A stretch of DNA of 64,000 bases. It comes from Paenibacillus rhizosphaerae (lineage in GTDB: Bacteria; Bacillota; Bacilli; Paenibacillales; Paenibacillaceae). Below are positions 1-64,000 of this stretch, one piece after another (the stretch's first letter is position 1; the number at the start of each line of letters is the position of its first letter). The stretch covers positions 1,488,001-1,552,000 of the forward strand of contig NZ_JACHXJ010000002.1 in the NCBI RefSeq assembly GCF_014192015.1, written 5' to 3'. Made by a program: the position numbers and the translations under genes. The notes beneath the pieces are model-generated. The model was not told the origin of the DNA, did no database searches, and saw nothing but the letters and a program-made list of their open reading frames with translations.

Positions 1-1
1 C

Positions 2-679
2 ATTTCCCTCATATCGCTTATTTTCGTTTGGGCGGTCGCGATTCCGATCGGCATTTATTCGGCGACTCACCAATATTCCATTATGGACTATGTCTTTACC
101 TTTATCGGATTTATCGGACTTGCGATGCCGGGTTTCCTGATCGCACTCGTTCTCATTTACTTCATATTCGCTCAGACGGGTGTCGCGATAACGGGTCTTT
201 TTTCGCCCGAATTCGTCGATGCGCCGTGGAGCATGGCGAAAGTGATGAACATGCTGCCCCGGATCATCCTGCCTGTCATCGTCATCGGTATGTCCGGCAC
301 CGCTTCCCTGATCCGAGTGACTCGCGGTATGCTGCTTGACGAGCTGTCGAAGCAGTACGTCATTACCGCCCGAGCCAAAGGGGTTGCGGAGAACAGGCTG
401 CTCTTCAAATATCCGGTCCGGATGGCGATCAATCCGCTCATCAGTACGATTGGATGGACGCTGCCGGCGCTCATTTCCGGTGAAGCCATCGTGGCGATCG
501 TCCTTAATTTGCAAACGACCGGACCGATGCTGCTGAAAGCGCTGATGTTCCAGGATATGTACTTGTGCGGCAGCTTCCTGCTCATTCTTAGCGTCCTGAC
601 GGTCCTTGGCACGCTGCTTTCGGACATTTTGCTTGCCTGGGTCGATCCGAGAATACGCTTCGGGGGTGCCACCGAATGA
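2..679 (+). CDS. Opp/Dpp-type ABC importer permease, DppB-like (5' partial)
   Basis: The reading frame is already open at base 2, so the N-terminus lies outside the window and 225 residues are visible. It is strongly hydrophobic, with several membrane segments and the cytoplasmic EAA-type coupling loop of BPD permeases (around YVITARAKGVAENRLLFKYP, bases 355-415). It would form the membrane pore with the next gene, which starts in a 4-base ATGA overlap at 676. It belongs to a binding-protein-dependent importer of the oligopeptide class, which can carry peptides, nickel or oligosaccharides. The substrate cannot be told, because the binding protein is probably upstream of the window. Confidence 0.9.
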   Translation: MSLISLIFVWAVAIPIGIYSATHQYSIMDYVFTFIGFIGLAMPGFLIALVLIYFIFAQTGVAITGLFSPEFVDAPWSMAKVMNMLPRIILPVIVIGMSGTASLIRVTRGMLLDELSKQYVITARAKGVAENRLLFKYPVRMAINPLISTIGWTLPALISGEAIVAIVLNLQTTGPMLLKALMFQDMYLCGSFLLILSVLTVLGTLLSDILLAWVDPRIRFGGATE

Positions 680-1833
680 GTCTCATCACTACGATCTCGA
701 ATGCGCTCCGCGGGGGAAAACCAAACCGGCTCAGAAAGAGCCAGGATAATAGTTATGAGGTTGCCTCGCAATGGCGTCTGATGTGGTGGAAATTCAAAAA
801 GCACAAGGTAGCGCTGGCATCGGCGATCATTCTACTGTTCTTTTATATTGTCGCTGCCTTCTGCGAATTTCTCAGTCCCAATTTGCCGGAAGCGCGGTTT
901 ACGGAGTATAAAAATTCGCCGCCGCAAAAAATTCATTTCATCGACCCGCAAACCGGCTTCCAGTTCCGTCCCTTCGTTTACGGGATGTCGGCGAAGGTCG
1001 ATGAGAAGACGTTTCGCCGGACATTCGCCCCCGACCCGGAGAAGAAGTATGAGATTCAATTCTTCGTTAAGGGAGAGTCGTACAAGATGTGGGGTCTCAT
1101 TCCGATGAACGTGCATTTGTTCGGCCTGAAAAATCCGAAGGATCCGCTTATTTTGATGGGCACGGATAAGCTGGGGCACGATTTGTTCTCACGGATTATA
1201 TACGGGGGACGCATCTCGCTCTCGTTCGGACTTGTGGGCATTGTGCTGACGCTCGTCCTGGGTTTGGTGCTCGGCGGCATATCCGGTTATTTGGGCGGGG
1301 TCGCGGATACGATCATCCAGCGGATCATCGACTTGCTCATCTGTATCCCGACGATCCCGCTCTGGATGGCACTGACCGCCGCTTTGCCCAAAGGCTGGTC
1401 GGCGGAACAAACGTATTTCGGCCTCATTATCATTTTCTCGATTATCGGCTGGACCGGCCTCGCCCGTGTTGTCCGCGGTAAAATCCTGACGCTGCGCGAG
1501 GAGGATTTCACGATGGCGGCACGTTTGGCGGGCGCCAGCGGCTTCCGCATTATCCGCAAGCACCTGCTGCCTTCGTTTGCCAGCTATATTATAGTCAACG
1601 TCACGCTGTCCATACCGGGCACGATTCTTGGAGAGACCGCGCTCAGCTTCATTGGAGTCGGTCTGCAGGCGCCGGTCGTCAGCTGGGGCGTGCTGCTTCA
1701 GGACGCGCAGAATCTGGAGACGCTGGCGTACTATCCGTGGCTGCTTTGGCCTACCGCCTTCATTATTTTAACGGTGCTTATGTTCAATTTCCTCGGCGAC
1801 GGACTGCGGGATGCCGCGGACCCTTATAAGTAA
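676..1833 (+). CDS. Opp/Dpp-type ABC importer permease, DppC-like
   Basis: The protein has 385 residues, longer than the usual roughly 300 of DppC/OppC. The extra length is a soluble extracytoplasmic insert after the first membrane helix (about residues 75-150). The characteristic MGTDKLGHDLFSRIIYG segment precedes the core helices, and the EAA loop is around DFTMAARLAGASGFRIIRKH. The start overlaps the dppB-like stop by ATGA, which indicates translational coupling, and the ATPase gene follows directly. Large inserts of this kind are known in some OppC/AppC subfamilies. The exact substrate is unknown. Confidence 0.9.
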   Translation: MSLITTISNALRGGKPNRLRKSQDNSYEVASQWRLMWWKFKKHKVALASAIILLFFYIVAAFCEFLSPNLPEARFTEYKNSPPQKIHFIDPQTGFQFRPFVYGMSAKVDEKTFRRTFAPDPEKKYEIQFFVKGESYKMWGLIPMNVHLFGLKNPKDPLILMGTDKLGHDLFSRIIYGGRISLSFGLVGIVLTLVLGLVLGGISGYLGGVADTIIQRIIDLLICIPTIPLWMALTAALPKGWSAEQTYFGLIIIFSIIGWTGLARVVRGKILTLREEDFTMAARLAGASGFRIIRKHLLPSFASYIIVNVTLSIPGTILGETALSFIGVGLQAPVVSWGVLLQDAQNLETLAYYPWLLWPTAFIILTVLMFNFLGDGLRDAADPYK

Positions 1834-1881
1834 TTGGAGGAGATCATGCAACACAACCAGCCAAACGCAAGGAGGGGGAAT

Positions 1882-2916
1882 ATGTCAGAAGAGGACGAAA
1901 TCATATTGGCGATGAAAGATGTGAAGGTGCACTTTCACCTGGATGAGGGTGTGCTGAAGGCTGTGGATGGCATCGACCTGTGGATCAAACGAGGGAAAAC
2001 GCTCGGCATCGTCGGAGAAAGCGGCTGCGGCAAGAGCGTCACATCGCAAGCGCTGCTCCGTATTGTACCAAAACCGGGCGAAGTGATGGGCGAAATCAAG
2101 CTGTACCGCAAAGGGAAGGATGGCGATGAAGGCATTGATCTCATTAAGCTGGATCCGCGCGGCAAGGAAATCCGCGACATTCGCGGTGGAGAAATCGCCA
2201 TGATTTTTCAGGAGCCGATGAAGGCGTTCTCCCCGGTTCACACGATAGGAAATCAAATTATAGAGGCCATCCTGCTTCACGCAACGGACGACAAAGAAGA
2301 GGCATACCGTCTTGGAGTAGACATTCTGAAGAAGGTCGGCATGTCCAATCCGGAGCAGCGGATGGATGAATACCCGCACCAGCTGTCCGGAGGCATGAGG
2401 CAAAGGGCGATGATCGCGATGGCGCTGTCCTGCAATCCGTCGATTCTTATCGCTGACGAGCCGACGACTGCACTCGACGTCACGGTTCAGGCCCAGGTAC
2501 TTCAACTCATTAACGATTTGAAGGCAAAGAACGATACGTCCGTCATTTTCATCACGCACGACTTAGGCGTCATTGCCGAGATGTCCGATGATGTTGCCGT
2601 GATGTATTTGGGCAAGGTCGTTGAATATACAGATGTCGATACGCTGTTCCATGGCCCGAAGCATCCATACACCCAAGCGCTGTTGAACTCGATTCCTGCG
2701 ATCGGCCGGGAGATGAAACGGCTAGAGTCAATTGAAGGCACGGTCCCGTTCCCGATGAACTTGCCGAAGGGCTGCGGATTCTACTCCCGCTGCAAGCATG
2801 CGATGGAAGGCGCTTGTAATAGTGCCGACATACCGCTGATCGAAGTGGCGAAAGGCCATTTCGTACGCTGTCTGCTGGTGGAATCGGAACAGGGCACAAC
2901 GGAGGTGAAAGTATGA
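1882..2916 (+). CDS. Opp/Dpp-type ABC importer ATPase, DppD-like
   Basis: This 344-residue ATPase has Walker A GESGCGKS near residue 45, signature LSGGMRQR near 168, Walker B ILIADEPTTALD, and the C-terminal oligopeptide-transporter domain with spaced cysteines (GCGFYSRC...C). The start chosen is ATG 1882, which has a perfect AAGGAGGGGG site just upstream at 1869-1878. In-frame ATG 1846 sits only 3 bases after its GGAGGAG, and TTG 1834 overlaps that site. The stop overlaps the DppF-like start by ATGA. It powers import together with the next gene product. Confidence 0.92.
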   Translation: MSEEDEIILAMKDVKVHFHLDEGVLKAVDGIDLWIKRGKTLGIVGESGCGKSVTSQALLRIVPKPGEVMGEIKLYRKGKDGDEGIDLIKLDPRGKEIRDIRGGEIAMIFQEPMKAFSPVHTIGNQIIEAILLHATDDKEEAYRLGVDILKKVGMSNPEQRMDEYPHQLSGGMRQRAMIAMALSCNPSILIADEPTTALDVTVQAQVLQLINDLKAKNDTSVIFITHDLGVIAEMSDDVAVMYLGKVVEYTDVDTLFHGPKHPYTQALLNSIPAIGREMKRLESIEGTVPFPMNLPKGCGFYSRCKHAMEGACNSADIPLIEVAKGHFVRCLLVESEQGTTEVKV

Positions 2917-3944
2917 ACGCGGTGCAAGAGGAGAGCATTCTGGACGTTCAATCGATCAAAAAGTATTTCCCGATCAAGAAAGGTTTCCTGCAAAAGACGA
3001 TCGGTTACGTCAAAGCGGTGGACGACGTGAAGTTTCACATCCGTCCCGGAGAAACATTCGGTCTCGTGGGCGAATCGGGCTGCGGCAAAACTACGCTCGG
3101 TCGCTGCATACTACGGGCAATCGAACCGTCCTCCGGTTCGGTGCTGTTCCGTGACCGGCAAGGAAATCTCCGGGATGTCCTGAAGATGGATACAAAAGAT
3201 TTGCGTGCGATTCGCCGCGATATGCAGCTCATTTTCCAGGACCCGTATTCGTCGCTGAATCCGCGCATGACGGTGTTGAGCATTATTGCCGAACCGCTCG
3301 TGTGCCACGGGCTGCTGAGCGGCGATCAACTGAAGGACCGCGTCAAGGAGCTGATGGAGCTGGTTGGACTGAACAGCCGGCACTTAGAGCGTTACCCGCA
3401 TGCCTTCAGCGGCGGGCAGCGGCAGCGGATCGGCATCGCCAGGGCACTGGCCACGGAGCCCAAGTTTATCGTCTGTGATGAGGCCGTTTCCGCGCTGGAC
3501 GTCTCGGTTCAGGCCCAAATCATCAATTTGCTGCAGGATTTGCAGGAACGGTTGGATTTGAGCTATTTATTCATTTCCCATGATCTTGGCGTCATTCAGC
3601 ATATTTCGAATCGCGTAGGCGTCATGTACGTCGGCCAAATGGTCGAGACGGCTTCATCGAAGGATTTGTTTGCGTCGCCCAAGCATCCGTATACCGAGGC
3701 TCTGCTGTCCGCGAAGCCGATTCCGGATCCGCGCAGAAAATCCAACCGGATCATTCTATCCGGGGACGTGGCTAATCCTGCAAATCCGCCTACTGGCTGC
3801 TACTTTCATCCGCGTTGCCCTTATGCTGCGGATGTGTGTAGAAAAGATGCGCCTGTGATGAAACAGGTGGGAGACGGACATTATGCGGCGTGCCATTTCG
3901 CCGGAGAGCTGAAGCTGAGGGGGGCGGGATCCCTCTCATGTTGA
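2913..3944 (+). CDS. Opp/Dpp-type ABC importer ATPase, DppF-like
   Basis: The 343 residues carry Walker [10 protein letters not shown], signature [15 protein letters not shown], Walker [13 protein letters not shown] and the H-loop in LFISHDLGV. The C-terminal cysteine-containing oligopeptide domain reads [15 protein letters not shown]. It pairs with the DppD-like ATPase (4-base overlap) as the heterodimeric motor. Its 3' end overlaps the start of a small membrane protein gene at 3938, so the operon continues past the usual last gene. Confidence 0.92.
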
Positions 3945-4333
3945 ACATTGCTCTGCAGCTGTTGCTGTTTCTGATCGCGCTCGGGATCATTCTGCTGGCT
4001 TCCATAGCATACACCAGGTGGCTGCTCGACCGGATGATCGGCTCCAAGAATCGCGAACTGGAAGCGATCACTTCGACAGGAACCATACCGGCTGCGTGGT
4101 CCGATAAATTTGACCGCCGTCTGATCCGGATGAAGGAGACGGGCAAGGAAGCGCGACTGGAGCGAGTGCGCCGGAAGGCCGGAAGGACTTATGTGCGGCG
4201 GCTCTCCCGTCTAAGCGAATATGTACGACGTACCCGCTTTGTTGAAAGCGAAGAGGTGCGGAAGCATGTATTGCGAACGCTGCAAAGATTAGACCGGGAG
4301 TGGAGGGCGTCATCGGATGAATCCGTTCTATGA
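3938..4333 (+). CDS. Small membrane-anchored basic protein, unknown function
   Basis: The predicted protein has 131 residues. One N-terminal hydrophobic helix (residues 4-25, IALQLLLFLIALGIILLASI) is followed by a long soluble tail rich in Arg, Lys and Glu that should be helical. ATG 3938 is chosen because the run GAGGGGGG lies just upstream and the gene then overlaps the dppF-like stop by 7 bases. The downstream gene starts 17 bases before its stop. Tight coupling to the importer suggests a role with it or in the same response, but I recognise no family. The reading frame also extends upstream to 3890 inside dppF. Confidence 0.65.
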   Translation: MLNIALQLLLFLIALGIILLASIAYTRWLLDRMIGSKNRELEAITSTGTIPAAWSDKFDRRLIRMKETGKEARLERVRRKAGRTYVRRLSRLSEYVRRTRFVESEEVRKHVLRTLQRLDREWRASSDESVL

Positions 4334-4790
4334 AGAGAAGGAGAAGAGGACTGCAGCCGGGCTGGTCTCCTTCGGATTTACCACCGTCCTCTCACTTTTA
4401 GGCCTTTATAACTGGATGGAGCTGCGAACGCTCATCGTAACCATGCTCGCCGTCCTCAAGGTCGATCCTTACGCCTGGCAGGGAATAGACAATATGACCT
4501 TTCTCATGGCGGGGATCGGCTGGCTCGCCTATGTCTTTTACAGCCAGTTCTACTTGAGGAAGCAGGCTCTGGCCAAACGGGTACTGCCGGCGGCCGCATT
4601 GCTGCTGGCATGCCATCTGTGGCTGCTGGTACTGTGCAGAGGAATTCCGGCGTTGTTCGGCGTCATCGGTCAGTCCCACGCGTTGGCCATGACTCTCGAA
4701 GGGGCAATGGCATTTCTGCTGACCCTGTATGTATTATCCTCCCGACGAAATCATCGAGTTGCCGGATTGAATCGTGACCAAAGAGGGTAA
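4317..4790 (+). CDS. Small integral membrane protein, unknown function
   Basis: This 157-residue protein has about four hydrophobic segments: near residues 17-35, 61-75, 88-107 (LPAAALLLACHLWLLVLC) and 122-142. It has short charged ends and no recognisable domain. It overlaps the previous small membrane protein by 17 bases in another frame, as in translationally coupled pairs. The two form the tail of the Opp-type operon. After its stop about 150 bases separate it from the convergent NHL gene, with only a weak stem-loop near 4926. Confidence 0.65.
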   Translation: MNPFYEEKEKRTAAGLVSFGFTTVLSLLGLYNWMELRTLIVTMLAVLKVDPYAWQGIDNMTFLMAGIGWLAYVFYSQFYLRKQALAKRVLPAAALLLACHLWLLVLCRGIPALFGVIGQSHALAMTLEGAMAFLLTLYVLSSRRNHRVAGLNRDQRG

Positions 4791-4941
4791 TCGGACGATG
4801 ACATCATCATCCTTGACGCCAGCGGGAATCAATCAACGGCATAGAAGCCAGTTCATGAACGATGCAAACCTTCCGTTTTGCCATCAGCTGCTGCGTTCAT
4901 AAACGAGAACTACATGCCAGCCAATAGTGCTCGAAGCTATG

Positions 4942-5874
4942 CTATTTTTGTCGAACCAGCTTCGTAATGCGACCGTCAGAAATCCACTCCGCCACGTATA
5001 CGTTGCCCTGCGAATCGACGCATACGCCGTGCGGCGAGCTGAATTTGTCAGGACGAAAATACGATTTCGGCAGGTTGGGCCAGCCCTGCTGTTTATAAGC
5101 CTGCTGATCTTCGCCAAGATGGGTGATTAGGCGGTCCTGGCGATCAAGCACCGTCACGCGGCTGTTGAGGTCCGGCAAATAGACTTCGTCGCCCCAGAAA
5201 TAAAAGCTGCATGGCAAATCCAGATGATGCTCCACGAAACGTTTATGCCGACCATCCAAGGTGAACACTTGAATCCGGTGATTCCGGCGGTCCGCCACGT
5301 ACAATTCGGGCTCGGCTCCGCGCAGGTTAACGGAGATGCCATGCGGCTCGATGAGCTTGCCCGGTTGGGAACCGCGGCCGCCCCAGCTGCGGATGTAAGC
5401 TCCCTGTGCGTCGTATTGGTGGATATAGTATTGGCCGTAGCCGTCGGATACGTAAATATCACCGTTCGGTCCGACGCAGACGTCCGTCGGAACATAGCGC
5501 CGCTCCGCATCATACAGATCCGGACGGTGCGGCGGTTCGATCCGCAGAAGCACTTCGCCGTCAAGCGTTGTCTTTACGACCAGGGCGCGCTTCGTATCCG
5601 CGAAATAGAGATACTCCTTGCCATTGGGGTCGCGGTGCAAATAGAAGCCGTGTGCACCGCCTTCGAATTCGTCTCCCCAGGACGTAAGATAACGGCTTTC
5701 GCGGTCAAACACAATGACGGACTTTTTCCCGGTATGATGGATATACACCCGATCTTCCGCATCGACACATATCCCGTGTGTATACCCGTATTCCATGCCG
5801 GCGGGCAGCTTGCCCCATGCTTGCTCCACTTCATAAGCGTGCGTGGCGTTTCCGATCCGTAGACGTTCTGCCAT
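4942..5874 (-). CDS. NHL-repeat six-bladed beta-propeller protein
   Basis: The 310-residue protein is built of repeated blades of the type HGICVDAEDRVYIHHTG...VIVFDRES, VCVGPNGDIYVSDGYG...IHQYDAQG and HGVCVDSQGNVYVAEW. The chosen start is ATG at 5874, preceded by AGGAGGAAC; a TTG start further out would lie inside the ribosome site. There is no signal peptide, so it is probably cytoplasmic. NHL propellers bind or hydrolyse varied ligands and some act as lactonases, but no substrate is evident here. It is divergently placed from the Gfo/Idh/MocA gene, which suggests sugar-derivative metabolism. Confidence 0.85.
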   Translation of the reverse strand: MAERLRIGNATHAYEVEQAWGKLPAGMEYGYTHGICVDAEDRVYIHHTGKKSVIVFDRESRYLTSWGDEFEGGAHGFYLHRDPNGKEYLYFADTKRALVVKTTLDGEVLLRIEPPHRPDLYDAERRYVPTDVCVGPNGDIYVSDGYGQYYIHQYDAQGAYIRSWGGRGSQPGKLIEPHGISVNLRGAEPELYVADRRNHRIQVFTLDGRHKRFVEHHLDLPCSFYFWGDEVYLPDLNSRVTVLDRQDRLITHLGEDQQAYKQQGWPNLPKSYFRPDKFSSPHGVCVDSQGNVYVAEWISDGRITKLVRQK

Positions 5875-6306
5875 GAGCTTGTTCCTCCTCAAGATCGATG
5901 TAATTTGAGCTATATCGAATGAACTAATGAAATGATAAAGGCTGATTGGACCGTTACCACAGGAAGTTTAATGCCAAACTTTAGTTCAAATCTATATAAC
6001 CGGATCCATTGTAGTCCAACCATTCCGCAAATCCTGTCGAAATCAGACTGGAAGATCGAATTAACATTTCTGAAGCGGATAGAAGGAGCGGTTTCATGGC
6101 GGCATGCTGGAACGTATTCCTTTCAGTTGGGGCAGGCACGCCAGGTGGCAGCCAACGTACGATTCTCGCAGGAACGCTATGAGATACATGTCGTTTTTTT
6201 TATTGTTGTCCAGATCGACCATGAATGTGGTCTGCAGGTTGTTTATGATGGAAGTTGGAGAGTCTTAACAATCACCGCGATCATCGGTGCAAAATGGAGG
6301 AGAACG
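5875..6306. other. Divergent intergenic region, 432 bases
   Basis: This lies between the NHL gene (minus strand) and the oxidoreductase gene (plus strand) and must hold both promoters. The plus-strand frame of the oxidoreductase stays open through it from 5932, but the composition and the lack of family similarity make that upstream extension unlikely to be coding. I see no convincing operator, riboswitch or terminator. Confidence 0.5.
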
Positions 6307-7371
6307 ATGGATAGGACGATAGGCTTAGGGGTTCTGGGGTTTGCGCATGGACACGTCAACGCTTACATCGAAGAATGGAAAAATCCTGTTCATGGCATCA
6401 AAGTGGCGGCCGGGTGGGATCACGATCTCAAAAGGCTGGATGCCGGAAGTAAATCTTTTATGCTCGACTCTTGTTCGAGCGCGGAAGAGTTGCTGAGTCG
6501 GAGCGATGTTCAGGCGGTCGTCATCGCCGCGGAAACGTCGATGCATGCCGAACTGGTCGAGCTGGCAGCGGCCTGCGGTAAAACGATCGTGCTGCAAAAG
6601 CCCATGGCGCTCTCGATGTCCGAAGCGAACCGCATTGTAGAAGCCGTACACAAGCATTCGGTACCGTTCACGATGGCTTGGCAAATGCGGGTGGACCCGC
6701 AAAATCTTCAAATGAAGCAATGGCTTGAAAGCGGGGAGCTTGGCAGAGTGTTTATGGTAAGGCGCAGACACGGACTTCCGATGGGACTGAATGCGGAATT
6801 CGCCCACTCCTGGCACGTAAACCCGGTGTTTAATCGGGATATTTGGGCGGACGACGCTTCTCATCCGGTGGATTTTCTTCAGTTTTTGCTTGGGGTACCG
6901 GAGACGGTTACGGCTGAAATCGCGTCGCTCTATAATCCGCAGATTCCGAATGACAACGGAATCGTCATCTTTCGTTATCCGAACGGTCCAATCGCCGAAG
7001 TGAACTGCTCTTTCACTTGTACAGCGGCAGAGAATACGGTAGAGATCATCTGCGAACGAGGCACGATCGTGCAAAATTACGGGGATGTTCCGAGCTGCAA
7101 CGTTCCGCGTCTGGAAGGTATGGCGGGGCTGAAACGGTTCGATACACAAACCGGTGCCTGGACGGCCAGCGAGATCGGTAGCCCGTCCAATCACGGGCAG
7201 CGCATACGCGGGCTCGCGAAGCCCCTGGCCGAATTTTTGCGGGGCGAACGCGGTCCGATTGCAACGGCGGAGGAAAGCAGAGCTTCCCTTCGCATGGTGT
7301 TGGCGAGCTATGTTTCCAATCAGGAAGGCCGCCGTGTCAGACTGGATGATCCGGGAATCGATGACGTATAG
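6307..7371 (+). CDS. Gfo/Idh/MocA-family NAD(P)-dependent oxidoreductase
   Basis: This 354-residue protein has an N-terminal Rossmann fold (GLGVLGFAHGH), the LQKPMALS segment at the place of the family's EKP motif (Gln instead of Glu), and the C-terminal sheet domain with DDASHPVDFLQFLLG, where the His is the usual catalytic residue. ATG 6307 follows GGAGGAGAACG. Such enzymes oxidise or epimerise sugars, inositols or amino sugars. Its neighbours (NHL protein, AraC regulator, PhyH enzyme) fit carbohydrate or derivative catabolism. The substrate is not determinable. Confidence 0.88.
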   Translation: MDRTIGLGVLGFAHGHVNAYIEEWKNPVHGIKVAAGWDHDLKRLDAGSKSFMLDSCSSAEELLSRSDVQAVVIAAETSMHAELVELAAACGKTIVLQKPMALSMSEANRIVEAVHKHSVPFTMAWQMRVDPQNLQMKQWLESGELGRVFMVRRRHGLPMGLNAEFAHSWHVNPVFNRDIWADDASHPVDFLQFLLGVPETVTAEIASLYNPQIPNDNGIVIFRYPNGPIAEVNCSFTCTAAENTVEIICERGTIVQNYGDVPSCNVPRLEGMAGLKRFDTQTGAWTASEIGSPSNHGQRIRGLAKPLAEFLRGERGPIATAEESRASLRMVLASYVSNQEGRRVRLDDPGIDDV

Positions 7372-7393
7372 ACGGATAGGAGGAACAAGGGCG

Positions 7394-8269
7394 CTATCCA
7401 TCACCGCCGGTCCGGCCGTGCATTCGGAATTCCGTCGGCGTGAGTCCCGTCTCCTGCTTGAATTGATGACTGAAATAGTGAAGGCTCTTAAAACCGAGTC
7501 TTTCTGCGATCCATTCCAGCTTCTCGCCCTGCAGAAGCGCGAGCTTCGCCCGTTTGATCCTTTCCCTGATAATAAAATGCTTCGGCGTCACCCCCATTTC
7601 ATGTTTGAACAGCTTGGAGAAATGGACCGGATGGTAGCCGCACATGCTAGCAAGTGCGGCAACCGACCAGTTTGTGCCGGGCTCATCCTGCATCGCCTGA
7701 ATGGCGTGTTCGATCTTGTTCCTCGATCCCTGTACGGGGTAGTTACCGAGCAGTTGTCGACAGATCAGGGCAATCGCCTGCATCATAAGCGAACGCAGTT
7801 TCAGCGTATATCCCGGGAGCTCGGACTCGTATTCATTAACCATCTTAGACAGGATCGGTTCAAGTCCGGCAACGGATAACAGGGTAGGAACCGTGACTTC
7901 TCCGTAAGACGGTATATGAAAAATGGACAGACGCGGGGTGCTGAGCGAGCCCGGTTCGCCATATTTGATTTGGAGTCCGGGATGGACGGGCAAAGGAGAA
8001 GGGTGGTGCCAATGGAAATGGACGCTGAAATAGTCGGTTGTTCGAAAGGCCGTCAGCTTTGTTTGGCATTCCGGGCCGTAACAAACGCATTCTCCCGGCC
8101 GAATGGCTACTTTTTGTCCTCCAATCTCGAGCTCCGCGCAGCCGGACACCACATAGAAAAGCTGATTGTCGGGGATCGTCCGATACCCCCAGTCCGTATC
8201 CGCCTCCGCCGTTGCCCGGGCAGAAAAATTGACCGTTGGTGTAATCATGTCTAATGTCCCGGTATACAT
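7394..8269 (-). CDS. AraC-family transcriptional regulator
   Basis: The 291 residues comprise an N-terminal cupin-like ligand-binding half (SGCAELEIGGQKVAIRPGEC) and a C-terminal double helix-turn-helix (WSVAALASMCGYHPVHFSKL and EWIAERLGFKSLHYFSHQFK) ending in the family motif GLTPTEFR. ATG 8269 follows GGAGGAG with 7 bases of spacing; a longer frame upstream lacks a site. It is divergently transcribed from the PhyH gene at 8420, so it probably controls that gene and perhaps the convergent oxidoreductase. Confidence 0.9.
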   Translation of the reverse strand: MYTGTLDMITPTVNFSARATAEADTDWGYRTIPDNQLFYVVSGCAELEIGGQKVAIRPGECVCYGPECQTKLTAFRTTDYFSVHFHWHHPSPLPVHPGLQIKYGEPGSLSTPRLSIFHIPSYGEVTVPTLLSVAGLEPILSKMVNEYESELPGYTLKLRSLMMQAIALICRQLLGNYPVQGSRNKIEHAIQAMQDEPGTNWSVAALASMCGYHPVHFSKLFKHEMGVTPKHFIIRERIKRAKLALLQGEKLEWIAERLGFKSLHYFSHQFKQETGLTPTEFRMHGRTGGDG

Positions 8270-8369
8270 GATTAATCTCCTCCATCTGAAGCTGAATCTT
8301 GGAAATACCCAAAAAGATAATGGATTTCGGGAAATACAATGATGAGCATTCCATTTATTATACATCTAT

Positions 8370-8383
8370 AAAAAGCGTTTACA
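8370..8383 (-). promoter_or_regulatory. Weak cre-like box between araC and phyH
   Basis: On the minus strand this reads TGTAAACGCTTTTT. The first ten bases match the CcpA operator consensus TGWAANCGNTNWCA, but the right end does not. It lies in the 150-base divergent region 50-37 bases before the phyH start. Catabolite control is plausible but unproven. Confidence 0.35.
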
Positions 8384-8419
8384 TCCATTATTATAAAACG
8401 AGAGGGAGCGTGAGGTAAG

Positions 8420-9256
8420 ATGCTGAATGCAAACCAGTTGGCCGAATTCGAGAAAAACGGTTTTGTAAAAGGCGGCATTGTCTTAAACGACGAGGAAGTG
8501 GAGCGTCTGCGCGAAGAGCTTGATCTAGTCATGGAAGGGAAATCGGTGAATAAACCGGTCCTGAACCGAAACATGCTCGCGGAAAACAGTGATTCCCTTT
8601 ACGAGGGGATGAAAATGACGGTCAGTGAGAAAGTGGTGCAAATCGTCAACATTTGGATGGCCAGCGACGCTTTCTTCCAACACGCCGCGCATCCGGTCAT
8701 TTGCGAGGAGATCGCCCAGCTGTGCGGCACCGATACGCTGCGGATATGGCATGATCAAATCCAATACAAACCGCCCGTCTCCGGCGGCCCGACGCACTGG
8801 CACCAGGACCACCCGCTATGGCCGATCATTCAGCCCGCGGATTTGGTTAGCGCTTGGGTCGCGCTTGACGATGCGGTCATCGAGAACGGCTGCATGTGGA
8901 TGGTGCCCGGCAGCCATAAGTGGGGGAACCATCAACAATATTTGGGGAACACACCCGATTTCATGCCTTATCATCGTCAGCCGGAGCTGCTGCCAGAGGA
9001 TGCAAAAGTGGAAGCAGTACCTTTTGAAATCAAGAAGGGGCAGGTTGGCTACCACCATAGTCTTACTTGGCACGGAAGCCCCCACAACCGTTCGGAGCGC
9101 AAACGGCGGGCGATCGCCGTTCACTACATGCCGGGCCATACCCGTTACGAGCCGGACGGCAGCCATCCGATGCTGTCATATGTCACGGTTAACAAAGGGG
9201 ACATTCTGATGGGCGATCATTTCCCGGTTGTCTATTCATCGGCCGCCAACGGGTGA
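8420..9256 (+). CDS. Phytanoyl-CoA dioxygenase (PhyH) family protein
   Basis: This 278-residue Fe(II)/2-oxoglutarate-type dioxygenase is a double-stranded beta-helix. The metal facial triad is visible as HWHQDHPLWP (His-x-Asp) and the distal His in HHSLTWHGSPHN. The 2-oxoglutarate-binding Arg is probably in the following basic segment (RKRRAIAVHYMP). PhyH proteins in bacterial sugar clusters hydroxylate unknown small molecules. It is divergent from an AraC gene and ends at an intrinsic terminator. A second PhyH (10539-11321) is also paired with an AraC gene. Confidence 0.88.
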   Translation: MLNANQLAEFEKNGFVKGGIVLNDEEVERLREELDLVMEGKSVNKPVLNRNMLAENSDSLYEGMKMTVSEKVVQIVNIWMASDAFFQHAAHPVICEEIAQLCGTDTLRIWHDQIQYKPPVSGGPTHWHQDHPLWPIIQPADLVSAWVALDDAVIENGCMWMVPGSHKWGNHQQYLGNTPDFMPYHRQPELLPEDAKVEAVPFEIKKGQVGYHHSLTWHGSPHNRSERKRRAIAVHYMPGHTRYEPDGSHPMLSYVTVNKGDILMGDHFPVVYSSAANG

Positions 9257-9280
9257 TGAAGGCTTGGTGAAAGAGGTTGA

Positions 9281-9311
9281 AGGGGCACTCGATAATGGGT
9301 GCCCCTTTTTC
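9281..9311 (+). terminator. Intrinsic terminator of the PhyH gene
   Basis: The stem GGGGCAC/GTGCCCC has a 10-base loop and is followed directly by five T residues, 25 bases after the phyH stop. Confidence 0.85.
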
Positions 9312-9390
9312 TTGCACGATCCGATCGGAACGGTTAAAGAGGGTAATGAAATTATGCTGATTGATATTCTGGTGTAGAACGAGGTGTAGA

Positions 9391-9453
9391 ACGACAAGAC
9401 CATACACGCTTAAGAGCCGCGTAGCCGCGGCTTTTTTGTTATAACGATATATG
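9391..9453. repeat. Family A repeat, copy A1 (degenerate)
   Basis: It resembles the first two thirds of the 112-bp elements at 18091 and 29041: ACGACAAGACCATAC, CGCTTAAGAGCCGC, the AGCCGC/GCGGCT hairpin with a T-run, then TTATAACGATATATG. After that it diverges, and the right arm is lost. Its hairpin plus T-tract could end transcription from either the phyH or the araC side. Confidence 0.8.
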
Positions 9454-9504
9454 TATATGCAGATAAAAACTTCCCGAAGCCATACGGCCAATCGATGGCA
9501 TATT

Positions 9505-10422
9505 TTATGATGATGGAGAGTCTGAAGCATGAGTAGGTGTTGCGTCGGCTTTGCGGTATTGGCTGGGTGAAACCCCAACCGTACTCTTAAACATTTTATT
9601 AAAGAAGCTTAGATCCACGTAGCCGACATCCTGGGCAATGTCCATAATTTTGCGATCGGACTGCTCCAGCAGCTGCATCGCCACTCGAATGCGTATTTCA
9701 TTGCGGAATTCAGTGAACGTCTTGCCAATATATTGCTTGAATTTGGTTGAGAATCCGGTCTGACTCATCCGGCACATCTCGCTAACTTGAGCAAGCGTTA
9801 ACGGCTGTCCGTAATGCTTGCGAATAAATTCGCTGATGTGCAGGATGACCTTCTCGTCGGACGATAACTCCTGCAGTGGGGAATGCTTCCGGTCGTGATG
9901 GCAGCGGCTTAAAAAAATAAAGAGTTCAATCAGGCGCGTCTTCGTCAAAATACGATATCCAAGCTTCTTCTCTTTGAAATCTAGAATCATACGATGGAGC
10001 AGTGACTCCATTTCGATCTGTTCATAGGGCTTTAACCGGAGATGCCCTTGGAACCGTACTGTTCTTCGAAGAAAGGGTTCTAAGTAGAAGAAGTCTACGA
10101 AGGAGGCTACATCGGCGAGCGGTTCCAATTCGCGCCGTAACAACTCGGGTTGAAAGAGCACGTTATATACGACCGGAAGATGCTCATTGCCTGCTCGATA
10201 AGCATGCTCCTCTTCCGGCTCGATCATGAAAACGTCGCCTTCCGCAATATGGTAGTACTCTCCCTTATAGTAATGCTCTCCTTGTCCTTGGGCAACGTAA
10301 GCAAGCTCGATAAAGTCATGCGAATGGGAGGGAACGATCTCTCCCGGACTGAATCGGTAGGGAGCGGCATGAAACAGGAAATCACGGCTTTCTAGGAACA
10401 TTCCGCTGACCATTCGTGCCAT
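9505..10422 (-). CDS. AraC-family transcriptional regulator
   Basis: The 305-residue protein has an N-terminal cupin sensor (SHSHDFIELAYVAQGQGEH, an AraC_binding-type metal/ligand pocket) and a C-terminal double HTH (LTLAQVSEMCRMSQTGFSTK; IMDIAQDVGYVDLSFFNKMF) ending GVSPSQYRK. ATG 10422 is chosen because GGAG lies 8 bases upstream. It sits downstream of the second PhyH gene on the same strand, separated by a terminator, and probably senses the same compound. Confidence 0.9.
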   Translation of the reverse strand: MARMVSGMFLESRDFLFHAAPYRFSPGEIVPSHSHDFIELAYVAQGQGEHYYKGEYYHIAEGDVFMIEPEEEHAYRAGNEHLPVVYNVLFQPELLRRELEPLADVASFVDFFYLEPFLRRTVRFQGHLRLKPYEQIEMESLLHRMILDFKEKKLGYRILTKTRLIELFIFLSRCHHDRKHSPLQELSSDEKVILHISEFIRKHYGQPLTLAQVSEMCRMSQTGFSTKFKQYIGKTFTEFRNEIRIRVAMQLLEQSDRKIMDIAQDVGYVDLSFFNKMFKSTVGVSPSQYRKADATPTHASDSPSS

Positions 10423-10496
10423 ATGATCATCTCCAATACTTGACATTGGACTATTCATAACTAAATTATAACGCTTTGCAGGCAAACGGGTAAGAC

Positions 10497-10530
10497 AGAA
10501 AAAGCGGGCTGGATCGAATGACCCGCCCGC
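10497..10530 (-). terminator. Intrinsic terminator of the second PhyH gene
   Basis: Read on the minus strand, GCGGGC and GCCCGC form a stem followed by a T-run (the A-run at 10499-10503), 9 bases after the phyH-like stop. Confidence 0.75.
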
Positions 10531-10538
10531 CTTCGTTC

Positions 10539-11321
10539 TTATGGCTGCTTGGCGACCAGAGGAAATAGACCGCCTCCGAACGGTTGCCCTTCTACAAGAC
10601 CTGCGTGTTCTGTCACTAGGTGGTGTTTTCCGCTGTAAACGGTTCCGTCCGGCATGTAAATGATTGCCAATACACGCCTTGGTTCGTTGCTTTGATTCGC
10701 ATGCGCGAAGTGGAAGGTGAGACCATGGTGGAACGTGCAGCTGCCTCGTTTCAACGGGATCTTCACTGGCTTCGTCTTCTCCAGCTCTGTACCCTTGATC
10801 TGATCATATAGATCCTGGGGGTCCGCTAAGTTAATCCCCCGCAGCGTGCCTACCTTATGGGAGCCGGGAACAAACATCATGCAGCCGTTGTGCTCGTCGA
10901 CATCATGCATTGGAATCCAGACAGACAAGGCGCCGGGTGCGGTCATCGGCCAATAGGGAAAATCCTGATGCCAGGCCGTCGGCTTGGAATCCTGCGGCAT
11001 TTTCCACAAGCCGTGGTCATGGAAGATACGAATGCCGCTTGCCCCGCTTAGTTCCATTGCCATCTTAGCCAGCTTCGGGTGGAACGTGTAACGGCTCATG
11101 CCGCCATGATCGCGCCAAAGGTTTACCTTCTGGTTCAATACCTTGTAGTAGCTTCCGCCTTTGACAGAGGTGGCAACTGCAAGGTTGCTTTCCTGAGTCA
11201 TGGCTTCCTCCAAAAACCCGGATAATTCATTCATTTCTTCTTCTGTGAGGGCGTTCTCGATTTCAATAAAACCATTCTCCTGATAAAAATCAATTTTGTT
11301 TTGCGGTAACAGTACATCCAT
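10539..11321 (-). CDS. Phytanoyl-CoA dioxygenase (PhyH) family protein
   Basis: This 260-residue double-stranded beta-helix oxygenase has AWHQDFPYWP (His-x-Asp metal ligands) and the distal His in FHHGLTFHFAHAN, with a following Arg pair (EPRRVLAIIYMPDG). ATG 11321 follows AAGGAGCTATCGTG. It is a paralogue of the PhyH at 8420 with clearly different sequence. An AraC regulator lies just downstream on the same strand, so the two AraC/PhyH pairs bracket this part of the window. Its substrate is unknown. Confidence 0.88.
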   Translation of the reverse strand: MDVLLPQNKIDFYQENGFIEIENALTEEEMNELSGFLEEAMTQESNLAVATSVKGGSYYKVLNQKVNLWRDHGGMSRYTFHPKLAKMAMELSGASGIRIFHDHGLWKMPQDSKPTAWHQDFPYWPMTAPGALSVWIPMHDVDEHNGCMMFVPGSHKVGTLRGINLADPQDLYDQIKGTELEKTKPVKIPLKRGSCTFHHGLTFHFAHANQSNEPRRVLAIIYMPDGTVYSGKHHLVTEHAGLVEGQPFGGGLFPLVAKQP

Positions 11322-11666
11322 CACGATAGCTCCTTCCAACGTATTGGGTGGCGATCTTTGATAACACATTACCAAAGGGATGTATTCAAATTCTTGGTGT
11401 TTTTTACAGGGTATTAGGGTTATTTGCCAAATTGATTTGGTAGGAACTGATGAAAAAGGGGAAGTCCATACCGCAACGATAGAGCGCATTACTGACTCGT
11501 ATTTAAGTACATATGCCCTAAAAATGATGTTGGAAAAAGGAAACCGAATTTACTTAAAAGGCGAACGATACTACATAATTTTTATATTAATATACATAAA
11601 AAGTAACATTCAGTCGTTAATATATCCAATATATGTTAAAAACAAGGGAAATTCTCTAAAATTCTT
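11322..11666. other. Divergent intergenic region with a possible gene remnant
   Basis: A plus-strand frame (11380-11670, 96 codons) has a protein-like middle section (GEVHTATIERITDSYLSTYA) but an AT-rich, low-complexity end and only a poor start site, so it may be a decayed fragment. The promoter of the nucleoside operon begins at 11667. No riboswitch fold was recognised. Confidence 0.35.
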
Positions 11667-11695
11667 TTGACATTAGACCTATTATCCCATACGAT
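11667..11695 (+). promoter_or_regulatory. Sigma-A promoter of the nucleoside import operon
   Basis: TTGACA (11667-11672), a 17-base spacer, then TACGAT (11690-11695). It lies about 50 bases before the lipoprotein start, which leaves a leader too short for a purine riboswitch. Confidence 0.7.
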
Positions 11696-11746
11696 AAAAC
11701 GAAAGAGATTGAGATAATGGATAACTGGGGAGGATTAAAGCGGGAA

Positions 11747-12778
11747 ATGAAGAAGATATGGGCAGTGGTTGTAGCAGTGATGTTGTTCGCTGGCTTGCTT
11801 GCAGGCTGCGGCGGGGATAAAACCGATGGCGGTGCAGCTAAAGACACCGGCGATTCCAAGGATAAAAAGCGCATTGCGCTTATTACACCAGAAAAGATCG
11901 GCGTGAATCCGTTTTTTGTTTTAATGGATGAAGGTTTGAAAAAGGCAGGAACGGATTTTGACGTAGAAGTAAAGACGATCGAATCAACCGATCCGGCTTC
12001 GATCGAATCCAATCTTCGTATGGCCGTTGCCGAAAAGTACGATCTGATTATTACGTCAACGTTTCAGATGGAGGATGCTCTAAAGAAGGTCGCAGCTGAA
12101 AACCCAGACGTGCCGTTCGCCATTATCGACACTACCGTGGACCTGCCTAACGTTCGCAGCGTGGTGTTCCGTGAGCACGAAGCGGCCTATCTGCTCGGCG
12201 CGGCAGCCGGTTTGGCCACGAAGACGGGCAAAATCGGAAACGTCGTTGCGGACGATATTCCGATCATGCACAAATATATTACGGGATTTGAGGAAGGTGC
12301 GAAATCGGTCCGCCCGGATGTAGAGATCTTCGTCAATTACGTAGGAAGCTTTAATGATCCTGCAAAGGCGAAGGAGATTGCACTGTTGCAAAACTCGAAA
12401 GGCGCTGATTTTGTAGCAGGCATGTCTGCCGTAGGTGATCTGGGTGTTTTTGAAGCAGCCAAGGAGAAGGGCTTTTTCACATCCGGACAAGACACGGACA
12501 ATACTGGTGTTGATCCGGCACACGTGGTGCTTGCCCAGTTAAAAGGGACTGACGCGGTCACTTATGAAACGGTAAAGGATTTCACCGAAGGGAATTTCAC
12601 CTTTGACGTTCGAGATTACGGCTTGAAGGAAAAAGGCGTGGGTCTTACTTACGTTACACACGAGAGCAAAACACCGCTCAATGATTTCATCGGACAAGAA
12701 ATCGTCGATAAGGTTAAAACGATCGCAGATGATATTATTGCAGGGAAGATCAAGGTTACGAACGCTCTGGAACAATAA
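11747..12778 (+). CDS. BMP-family nucleoside-binding lipoprotein
   Basis: The 343-residue protein has a lipoprotein signal peptide MKKIWAVVVAVMLFAGLLAGC with lipobox LAGC, then a basic membrane protein (BMP/Med/PnrA) fold: KIGVNPFFVLMDEGLKKAG, DLIITSTFQMEDAL and EHEAAYLLGAAAGLAT. Family members bind purine nucleosides outside the membrane and hand them to a MalK-like double ATPase with two permeases, exactly the next three genes. ATG 11747 is preferred because it starts the signal peptide; ATG 11717 is an alternative. It is expressed from the promoter at 11667. Confidence 0.9.
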   Translation: MKKIWAVVVAVMLFAGLLAGCGGDKTDGGAAKDTGDSKDKKRIALITPEKIGVNPFFVLMDEGLKKAGTDFDVEVKTIESTDPASIESNLRMAVAEKYDLIITSTFQMEDALKKVAAENPDVPFAIIDTTVDLPNVRSVVFREHEAAYLLGAAAGLATKTGKIGNVVADDIPIMHKYITGFEEGAKSVRPDVEIFVNYVGSFNDPAKAKEIALLQNSKGADFVAGMSAVGDLGVFEAAKEKGFFTSGQDTDNTGVDPAHVVLAQLKGTDAVTYETVKDFTEGNFTFDVRDYGLKEKGVGLTYVTHESKTPLNDFIGQEIVDKVKTIADDIIAGKIKVTNALEQ

Positions 12779-12850
12779 TTCTTTTTAATGCCCGGGGCCG
12801 GCTGCTATTGCAGTCGGCCTTTCAATTCATTGAAGAAAGGCAGGACCTTC

Positions 12851-14347
12851 ATGCAACTCCAAATGGACAATATTACGAAGAAGTACGGTGAGTTCAGCGC
12901 AAACCGTGGGATCAGTCTCTCGCTTAAGGCTGGGGAAGTGCATGCGATCGTCGGTGAGAACGGGGCAGGGAAAACGACCCTCATGCGGATATTGTACGGT
13001 ATGGAGCAACCGACATCGGGGGCTATACGGCTGAACGGAAGGGAAGTCTCCTTTACTAGCCCGCTGGACGCGATTCGTCACGGCATTGGTATGGTGCATC
13101 AGCACTTCATGCTGTTTCCTTCCTTTACGGTCGCCGAGAATATTGTTATTGGCAACGAACCTGGGAAATCAGGAAGATTCGATCGGAAGCATGCGATCCA
13201 AATCGTTGAGGAACTGTGCGGTCAGTACGGCATGAAAGTGGATCCGAGGGCAGTGGCCGGAAGCAGCCCTCCCGGCGTTCAACAGCGGGTGGAAATATTA
13301 AAGGTGCTGTATCAAGGGGCAGAGATCATTATTTTGGACGAGCCGACCGGCGTCCTTACGCCGCTTGAGGTTCAGGAGCTTCTCCAGGCCATCAAACATC
13401 TATCCAAACAAGGAAAGAGCTTTATCTTAATCAGCCATAAGCTGAATGAGGTTTTGGAGGTGGCGGACCGCATTACAGTACTGAGGGACGGCATGGTAAC
13501 GGGCACGGTGAAAAAGGGTGAGACAGACGCTCGTCAGCTTTCCCTCCTAATGGTCGGACGCGATCTGGAAGAGTTGAAAAAGAAGCCTTCCATTCCCGGT
13601 GAAAAGGTTCTTGAGGTATCCGGCGTTACCCTGAGAGGCACGAAGGGCAAGCCGATCCTGGAGAACATCTACTTGGATGTACGTGCGGGTGAGGTGGTCG
13701 GGATAGCGGGCATCTCAGGCAACGGTCAATCTGAATTGCTTCAGGTGGTCTCAGGCCTCATCCGATCTGATAAGGGCAACATACGGATATCAGGCACCGA
13801 TGTCACAGGAATGTCCCCGAAAGCCATCCGAGAACGCGGCCTGACGCACATTCCGGAAGACCGTTATGTATGGGGGGCAAACCGGGAAGCTACGGTGCTG
13901 GATACCGGTATCATGGCACACCACCGAAGGCTGCAGCAAGGCGGATTGCTGAAGCAAAAAGAACTAAAGGCTCTCGTCTCGCAGTGGGTCAGTAAATTTT
14001 CAATTAAAACCGGATCGCTTGAAACTCGAACGCAGTATTTATCCGGCGGAAATTTGCAAAAGCTCATTGTGGCAAGGGAGCTCGAGCAGGGTGCTCCGTT
14101 TCTCATTGCTGCCGAACCAACCCGGGGTGTAGACATCGGTGCCATGGAGACGATCCACGGCGAGCTATTGAAAAGGCGGGATGGAGGCACCGGCATCCTA
14201 TTAGTATCATCGGAGCTCACGGAAATTTTGAAGCTGTCCGACCGAATTCTGGTCATGTATGAAGGGCAGATTGCCGGAGAGCTTTCTGCGGCGGAAGCAA
14301 CGGAAGAACAGCTGGGATTGCTGATGGCAGGAGGAAGTATACAATGA
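12851..14347 (+). CDS. Nucleoside ABC importer, double-domain ATPase
   Basis: The 498 residues hold two fused nucleotide-binding domains. The first has Walker A GENGAGKTT and Walker B ILDEPTGVLTP, with an altered signature (SSPPGVQQR where the family has LSVGxQQR). The second has a Walker A without the usual Lys (GISGNGQSE), as is typical for the RbsA/YufO class, and an intact LSGGNLQK signature. ATG 12851 is preceded by AGAAAGG. It overlaps the first permease by ATGA at 14344. It powers uptake of the ligand of the BMP lipoprotein. Confidence 0.9.
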   Translation: MQLQMDNITKKYGEFSANRGISLSLKAGEVHAIVGENGAGKTTLMRILYGMEQPTSGAIRLNGREVSFTSPLDAIRHGIGMVHQHFMLFPSFTVAENIVIGNEPGKSGRFDRKHAIQIVEELCGQYGMKVDPRAVAGSSPPGVQQRVEILKVLYQGAEIIILDEPTGVLTPLEVQELLQAIKHLSKQGKSFILISHKLNEVLEVADRITVLRDGMVTGTVKKGETDARQLSLLMVGRDLEELKKKPSIPGEKVLEVSGVTLRGTKGKPILENIYLDVRAGEVVGIAGISGNGQSELLQVVSGLIRSDKGNIRISGTDVTGMSPKAIRERGLTHIPEDRYVWGANREATVLDTGIMAHHRRLQQGGLLKQKELKALVSQWVSKFSIKTGSLETRTQYLSGGNLQKLIVARELEQGAPFLIAAEPTRGVDIGAMETIHGELLKRRDGGTGILLVSSELTEILKLSDRILVMYEGQIAGELSAAEATEEQLGLLMAGGSIQ

Positions 14348-15411
14348 ACAAATTAACAAAATATGCTTCGCCGTTGCTCCAACCTCTTATAGCTGTTCTG
14401 GTTGGCCTATTGGCTGGAGCTATCGCGATTATGATATCCGGTGGAGATGTACTTGAAACCTACACCGAGGCATGGAAGGGCGCATTCGGAGGATTTTATT
14501 TCACGACGAATACCTTAACACGAGCAACGCCGATTATTTTAGTAGGGCTCGGTGCGGCCTTTGCCTTTCGAGCAGGCTTTTTTAACTTGGGGGCGCCCGG
14601 ACAGATGATCTTCGGAGCATTGGTGGCGGCTTTGGTTGGCTTATACATGCCGGGTCCCGGTTGGCTGGTGTGCATTGCAGCTCTTATAGCCGGAGTGGCG
14701 GCAGGGGGATTATGGTCTGTAATGGCAGGGTATTTTGATGCCAGATTCGCTGTGAATTTGCTGATCTCAACACTGCTGCTGAACTACATCGCGGATCTGT
14801 TTGCCGGTTATCTTGTGGCTTATCCACTGAAGGATACTTCAGGCTCCGCTGCGATGGCGCAGTCAGCGATGTTGGATAAATCCGTATGGCTGCCCAAGAT
14901 ATTTTCCGGAATGCCTCTTCATCTTGGATTTGTTTTTGCTGTCGTTGGTTCGCTTATTATTTATGTTCTTCTTAAACGTTCCGTGGCCGGCTATGAAATT
15001 CGAATGCTCGGTGGAAATCCGTTGTTTGCTTTATACGGAGGCATTAACAGAGGTTCTATGATGATCATTTCGATGTTCATAAGCGGCGGACTGGCCGGTC
15101 TCGGCGGTGCGGTGGAAATATTGGGATCACAATACCGCTACATCGACGGTGCCCTCACCAGTGCAGATTACGCATGGACAGGCATAATGGCCGCACTCCT
15201 TGCCAGTTCGAATCCGATCGGTACGATGATTGCCGCCGTATTCTTGGCTGCGCTGCAGACGGGCGGGATGGGCGTAGAGCGGAATACCGAGGTCCCTCTC
15301 GAGGTAGGGGCTATTATCCAGTCGGTGCTTATTCTGTTTATTTCCGCACGATTTACTTACAGCTTCTGGAAGCGCAGAAAGGGGATTAAGTCACATGGAA
15401 CAGCTGTTTGA
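14344..15411 (+). CDS. Nucleoside ABC importer permease, subunit 1
   Basis: This 355-residue BPD_transp_2-type permease has about eight to ten hydrophobic segments and the family's FNLGAPGQMIFGA segment, which recalls the FNIGAEGQ motif of YufP-like permeases. The start overlaps the ATPase stop by 4 bases, and its end overlaps the second permease by 17 bases. It forms the heterodimeric pore with the next protein. Confidence 0.9.
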   Translation: MNKLTKYASPLLQPLIAVLVGLLAGAIAIMISGGDVLETYTEAWKGAFGGFYFTTNTLTRATPIILVGLGAAFAFRAGFFNLGAPGQMIFGALVAALVGLYMPGPGWLVCIAALIAGVAAGGLWSVMAGYFDARFAVNLLISTLLLNYIADLFAGYLVAYPLKDTSGSAAMAQSAMLDKSVWLPKIFSGMPLHLGFVFAVVGSLIIYVLLKRSVAGYEIRMLGGNPLFALYGGINRGSMMIISMFISGGLAGLGGAVEILGSQYRYIDGALTSADYAWTGIMAALLASSNPIGTMIAAVFLAALQTGGMGVERNTEVPLEVGAIIQSVLILFISARFTYSFWKRRKGIKSHGTAV

Positions 15412-16318
15412 TCTTGCTCTACTGAATACGACCCTCCGTGTTCTTACTCCGATTTTACTCGCTGCGCTGGGCGGTGCACTCTGCTCGCGGGCAGGCCTTT
15501 TTAACGTCGGTTTGGAAGGGTTTATGCTGCTGGGGGCATTCAGCGCCATTGCCGGCAACTATTATTTTCACAATATTTTTCTGGCAATCCTATTCGCGAT
15601 TCTGGTTGTTTCGGTATTCTCGTTGATATTTGCCTATTTGTCGATTAATCTTAGGGCAAATGTGATCGTGGTAGGTATTGCTATGAATGCTCTGGCGGCA
15701 GGGCTGACAACGTTCAGTCTGCGGACACTGTTTGATGTGAAGGGTGCTTTTTATGATAAGGAAATGGTCGGTCTGCCGAAGTGGAATATTCCTATGGTTG
15801 AGGATATTCCGGTTCTGGGTCCGATCATCTCGGGACATACCCCGATTGTATATCTGGCTTTTGTTATCGCAGGTGCGATGTGGTATTACTTTTACCGTAC
15901 CAAGAACGGGTTCCGTTTTCTCGCCGCCGGTGAGAATCCGCTTGCCGCAAGCAGCATCGGCATCCGGGTTCGCCGCTATCAATACGGCGCCGTGCTGGCA
16001 AACGGCGTGCTATGCGCTCTTGCAGGCGCCCAGCTCTCCTTGGGTCAACTAACCATGTTTACGGAGGGCATGACCGCCGGGCGCGGATTTATCGCCCTGG
16101 TTGCAACCATGCTCGGGCAGTCGGGACCACTTGGCGTTACAGCATCAAGTCTGCTGTTCGGTTTTATGGAGGCTGTCAGCATCCGGTTCCAAGGTTTAGC
16201 ACTGCCGACGCACTTTACCCAGATGCTGCCTTATGTCGTTACGATTGCCGCAATGTTTTTCTTCAAGGACAAAAGCTTCGTGAAAGATGCCCAAAAACAG
16301 AGCTCGAGCTCCAGATAA
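15395..16318 (+). CDS. Nucleoside ABC importer permease, subunit 2
   Basis: This 307-residue BPD_transp_2-type permease has the motif FNVGLEGFMLLGAF near residue 38, equivalent to FNIGLEG of YufQ-like proteins, and GRGFIALVATMLGQ near residue 230. The start overlaps the previous gene by 17 bases, implying coupled translation. A short stem-loop follows the stop, and the operon probably continues into the molybdoenzyme gene. Confidence 0.9.
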   Translation: MEQLFDLALLNTTLRVLTPILLAALGGALCSRAGLFNVGLEGFMLLGAFSAIAGNYYFHNIFLAILFAILVVSVFSLIFAYLSINLRANVIVVGIAMNALAAGLTTFSLRTLFDVKGAFYDKEMVGLPKWNIPMVEDIPVLGPIISGHTPIVYLAFVIAGAMWYYFYRTKNGFRFLAAGENPLAASSIGIRVRRYQYGAVLANGVLCALAGAQLSLGQLTMFTEGMTAGRGFIALVATMLGQSGPLGVTASSLLFGFMEAVSIRFQGLALPTHFTQMLPYVVTIAAMFFFKDKSFVKDAQKQSSSSR

Positions 16319-16323
16319 ACAGA

Positions 16324-16344
16324 GGGAGGATCATACGTCCTCCC
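16324..16344 (+). terminator. Weak stem-loop after the permease genes
   Basis: GGGAGGA/TCCTCCC with a 7-base loop is followed by GTTATTTT, not a clean T-run. It may attenuate rather than end transcription into the next two genes. Confidence 0.4.
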
Positions 16345-16399
16345 GTTATTTTCCAAAATACGCTAGCAGGGATAGATCAAAAAAGAGGAGTGAAACCCT

Positions 16400-17074
16400 A
16401 TGCACAACAAAGCGGAACGCCTCAAGAAAATGAAACCTGTACCTGTTGGTAATCTGTCCGAGGAGCAGCTTGCAAAGCTGCCGCCGGGGCAGTCGCTGAC
16501 GGACAAGTTTCCGATTCTTCATGAGGGAGATGTACCTCATTATAATATGGAGGAGTGGACACTGCAGATCACCGGCGAGGTGGAAGAGCCTCGCACATTC
16601 ACCTATAAAGAACTGCTCGCCATTCCAACAGTTGCGGTAAACTGCGACATACACTGCGTCACGAGATGGTCCAAGTTTGATACAACTTGGGAAGGTATCT
16701 TGTTCCGGGATTTTTTAAAGCTGCTTAAGGTAAAGCCAGAAGCAAAATACGTTATGTTCCATGCCGACCCGGATTATGATACGAATGTGCCCATCGAGGA
16801 TTTACTCCGGGATGATGTGCTGCTGGCTTACCGCTTTAACGGCGAGCCTCTTACAGAGAAGCATGGTTGGCCGCTCAGAACGGTTGTGCCGCACCGTTAT
16901 TTTTGGAAGAGCGCCAAGTGGCTGCGGAAAATTGAATTTATGAAGGAAGACCGGCCGGGCTTTTGGGAACGAAACGGGTTCCACAATGAAGCTGACCCGT
17001 TTAAGGAGGAACGTTTCAGCGGAGAGGCTCTGCCGATTCCAGAAGATGAATGGACCCATAAGGAGTATGATTGA
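16400..17074 (+). CDS. Sulfite-oxidase-like molybdopterin oxidoreductase (YuiH-like)
   Basis: This 224-residue cytoplasmic protein matches the oxidoreductase molybdopterin-binding domain: WTLQITGEVEEPRTFTYKEL, then CDIHCVTRWSKFDTTWEG with the Cys expected to ligand molybdenum, and GWPLRTVVPHRYFWKSAKWL. It lacks a Tat signal and the heme and dimerisation domains of full sulfite oxidases. It is joined to the nucleoside phosphorylase gene with a one-base gap and sits behind the nucleoside importer, an unusual partnership for this family. The substrate is unknown. Confidence 0.85.
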   Translation: MHNKAERLKKMKPVPVGNLSEEQLAKLPPGQSLTDKFPILHEGDVPHYNMEEWTLQITGEVEEPRTFTYKELLAIPTVAVNCDIHCVTRWSKFDTTWEGILFRDFLKLLKVKPEAKYVMFHADPDYDTNVPIEDLLRDDVLLAYRFNGEPLTEKHGWPLRTVVPHRYFWKSAKWLRKIEFMKEDRPGFWERNGFHNEADPFKEERFSGEALPIPEDEWTHKEYD

Positions 17075-17075
17075 T

Positions 17076-17810
17076 ATGCTGATGCCTATCCTGCAAGTAC
17101 ACACGGAGGATATACCACCGTTTGCCATCGTCTGTGGAGATCCCGGACGTGCCGAACTGATCTCAAGAAAACTACAGGATGTTCGAGAGCTGGCATTCAG
17201 CAGGGAGTACAGGACCTTTGTCGGTACTTATGAGGGCGTAAAGCTTGCTGTCACAAGTCATGGTGTCGGGTGCCCGGGGGCGGCTGTTTGTTTCGAAGAG
17301 CTTATACGAGCTGGCGTTGAGACGCTTATCCGTGTAGGCACCGCCGGCTCTTACCGGTCGGATACGCCCGCAGGCAGCTTGGTAGTGAGTACGGCGGCCA
17401 TACGTACCGACGGCCTCACTCGGCAGCTGGTGCCCGATGGTTTTCCGGCTGTAGCGGACAGTGCTATTACCGAAGCTTTGTACCTCTCTGCACTTGAAGC
17501 CGGTGAAGGTGTGGTGCGCAAAGGAATGACGGTTACGCTGGACGTATTCTTTAATGGCGTGGAGGAATTCCCGCATCCGAAATACAAGGCGGCCGGCGCT
17601 TTGGGCGTAGAGATGGAAATTGCCGCGCTGTACGTCGTTGCCGCACTGCGGGGTGTCCGCGCAGGCGCGATCGTAGCCATGGACGGCTTTGCCGACGCGG
17701 ATCTAGCCGCAGAATACGACCCCAATACGAACGTGGTTGCCGATGCGATTGAACGGGAAATCAATGCTGCATTAAATGCAGTAGCAAAGCTAGGTAAACA
17801 AGCATTTTAA
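17076..17810 (+). CDS. Nucleoside phosphorylase (PNP/uridine phosphorylase family)
   Basis: The 244-residue protein has the phosphate-binding segment CGDPGRAELISRKL and SHGVGCPGAAVCFEEL. IRVGTAGSYR and the nucleoside-binding GVEMEIAALYVVA (the Glu that contacts ribose) follow. ATG 17076 is preceded by AAGGAGT with 10 bases of spacing; ATG 17067 is too close to that site. It cleaves nucleosides to base plus ribose-1-phosphate, the natural next step after the importer encoded upstream. An intrinsic terminator follows at once. Confidence 0.9.
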   Translation: MLMPILQVHTEDIPPFAIVCGDPGRAELISRKLQDVRELAFSREYRTFVGTYEGVKLAVTSHGVGCPGAAVCFEELIRAGVETLIRVGTAGSYRSDTPAGSLVVSTAAIRTDGLTRQLVPDGFPAVADSAITEALYLSALEAGEGVVRKGMTVTLDVFFNGVEEFPHPKYKAAGALGVEMEIAALYVVAALRGVRAGAIVAMDGFADADLAAEYDPNTNVVADAIEREINAALNAVAKLGKQAF

Positions 17811-17815
17811 ACTCA

Positions 17816-17860
17816 CCGGTTATTCTTGGGCAAGTCAGCTCAGGGATAACCGTTTTTTTA
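17816..17860 (+). terminator. Intrinsic terminator of the nucleoside operon
   Basis: CCGGTTAT pairs with ATAACCG across a 22-base loop, followed by seven T residues. Of the 631-base gap to the next gene (17811-18441), the rest holds the family A repeat at 18091-18202; otherwise I see no feature. Confidence 0.8.
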
Positions 17861-18090
17861 CAATCCGGATTGTCGTTCCTGTCACTGATATGTATCGTTA
17901 TTGCTTGATCGCAACAGTTCATCAGGGAAATATGTGGACGAGTGAAGGCGAGAAAATAGTTTTTCCAAGGTTGGAAGAATTTTGTTTGAACTTTTTTCAA
18001 GAATGGCTCAAGATGCAGAAGACTATATGATTGTCCGAACAATACTATAAAAGAACGAAAAAGAGTAAGAAGTATGAAGAGCTTAAATGA

Positions 18091-18202
18091 TGTAAGACGA
18101 CAAGAACATACACACTTAATAGCCGCTGAGCAGCGGCTATTTTTGTTTTAACGATATATGTTCTTGTTCAAACCCGACGACAAGAACATATATCGTTTGC
18201 CG
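18091..18202. repeat. Family A repeat, copy A2 (112 bp, complete)
   Basis: It begins TGTAAGACGACAAGAACATA and ends ATATATCGTTTGCCG. The arm GACAAGAACATA... occurs three times: direct at 18099, inverted at 18150-18168 (AACGATATATGTTCTTGT), and direct again at 18179. Between the first two arms lies a TAGCCGC/GCGGCTA hairpin followed by a T-run. Copy A3 at 29041 has the same length and order. Confidence 0.9.
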
Positions 18203-18441
18203 TATATGCAGCAACAGGCGGTCAGCCGGGTTATGCCGGAGCCAGGCAATATTCGTCACGTTGAAAGGGGTGAGAAACCAGAAGATGATAAGCATGATCA
18301 GAAAATGATTGCAACTGCACTCCATAAACCGTTTCTATATGGGGTTCTTCAACAAAAAAGCAACGAAATGATTATCGACGGAAATTGAAATCGGCCATTA
18401 CAATGGGGGGTGTCGAAGCTACTGAAAGGGTGAGATGAGAG

Positions 18442-19419
18442 ATGAACCGTACTATGGCGCGGAACGAGGAGGTTCCACAAACACCGTTGTCGAAACCGAT
18501 CGAACGAGGATATGTGAAGCAGCTCATATTAGATATAAGGAGGGAGAAACTTCTCTACCTCATGCTGCTTCCGGGCATTTTGTTTTTTGTATTGTTCAAA
18601 TATTTGCCGATGCTCGGTACTGTAATCGCTTTCCAGGATTATCAGCCGTTTGCCGGCATTATGAAAAGCCCCTGGGTCGGGCTTAAGCACTTTCATCGTT
18701 TTTTCACGGATCCGGTATTTTGGATGCTATTCAAAAACACGCTGTTGCTAGCGGTGTACAATCTGATCTTCTTCTTCCCGCTTCCGATCATCTTGGCCTT
18801 GATGTTGAATGAGGTGCGGAAGCAGATATTCAAACGGTTCGTCCAAACGATTATTTATATTCCACACTTTATTTCATGGGTCGTCGTAGCAGGGTTGACT
18901 TACACGATGCTGACCACGGAAGGAGGCATTGTCAACGAGGCAATCGCGTCGCTCGGAGCGTCTAAGGTCAATTTTCTGCTCAGCAATGACTGGTTCCGCA
19001 CGCTAATCACATCGCAGGTGGTTTGGAAGGAGACAGGCTGGGGTACGATCATTTTCCTTGCCGCGCTTGCGGGCGTTGATCAGCAATTGTACGAAGCTGC
19101 CCGTATCGACGGAGCGGGCCGCTGGCACCAGTTATGGCACGTCACGTTTCCTGCGATCCGAACGACGATCGTTCTCTTGCTCATTTTACGGCTTGGAAGT
19201 TTTCTGGATACGGGCTTCGAGCAGATTTTCCTGATGCTGAATTCAGGCAACCGCGATGTGGGGGAAGTGTTCGATACGTACGTCTATACGTCCGGGCTGT
19301 TGAATGCGCAGTTCAGTTATAGTACCGCAGTGGGGCTGTTTAAGTCCGTGGTCAGTCTCATTCTCGTCATCTCTGCGAACGCGCTGGCGAAAAAATTCGG
19401 CGAGGAAGGGGTGTATTAG
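18442..19419 (+). CDS. Oligosaccharide ABC importer permease, LplB-like (CUT1)
   Basis: This 325-residue permease has a soluble N-terminus of about 40 residues, then six hydrophobic segments and the EAA loop EAARIDGAGRWHQLWHVTFP. The start has AAAGGGTGAG upstream. Together with the YtcP-like permease two bases downstream it forms the pore of a CUT1 importer for oligosaccharides, typical of Paenibacillus plant-polysaccharide loci. No ATPase gene is present; the class usually shares a common MsmX-type ATPase. Confidence 0.92.
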   Translation: MNRTMARNEEVPQTPLSKPIERGYVKQLILDIRREKLLYLMLLPGILFFVLFKYLPMLGTVIAFQDYQPFAGIMKSPWVGLKHFHRFFTDPVFWMLFKNTLLLAVYNLIFFFPLPIILALMLNEVRKQIFKRFVQTIIYIPHFISWVVVAGLTYTMLTTEGGIVNEAIASLGASKVNFLLSNDWFRTLITSQVVWKETGWGTIIFLAALAGVDQQLYEAARIDGAGRWHQLWHVTFPAIRTTIVLLLILRLGSFLDTGFEQIFLMLNSGNRDVGEVFDTYVYTSGLLNAQFSYSTAVGLFKSVVSLILVISANALAKKFGEEGVY

Positions 19420-19421
19420 CA

Positions 19422-20294
19422 ATGCGGGAGCGCTCATTAGGAAGTAAAGTGTTTGATGCAGCCAACCATTTCGTGCTGCTGCTTGTCGGGATCGTGACAG
19501 TCCTGCCGTTTCTCTACGTAATATCCGGGTCCCTGGTCAGCTCTGAAGAACTGCTCGTTAAAAAAGTAGTGCTCATTCCGACGCATATTTCATGGGATGC
19601 GTATCGTTACATATTTTCCTCCAAAATAATCTATCAAAGCTTGCTGAACACCGTCTTTATTACCGTTGTCGGAACCTTCATCAATTTGCTCCTGACGACA
19701 CTAATGGCGTATCCTCTTGCCAAAAAGAAGCTGCGCGGGCGTAATAAAATTATGCTGATGATTGTGATCACGATGCTGTTCAACGGTGGTATGATTCCGA
19801 CCTACCTAGTGGTCAAAAGCCTGGGAATGCTAGATACGTATTGGTCGCTCTGGCTTCCTATCGCGATTAGTGCGTTCAACCTGGTTTTGCTTCGGAACTT
19901 TTTCCAGCAGTTGCCCGAAGAGTTGGAAGAATCGGCAAAAATCGACGGCTGCAACGATCTGCGGATTTTGTACAGAATCGTCGTGCCTTTGTCTCTGCCG
20001 GCGATGGCCACTTTCGCGCTGTTTTATGCCGTAGGTCATTGGAACTCCTATTTTAGTGCGGTGATCTACATCAACAATTCGAACATCTGGCCGATTCAAG
20101 TTTGGCTGCGGCAAATCGTGATGCTGTCCACAGGCGGATTTACGGACGCGAATGCCTTATCAGAAGTCGTTGTGCCGCCGGAGAGCATCAAATATGCGGT
20201 TATCGTAGTGGCGGCGGTGCCGGTTCTGCTGCTGTATCCTTTCCTGCAAAAACATTTTGCCAAAGGCGTATTGCTCGGATCAGTAAAAGGGTAG
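19422..20294 (+). CDS. Oligosaccharide ABC importer permease, YtcP-like (CUT1)
   Basis: This 290-residue permease has six membrane segments and the EAA loop ESAKIDGCNDLRILYRIVVP, and it ends ...FAKGVLLGSVKG, the usual C-terminus of the YtcP/AraQ class. It lies two bases after the LplB-like gene, and the binding lipoprotein follows 61 bases later. Substrate choice is set by the lipoproteins at 20356 and 24838. Confidence 0.92.
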   Translation: MRERSLGSKVFDAANHFVLLLVGIVTVLPFLYVISGSLVSSEELLVKKVVLIPTHISWDAYRYIFSSKIIYQSLLNTVFITVVGTFINLLLTTLMAYPLAKKKLRGRNKIMLMIVITMLFNGGMIPTYLVVKSLGMLDTYWSLWLPIAISAFNLVLLRNFFQQLPEELEESAKIDGCNDLRILYRIVVPLSLPAMATFALFYAVGHWNSYFSAVIYINNSNIWPIQVWLRQIVMLSTGGFTDANALSEVVVPPESIKYAVIVVAAVPVLLLYPFLQKHFAKGVLLGSVKG

Positions 20295-20355
20295 GTCAAC
20301 TAAATACCAGCTTGCAGTCCTATTATCAACAAGTAATGGAGGATAATCGTTAAAG

Positions 20356-21876
20356 ATGAGAAGTAAACAAGTTTATTTTAAAAAATGGTTGGTACCCGGA
20401 ATCGCTACCGTCTCAGTCTTCTTTCTGTTATCCGCTTGCGTGGGCAAATCGCGGGACGTGGAATCTGGTCATACGGCGCAGACTTTCAAATTCAGCATCA
20501 TGTCACCGTTTTATTCAGCGCAACCACCGGAGACAGATGACTCGAATGCCGCATTCAAGGCGCTGGAGGACAAGACGGGTATTAAGATGGACGTTACATT
20601 CATTCCCGGCACGACTTATAACGATAAGCTGAACGTGACGCTCGCATCGGGTAATTTACCGCAAGTGATGGTCGTTCTGGACAACAAAAACGCTGCAGTC
20701 ATTAATGCGATTCGCTCCGGAGCGTTCTGGGAAATCGGACCATACCTCAAGGAATTCCCGAACCTTCAGAAGTACTGGAACGATCAGATCGGCGATAACA
20801 TCTCCGTGGATGGCAAAATCTATGGCATTTACCGCGACCGTCCGTTCGCGCGCAAAGGCATCATTTTTCGTCAGGACTGGCTCGACAATTTAGGTTTGCA
20901 GCAGCCTAAAACGGTCGGTGACATATACAATATTGCGAAAGCCTTCACATTGAACGATCCGGATAAGAACGGCAAGAACGACACCTTCGGCATGTCCGTT
21001 TCCGACGACAACCTAATGTATGACACAACAGTCGTGCTCGAGACGGCACTGGGTGGCTTCAACCAATGGGGCATCCAAGACGGAAAAGTCACGCCTGATT
21101 TCATGACCCAAGAGTATATGGGGGCCCTTAAACTGCTCAAAAAGATGTACGACGAGAAGCTTATCAATCGGGATTTCGGTGCGATCAAGGGCTCCAAATT
21201 GGTTGACAATATCAACCAAGGCAAGGCGGGGATGTACATTTCAAGCATCGACGACGCGAACACCAGACATTCGGACTTGTTCAAGCTGAATCCGAACGCC
21301 AAGATCGACATCGTGCTTGGGCTGCAAGGGCCGAAAGGCGTCAAGCTGCCGGCGAACTCAGGTTATTCCGGGGTGTTTATGTTCCCGAAATCGAGCGTCA
21401 AAACGGAAGCGGACTTAAAGGGAATTTTAACTTATTTTGACAAAAGCCTTGACCCGGATGTAATGAAACTGTTTGCATTCGGTGTCGAAGGCGTCCATTA
21501 TAAAGTGGAAAATGGAAATCCGGTGTTCACGAACGAGCAATTGTGGAAAGACCAGGTTGATGCTTTGAGCCAGCTGCGCATCGCACCCTCGGATTTGACT
21601 TGGCCGACGGAATCCGAATTGATGAAAAAAGTAAAAAAGCTGTATCAGGAACAAGTTCCGAACGCAGTTCCCAGCGTAATCGAGCCTTACATTTCACCAA
21701 CCAAAGCGGAGCTTGGCACCGAATTGGATAAGATGATCGACGACGCGCGTGTTCAGTTCATTATGGGTGCTATCGATGAGACAGGCTTCGCCAAAGCAAC
21801 GGATGAGTGGCGCAATAAAGGCGGCGATAAAATGATCGATGAGCTCACTCAAGAATATAACAAAGCACAGAAATAA
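20356..21876 (+). CDS. Sugar-binding lipoprotein (family 1 SBP), paralogue 1
   Basis: The 506-residue protein has a signal peptide with lipobox LLSAC near residue 27, so it is anchored outside the membrane. The mature part is an LplA/LipO-type solute-binding protein (GIKMDVTFIPGTTYNDKLNV; GKIYGIYRDRPFARKGIIFR). A DPDKNGKNDTFG segment resembles a calcium-binding loop. It is a very close paralogue of the lipoprotein at 24838, aligned almost end to end. It is the likely ligand receptor for the two permeases upstream. Confidence 0.93.
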   Translation: MRSKQVYFKKWLVPGIATVSVFFLLSACVGKSRDVESGHTAQTFKFSIMSPFYSAQPPETDDSNAAFKALEDKTGIKMDVTFIPGTTYNDKLNVTLASGNLPQVMVVLDNKNAAVINAIRSGAFWEIGPYLKEFPNLQKYWNDQIGDNISVDGKIYGIYRDRPFARKGIIFRQDWLDNLGLQQPKTVGDIYNIAKAFTLNDPDKNGKNDTFGMSVSDDNLMYDTTVVLETALGGFNQWGIQDGKVTPDFMTQEYMGALKLLKKMYDEKLINRDFGAIKGSKLVDNINQGKAGMYISSIDDANTRHSDLFKLNPNAKIDIVLGLQGPKGVKLPANSGYSGVFMFPKSSVKTEADLKGILTYFDKSLDPDVMKLFAFGVEGVHYKVENGNPVFTNEQLWKDQVDALSQLRIAPSDLTWPTESELMKKVKKLYQEQVPNAVPSVIEPYISPTKAELGTELDKMIDDARVQFIMGAIDETGFAKATDEWRNKGGDKMIDELTQEYNKAQK

Positions 21877-21895
21877 AACGAAGTCTTTTATTTTA

Positions 21896-21936
21896 CAGCG
21901 CCTTTCCGCCGGAATTTCTCCGGACGGGAGGCGCTG
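21896..21936 (+). terminator. Stem-loop after lipoprotein 1
   Basis: CAGCGCCT pairs with AGGCGCTG around an inner CCGCCGG-type stem; there is no clear T-run after it. A related hairpin follows the paralogous lipoprotein at 26418-26460, so the duplication included the 3' end. It could stabilise or process the mRNA. Confidence 0.55.
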
Positions 21937-22029
21937 CAAGCGTTTGATATTTCAGTAGTTTGCCACAGTAAATGCAAATGGTGGTGCTTAAGACATTTCA
22001 TCAGATCACGATCGGCGGAGGTTTAACCC

Positions 22030-24288
22030 ATGAAATTGCATGCGTCGTCCTTTTTGTCAAAGCTAATCTGGTTCAGCTTACTGCTCGGAACGTTCCCGGT
22101 CATTGTATTGGGGGCTTTTTCCTATTTAACGGCATCCAGCACGTTGCAGACGAAGGTCTATGAAAGCAATCAACAATTGCTGCAGCAAAAAGAGTCGCAA
22201 ATTGAGCAGCTGCTGCGGTTGATCGACTATTCGGCAATCCAATATATGAACCAGCCACGGGTCATAGCCGCATTGCGGGGAAGCTTGCAAGGCGACGCCA
22301 CCGGCGTGGGTACGGTGCAAAAACTTCTCGATGCGATGAGCAAGCTTCAAAGCAGCGAGCTCGGTGCAATGAGCATGGAACTGGTCAGTCTGAGAGGTAA
22401 GTGGTCGGTTAGCGATACCGGATTGTCTGAACTCTCCACAAGCGACCTGAGTGAATATGACAAGTGGGTAACCGACCCCAGAACGTCATTCTGGTCAGGC
22501 ACGCCATCCTCTATGAAGCTGGTCAAAAAAATTCCTGCCTATTCTGCCCACCCGACCGGACTGCTCGTGATGTCCATTCCACTCTATGAGATCAACAAGC
22601 TAATCGGCAGCGATACGAAGCTCAGTAATGTTTTGATTATGAATGAAGAGCAGTACGTGTTCGCCGGGAACGACGGTGCTGTTCTAGGAAAGCGGTTCGA
22701 CGCTCTGCCGTTTGGAGACAAAAAGGAGATTGTACCCGCAGGACAAGGCTTTTATACTGATCGTACGGCCAAGGAGCGAGTGGGGGTTAGTTACCGCGCT
22801 TCATCATACAACGGGTGGGTGTACTTGTCGGTCGTATCGATCGACGAGTTGAACAAAGAGTCTCAAAATATTGGCTGGTTCACCTTGTTTTTATGCCTCG
22901 GCATATTGGCGGTCGCACTGCTCATTTCATATCTTGGATCAAGGAAAATGTACAGGCCGATCCAACGCTTGTACGAAGTTGTAAGGAATGAGACGGAATC
23001 CGCCGTTACGGCTGCGGCGAGCAATGAATTTGAATTTATGAACGAGCGTTTCCGCAGACTGCTGCTGCAGGAGCACCGGCTTCTGCAAGAAATGCAGGGA
23101 CAATCCCATCAGATGAAAGAATACTTCGTGTTCAAGCTGTTTCAGAGCGATATGGCCAAAACGGAAATTCACGACAAGCTGGCCATGTTCGGCCACCCAC
23201 TCGGCTGGAGCGATATGTGCGTCATGGCTATTCAAATCGATACACTGGCCGGCACACGGTTTCAGGAGCAGGACCGGGATCTGCTCATGTTCGCCCTGAA
23301 CAACATCGTCTCCGAGCTTATTACCTCGGAATGTCGTCTACTCCCTGTGGTTATGGGGGATTCACAAGTGACTTTGCTGGGCAGCTCAGAGTCCGACGCA
23401 CAGCAGTTTAAGGCTTATCTGGACACGATGGCAGAGCAAATCATGGGTACGATCAATCGCTACTTGGAGCTGAAAATCAGTATTGGCTTCAGCCGCGTCT
23501 TCGCCGATTTCAAATATATCCGTGATGCGTACAGGGAGGCGGTTACAGCGCTGAAATACCGAATGAAGCTGGGCGAAGAGTCCATTTTGTTTATTGAGGA
23601 AGTACAACCGGAACAGGGGGTTCCGCAGCATTATCCTGACACACTCGAGCAGCAGCTGCTCGACGCGCTTAAATTGGCGGATCGGGAACTGGCCGCACAG
23701 CTATTGCCGCAATTGATTGCTGCCATCGCTGCCGACGAGCGGACGCACGAAGCCTATTTTGTGTCTTTCGTTCGCCTGTTGCTGCAAATGCTGCAAGCTA
23801 TCAAAGATGCCGGAGTTAATCCGAACCGGTTGTTTGCCGCGGAGCAAGAGCTGTTCATTCAACTGTTCCGTTTGAAAACGGCCAAGCAAGTTGAAATCTG
23901 GTTCCAGGATGCGGTCATGGAGCCACTCTTACAGCATTTAGAGCAGCGCCGGAATGAACAATATCATAGTATCTCCAGCGAGATCATCCGCATGATTGAA
24001 ACCGGCTTCGACACCGACCTGACACTGGAGGTTTGTGCCCGGCGAATGAACTACAGTCCCAACTACTTGACCAAAGTGTTCCGCAAGGAAACGGGCGTTA
24101 ACTTCAGTGATTACTTGTCGCAATACCGTATGAAAATGGCAAAAAAATGGCTAATCGAGACGGATATGAAAATAGCAGAAATTGCAGAGAAGCTGAAATA
24201 CAATACGCCGGCGAACTTTATCCGGTATTTTCGTAAGCTGGAAGGCTGTACTCCGGGCCAGTACCGGGAAAATTATTTTAACAATTAA
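22030..24288 (+). CDS. Membrane-bound AraC-family regulator with extracytoplasmic sensor
   Basis: This 752-residue protein has a first membrane helix at about 10-32, an extracytoplasmic sensor of about 250 residues, a second helix near 285-303 (WFTLFLCLGILAVALLISYL), a cytoplasmic linker and a C-terminal AraC double HTH (LTLEVCARRMNYSPNYLTKV; IAEIAEKLKYNTPANFIRYF). There is no receiver domain. Such one-component regulators sense sugars outside the cell and control the adjacent importer. The start has GGAGG 8 bases upstream, and a strong terminator follows. It lies between the two lipoprotein paralogues. Confidence 0.92.
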   Translation: MKLHASSFLSKLIWFSLLLGTFPVIVLGAFSYLTASSTLQTKVYESNQQLLQQKESQIEQLLRLIDYSAIQYMNQPRVIAALRGSLQGDATGVGTVQKLLDAMSKLQSSELGAMSMELVSLRGKWSVSDTGLSELSTSDLSEYDKWVTDPRTSFWSGTPSSMKLVKKIPAYSAHPTGLLVMSIPLYEINKLIGSDTKLSNVLIMNEEQYVFAGNDGAVLGKRFDALPFGDKKEIVPAGQGFYTDRTAKERVGVSYRASSYNGWVYLSVVSIDELNKESQNIGWFTLFLCLGILAVALLISYLGSRKMYRPIQRLYEVVRNETESAVTAAASNEFEFMNERFRRLLLQEHRLLQEMQGQSHQMKEYFVFKLFQSDMAKTEIHDKLAMFGHPLGWSDMCVMAIQIDTLAGTRFQEQDRDLLMFALNNIVSELITSECRLLPVVMGDSQVTLLGSSESDAQQFKAYLDTMAEQIMGTINRYLELKISIGFSRVFADFKYIRDAYREAVTALKYRMKLGEESILFIEEVQPEQGVPQHYPDTLEQQLLDALKLADRELAAQLLPQLIAAIAADERTHEAYFVSFVRLLLQMLQAIKDAGVNPNRLFAAEQELFIQLFRLKTAKQVEIWFQDAVMEPLLQHLEQRRNEQYHSISSEIIRMIETGFDTDLTLEVCARRMNYSPNYLTKVFRKETGVNFSDYLSQYRMKMAKKWLIETDMKIAEIAEKLKYNTPANFIRYFRKLEGCTPGQYRENYFNN

Positions 24289-24322
24289 TCATATCTGTCA
24301 TTTATAAAAAGGTTGCAGCGAA

Positions 24323-24375
24323 AACAACCCAACGTCTCTGGCAAATGTCGGCGAAGTGTTGGATTGTTTTTTTTT
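24323..24375 (+). terminator. Intrinsic terminator of the membrane AraC gene
   Basis: AACAACCCAAC pairs with GTTGGATTGTT (one mismatch) and is followed by a run of nine to ten T. The next 460 bases, up to the lipoprotein at 24838, hold the repeated 54-base box at 24517 and no recognisable gene. Confidence 0.85.
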
Positions 24376-24516
24376 ATGAAACGGGGAGCGTTATGTACTC
24401 GATGAGAGTTTAGCGATGTCCGCTTCGAACCGCTGGATGAAGAAAATGATTATGAGATGCAAGAAAATGAATGTATGCGTACCAAACACATTGGGTTTAA
24501 TGCTGTTCATCGAAGT

Positions 24517-24570
24517 TACCCATGTAATGAATATCGACCTGAACAGCTATCCCTCTATACATTGTAGAAG
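24517..24570 (+). repeat. 54-base repeated leader box, copy 1
   Basis: It is 54 bases long and matches the box at 26633-26686 at 50 positions without gaps, although the flanking DNA is unrelated. It starts TACCCATGTAATGAATATCG and ends TACATTGTAGAAG, which contains the small palindrome TACA-T-TGTA. It lies 267 bases before the second lipoprotein. It is probably a regulator-binding or promoter element shared by the two units. Confidence 0.7.
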
Positions 24571-24837
24571 TAGGAAAGCTGATGTAAACACCGTTTTTGT
24601 AGATATAACGTGTGTCCCATTTGCGGTTACGCGAATAACTGCTGTCGTTAAGCAGAGATCACAGGAGGGAGCGCCGAAGATCGTCTGCTTCAATTTATGA
24701 TTTGTAAGCGGATACATTATGGTTTTGAATTGCCTTTTCTGCGGATGTATTGCCATTGAAGGATTACTAACCCGTTAAAAGGATGACTTCCAAACGGAAG
24801 GCTGTCTTTTTATAAATAAAATAATGGAGGGTGTCCT

Positions 24838-26397
24838 ATGAAGACAAAAAACAAATCAGTTAATTTAAAAAAATGGATGACAGCTGGTGTCGCCTCTGCG
24901 TTAATCGTATCCATGTTAACTGCTTGTGGAGGAGGATCGGGTGGCGACGGCAGCACCAAAACGGCGGGAAAGAGCGGCCAGGCAACGGACGAAGCCGCCA
25001 AGCCTTTTAGATTCAGCATCATGTCGCCGTTTTTTGCTGCGCAACCGCCGGCGACGGACGACTCAAACGCTGCATTCAAAGAATTAGAGGCCAAGACAGG
25101 CGTCCAGATGGATGTCACTTTTGTCCCTGGCACGACCTATGACGATAAGTTGAATGTGACCCTCGCGTCCGGCAGTTTGCCGCAAGTCATGGTGGTGACC
25201 AACAACAAGATTGCCGCGGTCATCAATGCGGTCCGCTCCGGCGCCTTTTGGGAAATCGGTCCGTATATCAATGAATTCCCAAACCTGAAGAAATACTGGA
25301 ACGATCAGGTCGCAAACAACATTTCCGTGGATGGCAAAATCTACGGTATTTACCGCGATCGTCCCGTCGCGCGCAAAGGCCTCATTTTTCGCCAGGATTG
25401 GCTCGATAGCCTAGGTCTTCAGCCGCCGAAAAAGGTCGATGACGTGTACAATATCGCAAAAGCATTTACATTGAACGATCCGGACAAAAATGGCAAAAAC
25501 GACACGTACGGCCTTGCGATATCGGACGACAACTTGGTAAATGATGCAACGGGAGTGCTCGTAACGGCACTTGGCGGCTTCAACCAGTGGGGCATTAAAG
25601 ACGGGAAAGTTACTCCTGATTTCATGACCCCGGAGTATTTGGATGCGCTCAAGTTACTGAAGAAGATGTACGATGAAAAGCTGATGAATCAGGATTTCGG
25701 AGCGATTAAAGGTACCAAGCTGAAGGAAACCATCAATCAAGGGAAGGCGGGGATGTACATTTCAAGCATCGACGATGCGAACACATCTCATTCGGACTTG
25801 TTCAAGCTGAATCCGAAAGCCAAGATCGGCTTCGTCCTCGGTCTTGAAGGGCCGAAAGGCGTTAAGCTACCGGCGAACTCGGGTTATTTCGGGGTGTTTA
25901 TGTTCCCAAAATCAAGTGTCAAAACGGAAGCGGACTTGAAGAAGATTTTAGCCTATTTCGACAAAAATCTCGACCCTGATATATTGAAACTGTTTGCATT
26001 CGGTGTCGAGGGTGTCCATTATAAAACGGAAAACGGAAACCCGGTGTTTACCAACGAGCAGCTATGGGCAGACCAGGTCGCTGATTTGGGCCAGCTGCGT
26101 ATCGCACCTTCGGATTTGGCCTGGCCGACGGAATCCGAGGTCATGAAGGAGGTAAAGAAGCTGTATAAAGAAGAAACACCAAACGCAGTAGCGAATGTAA
26201 TCGAGCCGTACCTTTCGCCGACCTATGCGGAGCGTGGCACCGAGTTGAATAAGATCATCAACGACGCGCGCGTCAAATTCATTATGGGTGCTACCGATGA
26301 GGCCGGTTTTGTCAAAGCAACGGAGGATTGGCGTAAACAAGGCGGCGATAAAATAATCGATGAATTTACCCAGGAATATAATAAAGCGCAAAAATAA
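24838..26397 (+). CDS. Sugar-binding lipoprotein (family 1 SBP), paralogue 2
   Basis: The 519-residue protein has a signal peptide with lipobox MLTAC near residue 28, a Gly/Ser linker, then the LplA/LipO-type binding fold. It is nearly colinear with the lipoprotein at 20356; most differences are at the N-terminus and in scattered surface positions. GGAGGGTG precedes the start. It probably serves the same permeases with altered ligand range, or is expressed with the glycosidase that follows at 26778. Confidence 0.93.
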   Translation: MKTKNKSVNLKKWMTAGVASALIVSMLTACGGGSGGDGSTKTAGKSGQATDEAAKPFRFSIMSPFFAAQPPATDDSNAAFKELEAKTGVQMDVTFVPGTTYDDKLNVTLASGSLPQVMVVTNNKIAAVINAVRSGAFWEIGPYINEFPNLKKYWNDQVANNISVDGKIYGIYRDRPVARKGLIFRQDWLDSLGLQPPKKVDDVYNIAKAFTLNDPDKNGKNDTYGLAISDDNLVNDATGVLVTALGGFNQWGIKDGKVTPDFMTPEYLDALKLLKKMYDEKLMNQDFGAIKGTKLKETINQGKAGMYISSIDDANTSHSDLFKLNPKAKIGFVLGLEGPKGVKLPANSGYFGVFMFPKSSVKTEADLKKILAYFDKNLDPDILKLFAFGVEGVHYKTENGNPVFTNEQLWADQVADLGQLRIAPSDLAWPTESEVMKEVKKLYKEETPNAVANVIEPYLSPTYAERGTELNKIINDARVKFIMGATDEAGFVKATEDWRKQGGDKIIDEFTQEYNKAQK

Positions 26398-26417
26398 TAA
26401 CGAGCCGTCTTCCTTTT

Positions 26418-26460
26418 ACAGCGTCTTTCTGCCGGAACTACACCGGCCGGCAGGCGCTGT
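26418..26460 (+). terminator. Stem-loop after lipoprotein 2
   Basis: ACAGCG pairs with CGCTGT around an inner GCCGG/CCGGC stem. It is the counterpart of the hairpin at 21896-21936. No T-run follows, so read-through towards the glycosidase is possible. Confidence 0.55.
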
Positions 26461-26632
26461 CTGCGCGGATAATGCTATTTTTCATCTCATATGCAAAGGA
26501 CGGAGTGAAAGACAGTACGTTAGATCAACGATCATCCATTTTGATCCGCTTGTAACAGAAAATGAATAGGCATCGAAAGAAGATGAATATTTCCGTATCT
26601 CTGCTTTGGATTCAAAACATTACTGTAGAAAC

Positions 26633-26686
26633 TACCCATGTAATGAATATCGACCTGAACAACCATCCTTCTTTACATTGTAGAAG
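26633..26686 (+). repeat. 54-base repeated leader box, copy 2
   Basis: This is the second copy of the box at 24517 (50 of 54 bases identical), here 91 bases before the glycosidase start. Its right half reads CTTCTTTACATTGTAGAAG, a better inverted repeat than in copy 1. Conservation of this block and not of its surroundings points to function. Confidence 0.7.
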
Positions 26687-26777
26687 AGACAAAATCCGAA
26701 CAGTCGCTGCAGTCAGGAATGCGAATTCAATCTCTGCAGTGATACAACTGTAAAAAGGTGCAAAGGAAGGTTGATTT

Positions 26778-28790
26778 ATGAAATTTCAATTGAATGACTT
26801 TACTTTCGACCTGCGGGCCAGCCTGGCGCCGCCTAATCACATTTGGGTCGCCAGCGGTTATAGTACGGTAGCCCCGCTCCCCAATACGGTAGCGGGAGTG
26901 AAAGGCTTATTTTCTCCGCCGTTCGCGGCTCGCGATGTACAGCTGCTGTTGAATATCGAAGCAGACGGTCATACCGTAAGCGACACCGGAAACCTGGGCA
27001 AAGGTGACTGCGGACTGTTATACGCTGGGGCAGAATGGCGGCCGGACCGTATTGCGCGACGCGGGACGTATCACTATTTTCACGAGGGCAGGCTTATTTC
27101 TTTGTTCGTGCAGAGCCGTCTTGTGCCACTCGCGGACCGGGCTGGCTTTCTGCTAGCTGTTCGTATCGCCAACCGTACGGAGCGGAGCATTGAGGTGCTC
27201 GTCAAGCCTCAGTTAACGTCAGGACGGCTCTGCTTGCAGCCGCTCGACGACTGGGACTATGGGCATCCGGCACCGGGAGAACCTGCGCAACCAATCAGCG
27301 ACGACGTATGGGAAAACGAAGATGTGCGGATGTCCCTGTTGCACGATGCCTCGATGCCGTCGTATCTGGCACCGGGAGAAGATGTGGAGCGCTGCATGGC
27401 TGTTGTACTGACGCGCAGCGGCGAGGAAAGCGACAACACCGAAAGCTTGGCGGTTTGGGAAAAACGGACGGAAGTGAGATGGCAGGATCGGATCGACCAC
27501 ATGTGCGCATCCCTGCCGAAGTTGGAAAGCGATATCCCTGGTCTGGAAGACTATTACCGGCGCTCGCTCGTCAGCGGCTTGATCTGTCTGTGGGAGCATC
27601 CCGATTTCGCTATGCAGCCGTTCCCGGTCGTGTCGGGCATCGAGGGTGCGGGAATTTGCTGCTACCCGTGGGACACGGGTGGGTATGCAGGCAGACTGCT
27701 TGCAATGATGATCGGCAGCGAAAGCATGATGGAACTGGCACAGCTCATGGCGAACAGTGGCATTGAGCGGCATTCGCGATTTTCTCCAAGTGGTATTGGT
27801 AAGGACGTACCGTACTCATACAGTTTGTGGTCGTTCTTCAATCTGATCTGGAGCAATATGGAGCAGCATGGTGAAGGCCAGCAGATGTATGACGTGATGC
27901 GGAGTCTGCTGCTCTGCGACGAGGACAGGCTGCCTGCCTGGGGTGTGCTGCTCGATTACGGCAAACAGCACAACCTGCTGGAAATGCGCAGCGCGGCGCA
28001 TGAGCATGTTGTCTCAAGTCCTAACGCCGAGCGGGCATGGTGCTACGACCGACTGGCTGACTTGGCCGAGCGGCTGGGAAGGGGAGAAGCGGAACGGTGG
28101 CGGGATAAAGCGGAACAAATTCGGCGTGCGATTCGCGAGCAACTGTGGGACGAAGAAGCGGGATGGTTTGTCTGCCGTTATCCGGACGGGCATGTGGAGC
28201 GGGTGTATACGATTCAAGCCTACGATACGCTTCGAATGGGCGCTTGTACCGAACCGATGAAGTCTGCCTTGTTATCGCACGTACGAGAGGGTGCATTCCT
28301 CGCCCCTTACGGTGTCAGCAGCATTTCGGAAGAAGATACGATTCATTACGAACTGAACGATCCGGACTGGTCGGGCGGAGGCTGCTATACAGGCGAAGCG
28401 ACCATGCTGGCTCAAACGTTATGGGAAATTGGCGAAGCTGAGCTGGCGTGGGATGTACTGAAGCGACTGTTCTGGATGGGACGGCATTTGCCGTATTTTC
28501 CCCAGGAGCACTACTGCGACCGTCCGGCCGTCCCAAGCCACAAACGAGCCAATGTCATCGCTGGCTTGTCCGGCGCGGAAGCGATTTTGTTTGGAATGGC
28601 CGGCCTGAAGCCAGGAGCGGACGGCAAGCTGACGGTATTACCGCATCCGCCGCATGAAGGGAAAGTTTCTGTGGAGGGCTATTTATTCCGAGGCCGCAGC
28701 ATTGATATCCATATGGAGCCGGGATATAGCAGAATCGTATGTGATGGCGTCGTCATTTACGAAGGTGCTCCCACCCTCTGCACTATATAA
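26778..28790 (+). CDS. Six-hairpin (alpha/alpha)6 glycoside hydrolase
   Basis: The 670 residues have an N-terminal beta-rich domain (about 1-230), a helical barrel with [14 protein letters not shown] near residue 295 (the WDTG Asp is the likely general acid, as in trehalase-like and GH63-like enzymes) and [19 protein letters not shown] near 532. A small beta C-terminal domain ends the protein. No signal peptide, so it acts inside on imported oligosaccharide. AAGGAAGG lies upstream of the ATG. I cannot assign a CAZy family with certainty. Confidence 0.8.
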
Positions 28791-28882
28791 ATGGAAAAAC
28801 ATATGCAGAACATTCACTGGGCATCTTGAATCCAAAATTATCGTGATAAAGGGTGAAGTGAGAAAAAAACGTTTTGTACAGG

Positions 28883-28912
28883 TCGGCACCGGAGGAAGAG
28901 CCGAGTTTTTTT
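28883..28912 (+). terminator. Intrinsic terminator downstream of the glycosidase
   Basis: TCGGC pairs with GCCGA and is followed by seven T, about 95 bases after the stop. Short frames in 28791-29040 look non-coding. Confidence 0.65.
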
Positions 28913-29040
28913 GCAGCGATCACTACGGATTACCGTGGATGGATTATGCCAATAAAAAGCAGCAAATCGCTCCATACGTACTGGACAGCCGGCTTGACTG
29001 ATGAAAAAATCACCGAGCTTATCTGAACGGTGAAAGAAAG

Positions 29041-29152
29041 TGTAAGACGACAAGAACATACTCGCTTAAAAGCCGCGTAATAGCGGCTTTGTTTGTTTTA
29101 ACGATATATGTTCTTGTCAAAACTCCACGACAAGAACATATATCGTTTGCCG
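29041..29152. repeat. Family A repeat, copy A3 (112 bp, complete)
   Basis: It has the same 112-base length and arrangement as copy A2. Left arm TGTAAGACGACAAGAACATA, an AAGCCGC/GCGGCTT hairpin with T-rich tail, inverted arm AACGATATATGTTCTTGTC, a spacer of about 9 bases, and a direct arm ending ATATATCGTTTGCCG. The internal hairpin differs in sequence from A2 but keeps pairing, which suggests selection on structure. Confidence 0.9.
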
Positions 29153-29523
29153 AAAAAGACAAGACTATATATAGTTGGTTGATAAGGATACTCATGACAG
29201 ATGTAGTTTTGTAGTTTTTAGCATTTAATAATACGTGGCTGAACAGGGTCGAAAGAAGAACCGAGTGCGATAAGCTTAGGGGCATTGTCCGATAAGCTGT
29301 GCTTCGGAGAATAAAGATCGGGATTCAATCCTTAGTCCGAACAGCCAAGTACTTTAAGTTAGTAGACATGAATATGGCCATCGCAGGGAAGATTACCCCT
29401 GGTGAGAAACATTCACTACGTTATTCATTCTATATAAACTGTGATAAAATTTATTTATCTCCTTCCAACAGTTAAGTAGATACGGAATTCCGATCAGAAA
29501 GAAATCATAAAGGATGTGTCGAG
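29153..29523. other. Intergenic, 371 bases before the TetR gene
   Basis: It is AT-rich near the right end (TGTGATAAAATTTATTTATC), where the TetR promoter should be. I see no gene, riboswitch or strong repeat in it. Confidence 0.5.
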
Positions 29524-30099
29524 ATGTCGAAACTCCAAGATATTATTACGACTTCCAGAAGAATTATTTATTATAAAGGCTACCAAGCTACATCGGTCAA
29601 CGATATTTTGGACGAGGCCCACATCGGAAAAGGCCAGTTCTATCACTACTTTTCGTCCAAACGTGAACTCGGCTTGGCCGTCGTCGATGATCTTGTCAAG
29701 GAATGGGACAAGGATGTATTCGAGGGCATTTTCGCCACCGATCTTGATCCTATCGCGAAACTAAATAAGATGCTGGACAGAATGTTAACCATCCATACGA
29801 ATGAAGATGGGAAATCAGGTTGTCCCGCGGGGAACCTCGCTATCGAGATGAGTGAACACGACGAGACGTTTCGGCAAAAGGTCCAATATATTTTCGACCG
29901 ATGGATTTCGTCCATCGAGGGTGCGCTTAACGAGTTGAAAGCACAGGGTCATCTAACGTCGGACATCGACTCCAAACAGCATGCACGAGCCATCGTATCT
30001 TTGATCGAAGGCGCCATTTTATTAATGAAGAGCCAAAAGGAAGTCAGCTTTCTTACAAACGCTATCGCGATCATTCGGGCGCAATATCGGCTTTCTTGA
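29524..30099 (+). CDS. TetR/AcrR-family repressor
   Basis: This 191-residue protein has an N-terminal TetR HTH (IIYYKGYQATSVNDILDEAHIGKGQFYHYF, residues about 14-43) and a helical ligand-binding half with GCPAGNLAIEMSEHDETFR, typical of the YxaF/AcuR-like group. It lies directly upstream of an old yellow enzyme gene. A palindrome at 30159-30176 overlaps the expected transcription start of that gene, so this protein probably represses the enzyme until an electrophile or other ligand binds. Confidence 0.9.
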   Translation: MSKLQDIITTSRRIIYYKGYQATSVNDILDEAHIGKGQFYHYFSSKRELGLAVVDDLVKEWDKDVFEGIFATDLDPIAKLNKMLDRMLTIHTNEDGKSGCPAGNLAIEMSEHDETFRQKVQYIFDRWISSIEGALNELKAQGHLTSDIDSKQHARAIVSLIEGAILLMKSQKEVSFLTNAIAIIRAQYRLS

Positions 30100-30123
30100 G
30101 CGCGATACTTCCGTTTTTTTCTA

Positions 30124-30152
30124 TTGCTTACGCGAAGAGATTTTGCTATGAT
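30124..30152 (+). promoter_or_regulatory. Sigma-A promoter of the flavin oxidoreductase gene
   Basis: TTGCTT (30124-30129), a 17-base spacer, then TATGAT (30147-30152). It is immediately followed by the candidate TetR operator. Confidence 0.75.
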
Positions 30153-30158
30153 CAGTCT

Positions 30159-30176
30159 GTACCGAACGGTAGGTAC
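30159..30176. promoter_or_regulatory. Candidate TetR-family operator
   Basis: GTACCGAACGGTAGGTAC contains the inverted arms GTACC/GGTAC and the inner ACCG-AA-CGGT. It starts 7 bases after the -10 box, so a bound repressor would block initiation. A weaker copy (CTGTACCGACAAGTAGG) lies at 30248-30264. The adjacent TetR gene is the obvious binder. Confidence 0.65.
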
Positions 30177-30470
30177 AACCTTTATATAAACTTAGTTCAT
30201 AAAGGAAGGGGTACCCAGATGATTGGCGACCATTTATTATGCCGATTCTGTACCGACAAGTAGGCAATTTGAGTCAAGGAAAAACAGCAGTAGCCCCGCA
30301 TAGTGAAAGCGACAAAGGGAAAAGAGGGCCGAAGCGATTATAGTTACAAATCTCGTTAAATAAATAAAATAGGCCAAGATGGAGAAACCACTATATCTAA
30401 TATAGAAAAATCTTCGCTGCATGCCCGAATGGACTCAAGGAAATTTATATCGGAGAGGAGCATGAAGAAA

Positions 30471-31586
30471 ATGAAGGAAACTTATAAAGCTCTATTTGAG
30501 CCGCTTCGGCTGCGTAGCGGAAAGGAATTAAAAAATCGAATCGTCATGGCTCCAATGGGTAATTGGGGCTCTTTGCCCGGAGGCTTTATTTCCGAGGAAG
30601 AACTGACTTATTACGGACCGCGAGTCAAAGATGCCGGGATGATCATTACTTCGGCAACAACGTTTACGGAAGGGGAACATTATCCTGGAGCGCCGGCCGC
30701 GTTGACGGATGAACATATACCGGGGCTCAAAAAATTAAGTTCACTACTAAAATCTAATGGAGCCGTAGCCATCTTGCAATTGTTTCACGGTGGAGCTCTA
30801 AAAATGAAAAACCCCGAAGCCCCGAGTGCCGTAGCACCGGAAAATTCTGATGCTGAACCGCCTCATGAACTGACAGATTCTGAAATCGAGGATTTGATTA
30901 AGAAATTCGGGGATGCAACCAGACGGATTATCGAGGCAGGCTTTGACGGTGTAGAAATTCATGGAGCAAATGGCTATCTGATGCAGCAGTTCATTTCGCC
31001 TCATTACAACCGCCGGCAGGATCGCTGGGGAGGCACATTCGAAAAACGGCTGGCCGTTCCGCTCGCTCTCATTAAGGAAGCGAAAAAAGCTAGAGCTGAA
31101 AGTGGAAAATCGTTTGCCATTGGCTATCGAATTTCGCCTGAAGAACAATTTACCAATGGATTAACAATGGCCGACGCCATTCAAATTGTTGATGTTCTGG
31201 CCGATCAGGAGCTGGATTATATTCATGTCTCCCTGCATAATTTCTTTTCAAAGCCCCGCCGAGGCATCGAAAGTAAGAGATCCCGGATGGAAATCTTGAA
31301 GGAGCTTGTAGGAAACCGTACGGCACTCATTGGCGTTGGCGAAATTACGACTCCGGAGCAAGCCGCGTCCGCCCTATCGTCCGGTGTGGAACTTGTTGCA
31401 CTGGGCAGAGCGCTTTTGCTCGACCCGAACTGGTTGAACAAGGTTCGAGAAGGCCGGGAAGATCAAATCAAGAACAAGTTATTCCATAAAGACTTACCTG
31501 AACTTTTATTTCCCAAGAAAATGTGGGAACACCCTGATATTCTCCCATTAATCCAGGATACGAACAATTTAAATGAACTTACGTGA
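30471..31586 (+). CDS. NADH:flavin oxidoreductase, old yellow enzyme family
   Basis: The 371-residue TIM-barrel flavoenzyme has the FMN-binding NRIVMAPMGNWG segment, substrate motif EIHGANGYLMQQFISPHYNRR, then DRWGG and the C-terminal ALGRALLLDPNW. It reduces activated double bonds with NAD(P)H. ATG 30471 gives a 10-base gap to AGGAG; ATG 30462 is nearly as good. It is preceded by a promoter with a TetR-type operator. It is followed 163 bases later by an SDR gene that may share its regulation. Confidence 0.92.
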   Translation: MKETYKALFEPLRLRSGKELKNRIVMAPMGNWGSLPGGFISEEELTYYGPRVKDAGMIITSATTFTEGEHYPGAPAALTDEHIPGLKKLSSLLKSNGAVAILQLFHGGALKMKNPEAPSAVAPENSDAEPPHELTDSEIEDLIKKFGDATRRIIEAGFDGVEIHGANGYLMQQFISPHYNRRQDRWGGTFEKRLAVPLALIKEAKKARAESGKSFAIGYRISPEEQFTNGLTMADAIQIVDVLADQELDYIHVSLHNFFSKPRRGIESKRSRMEILKELVGNRTALIGVGEITTPEQAASALSSGVELVALGRALLLDPNWLNKVREGREDQIKNKLFHKDLPELLFPKKMWEHPDILPLIQDTNNLNELT

Positions 31587-31749
31587 TATTTATTCGGAGG
31601 AGTGGCTCAAGCCCAAATTCAACCTCCAAATGAGACGAACAAAGACTGCATTTTGTCAGCTCTATATAGATAGCGGGAAGCTTAATAGTGATAGCTATAC
31701 AAGGATCTGATTTGAGATGTCTAATTCTATTATATTGGAGGCAATTGAA

Positions 31750-32466
31750 ATGTCATTAAACAAACATCGAGTTGTTATTATCGGTGGTACTTCAGGTATA
31801 GGTTTGGCTACTGCTCAAGCGTTTATCAATGAAGCCGCACAGGTGATTATCGCGAGTCGATCGCTCCAGAACCTTGAGAAGGCAAAACAAGAGTTAAATG
31901 GTGACATTGAGGCCTACGAGTTAGATTTCCGTGAAGAAGAAAAAGTAGCTGAATTTTTTGAGAGAGTGGGCCGGTTTGATCATTTGATAATTACGGCAGG
32001 AGAAGGAATAATGGGGGACTTTCGTGATTTACCAATAAGAGAGGCCCATTCTGCATTTGATAGTAAATTCTGGGGACAATATATCATCGTAAAAGCTGCA
32101 ATCCCGTATCTGAACGAAAAGAGTTCCATTACTTTAACATCAGGAATTTACGCAACACGCCCGCCTAAAGGCGCATCTTTGTTTGCTGCTGTCAATTCTG
32201 CTATTGAGGGATTGATGAGGGGTCTAACATTAGATCTTGCCCCAATTCGAATAAACGTAGTTTCTCCTGGGCTGGTCGAAACACCTATGTATGCAGGATT
32301 GTCCGAAGAGGAAAGGAAAAATTTGTTTAGTTCCGTGGCTAAGCAATTACCGGTTGGTCACATTGCACAGCCTGAGGATATCGCTGAAACGTATGTATAC
32401 CTCGCAAAAAATGGTTTTACCACCGGATCCGTAATTATTATTGATGGAGGGGCTCAGTTGTCCTAA
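31750..32466 (+). CDS. SDR-family oxidoreductase lacking the YxxxK motif
   Basis: This 238-residue Rossmann protein has the cofactor motif GGTSGIGLA near residue 10 and the C-terminal NVVSPGLVETPMY and GGAQLS. At the catalytic position the classical Tyr-x-x-x-Lys is replaced (SGIYATRPPKGASLFAAVNS), a feature of one SDR subgroup with AAVNGA-type sequences. The activity may therefore differ from usual SDR dehydrogenases. ATG 31750 is preceded by TTGGAGG; the frame also extends back to 31717 without a good site. A terminator follows. Confidence 0.88.
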   Translation: MSLNKHRVVIIGGTSGIGLATAQAFINEAAQVIIASRSLQNLEKAKQELNGDIEAYELDFREEEKVAEFFERVGRFDHLIITAGEGIMGDFRDLPIREAHSAFDSKFWGQYIIVKAAIPYLNEKSSITLTSGIYATRPPKGASLFAAVNSAIEGLMRGLTLDLAPIRINVVSPGLVETPMYAGLSEEERKNLFSSVAKQLPVGHIAQPEDIAETYVYLAKNGFTTGSVIIIDGGAQLS

Positions 32467-32546
32467 AGATAATATATTGTTGTTATGATAACAGGATAAA
32501 ATTAGATAACGATAATTAAAATGATGGGCAATGAATAGTTGACTCA

Positions 32547-32585
32547 ACACAGCCTGCTCATACGGGCCGGCTGTGTGTTTTTTTT
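32547..32585 (+). terminator. Intrinsic terminator of the SDR gene
   Basis: ACACAGCC pairs with GGCTGTGT, followed by a long T-run. Confidence 0.85.
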
Positions 32586-32608
32586 ACTTATATTCAAAGA
32601 GGGCCTGT

Positions 32609-32645
32609 GAGACGACAAGAACACATACGCTTTATAGCCGCGTGG
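32609..32645. repeat. Family A repeat, copy A4 (5' half only)
   Basis: GAGACGACAAGAACACATACGC, TTTATAGCCGCGTGGC corresponds to the left arm and first hairpin arm of the 112-bp element. The element stops abruptly where histidine kinase coding sequence begins, so this is a deletion or rearrangement joint. Confidence 0.75.
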
Positions 32646-32646
32646 C

Positions 32647-33245
32647 AGCACCTACGCGTATGCTGCCCATGAGCTAAAAACGCCACTTGCCGGTATTATT
32701 GCGAATATTGAGGTGTTACAACTGGATAAAAATCCATCCGTTCAGGAATATAAGGAGGTTTTGGACGATACCCTTACAAACGCCCAGCGGCTGAGTACCC
32801 TGGTATATGATTTGCTGAAGATGAATAACGCCATTCAGGCTGATACCTGTAAAACTTTTGATGCGAAAGAACGGAAAACAGCAAAGTTAAACATGTCCGC
32901 ATACAAAACAATATCTCAGATATTATGCTATTCGGTGAAAGAGCGCTTTTGCAGAGGGCTTTCTTTAATCTTGTTCAGAACGCCGTGAGATACAATAAAT
33001 TGAACGAAGAAGTAATGGTTACGGCAGCCCAGCATGGTAATTTTGTCACTGTCAGAATCAAGGATAACGGCATAGGCATTCCTGAAGAGGAATTAGAAAA
33101 TATCTTCGAACCATTCTATAGAATTGACGCATCCCGTTCCAGGGAATTGGGAGGCAGTGGGCTTGGGCTTTCCATCACAAAAACCATCGTAGAAAAGCAC
33201 GACGGAGAAATTTTATTTGAAAGTGAAATCGATTCCGCTCCTAGG
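32647..33245 (+). pseudogene. Histidine kinase remnant, N-terminus lost and frameshifted
   Basis: The first part encodes the dimerisation helix with the phosphoacceptor motif AAHELKTPLAGIIANIEVL, without any sensor domain or start codon. After about 32860-32895 the frame shifts by one and continues as a HATPase domain: QNAVRYN (N box), DNGIGIP (G1), FEPFYRID (F box) and GGSGLGLSI (G2). Close to the end of the ATPase domain it runs into an ABC permease fragment. Kinases of this type (KHK with PAAG-type permeases) often partner peptide-antibiotic sensing transporters. It is not functional as it stands. Confidence 0.85.
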
Positions 33246-33474
33246 CGCATCACCGTGGCTATTAAAACTCACCCCAGCTGCTGGGTTCGCGATCCAGCAG
33301 AGTTTAACGGAGTACCCCCACGTAATCGGTGCCTATGTACCGCAGATGGGATATTACCCATTGACACCATGGGCTGGCTTTGCTGTGCTTTGCGGTTACA
33401 CTGCGCTGGCTTTCGGTCTGGCCGTCTTCATGCTGCAACGTGAACATATGAGGCAGGTTATCTCAAGGCTATAA
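33217..33474 (+). pseudogene. C-terminal fragment of an ABC-2-type permease
   Basis: The frame encodes LKLTPAAGFAIQQSLTEYPH, then YPLTPWAGFAVLCGYTALAF and a final hydrophobic helix, a familiar end of ABC-2-type permease subunits of bacitracin/lantibiotic-like exporters. It has no proper start and begins inside the kinase remnant. The junction of the two fragments is near 33225-33250. The whole looks like the scar of a lost kinase-transporter locus. Confidence 0.75.
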
Positions 33475-33547
33475 CAAATATGTCAGGGTCTAATTGAGGA
33501 TATCTTGTACAGTCAGCGTTTGGTGTTATCCGCCCCCCTTTGAATGA

Positions 33548-33730
33548 TGTGCAAACTTTGCTGCTAGTGGCCTAACTGCACAAGGATTGGCGATTTTTGC
33601 TGGTGATGGAAGTGTGGGTAAGCCCTGGATGGACCCCAAAGATAATGTTTTTGTTATCCCTTTTCTCGTAATTGTAATTGTTGCGTTTTTGTATGGATTC
33701 GTTAGAAGTTTTATTGAGCGTGGTCATTGA
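33548..33730 (+). pseudogene. C-terminal remnant of a small membrane protein
   Basis: Sixty codons are open without a start. They end in a hydrophobic segment VFVIPFLVIVIVAFLYGFVR and stop at TGA 33728-33730, the base before a family B repeat. The arrangement (gene end touching the repeat) is the same as in the gene string at 52-61 kb. Confidence 0.45.
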
Positions 33731-33812
33731 ACTAACGGAGAACGTTTTGTTGAATAACGAACAGGAAGAAGCTGCCGATGCTGATCGGCAGCATTAAATT
33801 AACGGGCAGGAA
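33731..33812. repeat. Family B repeat, copy B0
   Basis: It begins ACTAACGGAGAACG, contains the TTGAATAA block and the hairpin GCTGCCGAT/ATCGGCAGC (33771-33792), and ends with AAATTAACGGGCAGG. It has the same order of parts as the copies at 52921 and 53574. Confidence 0.75.
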
Positions 33813-33827
33813 AACGAAAATAACATC

Positions 33828-33856
33828 TTTACTTCAGTGAATATTCTAACTATAAT
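33828..33856 (+). promoter_or_regulatory. Promoter in front of the ZTP riboswitch
   Basis: TTTACT (33828-33833), 17 bases, TATAAT (33851-33856). A start near 33863 would place the riboswitch aptamer at the very 5' end of the RNA. Confidence 0.65.
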
Positions 33857-33869
33857 TACAGTGAACATT

Positions 33870-33942
33870 TGGTATGTGTGACTGGCGTAAACGTGGAGAC
33901 CCACTAGGGAGCACATATTGTCATATGCCGTACGCCTGGGCA
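33870..33942 (+). promoter_or_regulatory. ZTP (pfl motif) riboswitch aptamer
   Basis: The conserved pieces of the pfl motif are in order: P1 strand TATGT (33873-33877), GTGACTGGCG, P2 stem GTGG/CCAC (33893-33904), GGGAGC closing with P1 strand ACATA (33913-33917), then the second domain GCCGTACGCCTGGGCAG (33927-33943). This class binds the folate-stress alarmone ZTP/ZMP. A terminator hairpin follows directly at 33941-33980, so ligand binding should allow read-through. The recognition rests on remembered consensus motifs. Confidence 0.85.
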
Positions 33943-33980
33943 GAGGTAAGGGAGAGGTATCCCTTACCTCTGTGTGTTTT
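33941..33980 (+). terminator. Riboswitch-controlled terminator
   Basis: CAGAGGTAAGGGA pairs perfectly with TCCCTTACCTCTG, followed by TGTGTGTTTT. The left arm overlaps the last aptamer bases (GGGCAG), which is the expected switching arrangement. Confidence 0.85.
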
Positions 33981-33991
33981 AGGAGGTAAGC

Positions 33992-34030
33992 ATGATGTTC
34001 CAGAGAGAATGCGCTCGATCTGATTTTTAA
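33992..34030 (+). CDS. Very short frame behind the ZTP riboswitch (12 codons)
   Basis: AGGAGGTAAGC is an excellent ribosome site in front of ATG 33992, but the frame ends after 12 codons (MMFQRECARSDF). It may be a leader peptide or, more likely, the stump of the gene the riboswitch originally served, since deleted. The NIPSNAP gene begins 58 bases later. Confidence 0.4.
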   Translation: MMFQRECARSDF

Positions 34031-34088
34031 AAAGTCGAAATAGATGTGTGCTGGATTACCAATCAGATTCATTCAGGGAGGAAATAAC

Positions 34089-34415
34089 ATGCTATACGAG
34101 TTGCGAATCTATACGATTTACGAAGGTCGAATGGATGCCATTCAAGACAGATTTAAGGAGCATACGTTTAGAATTTTTACAAGACTGGGAATGAAGGTCG
34201 TGAATTTCTGGATAGATGCAACAGGCCAAAATAAACTATATTATGTGATGGAATTTAAGGATATGGAGCAGCGTCAAAGGCTATGGGAGCAGTTTAAGAA
34301 TGACATCGAATGGATTCAAGTAAAACGCAACTCGGAAGAAAATGGAGGGCTCATAGTCGAAAAAATTGATGAATATTTTATGAATCACGCTGAATTTTTC
34401 AGATTGGAAAATTAA
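34089..34415 (+). CDS. NIPSNAP-family protein
   Basis: The 108 residues begin MLYELRIYTIYEGRMDAIQD and contain FTRLGMKVVNFW, the characteristic start and core of the NIPSNAP dimeric alpha/beta barrel fold. The biochemical role of bacterial NIPSNAP proteins is unsettled. ATG 34089 is preceded by AGGGAGGAAATAAC. It is the first full gene after the ZTP riboswitch and so may be under its control, unlike the usual purine and folate genes. Confidence 0.85.
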   Translation: MLYELRIYTIYEGRMDAIQDRFKEHTFRIFTRLGMKVVNFWIDATGQNKLYYVMEFKDMEQRQRLWEQFKNDIEWIQVKRNSEENGGLIVEKIDEYFMNHAEFFRLEN

Positions 34416-34424
34416 ACCAACGTT

Positions 34425-34447
34425 GAGCAGGCCACAGCAGCCTGCTC
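34425..34447 (+). terminator. Stem-loop after the NIPSNAP gene
   Basis: GAGCAGGC pairs with GCCTGCTC across a 7-base loop; no T-run follows, so termination is uncertain. Confidence 0.5.
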
Positions 34448-34460
34448 ATGTGTTGAGTCA

Positions 34461-34492
34461 TGTAAGACGACAAGAACATATATCGTTTGCCG
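34461..34492. repeat. Family A repeat, copy A5 (internal deletion)
   Basis: TGTAAGACGACAAGAACATA joins directly to TATCGTTTGCCG. This is the exact left end and right end of the 112-bp element fused at the shared GACGACAAGAACATA arm, as recombination between the two direct arms would give. Confidence 0.85.
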
Positions 34493-34657
34493 ACACGAAC
34501 GGGTAGGATAGCGTAATTGCATCCCATATTGAGCATATAGAAAATAAGCAAGTAAATATTTATATGCAATAATGAGGTTCGCTGAAGATGAAAAGTTGAT
34601 ATGAAAGAGACGATAAGAACTTCAAAGTTGAACGAACAATCATGGATGTGAGTCAGA

Positions 34658-34683
34658 GAACCGGCCGAATAGGCCGGTTTTTT
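34658..34683 (+). terminator. Intrinsic terminator
   Basis: AACCGGCC/GGCCGGTT with a 5-base loop and a T-run. It is a strong signal although the last upstream gene ends 243 bases earlier; it may belong to a lost gene. Confidence 0.8.
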
Positions 34684-34989
34684 AGATTAAATCGTTCATT
34701 AAGCTTTAAAAAATGGGGGAGGCCCTTGTAGCCACAAGAGCGAACTCCCCCTGCACCATTATATGGCTAACCTTAGTTGATAAGGATTATCAACTAAGTG
34801 TTCGAGCTAAAACTTCAATTACAAGAACAACCCCAAATAAACTTTCCATCAAAATTTTTGTCCCTTTCGGTTCCCAGTTCGGGAACTGAATTTGTAATTC
34901 CTGTACATGACGATATATGCAATAAATCCACGAATACGTACAGCCAGCGTTGAATTTCCTTGTGATTGAGTGATTCGTTGTCATCGTCC

Positions 34990-35262
34990 ATGAGATCAGT
35001 TATGCCCGTACCCGCAACCGACAATGCAATATGATGTCCCACGCCAGCGTCTGCCTTGACGGTAAGTAAATTACGAGTGGATATATCGAAAAACTCCAAA
35101 ACAGCCCTATCCTCGAACGAAGGCGAGTTCAAAGCGTCTACAACGACCTCAGCTCCACGAAGTGCTTTTGCCAGTCCCTCACCCGTGAGGATATTACACC
35201 CAAGGAGCGTGATGCAACTATTACTTCATGACCCAAAACCTTTAAGTTGCAGCCAAATCACC
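34990..35262 (-). pseudogene. Remnant of an NmrA-like NAD(P)-binding SDR protein
   Basis: Read on the minus strand the fragment encodes LKVLGHEVIVASRS, GEGLAKALRGAEVVVDALNS and EDRAVLEFFDISTRNLLTVK, then HHIALSVAGTG, all typical of atypical SDRs of the NmrA/YwnB kind. Upstream the nucleotide-binding N-terminus is interrupted by a stop (near 35260). Downstream the sequence loses family similarity near 35000. It is therefore a decayed middle piece. Confidence 0.75.
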
Positions 35263-35430
35263 GTGATAACGCAGCCGATCCACTTCCAGTTTTTAAAGCT
35301 CTCCCATTCCGACAACCCCTAACTTAGAATGATCAAGCATACCGATACTTTAATGAACGCAACGAAAATCCAGAGGGGGTGAAAATAGCATCTTACCGGT
35401 TGGCGGTTCGTGTCGTAAAATTTATAGTTC

Positions 35431-35460
35431 TTGACGGTCTTAAAACGGGGAGACTAAAAT
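35431..35460 (+). promoter_or_regulatory. Sigma-A promoter of the YesM/YesN-type locus
   Basis: TTGACG (35431-35436), an 18-base spacer, TAAAAT (35455-35460), followed at 35477 by a cre box. Confidence 0.7.
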
Positions 35461-35476
35461 TTAGTTTAACGAAAAA

Positions 35477-35490
35477 TGTAATCGCTTTCA
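35477..35490 (+). promoter_or_regulatory. cre box (CcpA operator)
   Basis: TGTAATCGCTTTCA matches the consensus TGWAANCGNTNWCA at every fixed position. It lies 16 bases after the -10 box, a position where bound CcpA blocks transcription, so the locus should be off in the presence of preferred sugars. Confidence 0.75.
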
Positions 35491-35521
35491 ATTATTTGCA
35501 AAAAGGAGGAAGAACGACACC

Positions 35522-35551
35522 ATGACGACAATCGAACCGGACAAGCCATGA
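35522..35551 (+). CDS. Nine-codon leader peptide overlapping the kinase start
   Basis: ATG 35522 follows AAAAGGAGGA and reads MTTIEPDKP before TGA. The stop overlaps the kinase start codon as ATGA (35548-35551). The kinase itself has no other good ribosome site, so its translation is probably coupled to this leader. Confidence 0.5.
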   Translation: MTTIEPDKP

Positions 35552-37281
35552 GATTCCGCATGAAAAGCCTCAATATTCGTTCGCTGCGGTCCAAAATCAT
35601 GCTGCTGTTCATTATTTTCGCAAGTCTCATCTTAATTCTTCAGATGGGGGTATTCCAGCAGTGGATCCGTTCCATCATTCTGGAAAAGTCGGAAACGTAC
35701 TTTCAAGGGACCGTTTATCAGATCGGCCAGCGCGTCGACATGCAGTTCGAGCAGTTCGGGACGATGGCACTCGGGATCGGCAACAACCAGGTCGTCAAAA
35801 ATTACTTGGCGGATCTGAAGGGACATTCGATCAGCTATACGATCGCGAAATATAAAATCAGCTACGAAATTTTGCGGGCGTCAAAGCTGAGCTGGATCGA
35901 GAACATGTGCATTTATCCGGTCGACGGGCAGCCGCCGATCAACCTGTATTACTCCGTTCCCGTCTTCGAGGCGGATGCCGTTATCCGCGGTATGCAGGAA
36001 GACCCGTCGACGCTGCCGCCCGATCGGATTTTATGGAAGCCGTCTCCGGAGAAACCCGGTCAAGCCGAGGCGTACCTGCCCATTCAGGAAAACGGCGAGC
36101 GCTACGGCATTCTAAGAATCAGCCTGAGCGAATCGTTCTTCCGTTTCCTTGACGACGTCAAGCTCGGCAAGGAGGGGGACATTTATTTGACGAACGGCGA
36201 TACCGTCCTGTATGTGAAAGACCGCTCCCATATCGGAAGCTCCATGGAGCGGCTGAGACAAGCCGCCGGAAGTGTCGCGAAGGAGCAATATGCCATGAGC
36301 GAGCCCGGCTGGACGTTGGTCGGAATCGTACCGCAGAAGGAAACGCTGCAGCTGATTCACGAGTTCAACCGGATTTTTCTGCTTATGGTCATTGTCATCC
36401 TGGCGGCGATCATGTCTTTCGCCGTCATGTCGGCCAGAGCCATTCTTTTGCCGCTGCACGACATTTCGAAAGGGATGAAGCGTATCCAGCAGGGCGACCT
36501 AAACGTCAGGCTGGCGCATAAAGGCGACGACGAATTCGGCGAGCTGACGTTCCAATTCAATTACATGGTCGATCGGGTGAAGGAGCTGATCGAAACGGTA
36601 TTCCAGCAGCAGAGAAAGCATCGGCAGGCGGAGATCGTCAGCCTGCTCTCCAAGCTGAACCCGCATTTTCTGTACAATTCCCTCGACATGATTTACTGGA
36701 AAGCGATTATGAAGGGCGAGGAGGAGATCGGCAGCTCGATCGTGGCTTTATCGAATATTTTGCGCTACTCCATTTCCCACAGCGGCGATTTCGTCACCGT
36801 CCGGGAAGATATGGGCCAGCTGGAAAGCTATTTGACGATCCAATCCATGCGGTTTCAGGATAAGTGGCGTTACTGCTTCGATATCCGGGAGGACATCGGA
36901 GAGGATAAAATTCCGAAGCTGGTCATCCAGCCGCTCGTCGAGAACGCGATCAAATACGCGTTTCACCCCGCGAAGCAGGACGGATATATTGCGATCCGCG
37001 GTTACCGCAGCGGAGAGGATCTAATCTTCGAAGTCGAGGACAACGGAGTCGGGATCGCCGAGGAAAAGGCGAACCGGCTGCTGCGAGTCTCTGAAAGCGA
37101 GGATGGCGCCGATGAAATGGGGCTGGGTATCCCGCTCGTGCATCGGAGGGCCCGTTATTTATACGGGGAAGGCTACGGCATAACGATTCGAAGCGCGGCC
37201 GGGCAAGGGACAACGATTACGGTGCGCCTTGGCGGCCGGATCGAATCCGATCTGCTTGCGGCAGGCGACTATGGCACTTGA
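35548..37281 (+). CDS. YesM-type sensor histidine kinase
   Basis: The 577-residue protein has membrane helices at about 15-35 and 272-294 enclosing an extracytoplasmic sensor, a HAMP linker (about 295-345), and the His_kinase domain with LSKLNPHFLYNSLDMIYW (phosphoacceptor His near 373). The HATPase domain follows with QPLVENAIKYAF, EDNGVGI and GLGIPLVHRR. It should detect an extracellular sugar and phosphorylate the regulator encoded next (4-base overlap region at 37278). A cre box and promoter lie upstream. Confidence 0.93.
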   Translation: MRFRMKSLNIRSLRSKIMLLFIIFASLILILQMGVFQQWIRSIILEKSETYFQGTVYQIGQRVDMQFEQFGTMALGIGNNQVVKNYLADLKGHSISYTIAKYKISYEILRASKLSWIENMCIYPVDGQPPINLYYSVPVFEADAVIRGMQEDPSTLPPDRILWKPSPEKPGQAEAYLPIQENGERYGILRISLSESFFRFLDDVKLGKEGDIYLTNGDTVLYVKDRSHIGSSMERLRQAAGSVAKEQYAMSEPGWTLVGIVPQKETLQLIHEFNRIFLLMVIVILAAIMSFAVMSARAILLPLHDISKGMKRIQQGDLNVRLAHKGDDEFGELTFQFNYMVDRVKELIETVFQQQRKHRQAEIVSLLSKLNPHFLYNSLDMIYWKAIMKGEEEIGSSIVALSNILRYSISHSGDFVTVREDMGQLESYLTIQSMRFQDKWRYCFDIREDIGEDKIPKLVIQPLVENAIKYAFHPAKQDGYIAIRGYRSGEDLIFEVEDNGVGIAEEKANRLLRVSESEDGADEMGLGIPLVHRRARYLYGEGYGITIRSAAGQGTTITVRLGGRIESDLLAAGDYGT

Positions 37282-37298
37282 ACAGGGGGAAGAAAAAG

Positions 37299-38798
37299 AT
37301 GCTGAAATTATTGCTTGTCGACGACGAGAGCGCCGTCCTGCAAGGGCTGACGCATATCTTAACCCAATACTGCCCGAACTACGACATCGTCGGGGCTACG
37401 CAGCATGCGGCGGAGGCGATGCAGCTGCTTATGGCCGAGCACGTTGACTGCGTCATAACGGATGTCAAAATGCCGGATATCGACGGCGTCGAGCTGACCA
37501 AGCATATCCGTTCGCATTATCCGGATACGTCTGTCATCGTGCACAGTGGCTACGCCGATTTCGAATTCGTCCGCGAGACGATGAAGCACGGCGCCTGCGA
37601 TTATTTGCTGAAGCCCTCCAATTACAGAAGCATCCTCGATATCCTGCACCAGATCGAAAAACGACGGACGGAGGAGAGCAAGCAGGTGGAGGAAATCGCA
37701 AACCAAAAGCTGCTGAGGGCTACTCTTTCCGGAGAGAAGTCCGCCTCTACCGCCTGGTCCGGACCATGGCCGAAGCGTCTGGCGACGCTGACGGCGATGG
37801 TCCGCGACACGGACCATGTCACCCGGCTGCTGAAGGATCGATGGAAGGCAGGCGTTCTTCTGAAGGAAATGGAGGAACTCGTCGCCCATGATGAACATGT
37901 AATTATGCTATTTCCCGCCGGGCTAAACGAGGATCAGCTCTTAAGTCGGCTGAACAGCGTCCGGCAGCTGCTGCAAAGCCACGGTTACGCTGCTTACATC
38001 GGCATCGGCTGCCGGGTAGACGCTCCGGATGAGCTTAGGCGGTCCTACGAGGAATGTCTTCGGCGAATGGACTTCGCTTCGTTCAACGAGCTTCCCGCTG
38101 CCTTGAATGGCGCGTCTTACGATGCACATATGGAGAAGCAGAAGCCGCATGCCTTTGGAGACTATTTCCAAATTCAGGAACTTGGTAAATACCTCCTGAA
38201 AGGAGACAGTGGCAAGCTGAAACAGCTCTCCGACGCTGCCGTCTCGGAGCTTGAACGGCTGCGTCTTGCCTGGGATCCGAAGCGTCTGAAGAACGACGTC
38301 CTCAAGGAAACGCTGTTGCTGAACGAATATTTGAGGGAGCATGGCGCGCATCCGGCTCACCCCGAGTGGATCGACTATGCGGACGAGGTAAAGCGGCAGC
38401 TTACCTTTCGTGACCTAATGCGGTGGGTGAAACATATCTCGGCTTCGCTGCTCCTTCGCTCGGACGGCGAGGAGGCGGTTCCGGGGTATATCCAGACGAC
38501 CGTCCGTTACGTGGAGGAGAACTACATGGAAGAGCTGACGTTAAAGAGCCTGTCGGATAAAGTGTACTTGAATCCGTGGTATTTCAGCACGCAGTTTAAG
38601 AAGTGGATGAACGTCTCCTTCAGCGAATACGTTAATCTGGTTCGCGTCCGGATGGCCAAGCAGCTGCTCAGGCAGAAGGATTTAAAGGTATACGAGGTGG
38701 CGGAGATGGTCGGGTTTAAGGATGCCGCCTATTTCAGCACGGTGTTCAAACATCTGGAGCGAATGAGTCCGAAGGATTATCAGAAAACGCTTTCATAG
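37299..38798 (+). CDS. YesN-type response regulator with AraC output domain
   Basis: The 499 residues comprise an N-terminal receiver (LLLVDDES; phosphoacceptor Asp in CVITDVKMPDIDG; Lys in LLKPSN), a long middle domain and a C-terminal AraC double HTH (LTLKSLSDKVYLNPWYFSTQ; VYEVAEMVGFKDAAYFSTVF) ending MSPKDYQK. ATG 37299 is preceded by AGGGGGAAG. It probably activates the importer and GH172 genes that follow. Confidence 0.93.
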   Translation: MLKLLLVDDESAVLQGLTHILTQYCPNYDIVGATQHAAEAMQLLMAEHVDCVITDVKMPDIDGVELTKHIRSHYPDTSVIVHSGYADFEFVRETMKHGACDYLLKPSNYRSILDILHQIEKRRTEESKQVEEIANQKLLRATLSGEKSASTAWSGPWPKRLATLTAMVRDTDHVTRLLKDRWKAGVLLKEMEELVAHDEHVIMLFPAGLNEDQLLSRLNSVRQLLQSHGYAAYIGIGCRVDAPDELRRSYEECLRRMDFASFNELPAALNGASYDAHMEKQKPHAFGDYFQIQELGKYLLKGDSGKLKQLSDAAVSELERLRLAWDPKRLKNDVLKETLLLNEYLREHGAHPAHPEWIDYADEVKRQLTFRDLMRWVKHISASLLLRSDGEEAVPGYIQTTVRYVEENYMEELTLKSLSDKVYLNPWYFSTQFKKWMNVSFSEYVNLVRVRMAKQLLRQKDLKVYEVAEMVGFKDAAYFSTVFKHLERMSPKDYQKTLS

Positions 38799-38894
38799 AT
38801 GGGCCAATGCAATTACAAGAAACCCAAGGAAATTCGACTTTTTTAAAGGCGGCCGATGCTATCCTCTAGATATTCTAGACAAGGAGGAATCCGA

Positions 38895-40835
38895 GTGAGG
38901 GATAAAGCATGGATCGTTTGTTATCTCATGGCTATTTTCGTCTTATTGACCGCCTGTACGGATTCGGGAGCGACTCAGCCGCCGGCGGCATCGGGAGGGA
39001 ATCAGGAAGCTAGCGGAAGCGGTAAGATGACGGACGTCGGAACGCCGAGAAGCGAGACGCTCATCGTCGACATCCTCAGCGGCAGAAGCCCGGACCCCGA
39101 CCGCATGAATCCGTATATGCCAGGCGCGGTCGCGATGGACAGCGGTCTCCATCAGCTCATTTATGCGAGCATGTGGGAGATCGATACGGTGAAAGGTGAG
39201 CAGATCCCGGATCTGGCCGCCACGATGCCGGAGCCGCTGGACGACACGAATACGAAGTTCCGCTTCAAGATTCAAGAGGGGCTGGCCTGGTCCGACGGCG
39301 TCGAATTTACGGCTGACGACGTGCAGTACACAGCGGATATGCTGCTCAAGACGAAGGAAATCGGCTACAGTGGGTATTTCTCCAGCCTTGTGAAGAGCAT
39401 GAAGGCCGTCGACAAGACCACGATCGAGGTAGAGACCGTCCAGCCGGAGACGCGCCTCGCGCAGAAGCTTGGCGTCGTCATCTGGGGCACCTCGTTCCGG
39501 GTCATGCCGAAGCACATCTGGGAGAAGGAAGACCCGACGCAGTTCAAATTTACCGACCCCGTCGGTGTCGGTCCTTACAAGTTGAGCAAGCGGGATCCGC
39601 AGGGCAACTGGTTCCTGTACGAGAAGCGAGAGGACTGGCAGAAGAGCGATGTCGGCAAACTGGTCGGAGAACCTGGCCCGCGTTACGTCCTGTTCAAATA
39701 TTTCGGTCCGGAGGAGAAGCGTATCGTCGCGGCGATCCAGCACGATATGGATATTCTCCAGGATATCACTCCGGAGAGCTGGGAGGTGCTCCGTCAGAAG
39801 AACGAGTACGCCAAAGCCTGGTACGAAAATTTCCCGTATGCGGATATGAACGACCCCTGCGAACGCGGAATGTCGTTCAATGCATCCAAAGCGCCGTACG
39901 ATAACGAAGATGTGCGCTGGGCGCTCACACTCTTGACCGACATCAAAAACGTCTCGATGGCGACCTTCGGCGGTATGCTTCGTGTCTCGCCGATTATTCT
40001 TCCGCCAATTTCGGTGCTGCAGGAAACCTACCATAAGCCTATGAAGGACTGGTTGAAGGAGTTCCAGCTTAGCGACGGCTACAAACCGTTCGAGGATACC
40101 TACGCGAAAGATATGGTCGACATGCTGAAGCAGCAGGGGATTAAGGGTCTGCCGACCGATTCGGCCGAGATGGAGAATACGTTCGGCGTCGGCTGGTTCA
40201 AGTACGATCCCGAAGAGGCCACCAAGCTGCTGGAAAAGGCCGGATTCAAGAAAGAAGGCGACAAGTGGCTGCTGCCTGACGGATCCCCTTGGAAGCTAAC
40301 GATCAACGCACCGGCCAACTTCGAGGTGCAGTCGATGCGACTTGCGTTCGCCGTAGCGGACAGCTGGCGGAAGAACGGCATCGACGTGAACGTGCAGCAG
40401 ATGGATGCCGCCACGTTCTGGGACAGCGAATCGACCGGCAACTTCGAGGTCGGCTCCTACTGGCCGGCCTGTGGCCTGCTGCCGGACAGCACGGCCAATC
40501 TGCAGGGCTGGAACAAGGAATACATCGTTCCGAACGGCCAGCAGGCGCCAGGCAACCGGAACCGCTGGGCGAATGACCGCGTAAGCGGTCTGCTCGAAGG
40601 CCTGAATGCAATGGAGCCGAGTGATCCGAAGGTCATTGCGGACATTACGGAAATCAATAAGGAAATGGTGAAGGGTATGCCGTTTATTCCGATGTTCGGC
40701 ACTTCCAAATTCGTGCCGGTCGACACGTATTATTGGCAGGGCTTCCAGAACGCGGAGAACGAATTCGAGGGGCCTTGGTGGTGGTGGTCCCAGTTCAAGT
40801 TCTATACGCCGAATTATAAGCCGTCAGGGAACTGA
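38895..40835 (+). CDS. Opp-type solute-binding lipoprotein (SBP family 5)
   Basis: This 646-residue protein starts at GTG 38895, seven bases after AAGGAGG. The signal peptide ends in lipobox LLTAC near residue 20. The mature part is an extracellular family 5 binding protein (FRFKIQEGLAWSDGVEFTAD is the usual family segment), with a Trp-rich C-terminus. Linked to a YesM/YesN pair and a GH172 enzyme, it probably binds an oligosaccharide rather than a peptide. Its stop is followed by a strong stem-loop before the permease genes. Confidence 0.92.
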   Translation: MRDKAWIVCYLMAIFVLLTACTDSGATQPPAASGGNQEASGSGKMTDVGTPRSETLIVDILSGRSPDPDRMNPYMPGAVAMDSGLHQLIYASMWEIDTVKGEQIPDLAATMPEPLDDTNTKFRFKIQEGLAWSDGVEFTADDVQYTADMLLKTKEIGYSGYFSSLVKSMKAVDKTTIEVETVQPETRLAQKLGVVIWGTSFRVMPKHIWEKEDPTQFKFTDPVGVGPYKLSKRDPQGNWFLYEKREDWQKSDVGKLVGEPGPRYVLFKYFGPEEKRIVAAIQHDMDILQDITPESWEVLRQKNEYAKAWYENFPYADMNDPCERGMSFNASKAPYDNEDVRWALTLLTDIKNVSMATFGGMLRVSPIILPPISVLQETYHKPMKDWLKEFQLSDGYKPFEDTYAKDMVDMLKQQGIKGLPTDSAEMENTFGVGWFKYDPEEATKLLEKAGFKKEGDKWLLPDGSPWKLTINAPANFEVQSMRLAFAVADSWRKNGIDVNVQQMDAATFWDSESTGNFEVGSYWPACGLLPDSTANLQGWNKEYIVPNGQQAPGNRNRWANDRVSGLLEGLNAMEPSDPKVIADITEINKEMVKGMPFIPMFGTSKFVPVDTYYWQGFQNAENEFEGPWWWWSQFKFYTPNYKPSGN

Positions 40836-40863
40836 CGGCTGGAATCGGCGAAGCCAAAACACC

Positions 40864-40903
40864 GCATGCCGGGCGCGCGCGACGATCGCCTTGCCCGGCA
40901 TGC
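40864..40903 (+). promoter_or_regulatory. Intercistronic stem-loop between binding protein and permease
   Basis: GCATGCCGGGC pairs with GCCCGGCATGC (11 bp) across an 18-base loop, with no T-run. Such hairpins commonly protect the binding-protein mRNA and give it higher expression than the permeases. Confidence 0.65.
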
Positions 40904-40925
40904 GTTCTATAAGGGAGTGAACCCC

Positions 40926-41924
40926 GTGGATTTTTATAAATTTCTGCTTTCCCGAATCTTGACCTTTATTCTCGTCGTGTTCATCGGCATTACGGCTGTA
41001 TTCTTCGTGCCGCGCTTTCTTCCCTCGGATCCAGTCGAGGCGATGATCGGGCAAATGACGTCCAAGTCTGCGTTCCTCGATCCGAAGGCGGTGGAGACGC
41101 TGCGGGAAACGCTGAACGAATCGTTTGGGCTGCAGGGTTCGGTGCTTTCGCAATACCTCGGCTTCTTCAAGCGGGTGCTGCTAACGCAGGATTTCGGCCC
41201 CTCGCTCGCAAACTATCCGGCGCCCGTTAACGAGCTGATCGGCCGTGCTCTGCCCTGGACGATGGGGTTGCTTCTGACGTCCACCGTCATCTCCTGGTTG
41301 ATCGGCAATGCGATCGGTCTGCTCGCGGGCTTTCGGAAAGAAAAGCCTTACTCTAAGGCGCTCGAAGCCATATCCATCGCGTTATACCCGATTCCGTACT
41401 ATATCTTCGCTCTCGTTCTGATCATGCTGTTCTCCTATATCTTTCCGGTCTTTCCGCTGACTGCGACGTTCCAGGGAGCAGGCTTTACATGGGAGCATAT
41501 CAGGAGCTTGATCATCAATTCCACGCTGCCCGCGCTCTCGATGATACTCGTCGGCACCGGCTGGTGGGTGATCAGTATGAAGACGATCTCGTCCGGGATC
41601 GCGGAGGAGGACTACGTCCATTTCGCCCGGCTCAAAGGGGTCAAGGAGCGCAAAATTATGAGCCGTTACGTCCTGCCGAACGCCGCGCTGCCGCAGGTGA
41701 CGATGCTGGCGCTGCAGCTGGGAGCGATCTTCAATGGGGCGCTGGTGACCGAGATCCTCTTCGGATATCCGGGAGTCGGCACGCTGATCTACAACAGCAT
41801 TCTGCAGGCCGACTACAACCTGATCATGGGCACGATCACCCTTTCGATCATCGCCGTGGCGGGAGCGACGTTCGTCGTCGATTTCCTGTATCCGTTTCTG
41901 GATCCCCGTGTGCGTTACAAGTAA
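40926..41924 (+). CDS. Opp/Dpp-type ABC importer permease, DppB-like
   Basis: The 332-residue permease starts at GTG 40926, with AAGGGAG 8 bases upstream. It has six membrane segments, the EAA loop YVHFARLKGVKERKIMSRYV, and the family's C-terminal LFGYPGVGTLIYNSIL and FLDPRVRYK. It forms the pore with the next protein. Confidence 0.92.
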   Translation: MDFYKFLLSRILTFILVVFIGITAVFFVPRFLPSDPVEAMIGQMTSKSAFLDPKAVETLRETLNESFGLQGSVLSQYLGFFKRVLLTQDFGPSLANYPAPVNELIGRALPWTMGLLLTSTVISWLIGNAIGLLAGFRKEKPYSKALEAISIALYPIPYYIFALVLIMLFSYIFPVFPLTATFQGAGFTWEHIRSLIINSTLPALSMILVGTGWWVISMKTISSGIAEEDYVHFARLKGVKERKIMSRYVLPNAALPQVTMLALQLGAIFNGALVTEILFGYPGVGTLIYNSILQADYNLIMGTITLSIIAVAGATFVVDFLYPFLDPRVRYK

Positions 41925-41945
41925 CGGGGGAAGAGAGGAGAAGCC

Positions 41946-42770
41946 ATGAAAAACTGGAACTTTCGACTGAAGGCTGGAGTCGCCATTCTTGCCCTGTTTC
42001 TTATCCTGGGCATGATCTTTCCGTTCTTCTATACGGGGAATCCGATCGAATGGGGCACCTACCCGAAAAATTTGAAGCCGAGCGCGGACCATTGGTTCGG
42101 CACGACGAACCTGGGTCAGGATACGTTCTGGCTGCTCGCCAAATCACTGCAAAATTCGTTCGTCATCGGCCTTCTCGTCGCTTTCTTCGCGACCGTCATC
42201 GGCGCGCTGCTCGGATTAATCGCCGGCTTCAAGGGAGGCTTCATCGACCGGCTCATTACGCTGATGACCGATTCCTTCATCGTCATCCCTTCGCTGCCGA
42301 TTCTCATCCTGCTAGGCACGATGCTGAAGGGCCGGGCGTCCCTGCTTTATATCGCCGTCGTCCTGATCGTGTTCAACTGGCCCTGGCCCGCCCGCCAGCT
42401 GCGCGCGATGGCGTTGTCACTGCGGGAGCGTGATTTCATTAACACCGCCGTTTTCTCCGGCAGCGGCACGTTCAAGATCATCGTCAAGGAAATCTTTCCG
42501 TTCGTGGCGGGATGGTCGCTCGCGAACTTCGTTAACACGATTCTGGTCGCGATCGGCTCGGAGTCCGGGCTCGCCGTCATCGGAATGTCCAGTAACGAGA
42601 AGGCGACGCTCGGCACGATGATTTACTGGGCGAACCAGCATCAGGCGATGCTGGCCGGCCGATGGTGGTGGATCGGCTCTCCGGTTATAGCGATCGCGCT
42701 TATCTTCATCGCCCTGTTCCTGACAATGACGGGCTATCAACAATATTCCGCGCTGAGGAGAGGGAAGTAA
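41946..42770 (+). CDS. Opp/Dpp-type ABC importer permease, DppC-like
   Basis: This 274-residue permease has the HWFGTTNLGQDTFWLLAKSL segment after the first helix and the EAA loop RDFINTAVFSGSGTFKIIVK. It is shorter than the DppC of the first operon (385 residues), so the two Opp systems in this window are of different subtypes. AGAGAGGAGAAGCC precedes the ATG. The ATPase gene begins two bases after its stop. Confidence 0.92.
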   Translation: MKNWNFRLKAGVAILALFLILGMIFPFFYTGNPIEWGTYPKNLKPSADHWFGTTNLGQDTFWLLAKSLQNSFVIGLLVAFFATVIGALLGLIAGFKGGFIDRLITLMTDSFIVIPSLPILILLGTMLKGRASLLYIAVVLIVFNWPWPARQLRAMALSLRERDFINTAVFSGSGTFKIIVKEIFPFVAGWSLANFVNTILVAIGSESGLAVIGMSSNEKATLGTMIYWANQHQAMLAGRWWWIGSPVIAIALIFIALFLTMTGYQQYSALRRGK

Positions 42771-42771
42771 T

Positions 42772-43770
42772 ATGCTGAAGTTAAAGCGCGTAAGCGCGCG
42801 TTACGACATGCTGGGCAGCTATGTGCAGGCGGTTGACCGTGTCGATTTCGAGGTGCGGAAGAACGAAATATTCGGTATCGCGGGAGAATCCGGCTGCGGC
42901 AAGTCGACGCTGCTTAAGGTGATGTACGATCTCGTGAAGTATCCGCTCGAAATTTCGTCGGGCTCCGTGGAAATCCATACCGAGAGGAAGGACGGCAGCC
43001 CGGTCGTCTATAGAAACGGGGAGATACACAAGAGCTGGTGGAAGGTCATCTCCTACGTCCCGCAGGGAGCCATGCATGTCATGAACCCGGTGGCGCGGGT
43101 AAAAGGGCAGTTTTTCGACGCGATCGGCAGTTATCATGATAAGAAGAGCAAGAAGCAGCTGCAGGAGGAAATCGTCCGGTATTTGCAGGAGCTGGAGCTT
43201 CCGGCCGAGGTGCTGGACGCGTATCCGCATCAGCTGAGCGGCGGCATGAAGCAGCGCGTGCTGATCGCGCTGGCGACGTTCCTGCATCCCGACATCATTC
43301 TCGCCGACGAGCCGACAACCGCGCTGGACGTCATCGTGCAGCGGGGGATTTTAACGATGCTCTCCCGCGTGCAGAAAAAAATGAAAAATTCGATGGTTAT
43401 CGTCTCGCACGACATGGGCGTCCACTACCAGATTACAAACCGGATGGGCATTATGTACGCGGGGCAGCTGATCGAAGTCGGGCCGACTGAGCAAATTTTT
43501 GAAAATCCGCAGCATCCGTATACGAGAATGCTCATTAACGCGCTTCCGAAGGTCGGGGACAACAGTCAGAGGGAGGGCATTCCCGGTACGCCGCCGAGCC
43601 TCAAAAATCCTCCCGGGGGCTGCCGCTTCGCGGCCAGATGCCCGCTGGCGATGGATCTGTGCCGCGCCAAGGAGCCGGCCGAAACGCGGGTCGGCGAGGA
43701 TCATTTCGCAAGCTGCCATCTGCTGGAGGATGACTATTCGATTCGGGGAGGCGATTCCGTTGCCCGCTAA
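42772..43770 (+). CDS. Opp/Dpp-type ABC importer ATPase, DppD-like
   Basis: The 332-residue ATPase has Walker A GESGCGKST, signature LSGGMKQRVLIALAT, Walker B ILADEPTTALD, and the C-terminal cysteine domain GGCRFAARCPLAMDLC...C. It sits two bases after the permease and overlaps the next ATPase by 11 bases. It forms the motor with that protein. Confidence 0.93.
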   Translation: MLKLKRVSARYDMLGSYVQAVDRVDFEVRKNEIFGIAGESGCGKSTLLKVMYDLVKYPLEISSGSVEIHTERKDGSPVVYRNGEIHKSWWKVISYVPQGAMHVMNPVARVKGQFFDAIGSYHDKKSKKQLQEEIVRYLQELELPAEVLDAYPHQLSGGMKQRVLIALATFLHPDIILADEPTTALDVIVQRGILTMLSRVQKKMKNSMVIVSHDMGVHYQITNRMGIMYAGQLIEVGPTEQIFENPQHPYTRMLINALPKVGDNSQREGIPGTPPSLKNPPGGCRFAARCPLAMDLCRAKEPAETRVGEDHFASCHLLEDDYSIRGGDSVAR

Positions 43771-44758
43771 TCTGCTCGAAATACGCAATCTCAGCCGGAG
43801 CTTCAAGCTCGGCGGAATGGTGCTCGGCAAGCGGATCGTCGCCGTGGACAACGCCTCGCTGCGGCTGCCCGGCGACAAGCCGCAGATCATGAGCATCGTT
43901 GGCGAGTCGGGGAGCGGCAAGACGACGCTCGCGAGGATGATTCTGCGTCTGCTTACCCCGACGTCCGGCGACATCGTGCTCGGCGGCGTTCCTTTGTCCG
44001 TTTACGGGAAGAGGAGGAACCGGAAGGCGTTCCTCAAGAAGGTGCAGCCGATCTTCCAGAATCCATTCACGTCGTTCAGCGCGCAGAGGACGGTCGATTC
44101 CTATCTGTTCGAGACGGCGCTCAACCTGGATGTCGCCGCGAACAGGAAGGAAGCACAGGAGGTCGTGACGGAGGTGCTGCGTTCGGTCGGTCTTGAGCTG
44201 GCGGCCGTCAAGGGAAAGTACCCGAACCAGTTCTCGGGCGGGGAGCTGCAGCGGATCTCGATCGCCAGGGCGCTCATCCCGAAGCCGAGCCTCATCGTCG
44301 CCGACGAGCCCGTCGCGATGATCGACGCCTCGCTGAGGATGAATATCGTCAACCTGTTCCGCAGGCTGAAGGACGAATACAACGTCAGCTTTGTCTATAT
44401 TACGCATGATCTGTCGACGGCTTACTACGTCAGTGATTATATCGCGACGATGTACCGCGGCCAGCTGATCGAATTCGGCGAAGCGAGAAGCATCCTGAAC
44501 GATCCGTCGCATCCTTATACCGAGCTGCTGCTCGACTCTATTCCGCGCGTCGGCAACAAATGGGATGAGAACGTCGTTCTGTCCGATACGGATGCCGCGG
44601 AAGCCGGCTCGGCCGGCTGCAGATTTTCGGGCAGATGTCCGTACGTCCGCGAGGCTTGCCGCGCGGCCGAGCCTTATATGGTCGACATCGCGCCGAAGCA
44701 TCAAGCGCTGTGCATCATGCATAACGATTATCAAACCATCGATACCGGGAGGTCCTAA
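43760..44758 (+). CDS. Opp/Dpp-type ABC importer ATPase, DppF-like, sugar subtype
   Basis: This 332-residue ATPase is best started at TTG 43760, which has GGGGAGG 8 bases upstream; the frame is open much further upstream inside the previous gene, and ATG 43730 lacks spacing to its site. Walker A GESGSGKTT, signature FSGGELQRISIARAL. Walker B continues as DEPVAMIDASLR instead of [12 protein letters not shown], a variant I associate with carbohydrate-type Opp systems. C-terminal GCRFSGRCPYVREACR. Confidence 0.9.
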   Translation: MPANLLEIRNLSRSFKLGGMVLGKRIVAVDNASLRLPGDKPQIMSIVGESGSGKTTLARMILRLLTPTSGDIVLGGVPLSVYGKRRNRKAFLKKVQPIFQNPFTSFSAQRTVDSYLFETALNLDVAANRKEAQEVVTEVLRSVGLELAAVKGKYPNQFSGGELQRISIARALIPKPSLIVADEPVAMIDASLRMNIVNLFRRLKDEYNVSFVYITHDLSTAYYVSDYIATMYRGQLIEFGEARSILNDPSHPYTELLLDSIPRVGNKWDENVVLSDTDAAEAGSAGCRFSGRCPYVREACRAAEPYMVDIAPKHQALCIMHNDYQTIDTGRS

Positions 44759-44759
44759 T

Positions 44760-45866
44760 ATGCTGCATAATCAAGGTCTGGGCTTCGGCCTGTCCACCGC
44801 TCCGCTCATGACGAACGGCAAGACCCGATCCATCTCCGCCGAGAATCCGAAAGGCGAATCGGGCGCCGGCGGCAAGGAAGCAAGCAATCTCGGCACGGCC
44901 CGGAAGGGACGTCCCTGCATTACCCTGCCCCAAGGCGATACGGTCACCTTGGCGGAGATCTCGGGTCCCGGCGTGCTTCAGCACTTCTGGATTACGGTGA
45001 CGGACCGAACGGATAAAGGGTACTTCGTGCTGAGGGATCTTGTGCTCCGGATGTACTGGGACGGCGAAGCCGAGCCGTCGGTGGAGGTCCCGCTCGGCGA
45101 CTTCTTCTGCAACGGCTTCGGAACCCGCTGCAACGTCAATTCTCTGCCGATCGTGGTCAATCCGACGGGCGGAATGAACTGTTACATCCCGATGCCGTTT
45201 CGCAGCTCGGCGCGGATCACGGTCGAGAACCAGCATGCAGCCGATATTAACGGCTTCTTCTATCAAATCAATTACACGCTCGTAGACGGGCTGCCGGACG
45301 AGGCCGGCTACCTCCACGCGCAGTGGCGGCGGGAGAACATCACGACGGAGGCGCGAGATTTCACCATCTTGGACGGGATCAAGGGGAAGGGACATTACGT
45401 CGGCACTTATCTGGCTTGGGCGGCGCTCGAGCGCTACTGGTGGGGAGAAGGAGAGATCAAGTTCTTCCTGGACGGTGACGAGGAATGGCCGACGATCTGC
45501 GGTACCGGGACGGAGGATTATTTCGGCGGTGCCTGGTGCTTCTACGAGAAGCAAGACGGGAAAATCGTCGAAAAGACTTATAATACGCCTTATCTCGGCT
45601 ATCCGTTCTACTCCAAAGCGGACAACACGCGCAGTGACGTCTTCGGCGAGGACAGCGTGCCGATGCACGGCTTGTACCGCTGGCATCTGATGGATCCGAT
45701 CCGCTTCGAGAGCGAGCTTCGGGTAACGATTCAACAGATCGGCCACAACAGCCGCGAGTTGTTCGAGCGTACCGACGACGTGTCCTCCGTCGCGTATTGG
45801 TATCAGGCGGAGCCGCACGCGGCGTTTCCGGTGCTGCCGCCGGTGGAGAGGCGCTGGCCGAGGTAA
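44760..45866 (+). CDS. DUF2961 / GH172 family glycoside hydrolase
   Basis: The 368-residue protein has the hallmark CGTGTEDYFGGAW near residue 252 (containing the conserved catalytic Glu candidate), LAEISGPGVLQHFWITVTD near the start and RWHLMDPIRFESELRVTIQ near the end. GH172 enzymes act on alpha-D-fructofuranosides or D-arabinofuranosides. There is no signal peptide, so it works inside the cell on sugars brought in by the importer. It starts one base after the ATPase stop (ATG 44760, GGGAGGTCC upstream), so it is part of the same operon. A terminator lies 74 bases after its stop. Confidence 0.88.
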   Translation: MLHNQGLGFGLSTAPLMTNGKTRSISAENPKGESGAGGKEASNLGTARKGRPCITLPQGDTVTLAEISGPGVLQHFWITVTDRTDKGYFVLRDLVLRMYWDGEAEPSVEVPLGDFFCNGFGTRCNVNSLPIVVNPTGGMNCYIPMPFRSSARITVENQHAADINGFFYQINYTLVDGLPDEAGYLHAQWRRENITTEARDFTILDGIKGKGHYVGTYLAWAALERYWWGEGEIKFFLDGDEEWPTICGTGTEDYFGGAWCFYEKQDGKIVEKTYNTPYLGYPFYSKADNTRSDVFGEDSVPMHGLYRWHLMDPIRFESELRVTIQQIGHNSRELFERTDDVSSVAYWYQAEPHAAFPVLPPVERRWPR

Positions 45867-45939
45867 AGGGTATAAGGTTGTGGGCTAACAATATTTTTGA
45901 GGCTGTTTACCATCTACGGAAACTAAGAAAAACAAGGGG

Positions 45940-45967
45940 AAGCGATCATGACGATCGCTTTCTTTGT
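45940..45967 (+). terminator. Intrinsic terminator of the Opp/GH172 operon
   Basis: AAGCGATC/GATCGCTT with a 5-base loop and a TCTTTGT tail. The rest of the 456-base gap to 46323 holds a run of ten C (46157-46166) and the promoter region below. Confidence 0.75.
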
Positions 45968-46233
45968 ATTTCATTGGGACAATCGAGTTAGGGAAGAGAA
46001 CGTTTTTTATGAGATGGATTGTAATATGAAGTGCGGGTCTGGCACGACGAACGTGCCTTGGCTTGCGTATATCTCGATGTTAGGCAAGAGCGAGTGCTGC
46101 CTTTCATGTGGAGTATAGGGAAATGGAGTTGAGCCTAACGTTCGATCATTCGCGAGCCCCCCCCCCGCCGTTAACCTGTAAAACAGATAAATATCCCTCA
46201 ACCATGGATAATAAACAACGTATAAACTTGCGC

Positions 46234-46258
46234 TATAATGCATTTGTAAGCGGTAACA
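46234..46258 (+). promoter_or_regulatory. -10 box and cre operator of the MDR/AraC/isomerase locus
   Basis: TATAAT at 46234-46239 is followed by TGTAAGCGGTAACA (46245-46258), a full match to TGWAANCGNTNWCA. No good -35 box is visible, suggesting dependence on an activator such as the AraC protein at 47416. CcpA bound here would overlap the start point. Confidence 0.65.
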
Positions 46259-46322
46259 GCAAACGACGTGCCGTTAAATACCAGTGATTATTAACATTTG
46301 CCCAACCATAGGAGGAATCGAA

Positions 46323-47387
46323 ATGCCGAAACAACTGATCGCGCAAGCCCCGCGCAAAACGGCGATTACGACATACGAGGACCGCGACATCAAGCCGAAC
46401 GAAGTGAAGGTCCGCGTCGAGCACGCCTCTCCGAAGCACGGCTCCGAGCTCGCCGGCTTCCGCGGTGAAAGCCCGCACACGGCGGATTACTTCGACGAGA
46501 AGGACGGCTGGAATTTGTTTTTGCCGCGTGATCCGAAAGATATTTCCACGGACGGCGGCTTCGGCCGTTGGAACCTCGGCAACCAATGGGTCGGCGTCAT
46601 AATTGAAGCCGGCTCCGAGGTGACCGAATACAAGGTCGGCGACCGGGTTTGCTGCTACGGTGGCATCCGCGAGACGCATATCGTGAACGCGGTAGACAAT
46701 TATTATTTGAAAAAAATGCCCGAAGGCATGTCCTGGAAGAACGCGGTCTGTTTCGATCCCGCACAATTCGCCTTCGGCGGCATCCGCGATGCGCACGTCC
46801 GGGCGGGCGACCGCGTGGCAGTGTTCGGCCTTGGAGCAATCGGCCAAATCGCGGCGCAGCTGGCGAAGATGGCCGGCGCGAGCTGGGTAGCCGTCGTCGA
46901 TCCGATCGAAGGACGCCGTCAAGTCGCCATCAAGAACGGTGCGGACGCCGCATACGATCCGGCGAACGAAGACGTCGGCCTCGAGCTGAAGAAAGCGACG
47001 GGCAAACTCGGCGTGGACGTCATCATCGAGACTAGCGCGAGCGAATTCGCTCTCCAGCAATCCTTGAGAGGCCTCGCTTACGGCGGCACGATCGCGTTCG
47101 TCGGTTGGGCGAGAGCTTTCAAGGGCGGGCTCGATCTCGGCCGTGAAGCGCACTTCAACAACGCCAAGATCGTTTTCTCCCGCGCCTGCAGCGAGCCGAA
47201 TCCGGATTATCCGCGCTGGAGCTGGCGCCGGATCGAGGACGTCTGCTGGGAAATCCTATCCGCTGGCCGTATCGATTGCGAGGACATCATCAGCCCGGTT
47301 GTTCCGTTCGAGCAATCGGCGGAAGGCTACGAGCAATACGTCGATCAGCGTCCTGACCAAAGCATTAAACTAGGAGTCACGTTCTAA
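46323..47387 (+). CDS. Medium-chain dehydrogenase/reductase without the catalytic zinc cysteine
   Basis: The 354-residue protein has a GroES-like N-terminal half, then a Rossmann half with VAVFGLGAIGQIAAQLAKMA. Where zinc enzymes have Cys-Gly-x-Asp the sequence is ASPKHGSELAG, and the four-cysteine structural zinc loop is absent, so it is probably zinc-independent. The start ATG 46323 follows GGAGGAATCGAA. With the isomerase and CUT1 importer downstream it likely oxidises or reduces a sugar derivative. Confidence 0.85.
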   Translation: MPKQLIAQAPRKTAITTYEDRDIKPNEVKVRVEHASPKHGSELAGFRGESPHTADYFDEKDGWNLFLPRDPKDISTDGGFGRWNLGNQWVGVIIEAGSEVTEYKVGDRVCCYGGIRETHIVNAVDNYYLKKMPEGMSWKNAVCFDPAQFAFGGIRDAHVRAGDRVAVFGLGAIGQIAAQLAKMAGASWVAVVDPIEGRRQVAIKNGADAAYDPANEDVGLELKKATGKLGVDVIIETSASEFALQQSLRGLAYGGTIAFVGWARAFKGGLDLGREAHFNNAKIVFSRACSEPNPDYPRWSWRRIEDVCWEILSAGRIDCEDIISPVVPFEQSAEGYEQYVDQRPDQSIKLGVTF

Positions 47388-47415
47388 AGGCCAGAAATGA
47401 AAGGAGGGATACGGC

Positions 47416-48255
47416 ATGAGCGATAGACTGGGTTCCCTCCTCAGACATGCCGAGCTCCAAATTGTCGAATTCGACGTCCATAGCCGGAACGAAATGAAGA
47501 CGTTTAACCGCACGCTTCCTTGGTACGTCATGTCGTACTTGAAGTCGGGCAGCGCGAAATTGCGAATCGACGGCGAAGTGAAGACGCTGGCGCCGGGGAC
47601 GGTCATCTTCATTCCTCCGAATGTGGAGCACGACCATTACAAGGATTCGCCGGAAGAAACCGTGTTTCTGTGGTGGCACTTCTCGTACGAGATTGAAGGC
47701 ATCATGGATGCGATGAAAATGTTTCAAATTCCGTACGTATTCCAGCTGCAGAACAACGACTATTTCGAGAAGGTATTCATGGAGTTCATGGGCTCCGCGG
47801 AAGCCGAGACGCCTTCCCTGCCTCTATCCATTCTAAAGCAGGCGAAGTCGCTCGAGCTTCTGTACATCATCCTGAACAGCGCGGTCGGCCAGAGCGACGC
47901 CCACGCGGACGTTGCCAAGTCCGAAAGCTTCCTGGACATGCTGTCGAGAATCGTCCAGTCGCCTGAGGAACCACTAACGCTGCAGGTGATGGCGGACGAG
48001 CTGCATCTTCATCCTACGTACGTGAGTAACCGGTTCAAGGAGCTGTTCGGTAAGTCGCCGATGCAGGTTCAGCGGGAAATGCGCATTCAGAAGGCGAAGA
48101 AGCTTCTGGAGTCTTCCGAGCTGTCCGTGACCGAAATATCGCAACGGTTAGGATACAGCGAATTGCAAAATTTTACGCGGCTGTTTAAGTCTTACGTCGG
48201 CATATCCCCGACGCAATTCCGAGACCTCAACCGCAAATGGAGGGTCATGAAATGA
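47416..48255 (+). CDS. AraC-family transcriptional regulator
   Basis: The 279 residues have a cupin-type N-terminal sensor (YLKSGSAKLRIDGEVKTLAP) and a C-terminal double HTH (LTLQVMADELHLHPTYVSNR; VTEISQRLGYSELQNFTRLF) ending GISPTQFRD. AAGGAGGGATACGGC precedes the start. It overlaps the isomerase gene by ATGA and is the likely local activator. Confidence 0.92.
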   Translation: MSDRLGSLLRHAELQIVEFDVHSRNEMKTFNRTLPWYVMSYLKSGSAKLRIDGEVKTLAPGTVIFIPPNVEHDHYKDSPEETVFLWWHFSYEIEGIMDAMKMFQIPYVFQLQNNDYFEKVFMEFMGSAEAETPSLPLSILKQAKSLELLYIILNSAVGQSDAHADVAKSESFLDMLSRIVQSPEEPLTLQVMADELHLHPTYVSNRFKELFGKSPMQVQREMRIQKAKKLLESSELSVTEISQRLGYSELQNFTRLFKSYVGISPTQFRDLNRKWRVMK

Positions 48256-49046
48256 AGCTGGCTACGCAAGACAGAGGTTTCTTCGGTTCGACTTACGAAG
48301 CGAAGCTGTCCAAGCTCCAGGAACTCGGTTTCGAAGGACTGGAAATCGATGGGAAATGGCTGATAGAGAAGTACGACGAGATCGAGAAGGCGGTCAAGGC
48401 GACCGGCGTGCCGATCAGCTCGATCTGCGGGGGCTACCGCGGCTGGATCGGTGATTTCGATCAAGAGCAGCGTGCACTCGCGATCCAAGACATCGGCGCG
48501 ATCCTGGAGCGCTCGGCCGACATCGGCGCGGCGGGCGTCGTCGTCCCGGCGGCGTTCGGCATCTTCTCCCGGAAGCTTCCGCCGTTCGTTTCCCCGCGGC
48601 CGGCGGACGAGGAGCGTGAAGTACTGCTCGATTCCCTGCGGAAGCTGAACGATTACGCCGTATCTTCGGGAAGCTTGCTGCTGCTCGAGCCGCTTAACCG
48701 CTACGAGGACCATATGATCAATACGCTGGAAGACGCGTCAGGCCTGATTCGCGAAGGCAACTTCTCCGGCGTGAAAGTGATGGCGGACTTCTTCCATATG
48801 CAGATCGAGGAATGGGACATCTCCGAGAGCCTCAGGAAGACGGCGGATTTGGTCGCACACGTGCATCTCGCCGATAGCAACCGTCTGCAGCCCGGCTACG
48901 GGCATACGGATTTCAAGACAGGCTTCAGGACGTTGAAAGACATCGGCTTCACGGGCTACATGGCGGTCGAATGCGAGCTTGTTCCCGGCGACGGATTGAA
49001 AGCGTATGCAGAGATGGCCGGATTTTTGAAAGCGTGCATGCCATAG
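48252..49046 (+). CDS. Sugar phosphate isomerase/epimerase (TIM barrel)
   Basis: This 264-residue AP-endonuclease-2-type barrel has candidate metal ligands in order: Glu in LLLEPLNRYE, Asp in KVMADFFHM, His in HVHLADSNR and Glu in AVECELVPG. ATG 48252 overlaps the AraC stop and follows GGAGGGTC. It probably interconverts a keto sugar or inosose produced by the dehydrogenase encoded two genes upstream. Confidence 0.9.
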   Translation: MKLATQDRGFFGSTYEAKLSKLQELGFEGLEIDGKWLIEKYDEIEKAVKATGVPISSICGGYRGWIGDFDQEQRALAIQDIGAILERSADIGAAGVVVPAAFGIFSRKLPPFVSPRPADEEREVLLDSLRKLNDYAVSSGSLLLLEPLNRYEDHMINTLEDASGLIREGNFSGVKVMADFFHMQIEEWDISESLRKTADLVAHVHLADSNRLQPGYGHTDFKTGFRTLKDIGFTGYMAVECELVPGDGLKAYAEMAGFLKACMP

Positions 49047-49084
49047 AATCGGTATTTCCATTCTAACGATGGAGGTGTTCATTC

Positions 49085-50398
49085 ATGATGAAACCCGCAT
49101 TACGCACGTTTGGCAAAATGATGACCGTGGTCGGACTCGTCTCCATGCTCGTCCTTGCAGGCTGTTCGTCCAACGACGGCGGCGCGGCGAGCGGTAAGAT
49201 CAGGCTGCAGGTTCCCGACGCGGCGATCTGGGGCGAGGAAAGCTCAGCCCTTCAGGTCATGTACGACAAATTCTCGGCAGACCATCCGGACGTCAAGCTG
49301 GAGCAGGTGACGATGGCCGACGACCAGGCGATGTCCGCGGCGCTGGCGGCTGGCAAGGCGCCTGACCTCATGCTCATGGATCCGTCTTTGGCCAAAGAAA
49401 GATTCAAATCCGGTTACGTAGAGCCGTTGGATAAATATTACGACCAATACGGCTGGGGCCACGACATGTTCGGGTGGGCAAAGAACGCCTACGTCGAAGG
49501 CGGCAAGACGATCGGCGTACCCTGGAACTATGAAGGACTCATTCTCGTTTACAACGGTACAATGTTCAAGGAAAACGGCTGGGCCGTTCCGAAAAACTAC
49601 GGCGAGCTCTTGAGCCTTGTGCCGGAAATCAAGGAAAAAGGCATCATGCCGTTCGCTTGGGGCTCTTCGGACAACCCGGGCGTCGACGACTGGTGGGTCA
49701 CGAGCATTGTCAACAGCATTCTGGGCAAAGAAGGCACAAAGCAGCTTTATTCCGGCGACGTGAAATGGAACGATCCGGCGATCGTGGACGGCATCAAGCG
49801 CTACGACGAGTTCTGGAACGCCGGTTACGTGACGGACAAAAAATCGCAAGCGATTTCGCAGGAAGACAGCAGCCAGCTGTTCCTGAATTCGAAAGCCGCG
49901 ATGAGATTGGACGGTACGTGGAGCTTGGCTGCCGACAACGAACCCGACTTTGACATCGGCTTCGCGCCGTTCCCGAGCTGGAAGCAGGACGGCGAGCCGA
50001 TCATCCCGCTCGGCGTGGGCGGCGGCCTCGTCATCAACGCCAAGTCCGAGCATAAGGATGAAGTCGCCGAGTTGCTGAACTACTTCTTCAACCCCGACGT
50101 CGTCAAGACGATGGCAGAGCACGGCATTCCTGAGCCGATCCAGATGGATTACGCCCAGTTCGACCTGAAACCGAACGTGGCCAAGGCGCTCAACCTGATC
50201 TCCGAAGCGGAGAAGACGGGACGAACCGGTTACGTCGCTTGGTCCTATGGTCCTCCGAGCGTTGTTCAGGTGCTGGAATCCGATTTCGCCAGCGTGTATT
50301 TGAAGAAAACGACGCCGGAAGCTTGGCTGGACAACCTCCAGAAGCTGAAGGAGAAAGACTTCGCGGATAACCGGATTTTTGGACTGGATAAATATTAA
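49085..50398 (+). CDS. Sugar-binding lipoprotein (family 1 SBP, CUT1)
   Basis: The 437-residue protein has a signal peptide with lipobox VLAGC near residue 26 and a maltose-binding-type fold (EQVTMADDQAMSAALAAGKA; PWNYEGLILVYNGTMFKENG; MRLDGTWSLA). It supplies the importer whose two permeases follow. GATGGAGGTG lies upstream of ATG 49085. Confidence 0.93.
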   Translation: MMKPALRTFGKMMTVVGLVSMLVLAGCSSNDGGAASGKIRLQVPDAAIWGEESSALQVMYDKFSADHPDVKLEQVTMADDQAMSAALAAGKAPDLMLMDPSLAKERFKSGYVEPLDKYYDQYGWGHDMFGWAKNAYVEGGKTIGVPWNYEGLILVYNGTMFKENGWAVPKNYGELLSLVPEIKEKGIMPFAWGSSDNPGVDDWWVTSIVNSILGKEGTKQLYSGDVKWNDPAIVDGIKRYDEFWNAGYVTDKKSQAISQEDSSQLFLNSKAAMRLDGTWSLAADNEPDFDIGFAPFPSWKQDGEPIIPLGVGGGLVINAKSEHKDEVAELLNYFFNPDVVKTMAEHGIPEPIQMDYAQFDLKPNVAKALNLISEAEKTGRTGYVAWSYGPPSVVQVLESDFASVYLKKTTPEAWLDNLQKLKEKDFADNRIFGLDKY

Positions 50399-50485
50399 AC
50401 GACTGAACGGCCGAAGTCTTTCCACGCTCAAGGTGAGAAGGGGGCCTTCGGATATCGGATATCGCGTTAAAGGAGATGATGGGCG

Positions 50486-51367
50486 GTGATAAAACGTTCG
50501 CGTCTGGTTCGATGGAAAGGATGGCTGTTCATTCTTCCCGGGTTGTTGTTTCATATTTTCGCCGTCACCATCCCCGCGATGCTGTCGCTTTATTTACCTT
50601 TCACGGAGTGGAACGGCATATCCATGCCCAAGTTCATCGGAATCGAAAACTTCGTAGAAGCGTTTCAAGACCGTATCGTCGGCGTCGCGTTCCTCAACAA
50701 CGTTAAATGGATGCTGTTCTGGGTGACCATTCCGATTATATTCGCTTTCGGGCTCGCCTACCTGCTATCCAAAATCAAGCGGGGTCAAACGGCTTACCAA
50801 TCCATCTTCTTCTCGACTTCGATCATTACGGTGACCGTCGCCGGCCAAATTTGGTTTTGGTTGTACAACCCGTTCAGCGGCGTCAACTTTTACTTGGATA
50901 AAGCGGGTCTCGGTTTCCTGGAGTGGCCCGGACTAACGATCCCGTCGTTTGCGCTCGTCTCCGTGCTCATAGCCGACATGTGGCGCGGCTTTGGCGGCAA
51001 CGTCATCTGGCTGCTCGCGGCGCTCACGCAAAACGACAAATCGATCGAGGAAGCCGCGAAGCTGGATGGAGCGGGACGATTCCGGATTCTGTGGAACATC
51101 GTGCTCCCGCAAATCCGCCCGACGCTCGTCGTCGTGACCTTGCTTACCGCACTCGGCGCGTTCGGCGCGTTCGAGATGGTGTACGTCATGACCGGAGGTG
51201 GTCCGGCCCACGCTACGGAGACACTATCGACTTACTATTACTCGCTCAGCACGAGGGGACAACGAGCGGGGTACGGCTCTGCGATCGCCTTGTTCCAAAT
51301 GTTTATCGCCTTCATCCTGATCGCGGTTTACGCGTATTTAAAGAAGAAGAAAGGGTGGGATGTGTAA
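50486..51367 (+). CDS. Sugar ABC importer permease, MalF-like (CUT1)
   Basis: The 293-residue permease starts at GTG 50486, with AAAGGAG 10 bases upstream. It has six membrane helices and the EAA loop EEAAKLDGAGRFRILWNIVLP. The MalG-like gene begins at the next base after its stop. Confidence 0.92.
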   Translation: MIKRSRLVRWKGWLFILPGLLFHIFAVTIPAMLSLYLPFTEWNGISMPKFIGIENFVEAFQDRIVGVAFLNNVKWMLFWVTIPIIFAFGLAYLLSKIKRGQTAYQSIFFSTSIITVTVAGQIWFWLYNPFSGVNFYLDKAGLGFLEWPGLTIPSFALVSVLIADMWRGFGGNVIWLLAALTQNDKSIEEAAKLDGAGRFRILWNIVLPQIRPTLVVVTLLTALGAFGAFEMVYVMTGGGPAHATETLSTYYYSLSTRGQRAGYGSAIALFQMFIAFILIAVYAYLKKKKGWDV

Positions 51368-52180
51368 ATGAAGCTCAGGTTCAATTGGCGGCATATTCCC
51401 CTGTTGATCGTCACGGCGTTCTCCCTTTTCCCGATGCTCCTTCTGCTCATGAATGCGTTCAAGAAAAAGGCCGAAATTTCGAAAAATCCCCTGGGTTGGC
51501 CGAAGTTTTGGACGTTCGAAAATTTTTCGATGGCTTGGGAGCAGGGCCATTTCGACGTCGCCTACATGAACACGCTCATCATCACCGGCATCACCGTCGT
51601 GCTCGTATGCGTGCTGTGTGGCTTCGCGGCCTACGGCTTGACGTTCATGAGCACGCCGGGGTCAGGCTTGTTCCTCGCATATCTGTTCATCACGATGAGC
51701 ATGCCGATCGGCTTCATCCCGATTTTCTTCATGGAAATCAAGCTAAACCTGATCAATACGTATTGGGGCGTCATCATCCCGTTCGTCGGAGGGGCGTTCG
51801 CGTTTAACGTGTTCCTCTTGCGGGCATTCATGCTCGGCATACCGAAGGACCTGCTCGAATCGGCGAGGGTCGACGGCGCAAGCTCGATCGGCACGTTCTT
51901 CCGGATCATTCTGCCGCTCGCGAAGCCCGCGTTCGTTGTCGTCGCGATCTTCACGACGCTGTCGTCTTGGAACGAGATTTTCCTCTCCAACGCGATCCTG
52001 CAGACGGATACAATGAAAACGGTGTCGGTCGCCTACTTGAACTTTACGAGCAAGTACAACACGAACTGGGCCCTCATGGCCGCCGGGGGCGTCATGACCG
52101 TCGTTCCGATGGTCGTTCTATTCCTCCTTATGACGAAGAAATTCGTCAGCGGAATGCAAGAGGGCGGCGTAAAATTTTGA
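51368..52180 (+). CDS. Sugar ABC importer permease, MalG-like (CUT1)
   Basis: The 270-residue permease has six membrane segments, the EAA loop ESARVDGASSIGTFFRIILP and the usual end KKFVSGMQEGGVKF. It is the last gene of the locus; an intrinsic terminator follows at 52191. No ATPase gene is present, so a shared MsmX-type ATPase is likely. Confidence 0.92.
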   Translation: MKLRFNWRHIPLLIVTAFSLFPMLLLLMNAFKKKAEISKNPLGWPKFWTFENFSMAWEQGHFDVAYMNTLIITGITVVLVCVLCGFAAYGLTFMSTPGSGLFLAYLFITMSMPIGFIPIFFMEIKLNLINTYWGVIIPFVGGAFAFNVFLLRAFMLGIPKDLLESARVDGASSIGTFFRIILPLAKPAFVVVAIFTTLSSWNEIFLSNAILQTDTMKTVSVAYLNFTSKYNTNWALMAAGGVMTVVPMVVLFLLMTKKFVSGMQEGGVKF

Positions 52181-52190
52181 TTCGGCGGTA

Positions 52191-52224
52191 AAGGCGCTTC
52201 GGACACGTTCCGGAGCGCTTTTTT
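52191..52224 (+). terminator. Intrinsic terminator of the CUT1 importer locus
   Basis: AAGGCGCTTCGGA pairs with TCCGGAGCGCTT (one bulge), then a run of T. In the following 446 bases to 52671 I see family B copy B1 and an AACCCCTT/AAGGGGC hairpin near 52568-52590, and no gene. Confidence 0.85.
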
Positions 52225-52393
52225 CTTGCCGTGAATTAACACGATTTCGGGATTAAAAGTGCGGCTGTTGTCGCATTCTGATTCCATAGAAACTGGAAGC
52301 CGACATCGTGGAGGATCTCTTCTTCGGATCGTTCAAATATGTTGTTCAGTTACCAGGAATATAAGGCAATGGGTTATTTCGTAAGGATAATGG

Positions 52394-52426
52394 GGGATAG
52401 CTAACGGGCAGGATAATTTAGTTAGC
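52394..52426. repeat. Family B repeat, copy B1 (partial)
   Basis: GGATAGCTAACGGGCAGG followed by ATAATTTAGTTAGC. It keeps the core and first inverted pair but lacks the second hairpin. It marks the left edge of the AT-rich gene string. Confidence 0.65.
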
Positions 52427-52670
52427 CGGAGACAATTTTGATTGTGAAGTAAGCATGCAATAACCATACCCAATATAAAGTGTTCTTGCGCGGGCTGAAG
52501 CTTGCTTCACAGCCGACCCAGTGATAAAGAATGTTGAAATCCTACGATTGAACGGGTTTATGTGAGATAACCCCTTAAAAACAAGGGGCAGACGATATTC
52601 CTTATTAATTTATACATTGGTATATTGATGGTATTTGAACTAATGTATAAATTAGGGAAAGGGATGATGA

Positions 52671-52904
52671 ATGGTGCCGCCAGAAGTAAAAATAATTTCT
52701 ATAGGAATTACTATTTTTCTTGTACTTTGGACTGGAGCCGCTTTGTTCGCCACTATAAAACCAAAAACGTTTTGGAGTTTAACCCAAGGATGGAAGGCAA
52801 CACGTGAACCTTCAACTGCCTATTTTATATTTTCTCGAATTGGAACTGCAATATGTGCAATCTTAGGTCTTATATTGTTAATCTCACCATATTTACACAA
52901 ATAA
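52671..52904 (+). CDS. Small membrane protein (DUF6199-like), 77 residues
   Basis: It has two hydrophobic helices (about 8-26 and 52-72) flanking a FWSLTQGWKATREPSTAY segment that resembles the small DUF6199 proteins of Firmicutes; this match is from memory. AAAGGGATGATGA precedes ATG 52671. AT-rich compared with the importer genes on the left. A family B repeat begins 17 bases after its stop. Confidence 0.65.
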   Translation: MVPPEVKIISIGITIFLVLWTGAALFATIKPKTFWSLTQGWKATREPSTAYFIFSRIGTAICAILGLILLISPYLHK

Positions 52905-52920
52905 GTTATAACTATCCGGA

Positions 52921-53010
52921 ATTACGCTAACGGGGAACGATAGTTGAATAAACGACCAAGACGAAGCTGCCGGCGCGTATCGGTAGCTTCATTACGCTAA
53001 CGGGCAGGTT
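52921..53010. repeat. Family B repeat, copy B2 (complete)
   Basis: ATTACGCTAACGGGGAACGA, TAGTTGAATAAA, hairpin GAAGCTGCCG/CGGTAGCTTC (52963-52990), then ATTACGCTAACGGGCAGG. The core GCTAACGGG occurs at both ends. Confidence 0.85.
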
Positions 53011-53151
53011 TGTTCCAATATGTGGTGTATTTAAATGGGGTAAATTGGTATATCTTTGGTTATAGGAAGTCAACTGCTCCCCCTATACATGACGCAACTT
53101 AAAGTGGACCATAGTTACCTAATTAAGAATCCAGTTTAAGGGGGAAAACTG

Positions 53152-53583
53152 ATGCGCTACTTTCTCATGATAAATGCTCTGAGCGCTATCTTTGCATTAT
53201 TACCATTTATAATGAGTGAAATGTTAGTTAATGTCTATAGAATAAATCGAATTACTGGCGTTGAAATTGCAGTTATAGATAGGGTTAATGCAGTTATCGG
53301 TCTTCTATGCTTTTCCTTTTCAATCATAACGTTTGTGTTCATGATAAAAAAACGATTTCTCCCCTCTAAAAAGACTAACTTATTTTCCTCCATAATCTGG
53401 GTTCCATATTACTGGCTATACATTAGTATTTTTGCATCCCAATTTCCAATAACGAATCCGGCGGATAAAGCTAATCCTGCTTCCGGATTCATTATCATTG
53501 CAGGATTATTACTCTATCCGATCATATTGGCTGGAATGAATGCTATTGCTTTATTGTTAAAGAGTCACAACTCTTTAAGCTAA
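53152..53583 (+). CDS. Small integral membrane protein, unknown function
   Basis: This 143-residue protein has four hydrophobic segments (about 5-25, 46-68, 78-98 and 113-136) with short loops. No family recognised. GGGGG lies 8 bases before the ATG. Its stop codon TAA (53581-53583) is the TAA of the family B core GCTAACG, so the repeat provides the end of the gene. Confidence 0.7.
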   Translation: MRYFLMINALSAIFALLPFIMSEMLVNVYRINRITGVEIAVIDRVNAVIGLLCFSFSIITFVFMIKKRFLPSKKTNLFSSIIWVPYYWLYISIFASQFPITNPADKANPASGFIIIAGLLLYPIILAGMNAIALLLKSHNSLS

Positions 53584-53660
53584 CGTGAACCGATAGCTTA
53601 ATAAAAACAAGAAGCCAGCCGATCACTTTGACCGGCTGGCTTTATTAAACTAACGGGCAG
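53574..53660. repeat. Family B repeat, copy B3 (complete, contains a stop codon)
   Basis: TTTAAGCTAACGTGAACCGA then TAGCTTAATAAA (TTAAGCTA/TAGCTTAA inverted pair), hairpin AAGCCAGCCG/CGGCTGGCTT (53612-53643), then ATTAAACTAACGGGCAGG. Confidence 0.85.
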
Positions 53661-53920
53661 GATAGCGCAACAGCGTGTATGTGTAAGAACATCAAGGTGT
53701 TGGGAATCCTTACTGAATACATGGAGGTCATCGTATAGAGATGACCGGCAGACTTTTCACAACTAAAGGGAGGATAGTTGATTAAGAACCACACTTTAAC
53801 AAAAAAACCATAGTGATGGACCTTTTGATCTCTTCTTACACGTGTCATTATCAAGATTAAGGCAGTTCTGTTAGGGTTTAAAGCACTGATTTAAAAATTG
53901 TATTTAATTGGGGGGCAATG

Positions 53921-55294
53921 ATGATTACTCATGAACTCAAAGTTATTGAACGAATGTCTGAAGGCGATGGGTTATCTTTGGAGTTTAAGGGACTATTGAT
54001 TGAAGGAGTGTCTATTGACTCCAGAACGGTAAAGCCAGGTAATTTATTTGTCCCCATTATAAGAGAGTTAGATGGACATAATTACGTTAATGAAGCAATA
54101 TCTAAAGGAGCAATTGCGTCCTTTTGGCAAAAGGATCACCCCAATCCTCCAGGTCATCTACCGTTAATTTATGTAGATGATTGCTTAGAAGCTTTACAAA
54201 AATTAGCGGCACAATATCGACAAGAATTACAAGTCAAAGTTATTGGTGTTACAGGTAGTAATGGTAAAACAACTACAAAAGAGATGCTAAATTCTGTTTT
54301 ACAGACAAAATTTCGAGTTTATAAAACAGAAGGAAACTTAAACAGTCAAGTAGGTGTTCCATTAACGATATTAGGGATAAATAAAGATGCTGAAATTGCA
54401 ATAATTGAGATGGGGATGAGTGAAAGAGGGCAAATGGAGCAACTTTCTCGTATTACCAACCCTGACATAGCTGTAATTACAATGATAGGTGTTTCCCATC
54501 TATCAAGCCTCGGCTCCAGAGAAACAATAGCAGCAGCAAAGTTGGAAATCGTTACTGGTCTAAAGAATGGTGGATGTTTTGTTTTCAACGGTGACGAGCC
54601 ATTATTGACTAAAGAAATCTTCAAAATTAAAAAAAATAGCTCATTAGAAACCATTAGTTTTGGTCACGGGGATTTTAATGATGTGATTGTCGAGAGCGCA
54701 CTATCAAACTCCAATGGTTCCCAATTCTCTGTTGCAAACGATCATTATTACCTTCCACTTCTCGGTGCCCATAATATTAATAATGCGCTTGCTACAATAG
54801 CCATTGCTCTAAGGTTGGGCTTAAATTCTGCTGAAATAAATGAAGGATTTCTTCATTTGAAATTGCCTGATATGAGATTGGAGAAGATCATTTCACCATC
54901 GGGATTCACCATAATTAATGATGCATGGAATGCTAGTCCGGATTCGGTAAATGCAGCAATTAAGACTTTTCAAGAGCTGACGGGTTATAATGATAAGCAT
55001 TTAGTCATTGGTGATATGCTTGAACTTGGTGATCATGAAGAAGAGTTCCACCGAGTCATTGGTAAAAACCTTGATCCGGATAAAATAAACTATATTTATA
55101 CATTCGGTGATCTTAGTTACCATATTGCATCAGAAGCAATAAAGAGATATCCAACAGGTGCTGTAAAAACATTTAAAGATAAAATGGGGTTGGCAAATGC
55201 ACTAAACCAAGCAATTAAGAAAAATGATGTGATTTTGTTAAAAGCATCAAGAGGGATACAGATTGATTCAATTATCCCATTCTTAGTGAAGTAA
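53921..55294 (+). CDS. murF: MurF-type UDP-MurNAc-pentapeptide ligase, AT-rich paralogue
   Basis: This 457-residue Mur ligase has an N-terminal UDP-binding domain (GVSIDSRTVKPGNLFVPI), ATP-binding loop GVTGSNGKTTTKEML, the metal/ATP segment EMGMSERGQMEQL, IGVSHLSSLGSRE, NNALATIAIAL, and the C-terminal DAWNASPDSV and LGDMLELG. MurF joins D-Ala-D-Ala to UDP-MurNAc-tripeptide. All main motifs are intact. It is not in a cell-wall gene cluster but in an AT-rich string of small genes, so it is probably a second copy. ATG 53921 has better spacing than 53918. Confidence 0.9.
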   Translation: MITHELKVIERMSEGDGLSLEFKGLLIEGVSIDSRTVKPGNLFVPIIRELDGHNYVNEAISKGAIASFWQKDHPNPPGHLPLIYVDDCLEALQKLAAQYRQELQVKVIGVTGSNGKTTTKEMLNSVLQTKFRVYKTEGNLNSQVGVPLTILGINKDAEIAIIEMGMSERGQMEQLSRITNPDIAVITMIGVSHLSSLGSRETIAAAKLEIVTGLKNGGCFVFNGDEPLLTKEIFKIKKNSSLETISFGHGDFNDVIVESALSNSNGSQFSVANDHYYLPLLGAHNINNALATIAIALRLGLNSAEINEGFLHLKLPDMRLEKIISPSGFTIINDAWNASPDSVNAAIKTFQELTGYNDKHLVIGDMLELGDHEEEFHRVIGKNLDPDKINYIYTFGDLSYHIASEAIKRYPTGAVKTFKDKMGLANALNQAIKKNDVILLKASRGIQIDSIIPFLVK

Positions 55295-55310
55295 TCACTT
55301 TAATTCAACA

Positions 55311-55378
55311 AATAGAGGAGCAGTCCTGCCGGCGGCAGCTGCTCTATTTTTTACGCTAACGGGCAGTTTTACGCAACA
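55311..55378. repeat. Family B repeat, copy B4
   Basis: The hairpin ATAGAGGAGCAG/GCTGCTCTAT (55312-55346) with a T-run is followed by TTACGCTAACGGGCAG and TTTTACGC. Its first core is missing, and the hairpin doubles as the murF terminator. Confidence 0.75.
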
Positions 55379-55442
55379 CCGCATTGATAGCATATATCGT
55401 GGTAAAATGATACATTAATAAAATTTGAAATTGAAAGGGGGG

Positions 55443-55612
55443 ATGTCAGTGGAATCACTGATAATTACCTCTATACCCGAATGGGATCAAACCTCCATCA
55501 TAGCTACGTTGTGTGAAAATGAACAGGTTAACGTGTTACAGCAGAGCTTTCTTTGAAGGTCATTGGAACCGGATACCCGATTGAGCAGACCACCAAACAA
55601 CTTGTTAAGTGA
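55443..55612 (+). pseudogene. Short frame-disrupted gene remnant
   Basis: ATG 55443 reads SVESLIITSIPEWDQ through NVLQQSFL and stops at 55556. In the next frame AELSLKVIGTGYPIEQTTKQ continues to TGA 55610-55612. The two pieces look like one small protein split by a +1 shift near 55535-55550. Family unknown. Confidence 0.4.
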
Positions 55613-55624
55613 TTGGAGGATGGT

Positions 55625-56113
55625 ATGAGGAAAATTGATTGGATCAAAGTCATTCTAGCATTGTCGTTATTCGTAAATGTTTTTTTATTTATGAATCATA
55701 AACATGATAACCGAAATCAAGAATTGAAATATGAGATATTGAATGCATCCATTTATCGAGATCTAGCTCAACTTGAAGCAACGATACAGGATCAAAAAGA
55801 TCATAATTGGAAAAATGAAGCTCTTGTTGTCCAGAAACTGGATGATGCTATGGAATCAATTATTATGCGCATAGGAATGGAAAGAGAAGACGATAAGGAA
55901 ACGCTCCTATGGAAATTACACGATTACATGAAAAAGATCGTGGTTGGTGATGGAACTTTATCTTTAGATATTAGTCTAAACGATAAGCAACGTGCCGATT
56001 ACATCTATTTAGGCGAGAAGCTGCGTTCTAGCGGGTGGAGTTTTAATAGAAGGTTTGATACAAACTGGGATAATTTTTCATTAAAGTTACAAGAGCTCGT
56101 AACGGAGTCATAG
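55625..56113 (+). CDS. Membrane-anchored small protein, unknown function
   Basis: The 162 residues begin with a short basic stretch and one hydrophobic helix (IKVILALSLFVNVFLFM, about 6-24), then a soluble, probably helical extracytoplasmic domain. GGAGG lies 5 bases before ATG 55625. No family recognised. It is AT-rich, and a family B repeat follows 67 bases after the stop. Confidence 0.65.
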   Translation: MRKIDWIKVILALSLFVNVFLFMNHKHDNRNQELKYEILNASIYRDLAQLEATIQDQKDHNWKNEALVVQKLDDAMESIIMRIGMEREDDKETLLWKLHDYMKKIVVGDGTLSLDISLNDKQRADYIYLGEKLRSSGWSFNRRFDTNWDNFSLKLQELVTES

Positions 56114-56180
56114 ACAGAACTGCTTGTACGGATACAATCCAGGCAAATGCGGCTGCTTCGATCCAGATCGGTGTACTTCG

Positions 56181-56262
56181 ATACGCTAACGGGTACGATA
56201 GCTAAATAAAGAAGGTTGAAGGCAGCCGTCTATTTTTGACAGCTGCCTTTACTTAATTTTAA
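56181..56262. repeat. Family B repeat, copy B5 (complete)
   Basis: ATACGCTAACGGGTACGA, TAGCTAAATAAAGAAG, then hairpin AAGGCAGC/GCTGCCTT (56219-56249) and TTACTTAATTTTAAGGAC where the second core would be. Confidence 0.8.
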
Positions 56263-56507
56263 GGACAGATGGCATAAACCCTACTGTCATGAAAACGAAA
56301 ATACACATGTTCCTCATCATCTATGACATAAGCAATCCGTTTCCAATGCTTCAAGGTCATATAAAACGAATATAAATCACTACCACATCCGGCAGCATTC
56401 GAAGCCAATAATAGACCTGTGAAAATCCCTCCATAGACAAGTAAATAATACGTTACAACGAAGGGCGGTCTACCGTAGGGAAACCATCTAAGTGGGATTT
56501 GAATCAA
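56259..56507 (-). CDS. Possible small membrane protein or remnant (minus strand)
   Basis: This 82-residue frame has a hydrophobic middle (VVTYYLLVYGGIFTGLLLAS) and an ordinary-looking C-terminus (AYVIDDEEHVYFRFHDSRVY). It would start at TTG 56507 with no ribosome site and an in-frame stop just upstream, so it may be a truncated gene. It is the only minus-strand candidate in this part. Confidence 0.3.
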   Translation of the reverse strand: MIQIPLRWFPYGRPPFVVTYYLLVYGGIFTGLLLASNAAGCGSDLYSFYMTLKHWKRIAYVIDDEEHVYFRFHDSRVYAICP

Positions 56508-57023
56508 CTGCGTTTTTTAGGCCTGTTTCGCTTCCGATTGGATGCCGATGTCTGGATTAAAGAGGTAATCAGCGGACTTGAGGTACGATAACAAAAGACT
56601 TTCCCGCACAGGGTGGAAACTTTTTCGATATCGTCCGATCTCAACTCGGAATCGAAATGAAGTAAGGATGATCCTCCTCTGGGGAGATCATAACGACGAA
56701 AGTATAAAGGGTCAGACCAGGGCAGAAAGAGGAAAACAAGAAATCGGGTTTTTGAACAAAAAATGACTGTTTTTTCAATATTCAACTCAGATTATTGAAA
56801 CTATAATGTAAAAAGAATTTTCATCATGTATGATTCGCTCCGATCGACAATCTCTTGGATTACGGGTTACAAAACTGAAAAAAGGGGGGGAATGGGGTTA
56901 TATTGATTATTTTGTAAGCGCATTCAAAGTATAAGTCTTTTTATTTTTTCATTATCGTTGTTTCAGGAATGTATGCAAACTAAAAACCCGACAGTTCAAA
57001 TCTCTTAAAGGAGGAAAGAAAAA
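56508..57023. other. Upstream region of the pectinase gene with a cre-like box
   Basis: There is no convincing gene in this 516-base stretch. TATAAT lies at 56802-56807 without a good -35 box. A cre-like sequence TGTAAGCGCATTCA (56913-56926) differs from consensus only at the fixed T after CGN. A run of eight G lies near 56883-56890. GGAGGAAAG precedes the gene start. Confidence 0.45.
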
Positions 57024-60000
57024 ATGCGAAAGTCACAGCACAAACTCGTATCCCTGGCGCTGGCCATGTGCCTGTCGCTGTTCGCCTTCAGCGTCCCTGC
57101 CGAGGCCGATGATACGGCGACCAGTCTGCGCCCGATGGAGTACCTGACACGCGGCTTGGTCGCCGCCCAGGTCCCCAGCGGCATTTTCCTGAGTTGGCGC
57201 TTCCTGGGAGACGAGCCCGATGGCCTCTCCTGGAACGTCTACCGCAAAGACGGTGACGCGGGCTTTGTGAAGATCACCACCATCACTCCCCGCGATGTAC
57301 AGCCCGAGAGCAACTACGAGACAAACCCTGGAATTGTGAAAGAAAACGTCACCCCGTCTAACTACACCGACCCGGACGGCCTCATAACATCCATCTATGA
57401 GGTGGCGCCGGTCATCCATGGCGTTGAGGGGTTGAGGCAGGGCATGTCCGTACCCATGTTGTCGGCCTTGGCGGGAAGCTCGGGGCAGGCCAACAGGGGC
57501 GCCGTGCAATATATCCCGATGAAACCGGCCCCGGCTCCGGTGCCGCTCGCGCACTTCATCTACCGAGACTACAGGTTTGGCCCGGGTACCAATCTAACCA
57601 CGGCTAACATGGTTATCCCCGGTACGGGCGGCCAGAACTGGTACGTTGTCGATATGGATTTGCTCAGGGCTTTCCGCGAACCCCATGACAACAAGACCCC
57701 GGTCAGCGTTACGGACCTGAGCGGATGGGTCGACAAGCTCAACGGGTACAACCATGAAACCTGGCAGCCGACCCATTCCCTCGGGACTGATGGAATCATC
57801 AGCGACGCCCTGTTCGCCGAGCTGGAAGCCAAGTTCATAAAATACGTCGAGGATCTGGACTACGGCACCAAGCTCCCTTACGCGAAAACCAGCACCGGCG
57901 CGATATATACGTCACAAAGCAGCCCCTACTCCACCCACGACATGACGGTGGGCGATTTTGACGGCGACGGTGAATACGAGATCGTCGTGAAGTGGCGCAG
58001 TACCCAGCAAGATCCCATGTATTCCGAACCGATATTTGGTGGCAGTAATACCACAACCGCTCCCGAGTACATAGACGTGTACAAGCTGGACGGCACGCTG
58101 CTGTTCCGCGTCGACATGGGCTATAACGTAAGAGCGGGCAACGACCATGAGACCACCTTGTTCTGCCAAGACTTTGACGGTGACGGCAAGGCTGAGCTGA
58201 TGCTCAAGACCGCACTAGGAACCCGTATTGGCAACTGGGACGAAGAGTCGCAGTCCGTCATTTATCCGGACACTCTCAACACTGTCGTGGGCGGCGATGA
58301 CGGCCTGAATGCCACCACGGACAAGTTCAAGGAATACTTCGCCACCGGCAACGAACAGGCCCTCGATACCTACTGGGCGCTCCTTAACAGCTTCACCATC
58401 TCCTACCGTAGCCCGATAGCCGGAGGTGGTAACGACGGAATCAATGATCCGGCCGTAAAACGGTGGATCAAGACATACCACGTCGGCCCGATCGGCCCCG
58501 CCAAAGACGACCAGGAATTTTTCTCGGCCTTTAAGTGGGACCCCGACACTGGCAAGGGCGTGCTCGTGGACAGCGCCAAATATCCCTTCCCCTACGAGGG
58601 CAGCGTCGACGGCGAGAACTGGGCCATGACGGCCGAGACCCAGCGCGGCAATTTCTCTTATCTGGCATTCCCCGGCCCCGGCGCTGGTAGTTCTTCGAGT
58701 GATTATAAAGCGCAGATCATGGCCGAGAAGGAGGCATACTGGCTTGAGCATCCCTGGAAGGCGGCCGTGTGGGGAGACGCGCAGGGCAACCGCGCCAACC
58801 GCTACGTCGGCGTCGTGGCCGCCCTTGATGGCGTTAACAACTACGCCGTCTCCCAGCGCGGCTACTACGCAAGGACGACCTTCGCCGCCTACAACATTGT
58901 GGACGGAAAGGTAAACCTTCAGGCCTGCTTCGACTCCGCTGACCCGCGGTACTGGGCCTTGGGCGGCACCGCCTACGACTACCAGAACCGCGGCAACCAT
59001 CAGACCCAATCCGCCGACCTCGACGGCGACGGACGGGATGAGATCGTGATGAAAGCCATGGTCCTCGACCTGAACGCCGATAAGACCATGATCCTGCCCA
59101 AGGTAGTCAACGGCGACATCATGCCGACAATCGAAGGGCAGAACAGCATCCCTCCGGTTGCTAACAGCTTTGAGTTCGCCACTGACGCGGTCCGGAACAA
59201 CAAGCTGAATGTGTGGGCTCCTCTCCGCCATGGCGACCGCAGCGCGTTGCTTCCGGTCGATAAGGACAACAACATCCGCATGTGGTCCGGCAACGAGGAG
59301 CACTTGCTGGACGACATACGCAACGGCAGGCAGTATGGATGGCTGCCCGGGCCGGAGGCTCACGACCCGATGAAGGGCAAGCGGCTGAACGAGCAGGGCG
59401 AGATCATCTATGAAAACTCACTCATCTTCGGCGTATACGCCGGTAGCGACGCCGAGGGTGCGGTGGCCGGCAACTTCTCTAACCGCTGGCCCGGCGCCCA
59501 GGGATACTCACAGAACGGCGCCAGGAGCATGATCACCGGCGAGCTCCTGAACGGCAGCAGAAACTTGGGCAGTGGCCAGTACGCCATCTGGTTTGGTGGC
59601 GGCCTGACGGCCATGGCCGTCAGCAGCGCCACTATCAGCACGGTCAACGACCAGACCTTCGAGACATCCTCATATCTCGCGACCGACCTTACGTCGACCG
59701 GCAATAAAAACACACCTACACTCAAGGCCGACATGTTTGGAGACTGGCGCGAGGAGCTCATTCTCCGGGCCAGCAATAACCGTCTGGCCATCGTCACGAC
59801 CTTGTCGCCGACCGAGTACGGCATCCGCACGCTGATGCATGACCCGATGTACCGCAACGGCGTGGCCAATAAGAACACCGGCTACGATCAGATGGGGTTC
59901 GCCAGCTTCTATCTGGGCGACGAAGCTGAGCTGCCCACCATGAGGACCGATATCGCTGTTCCGACGATGGCCCCCAATGCCCAAATCCAGGTTAGTGTTC

Positions 60001-60437
60001 AAAGCGTGACGGCGAACGCAATCGGGATCGAATGGGCCCCAATCTCAGGCGCTACTTCCTATACCCTGTACAGGGACGGTGTGAAGATCGATAAAATCAC
60101 CAGTACGAGCTATCTTGACAAGGGCCTCGAGCAGGGGAAAGAGTATAGCTACACCGTGACCCCGAGCGACGATGTGAACTCAGGCGTGGGATCTCTCCCG
60201 CTGCATGTCACGACCAAGACGGCTACCGTCAAGGCTTCGGTCAAGAAGCTCAAAGGCAACCAGAACGGTCTGACGATCACGGTCACGGAAAACAATCTCG
60301 AGGGAACCCCGACGAATTACACGGAGAGCTACAGCATCAACAACAACGCCGTCGCTACCTATGTGGTCGGTCCGTACGAAGTCTATGTCGATACCAAGAG
60401 CAACACCCAGGTCCGTGAGTGCTACATCGTGAAGTAA
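57024..60437 (+). CDS. Secreted rhamnogalacturonan lyase (PL11) with fibronectin type III domain
   Basis: The 1137 residues start with a signal peptide (about 1-28, cleaved after AEA). The PL11 propeller shows MEYLTRGLVAAQVPSGIFLS, SWNVYRKDG, calcium-type loops DFDGDGEYE, DFDGDGKAE and DLDGDGRDE, and DMFGDWREELILRA. An FN3 domain lies at about 995-1075, then a short tail. PL11 enzymes cut rhamnogalacturonan I of pectin outside the cell. It is far longer than typical PL11 catalytic proteins (about 600), mostly through inserts near residues 410-560 and 690-800. It is GC-rich, unlike its AT-rich surroundings. Confidence 0.9.
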   Translation: MRKSQHKLVSLALAMCLSLFAFSVPAEADDTATSLRPMEYLTRGLVAAQVPSGIFLSWRFLGDEPDGLSWNVYRKDGDAGFVKITTITPRDVQPESNYETNPGIVKENVTPSNYTDPDGLITSIYEVAPVIHGVEGLRQGMSVPMLSALAGSSGQANRGAVQYIPMKPAPAPVPLAHFIYRDYRFGPGTNLTTANMVIPGTGGQNWYVVDMDLLRAFREPHDNKTPVSVTDLSGWVDKLNGYNHETWQPTHSLGTDGIISDALFAELEAKFIKYVEDLDYGTKLPYAKTSTGAIYTSQSSPYSTHDMTVGDFDGDGEYEIVVKWRSTQQDPMYSEPIFGGSNTTTAPEYIDVYKLDGTLLFRVDMGYNVRAGNDHETTLFCQDFDGDGKAELMLKTALGTRIGNWDEESQSVIYPDTLNTVVGGDDGLNATTDKFKEYFATGNEQALDTYWALLNSFTISYRSPIAGGGNDGINDPAVKRWIKTYHVGPIGPAKDDQEFFSAFKWDPDTGKGVLVDSAKYPFPYEGSVDGENWAMTAETQRGNFSYLAFPGPGAGSSSSDYKAQIMAEKEAYWLEHPWKAAVWGDAQGNRANRYVGVVAALDGVNNYAVSQRGYYARTTFAAYNIVDGKVNLQACFDSADPRYWALGGTAYDYQNRGNHQTQSADLDGDGRDEIVMKAMVLDLNADKTMILPKVVNGDIMPTIEGQNSIPPVANSFEFATDAVRNNKLNVWAPLRHGDRSALLPVDKDNNIRMWSGNEEHLLDDIRNGRQYGWLPGPEAHDPMKGKRLNEQGEIIYENSLIFGVYAGSDAEGAVAGNFSNRWPGAQGYSQNGARSMITGELLNGSRNLGSGQYAIWFGGGLTAMAVSSATISTVNDQTFETSSYLATDLTSTGNKNTPTLKADMFGDWREELILRASNNRLAIVTTLSPTEYGIRTLMHDPMYRNGVANKNTGYDQMGFASFYLGDEAELPTMRTDIAVPTMAPNAQIQVSVQSVTANAIGIEWAPISGATSYTLYRDGVKIDKITSTSYLDKGLEQGKEYSYTVTPSDDVNSGVGSLPLHVTTKTATVKASVKKLKGNQNGLTITVTENNLEGTPTNYTESYSINNNAVATYVVGPYEVYVDTKSNTQVRECYIVK

Positions 60438-60471
60438 AACTCCAAGAGACCGGCACAACAAATTAAAAGCA

Positions 60472-60502
60472 ATCGGAGGGCGGCGCGATGGCGCCCTCCG
60501 AT
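60472..60502 (+). terminator. Stem-loop after the pectinase gene
   Basis: ATCGGAGGGCG pairs with CGCCCTCCGAT (11 bp, 9-base loop), 34 bases after the stop. There is no T-run, so it is a weak terminator or mRNA end protector. Confidence 0.6.
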
Positions 60503-60520
60503 GCGTACATATCAAAAGAG

Positions 60521-60580
60521 AATAAAGTTATAGATCGAAAAATAAAGTGTTAGACTCGGCAAATAAAGTATTAGACTGAC
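60521..60580. repeat. Three tandem copies of a 20-21 base motif
   Basis: AATAAAGTTATAGATCGAAA (60521), AATAAAGTGTTAGACTCGGC (60541) and AATAAAGTATTAGACTGACA (60562) follow at periods of 20 and 21 bases. The array ends in ...GACA. It sits just outside the GC-rich pectinase gene and just before family B copy B6. Confidence 0.75.
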
Positions 60581-60587
60581 AATGCTT

Positions 60588-60620
60588 CATTAAGCTAACG
60601 GGCAGTTATGCTTAATAATC
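60588..60620. repeat. Family B repeat, copy B6 (first half)
   Basis: CATTAAGCTAACGGGCAG then TTATGCTTAATAATC; TTAAGC/GCTTAA is the inverted pair. The second hairpin is not clear. Confidence 0.75.
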
Positions 60621-60730
60621 GCCCTTCTTTTGTTAAAGGTAATTCGAATAAAACCATAAGTTTTAATTATTTAGCACTATAATGGTTATGGGTTATAATT
60701 TACCATAAATTAGTTGGTGGAAGTGTGGAG

Positions 60731-61207
60731 ATGAATGTCTCTTGTACTGCAGCTGGTTTAATTGTAGAAGATGGTCATGTTCTTCTTGTAAAAGTTACTT
60801 ATGGAGCAAATAATGGGCGCTGGATGTTACCAGGAGGTTTTGTTGACGAAGGAGAAACATTTCAGGAAGCCGCAATAAGAGAAGTGCAAGAAGAAAGTGG
60901 ATTGACAGCCAAAGTAAAAAGCCTTCTTGGTCTAAGAGATGGGATTAGAGCTCTTCCGAATGGTAGTGAACACGGAATATACTTAGTATTTGAAATGGAA
61001 GTAACTTCGGGTACTGTTTGTATCGATGGTTATGAGGTTGCTGAAGCTAGATTTTTACCTGTAGAAGAAGCATTGCGAGATCCTTTGGTAATCGATTTAA
61101 CGAAAGAAATGATACTTGGATATCGTTTGAATAATAATGGGTTGCGTCAACTGCAGAAAGCAGTCCAAACTAACAATAGCTGGACTAAATATGAAGTATT
61201 AACTTGA
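60731..61207 (+). CDS. NUDIX hydrolase
   Basis: This 158-residue protein has a complete Nudix box, [20 protein letters not shown] then ESGL, which binds the metal for hydrolysis of nucleoside diphosphate-X compounds. ATG 60731 is chosen over GTG 60725, with GGTGG upstream. The substrate is unknown. It is AT-rich and lies between family B copies B6 and B7, so it forms one unit of the gene string. Confidence 0.9.
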
Positions 61208-61221
61208 GATTCTATTGAGGC

Positions 61222-61244
61222 ATTAAGCTATTGGATACGATAGC
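61222..61244. repeat. Family B repeat, copy B7 (degenerate)
   Basis: ATTAAGCTATTGGATACGAT then AGC keeps the inverted pair but has lost the ACGGGCAG core; it begins 14 bases after the NUDIX stop. Confidence 0.5.
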
Positions 61245-61288
61245 CGAATTCCAGTGATAATTTAATAAGCGACAAAGGAGGTCCCGAT

Positions 61289-61543
61289 ATGGGGGAAAGA
61301 CGATGGGGTATTGTCAAATGGTTCAAAGAAGATAAAGGTTACGGGCGGATCATGTTAGACGGCCAGGACGGTAACCATGTATTTGTTCACTTTAGTGATA
61401 TCCTACCAGACCCAATTAGGTTACCAAACGGTTTTCGGTTTCTTAAAGAGGGCCAAAAAGTTGCATTCGAGCTATTTGAATTTCCGAGCATAGCGGATTC
61501 CCAGCGAAGGACAGCTAAGAATGTGAAAATTTTAGAGGATTGA
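61289..61543 (+). CDS. Cold-shock-domain-like small protein
   Basis: The 84 residues match the CspA-type fold: [15 protein letters not shown] carries the first RNA-binding motif, and HVFVHFSDI the second. An extended loop and a C-terminal helix-like tail replace the usual end at about 66 residues. AAAGGAGGTCC, a near-perfect ribosome site, precedes the ATG. Probably an RNA-binding protein; a variant rather than a standard Csp. Confidence 0.8.
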
Positions 61544-61906
61544 AGCATCGTGACATGGGTTCTCGGTAAAGAGATAAATATTAAACGCACCTGTTTTACC
61601 CAAGAATTTCTCAGCATTTACAATTATAACGGACATGGCACAAAAAGAAGATATAGAGACTATTAAGGACCCTCTAGCAAATTATCTCAAAATAAAATTT
61701 TATAGCGATCAAATTTCGAACAATACGATGTAGTTATTAATAATTATACCTTCCAGAAAATAGTATAGGGAGAATCATTGCCTTGCTAGGTAAGAGGATA
61801 CGGATAAAGATTACAAATTTATGTTAATGATTCTAAGCTTGAAACCTTCTATGGCAAATACCCATACCTTCACTAATTTATGTTAATTTAATTATCAAAA
61901 AATGGG
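61544..61906. other. AT-rich intergenic region, 363 bases
   Basis: It contains a 32-codon frame (61635-61733, MAQKEDIETIKDPLANYLKI...) without a ribosome site, perhaps a remnant. No structured element was recognised. Confidence 0.4.
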
Positions 61907-61936
61907 TTGACAGGAAGGCATATCATCTTGTAATCT
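61907..61936 (+). promoter_or_regulatory. Sigma-A promoter of the LacI gene
   Basis: TTGACA (61907-61912), an 18-base spacer, TAATCT (61931-61936), followed directly by two LacI-type operators. Confidence 0.75.
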
Positions 61937-61942
61937 GTACCT

Positions 61943-61966
61943 GTAATCGTTTACGTAATCGATTAC
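61943..61966. promoter_or_regulatory. Tandem LacI-type operators
   Basis: GTAATCGTTTAC (61943-61954) abuts the perfect palindrome GTAATCGATTAC (61955-61966). They cover the expected transcription start, so the LacI protein probably represses itself. A related palindrome lies in front of fucI at 63073. Confidence 0.7.
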
Positions 61967-62002
61967 ATAGTCATAAAGCTCAGGTTTCGAGGTGAAAGAT
62001 GT

Positions 62003-63010
62003 TTGTCTAAAGCAACGATTAAACAAGTGGCAGCAGCAGCTGAAGTATCAACGGCGACCGTTTCCCGGGTCCTAAATGAAAGCGATTACGTCAGCGAAGA
62101 AATCAGGGAACGGGTTATGGCTGCAGTCAATCGGCTCAATTATCAACCAAGCGCGATTGCCAGAAGCCTGAAGCAGGATAAGACGTTCATGATCGGCGTC
62201 ATCATTCCCGATATTTCTAATCCTTATTTCATGGGAATATCCAAAGGTGTCGAGGATGTTGTGGGACCCGAAGGATTCCAGCTGATGTTCTGCAGTTCCG
62301 ATGAGAATCCGGAGAAGGAGAAACGTCTGCTGAAGCTTCTGCAGGAGAAGCGGGTGGATGCGATCATGCTCGCCACTTCCGGCGGGAATGATCTGATGAT
62401 TAAGCAGTTGGCTGAATCCAGGCTGCCGATTGTCCTTGTGGACCGGAAGCTGGATTCGGATGAAGCGGGACAGAATCTGGACCTGGTAGCGGAAGATAAC
62501 ACGGAAGGTGCTTTGCGTCTGACGACCCGGCTGCTGCAGGACGGTCATGTGAGAATCGGGGTCGTTAATGGACCGACAAGATCCAGTACCGGACGGGAAC
62601 GGTACATGGGCGTCCTGAAGGCGATGAAAGAGTACGGATTGAAATCAGAACCCATCGTGTACAACGGTGATTTTTCGACGGAAGACGGAGTTCGTGCCGT
62701 AAGAAAGTTCATCAGTGCCGAGAAGCCCCCGACCGCGATCATTTCCCTGAACAACCGGATGAGTCTAGGAGTGCTGCTGGAAATCGTCCGCAGCGGGCTG
62801 AGAATCCCGGGGGACATGGCGGTAGCTTCCTTTGGGGAAGTGGAAGCGGGTCCTCTACTTAAGGAATCGGGTCTTTATTATATCGACCAGCATCCTTATG
62901 ATATGGGAGTAAAGGCGGGAGAAATTTTGCTTCGCCGGATTCGTGATGAGGAAGCAAAGCCTATACCGGTTTATGAAATCTTCAGTAATGAGGTCAACCG
63001 GCTTTCTTGA
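62003..63010 (+). CDS. LacI-family transcriptional repressor
   Basis: The 335-residue protein has an N-terminal HTH with hinge (TIKQVAAAAEVSTATVSRVL) and a periplasmic-binding-type sensor (MIGVIIPDISNPYFMGI; DAIMLATSGG; IVLVDRKLD). The start is TTG 62003, with GAGGTG 8 bases upstream; the nearby ATG 61999 is in another frame. Because L-fucose isomerase follows at once, the ligand is probably L-fucose, D-arabinose or a product of them. Confidence 0.92.
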   Translation: MSKATIKQVAAAAEVSTATVSRVLNESDYVSEEIRERVMAAVNRLNYQPSAIARSLKQDKTFMIGVIIPDISNPYFMGISKGVEDVVGPEGFQLMFCSSDENPEKEKRLLKLLQEKRVDAIMLATSGGNDLMIKQLAESRLPIVLVDRKLDSDEAGQNLDLVAEDNTEGALRLTTRLLQDGHVRIGVVNGPTRSSTGRERYMGVLKAMKEYGLKSEPIVYNGDFSTEDGVRAVRKFISAEKPPTAIISLNNRMSLGVLLEIVRSGLRIPGDMAVASFGEVEAGPLLKESGLYYIDQHPYDMGVKAGEILLRRIRDEEAKPIPVYEIFSNEVNRLS

Positions 63011-63072
63011 AAATGTGATCGAGCGATAATGAAAAAAGGAGAGGCTGCAAACGTGAAGGGCAATGACGCACC

Positions 63073-63094
63073 ACTCTGCAATCGATTGCAGAGT
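63073..63094. promoter_or_regulatory. 22-bp perfect palindrome, candidate LacI operator at fucI
   Basis: Both arms read ACTCTGCAATC. The inner TGCAATCGATTGCA fits the LacI/GalR pattern TGNAANCGNTTNCA and shares AATCGATT with the operator at 61955. It ends three bases before ATG 63098, so the protein could block either transcription or, as an RNA hairpin, ribosome access. Confidence 0.6.
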
Positions 63095-63097
63095 GAT

Positions 63098-64000
63098 ATG
63101 CCTAAGATCGGAATTCGTCCGGTCGTGGATGGGCGCAGGGGCGGAATCCGCGAATCATTAGAGGAAGTGACGATGGATATGGCGCGCCGAACGGCGGCTT
63201 TTTTGTCGGACCAATTGAGACATAGCAACGGGCTGCCCGTGGAATGCGTGATCGCGGATACCTGTATCGGCGGGGTCGCTGAAGCCGCCCGTACCGAAGA
63301 GAAGTTTGCCAGGGAGAATGTTGGATTGACGATTTCCGTTACTCCTTCCTGGTGTTATCCGATGGAGACGCTGGATACACACCCTACCCGGCCGAAAGCC
63401 ATCTGGGGATTCAATGGAACGGAGCGTCCGGGGGCGGTATACCTTGCCGCCGCACTCGGTGCGCATAATCAGAAAGGTCTTCCCGCATTCTCCATTTACA
63501 GCCGCGACGTCCAGGATATCGGCGATACGGAGATTACCCCGGATGTGCAGGAGAAGCTGCTTCAGTTTGCCAGATCCGGCCTTGCCGTTGCTGCAATGAA
63601 GGGCAAATCGTATTTATCCATGGGCACGGTGTCGATGGGCATCGCAGGCTGCATTGTGGACGAAACCTTCTTCCAGAAGTATTTGGGCATGCGAAATGAA
63701 TACGTGGACATGACGGAATTCGTCCGCCGGATGGAGCTGGGCATTTACGACCACGAGGAATATGAGCGCGCTATGACGTGGATCAAAGAAAATTGCAAGC
63801 CGGGAGCCGATGTAAACCCGGAGCATCTGAAGCGCACGGTTGAACAGAAGAAGCAGGATTGGGAGACTGTAGCGAAAATGGCACTGATCGCACGCGATCT
63901 AATGGTCGGAAATCCCAAGCTCGCAGAGATGGGTTACGGCGAGGAAGCGCTGGGGCACCATGCCATTGCTGCAGGTTTCCAAGGCCAGCGGGCGTGGACC
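63098..64000 (+). CDS. fucI: L-fucose isomerase (3' partial, unclear start)
   Basis: The 301 visible residues ([62 protein letters not shown]) match FucI of E. coli closely; the metal ligands lie beyond the window. It converts L-fucose to L-fuculose, or D-arabinose to D-ribulose. ATG 63098 has no good ribosome site. A strong one, AAAGGAGAGG, stands before GTG 63054, which is in a different frame, so the true start may involve a one-base shift near 63059-63061. Confidence 0.9.

Follow-up and report, generated by a model that had tools for sequence, protein, structure and literature searches.

A putative integron-like cassette system in Paenibacillus with a candidate integrase that would itself travel as a cassette

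Analysis of a 64,000-nucleotide stretch of Paenibacillus rhizosphaerae DNA (contig NZ_JACHXJ010000002.1; hereafter the window) identified a row of genes punctuated by short repeats which, on the evidence of sequence comparison, probably belongs to a cassette system in Gram-positive bacteria that resembles integrons and whose integrase itself travels as a cassette. In this reading, mobile gene cassettes form a chromosomal array of which the region is one end, the units following one another head to tail with a short directional site at each joint. Three types of unit occur, namely gene units (mostly with one open reading frame, ORF), short hairpin units (approximately 70 bp from an L to an R site) and an integrase unit with similar ends, the last mainly in relatives. 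No description of this array system was recognised in searches of open-access PMC papers; it may be in print elsewhere.

An earlier note, made from the letters alone, had described a repeated core behind nearly every gene of the row, and these repeats proved to be real. The window holds 12 matches to GCTAACGGGCAG with at most 2 mismatches, whereas shuffled sequences gave 4.32 (sd 1.93) and none of 100 shuffles reached 12; seven of the twelve lie within 52400-60605, all on the plus strand and four of them exact. Two kinds of site are intermixed in this region (Table 1). The R site has a GGGCAG centre and a consensus of about ATTAARCTAAC-GGGCAG-GATAGTTTAAT, in which two inverted arms (9 of 11 positions, by eye) surround a short centre, a layout compatible with the 11-6-11 arrangement of dif sites. 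The L site has the R-site arms around GGGNNNC and reads as GGG, 2-4 variable bases, CG and then TAG; its centre is about one base longer than that of the R site, and individual sites vary. As had been remarked earlier, neither RCTAACGGG nor TAGTTTAAT fits (by eye) the attC consensus GTTRRRY/RYYYAAC.

Table 1. Sites and unit genes in the row
Feature	Position	Strand	Basis or remark
R site 1 (GCTAACGGGCAG)	52400..52411	+	sequence match
Unit gene, 77 aa, DUF6199	52671..52904	+	Pfam PF19701
Full element: L (52926), GC hairpin (about 52961-52990), R (52996); 70 bp L to R	52926..53007	+	
Unit gene, 143 aa, without Pfam family	53152..53583	+	stop codon inside L core at 53579
Full element: L (53579), GC hairpin (53612-53642), R (53649)	53579..53660	+	
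Unit gene, MurF-like Mur ligase, 458 aa	53918..55294	+	Pfam PF08245, PF02875, PF01225
R site, no L site; terminator-like GC hairpin immediately before	55355..55366	+	
Unit gene, 162-166 aa, without Pfam family	55625..56113	+	paralogue at C1:1886430
L site and GC hairpin, without good R site after	56185..56255	+	
PL11 rhamnogalacturonan lyase, 1137 aa	57024..60437	+	Pfam PF21348, PF18370
Direct repeats (two to three) similar to AATAAAGTRTTAGAC, before R site; putative transposon-end-like array (type 2)	60516..60580	+	
R site	60594..60605	+	
Unit gene, NUDIX hydrolase, 160 aa	60725..61207	+	Pfam PF00293
Decayed L-type site (AAGCTATTGGATACGATAGCCGAAT)	61225..61250	+	
Unit gene, cold-shock domain protein	61289..61543	+	Pfam PF00313

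In two relatives (G083 and G042), the end of a coding-like sequence matches the 60 bp preceding the first R site; this similarity breaks off at the first base of the core, beyond which the relatives differ. The 143 aa gene, whose stop codon had correctly been placed within a repeat, has a paralogue at C1:1926414 that is followed by a different hairpin. Not every gene of the row is small and AT-rich, as had been described, the PL11 gene being atypically large and GC-rich (58.8% GC). The repeats preceding the last R site may represent a transposon-end-like array. Nor does the row stop at 61244, where its limit had been drawn, because the cold-shock gene lies in a stretch (61233-61554) which is 98% identical to C14:8428-8750, the identity setting in within the L site there. 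A search of five relatives for the orthologous locus gave short matches in all but G071, which had none, and revealed no synteny; at gathering scores Rfam returned nothing in the window but one ZMP/ZTP riboswitch.

In the window's own genome, 93 exact copies of the core RCTAACGGGCAG were found, grouped in clusters with one orientation predominant in each; 44 of them lie in C2:1540-1768 kb, close to a contig end. Contigs C1 and C2 each terminate within 1 kb of a core, and sites are also present on C14 to C16. A longer core was found in 72 of 149 relatives. Positions random with respect to genes, which would have spoken against the earlier proposal, were not observed: 387 of 394 sites were outside ORFs (26% for random positions). 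Among units of 250-2600 bp with a same-strand ORF of at least 60 aa, 72 of 89 held just one ORF, so that, as in integrons, the cassettes mostly comprise a single ORF with the site at its 3' end. The cargo is likewise integron-like (GNAT, NUDIX, APH, DinB and Cass2), and PADLOC analysis of 80 unit proteins returned 10 families, with PDC-S07 in four. There was no enrichment of -10 promoter hexamers at unit starts (104 of 214, shuffle mean 102), and in a search of a phage collection 596 records were matched, every match being below 60% identity.

Comparison of sites between arrays revealed exchange of the adjoining units. In 60 site pairs the downstream but not the upstream unit was shared, and in 48 the reverse, with the switch in identity falling inside the core; such switches within the core were seen in 27 same-downstream and 30 same-upstream families of site pairs. 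Traces of exchange were present at both L and R sites, with hairpin and integrase units replacing each other at L sites, and R-R swaps accounting for 16 same-downstream and 33 same-upstream pairs. Units recurred across several species with different neighbours, and some segments were 94-96% identical between genomes whose dnaA genes are 80-85% identical, in keeping with transfer. In G075 and G045 (dnaA 94.6% identical), arrays occupy one syntenic boundary and have little content in common beyond it; along the flank the two align, with coverage of 66-97% per 15 kb bin of G045 at 80-90% identity, whereas between 480 and 640 kb of G075 coverage drops to 0-10% in each of the eight 20 kb bins. Homology ended at sites in 62 of 185 cases versus 6.5 expected, a tenfold excess in line with the breakpoints at the core that the earlier note had proposed to look for, but two thirds of the ends (123 of 185) were elsewhere, and in a looser set neither end was at a site in 45 of 63 between-species segments. 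Judged from these alignments, the sites are junctions between interchangeable units.

It is unlikely, by our assessment, that mobility is confined to the integrase element and the hairpins derived from it, as an IS-like element with MITEs inserting at gene ends, and that the gene units are bystanders moved by homologous recombination. The ends of hairpin units resemble those of integrase units, L sites are the points at which these two swap, and among 618 units no two-sided empty site was found for a gene unit (no A-B elsewhere as A-X-B), the single empty-site candidate being a repeated hairpin unit within G075; however, this explanation does not account for the swaps at R sites, for R cores that are clustered rather than present at all gene ends, or for the recurrence of units beside differing neighbours. 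Dispersed cargo-free copies, as in MITE or REP families, were not what was found. The MITE-like alternative raised earlier may nevertheless suit one part of the system, because of the resemblance between the two kinds of unit end; the hairpin unit alone could be a MITE.

As previously noted, no integrase is encoded within the window. The earlier proposal to look for a tyrosine recombinase linked to the arrays led to a candidate in relatives, but in the window's own genome, which has the largest array seen, the sole copy found is internally deleted (C1:44845-45129). The candidate is a Xer-like protein, usually of 280-287 aa, encoded in or near arrays. An ORF of at least 270 aa was present in 61 of 80 named integrase loci, and after weeding by eye a site was located upstream in 38, downstream in 46, on both sides in 23 and on both sides of such an ORF in 20 (57 of the 80 therefore being without a site on both sides). 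Cores were found in 31 of 40 genomes with the integrase family compared to 42 of 110 without it (Fisher P 3e-5, the window's own genome being counted as without integrase); nine of the 40 had no strict core match, and G045, G051 and G083 have cores and no integrase match above 60% among the matches listed. The array copies of G009 and G075 are imperfect, that of G009 having an in-frame stop at codon 7 and that of G075 a site behind it which is one base short (ACTAAGGGCAG). Several sets of loci (L251/L255, L301/L243 and L299/L238/own L038) have a neighbour in common that borders an integrase unit in one genome and, in another, a hairpin unit or a transposon-like end. The nearest solved relatives are a Xer-like protein (4a8e, 4.7e-32), XerD (1a0p, 2.5e-30) and XerA (5hxy, 1.8e-23); unlike these simple recombinases, the array integrase is multi-copy and has cassette sites next to it. 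Its identity to the remaining Xer-type proteins of these genomes is mostly 37% or less, the exceptions among the matches listed being in G105 (49%) and G055 (43%).

A second lineage was encountered on plasmids. A Peribacillus plasmid, pSHB26, carries a relative of the integrase (approximately 50% identical) alongside an array whose sites have the same arms and different centres; each of the two integrase lineages is accompanied by its own kind of site centre. On pSHB26 there is no L site near the integrase on its upstream side, on a Sporosarcina plasmid the integrase gene is oriented opposite to the site direction, and a Niallia plasmid gave 8 second-lineage pattern matches over 1.44 Mb (control 1) and no clear array.

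We consider it improbable that the sites are dif-like and recombined by host XerC/XerD (or XerS), with the cassette recombinase a mere passenger, as in the pdif modules of Acinetobacter, in which short Xer-type sites delimit the genes and which make up islands on both chromosomes and plasmids (PMC12907356). The arrays share with pdif modules this placing of genes between short Xer-type sites, an 11-6-11 reading of the R site is possible, several arrays are without an intact cassette integrase, and Xer-type relatives are present in all 150 genomes. In contrast, C/D and D/C sites alternate at the flanks of pdif modules (PMC12907356), whereas the present sites are mostly direct, being largely uniform in orientation within clusters. 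The pdif modules depend on host XerC/XerD, whereas a separate recombinase lies in or near the present arrays; the existence of two integrase lineages with different site centres, and the co-occurrence of integrase and cores, also argue against the host enzymes. A XerS paralogue (C14:11805) was judged unlikely as the array recombinase because 6 of 18 relatives with a copy at least 76% identical have no strict core match (G014, G026, G030, G047, G067 and G086), and because the core-rich G009, G075, G141 and G139 are without a close copy.

It appears very unlikely that the arrays are integrons in the strict sense, in which an IntI relative would recombine divergent attC sites in the form of folded single strands. 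For Firmicutes, the IntegronFinder 2.0 report (PMC9024848) gives integrons as extremely rare, with one complete integron (Limnochorda pilosa) and a few CALIN. The composite of two simple sites flanking a GC hairpin would suit this explanation, as would the cargo, Cass2 included, and the orientation of the G141 chromosomal cores, all 50 of which are co-directional with replication if the terminus is between 3.24 and 3.63 Mb. The array integrase, however, scored 84.1 bits against the integron integrase model TIGR02249 (cut-off 265); its best model was XerC TIGR02224 (183.7 bits, also under the cut-off of 335), and the alignment with IntI4 (2a3v) reached only 51 bits and covered 62 residues. Whereas the GC hairpin is strongly paired, no clear support emerged for arms that pair as in attC: the outer arms were 0.695 paired against 0.682 when shuffled (54 of 500 shuffles reaching the observed value) and the inner arms 0.758 against 0.790 (500 of 500), with no covariation. 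Exchange at L as well as R sites also speaks against it, and in the arrays read (G075 and G009) no fixed intI-attI platform was seen, the integrase gene being one of the units within the row. The cassette analogy drawn earlier is apt as regards behaviour (genes mostly single and in one orientation, exchange at the core, common units in differing arrays); the candidate recombinase of related arrays is not IntI. Like integrons, the arrays are long and mostly of one orientation, with mostly single-gene cassettes, a site after the gene and a tyrosine recombinase; like integrons and superintegrons, they bear signs of horizontal exchange, content turnover, transposon-like ends beside the array and similar cargo. 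Unlike integrons, their hairpin units are separable from genes.

A terminator or RNA-processing module with no role in recombination is scarcely credible: the hairpins are strong (median folding z-score -5.05 against mononucleotide shuffles for 55 full L-hairpin-R elements from five genomes, with 44 distinct 5' arms, which upholds the claim of a hairpin variable in sequence yet still pairing) and 341 of 385 sites are on the same strand as the preceding gene (random positions 78%), but unit swaps at the core and sites beside the integrase gene would be left unexplained; the terminator idea may capture a further function of the hairpin.

It is equally remote that a Tn7-like transposon (TnsABC/TniQ) or a Tn554-like TnpABC trio, both found in arrays, drives the cassettes. 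Transposon-end-like repeats precede R sites in G000 (25 of 103), G075 (16 of 35), G045 (6 of 15), G009 (13 of 45) and G141 (2 of 31), but their outer end (TGTCG) adjoins variable sequence and as a rule no core. As in Tn554-type elements, a TnpABC-like trio is present inside one array, where 10 bp separate the end of TnpC from an R site (G000); G038 has an R site approximately 400 bp past a TnpB fragment, where TnpC would end, and the TnpB loci of G009 and G003 have one core-like match each. TnpABC was judged unlikely as the array recombinase because two of the closest relatives of the trio elsewhere, with TnpB in G011 (62%) and G109 (51%), lie in 5 kb loci that contain nothing resembling the core.

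In the favoured integron-like reading, the Xer-like protein would be the array recombinase, binding the arms and presumably exchanging strands in the centre; two direct sites would release a circle, which could enter at any site. Hairpin units would probably serve as transcription terminators. Sequences like the ends of Tn7-like transposons recur immediately before R sites, which suggests that transposons, too, collect and disperse array segments. A wider reading, on which our judgement is evenly balanced, is that of a separately evolved, platform-free counterpart of the integron in which recombinase, terminators and genes are interchangeable within one array, with at least two lineages in which enzyme and site centre have co-diverged, and which plasmids and Tn7-like transposons have carried into Paenibacillus and related genera, Bacillaceae and Planococcaceae. 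If true, a new directional recombinase/site pair would be on offer, and the two lineages would allow direct testing of site recognition. The system would also provide an independent test of what a cassette system needs, be it a fixed platform, a folded single strand or a common promoter, and an unrelated system doing the work of integrons in Firmicutes would help to explain gene turnover in Paenibacillus.

In the window, seven core matches were found between 52400 and 60605, every one on the + strand, and the core occurs in two forms of a short repeat with inverted arms around a short centre, the R and L sites. A full element runs from an L site through a GC hairpin to an R site, with an L-to-R span of approximately 70 bp, and the genes among the sites encode a DUF6199 protein, an orphan, a MurF-like ligase, a second orphan, PL11, a NUDIX protein and a cold-shock protein; the MurF-like ligase gene (53918-55294) is one unit (segment between sites) of the array. 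At 52341-52411 of the window the core of the first R site supplies a stop codon, and the 60 bp ahead of it resemble the end of a coding-like sequence in two relatives, G083 and G042, the match ending at the first base of the core. The window also carries a ZMP/ZTP riboswitch (33868-33948, + strand; Rfam RF01750, 63.4 bits).

Coordinates of repeat sites, R-core clusters, integrase copies and neighbouring mobile elements
Feature	Location	Strand or number	Description
R sites, window	52400, 52996, 53649, 55355, 60594	+	RCTAACGGGCAG with GATAG-like arms
L sites, window	52926, 53579, 56185	+	RCTAACGGG, few variable bases, then CGATAGYT
Decayed L site, window	near 61225	+	L-type
R cores, own genome	C2:1540-1768 kb	n=44
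R cores, own genome	C1:1873-1954 kb	n=15
R cores, own genome	C1:39-59 kb	n=7
R cores, own genome	C6:450-493 kb	n=9
R cores, own genome	C14	n=9
R cores, own genome	C15	n=6
Single R cores, own genome	C2:1398 kb, C6:386 kb, C16	n=3
Integrase copy, G075	C1:511858-512727		L site 90 bp upstream; R-like site behind hairpin
Integrase copy, G009	C1:3149475-3150317		L and R site present; in-frame stop at codon 7
Tn7-like genes and XerS paralogue	L054 (C14) 11805-18487		TnsA, Mu-type transposase, TniB/AAA, TniQ
Tn554-like trio	L046, C1:1928584-1932337		two tyrosine recombinases and DUF6262 protein
pSHB26 (L317) genes	3771-5045, 13256-14584, 27286-28560, 33182-34456		IS110-family transposase genes, group II intron reverse transcriptase

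The whole genome (7.55 Mb) contains 93 R cores compared to 1 match for the reversed control pattern, and a core lies less than 1 kb from a contig end on both C1 and C2. The longer core RCTAACGGGCAGNATA was found in 73 of 150 genomes, this one counted. Among the relatives, 12-base core copies (control matches in brackets) numbered 56 (2) in G009, 37 (4) in G075, 15 (5) in G045 and 58 (2) in G141. All 37 copies in G075 share one strand; the control in G045 is not negligible, yet 13 of its 15 copies lie on a single strand in 2156-2294 kb.

Exchange of units was assessed by comparing pairs among 616 sites. In 60 pairs (27 families) the downstream sequence was common and the upstream sequence different, three of these being L-R pairs which look like offset matches, while 48 pairs (30 families) had common upstream and different downstream sequence after exclusion of 510 transposon-end pairs. 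With core bases numbered from 0, the left arm through base 0 showed background identity in same-downstream pairs and high identity in same-upstream pairs, and bases from 12 onwards showed the reverse. Base 9 of L sites was variable in both sets (0.44 in 41 pairs, 0.40 in 10 pairs), a hint from few pairs that it may lie within the overlap. Independently of this comparison, homologous segments (at least 250 bp, 80% identity; transposon-end and tandem repeats excluded) had 62 of their 185 ends at sites (-10 to +20), where 6.5 were expected; both ends were at sites in 11 of 94 segments, and in a looser between-species set neither end was in 45 of 63. Judged from these alignments, units are exchanged at the core. 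No gene unit with a two-sided empty site was found among 618 units.

Comparisons between genomes point to turnover and transfer of array content. G075 and G045 are 94.6% identical in dnaA and 80-90% in the flank, and their chromosome alignment ends at 481.6 kb (G075) and 2298.9 kb (G045), near the outermost sites at 482.7 and 2293.6 kb respectively; the 20 kb bins of G075 are each covered 0-10% by G045 in 480-640 kb and, blockwise, 0 to 62% in 640-800 kb. The most similar segments shared by the window's genome with G075, G009 or G045 (dnaA about 80%), and by G009 with G045 or G075 (dnaA about 85%), are 94-96% identical, the remaining shared segments being 77-92% identical. The high-identity segments are not always complete units.

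Across the sequence stretches analysed from five genomes, 387 of the 394 sites (L or R) lay outside ORFs of at least 80 aa, compared to 26% of random positions. In 341 of 385 cases in these genomes the ORF upstream was on the site's strand, a modest effect, since random positions already give 78%. In 15 of 15 segments the sign of GC skew followed the prevailing orientation of the sites, C14 being mixed. The 37 cores on the + strand of G141 (dnaA at 7.24 Mb) map to 0.40-3.24 and 7.71 Mb, and those on the - strand, 13 in all, to 3.63-6.10 Mb; a terminus set to the exact antipode (3.10 Mb) leaves eight + cores on the wrong side, but local skew changes from +0.107 (3.105-3.145 Mb) to -0.094 (3.63-3.67 Mb), and the terminus is therefore placed beyond the antipode. 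Similarly, the antipode of G075 (0.66 Mb) falls inside its array, though its cores all share one orientation, and skew is negative across the entire 480-780 kb, which speaks against the exact antipode as terminus. G045 and G009 likewise have their predicted termini (2.2 and 3.1 Mb, respectively) near their arrays. The orientation of sites relative to replication could be explained by the ordinary gene-strand bias of Firmicutes.

Searching six core-rich genomes with PF00589 identified genes of approximately 290 codons in or near the arrays of G075, G009, G141 and G139 and a partial gene in G065, while no array recombinase gene was found in G045. The candidate integrase is Xer-like in NCBIfam and PDB comparisons, far under the integron-integrase cut-off, and the usual catalytic residues are legible in it. 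Among the matches listed, about 40 of 150 genomes had a fragment that was roughly 60% identical or better, many copies being decayed, followed by G105 (49%), G055 (43%) and Xer-type proteins (at most 37%). The window's genome yielded only a deleted copy (C1:44845-45129), flanked by L-like and R-like sites, and the R-like site behind the G075 hairpin is one base short (ACTAAGGGCAG). In the best 80 of 184 named loci (Paenibacillus, Cohnella, Brevibacillus, Bacillus sp. and one Bacilli MAG), site-like matches occurred within about 200 bp upstream in 50 and within 250 bp downstream in 52, compared to 40 of 297 control windows; inspection by eye removed 12 upstream and 6 downstream matches, leaving 38 and 46, with sites on both sides in 23. 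The ORF reached at least 270 aa in 61 of these 80 loci (most commonly 280 aa in 32, 285 in nine and 287 in five), and 20 combined such an ORF with both sites, which offsets the imperfect G075 and G009 copies. The typical downstream site is ACTAAAGGGCAG, preceded by a GC hairpin. Loci with and without the integrase unit have upstream (L251/L255, L301/L243) and downstream (L299/L238/own L038) neighbours in common.

A relative of the integrase, about 50% identical, was found on plasmids of Peribacillus, Sporosarcina, Cytobacillus, Niallia and one host labelled Arthrobacter citreus. On pSHB26 (Peribacillus simplex) RCTAAMGGGKSM was matched 24 times (control 0), 20 times on the same strand, with 19 of these in 2.3-37.3 kb; the centres are GGGTGC (L-like) or GGGGCA (R-like), and several L-like and R-like sites are separated by 58-59 bp with a hairpin in between. 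An R-like site immediately follows its integrase gene (169.5-170.4 kb), and no L-like site was found near the gene start. On the Sporosarcina plasmid the pattern matched 10 times (control 1), and the integrase gene there lies between an L-like site and ACTAAAGGGGCA and is transcribed opposite to the site direction; no clear array was found on the Niallia plasmid. Three IS110-family transposase genes begin or end about 110-170 bp from pSHB26 cores, and the array also contains a gene for a group II intron reverse transcriptase, recalling the parasites of integron attC sites.

A sequence of approximately 185 bp that begins TGTCG and contains about four ACAAGAACWT repeats, direct or inverted, adjoins R sites. 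Counted loosely, the R sites preceded by it number 25 of 103 in the window's genome, 16 of 35 in G075, 13 of 45 in G009, 6 of 15 in G045 and 2 of 31 in G141. C14 encodes TnsA-like, Mu-type transposase, TniB/AAA and TniQ proteins (Pfam) and has a related end at 13.0 kb. We infer that the 185 bp sequence is the end of Tn7-like elements, with an R site just inside. The XerS paralogue beside these genes (356 aa) is 76-98% conserved in 18 relatives, its presence being unrelated to core number. The last gene of the Tn554-like trio stops 10 bp ahead of an R site, and G038 has a decayed relative of the trio with an R site at the corresponding place.

The cargo scan covered 80 of 89 unit proteins, nine short ones being excluded. 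The commonest families were GNAT acetyltransferases (7), APH-type phosphotransferases (6), short-chain dehydrogenases (5), DinB (5), NUDIX (4) and HAD (3), and two proteins matched Cass2, a family described as integron-associated. The weakest links are that recombination is read from sequence, that some arrays have no intact integrase, and the missing two-sided empty site for a gene unit. The array system is set apart from the pdif modules of Acinetobacter by its site orientation and by a candidate recombinase of its own; it would work like integrons, yet falls outside the integron definitions tested.
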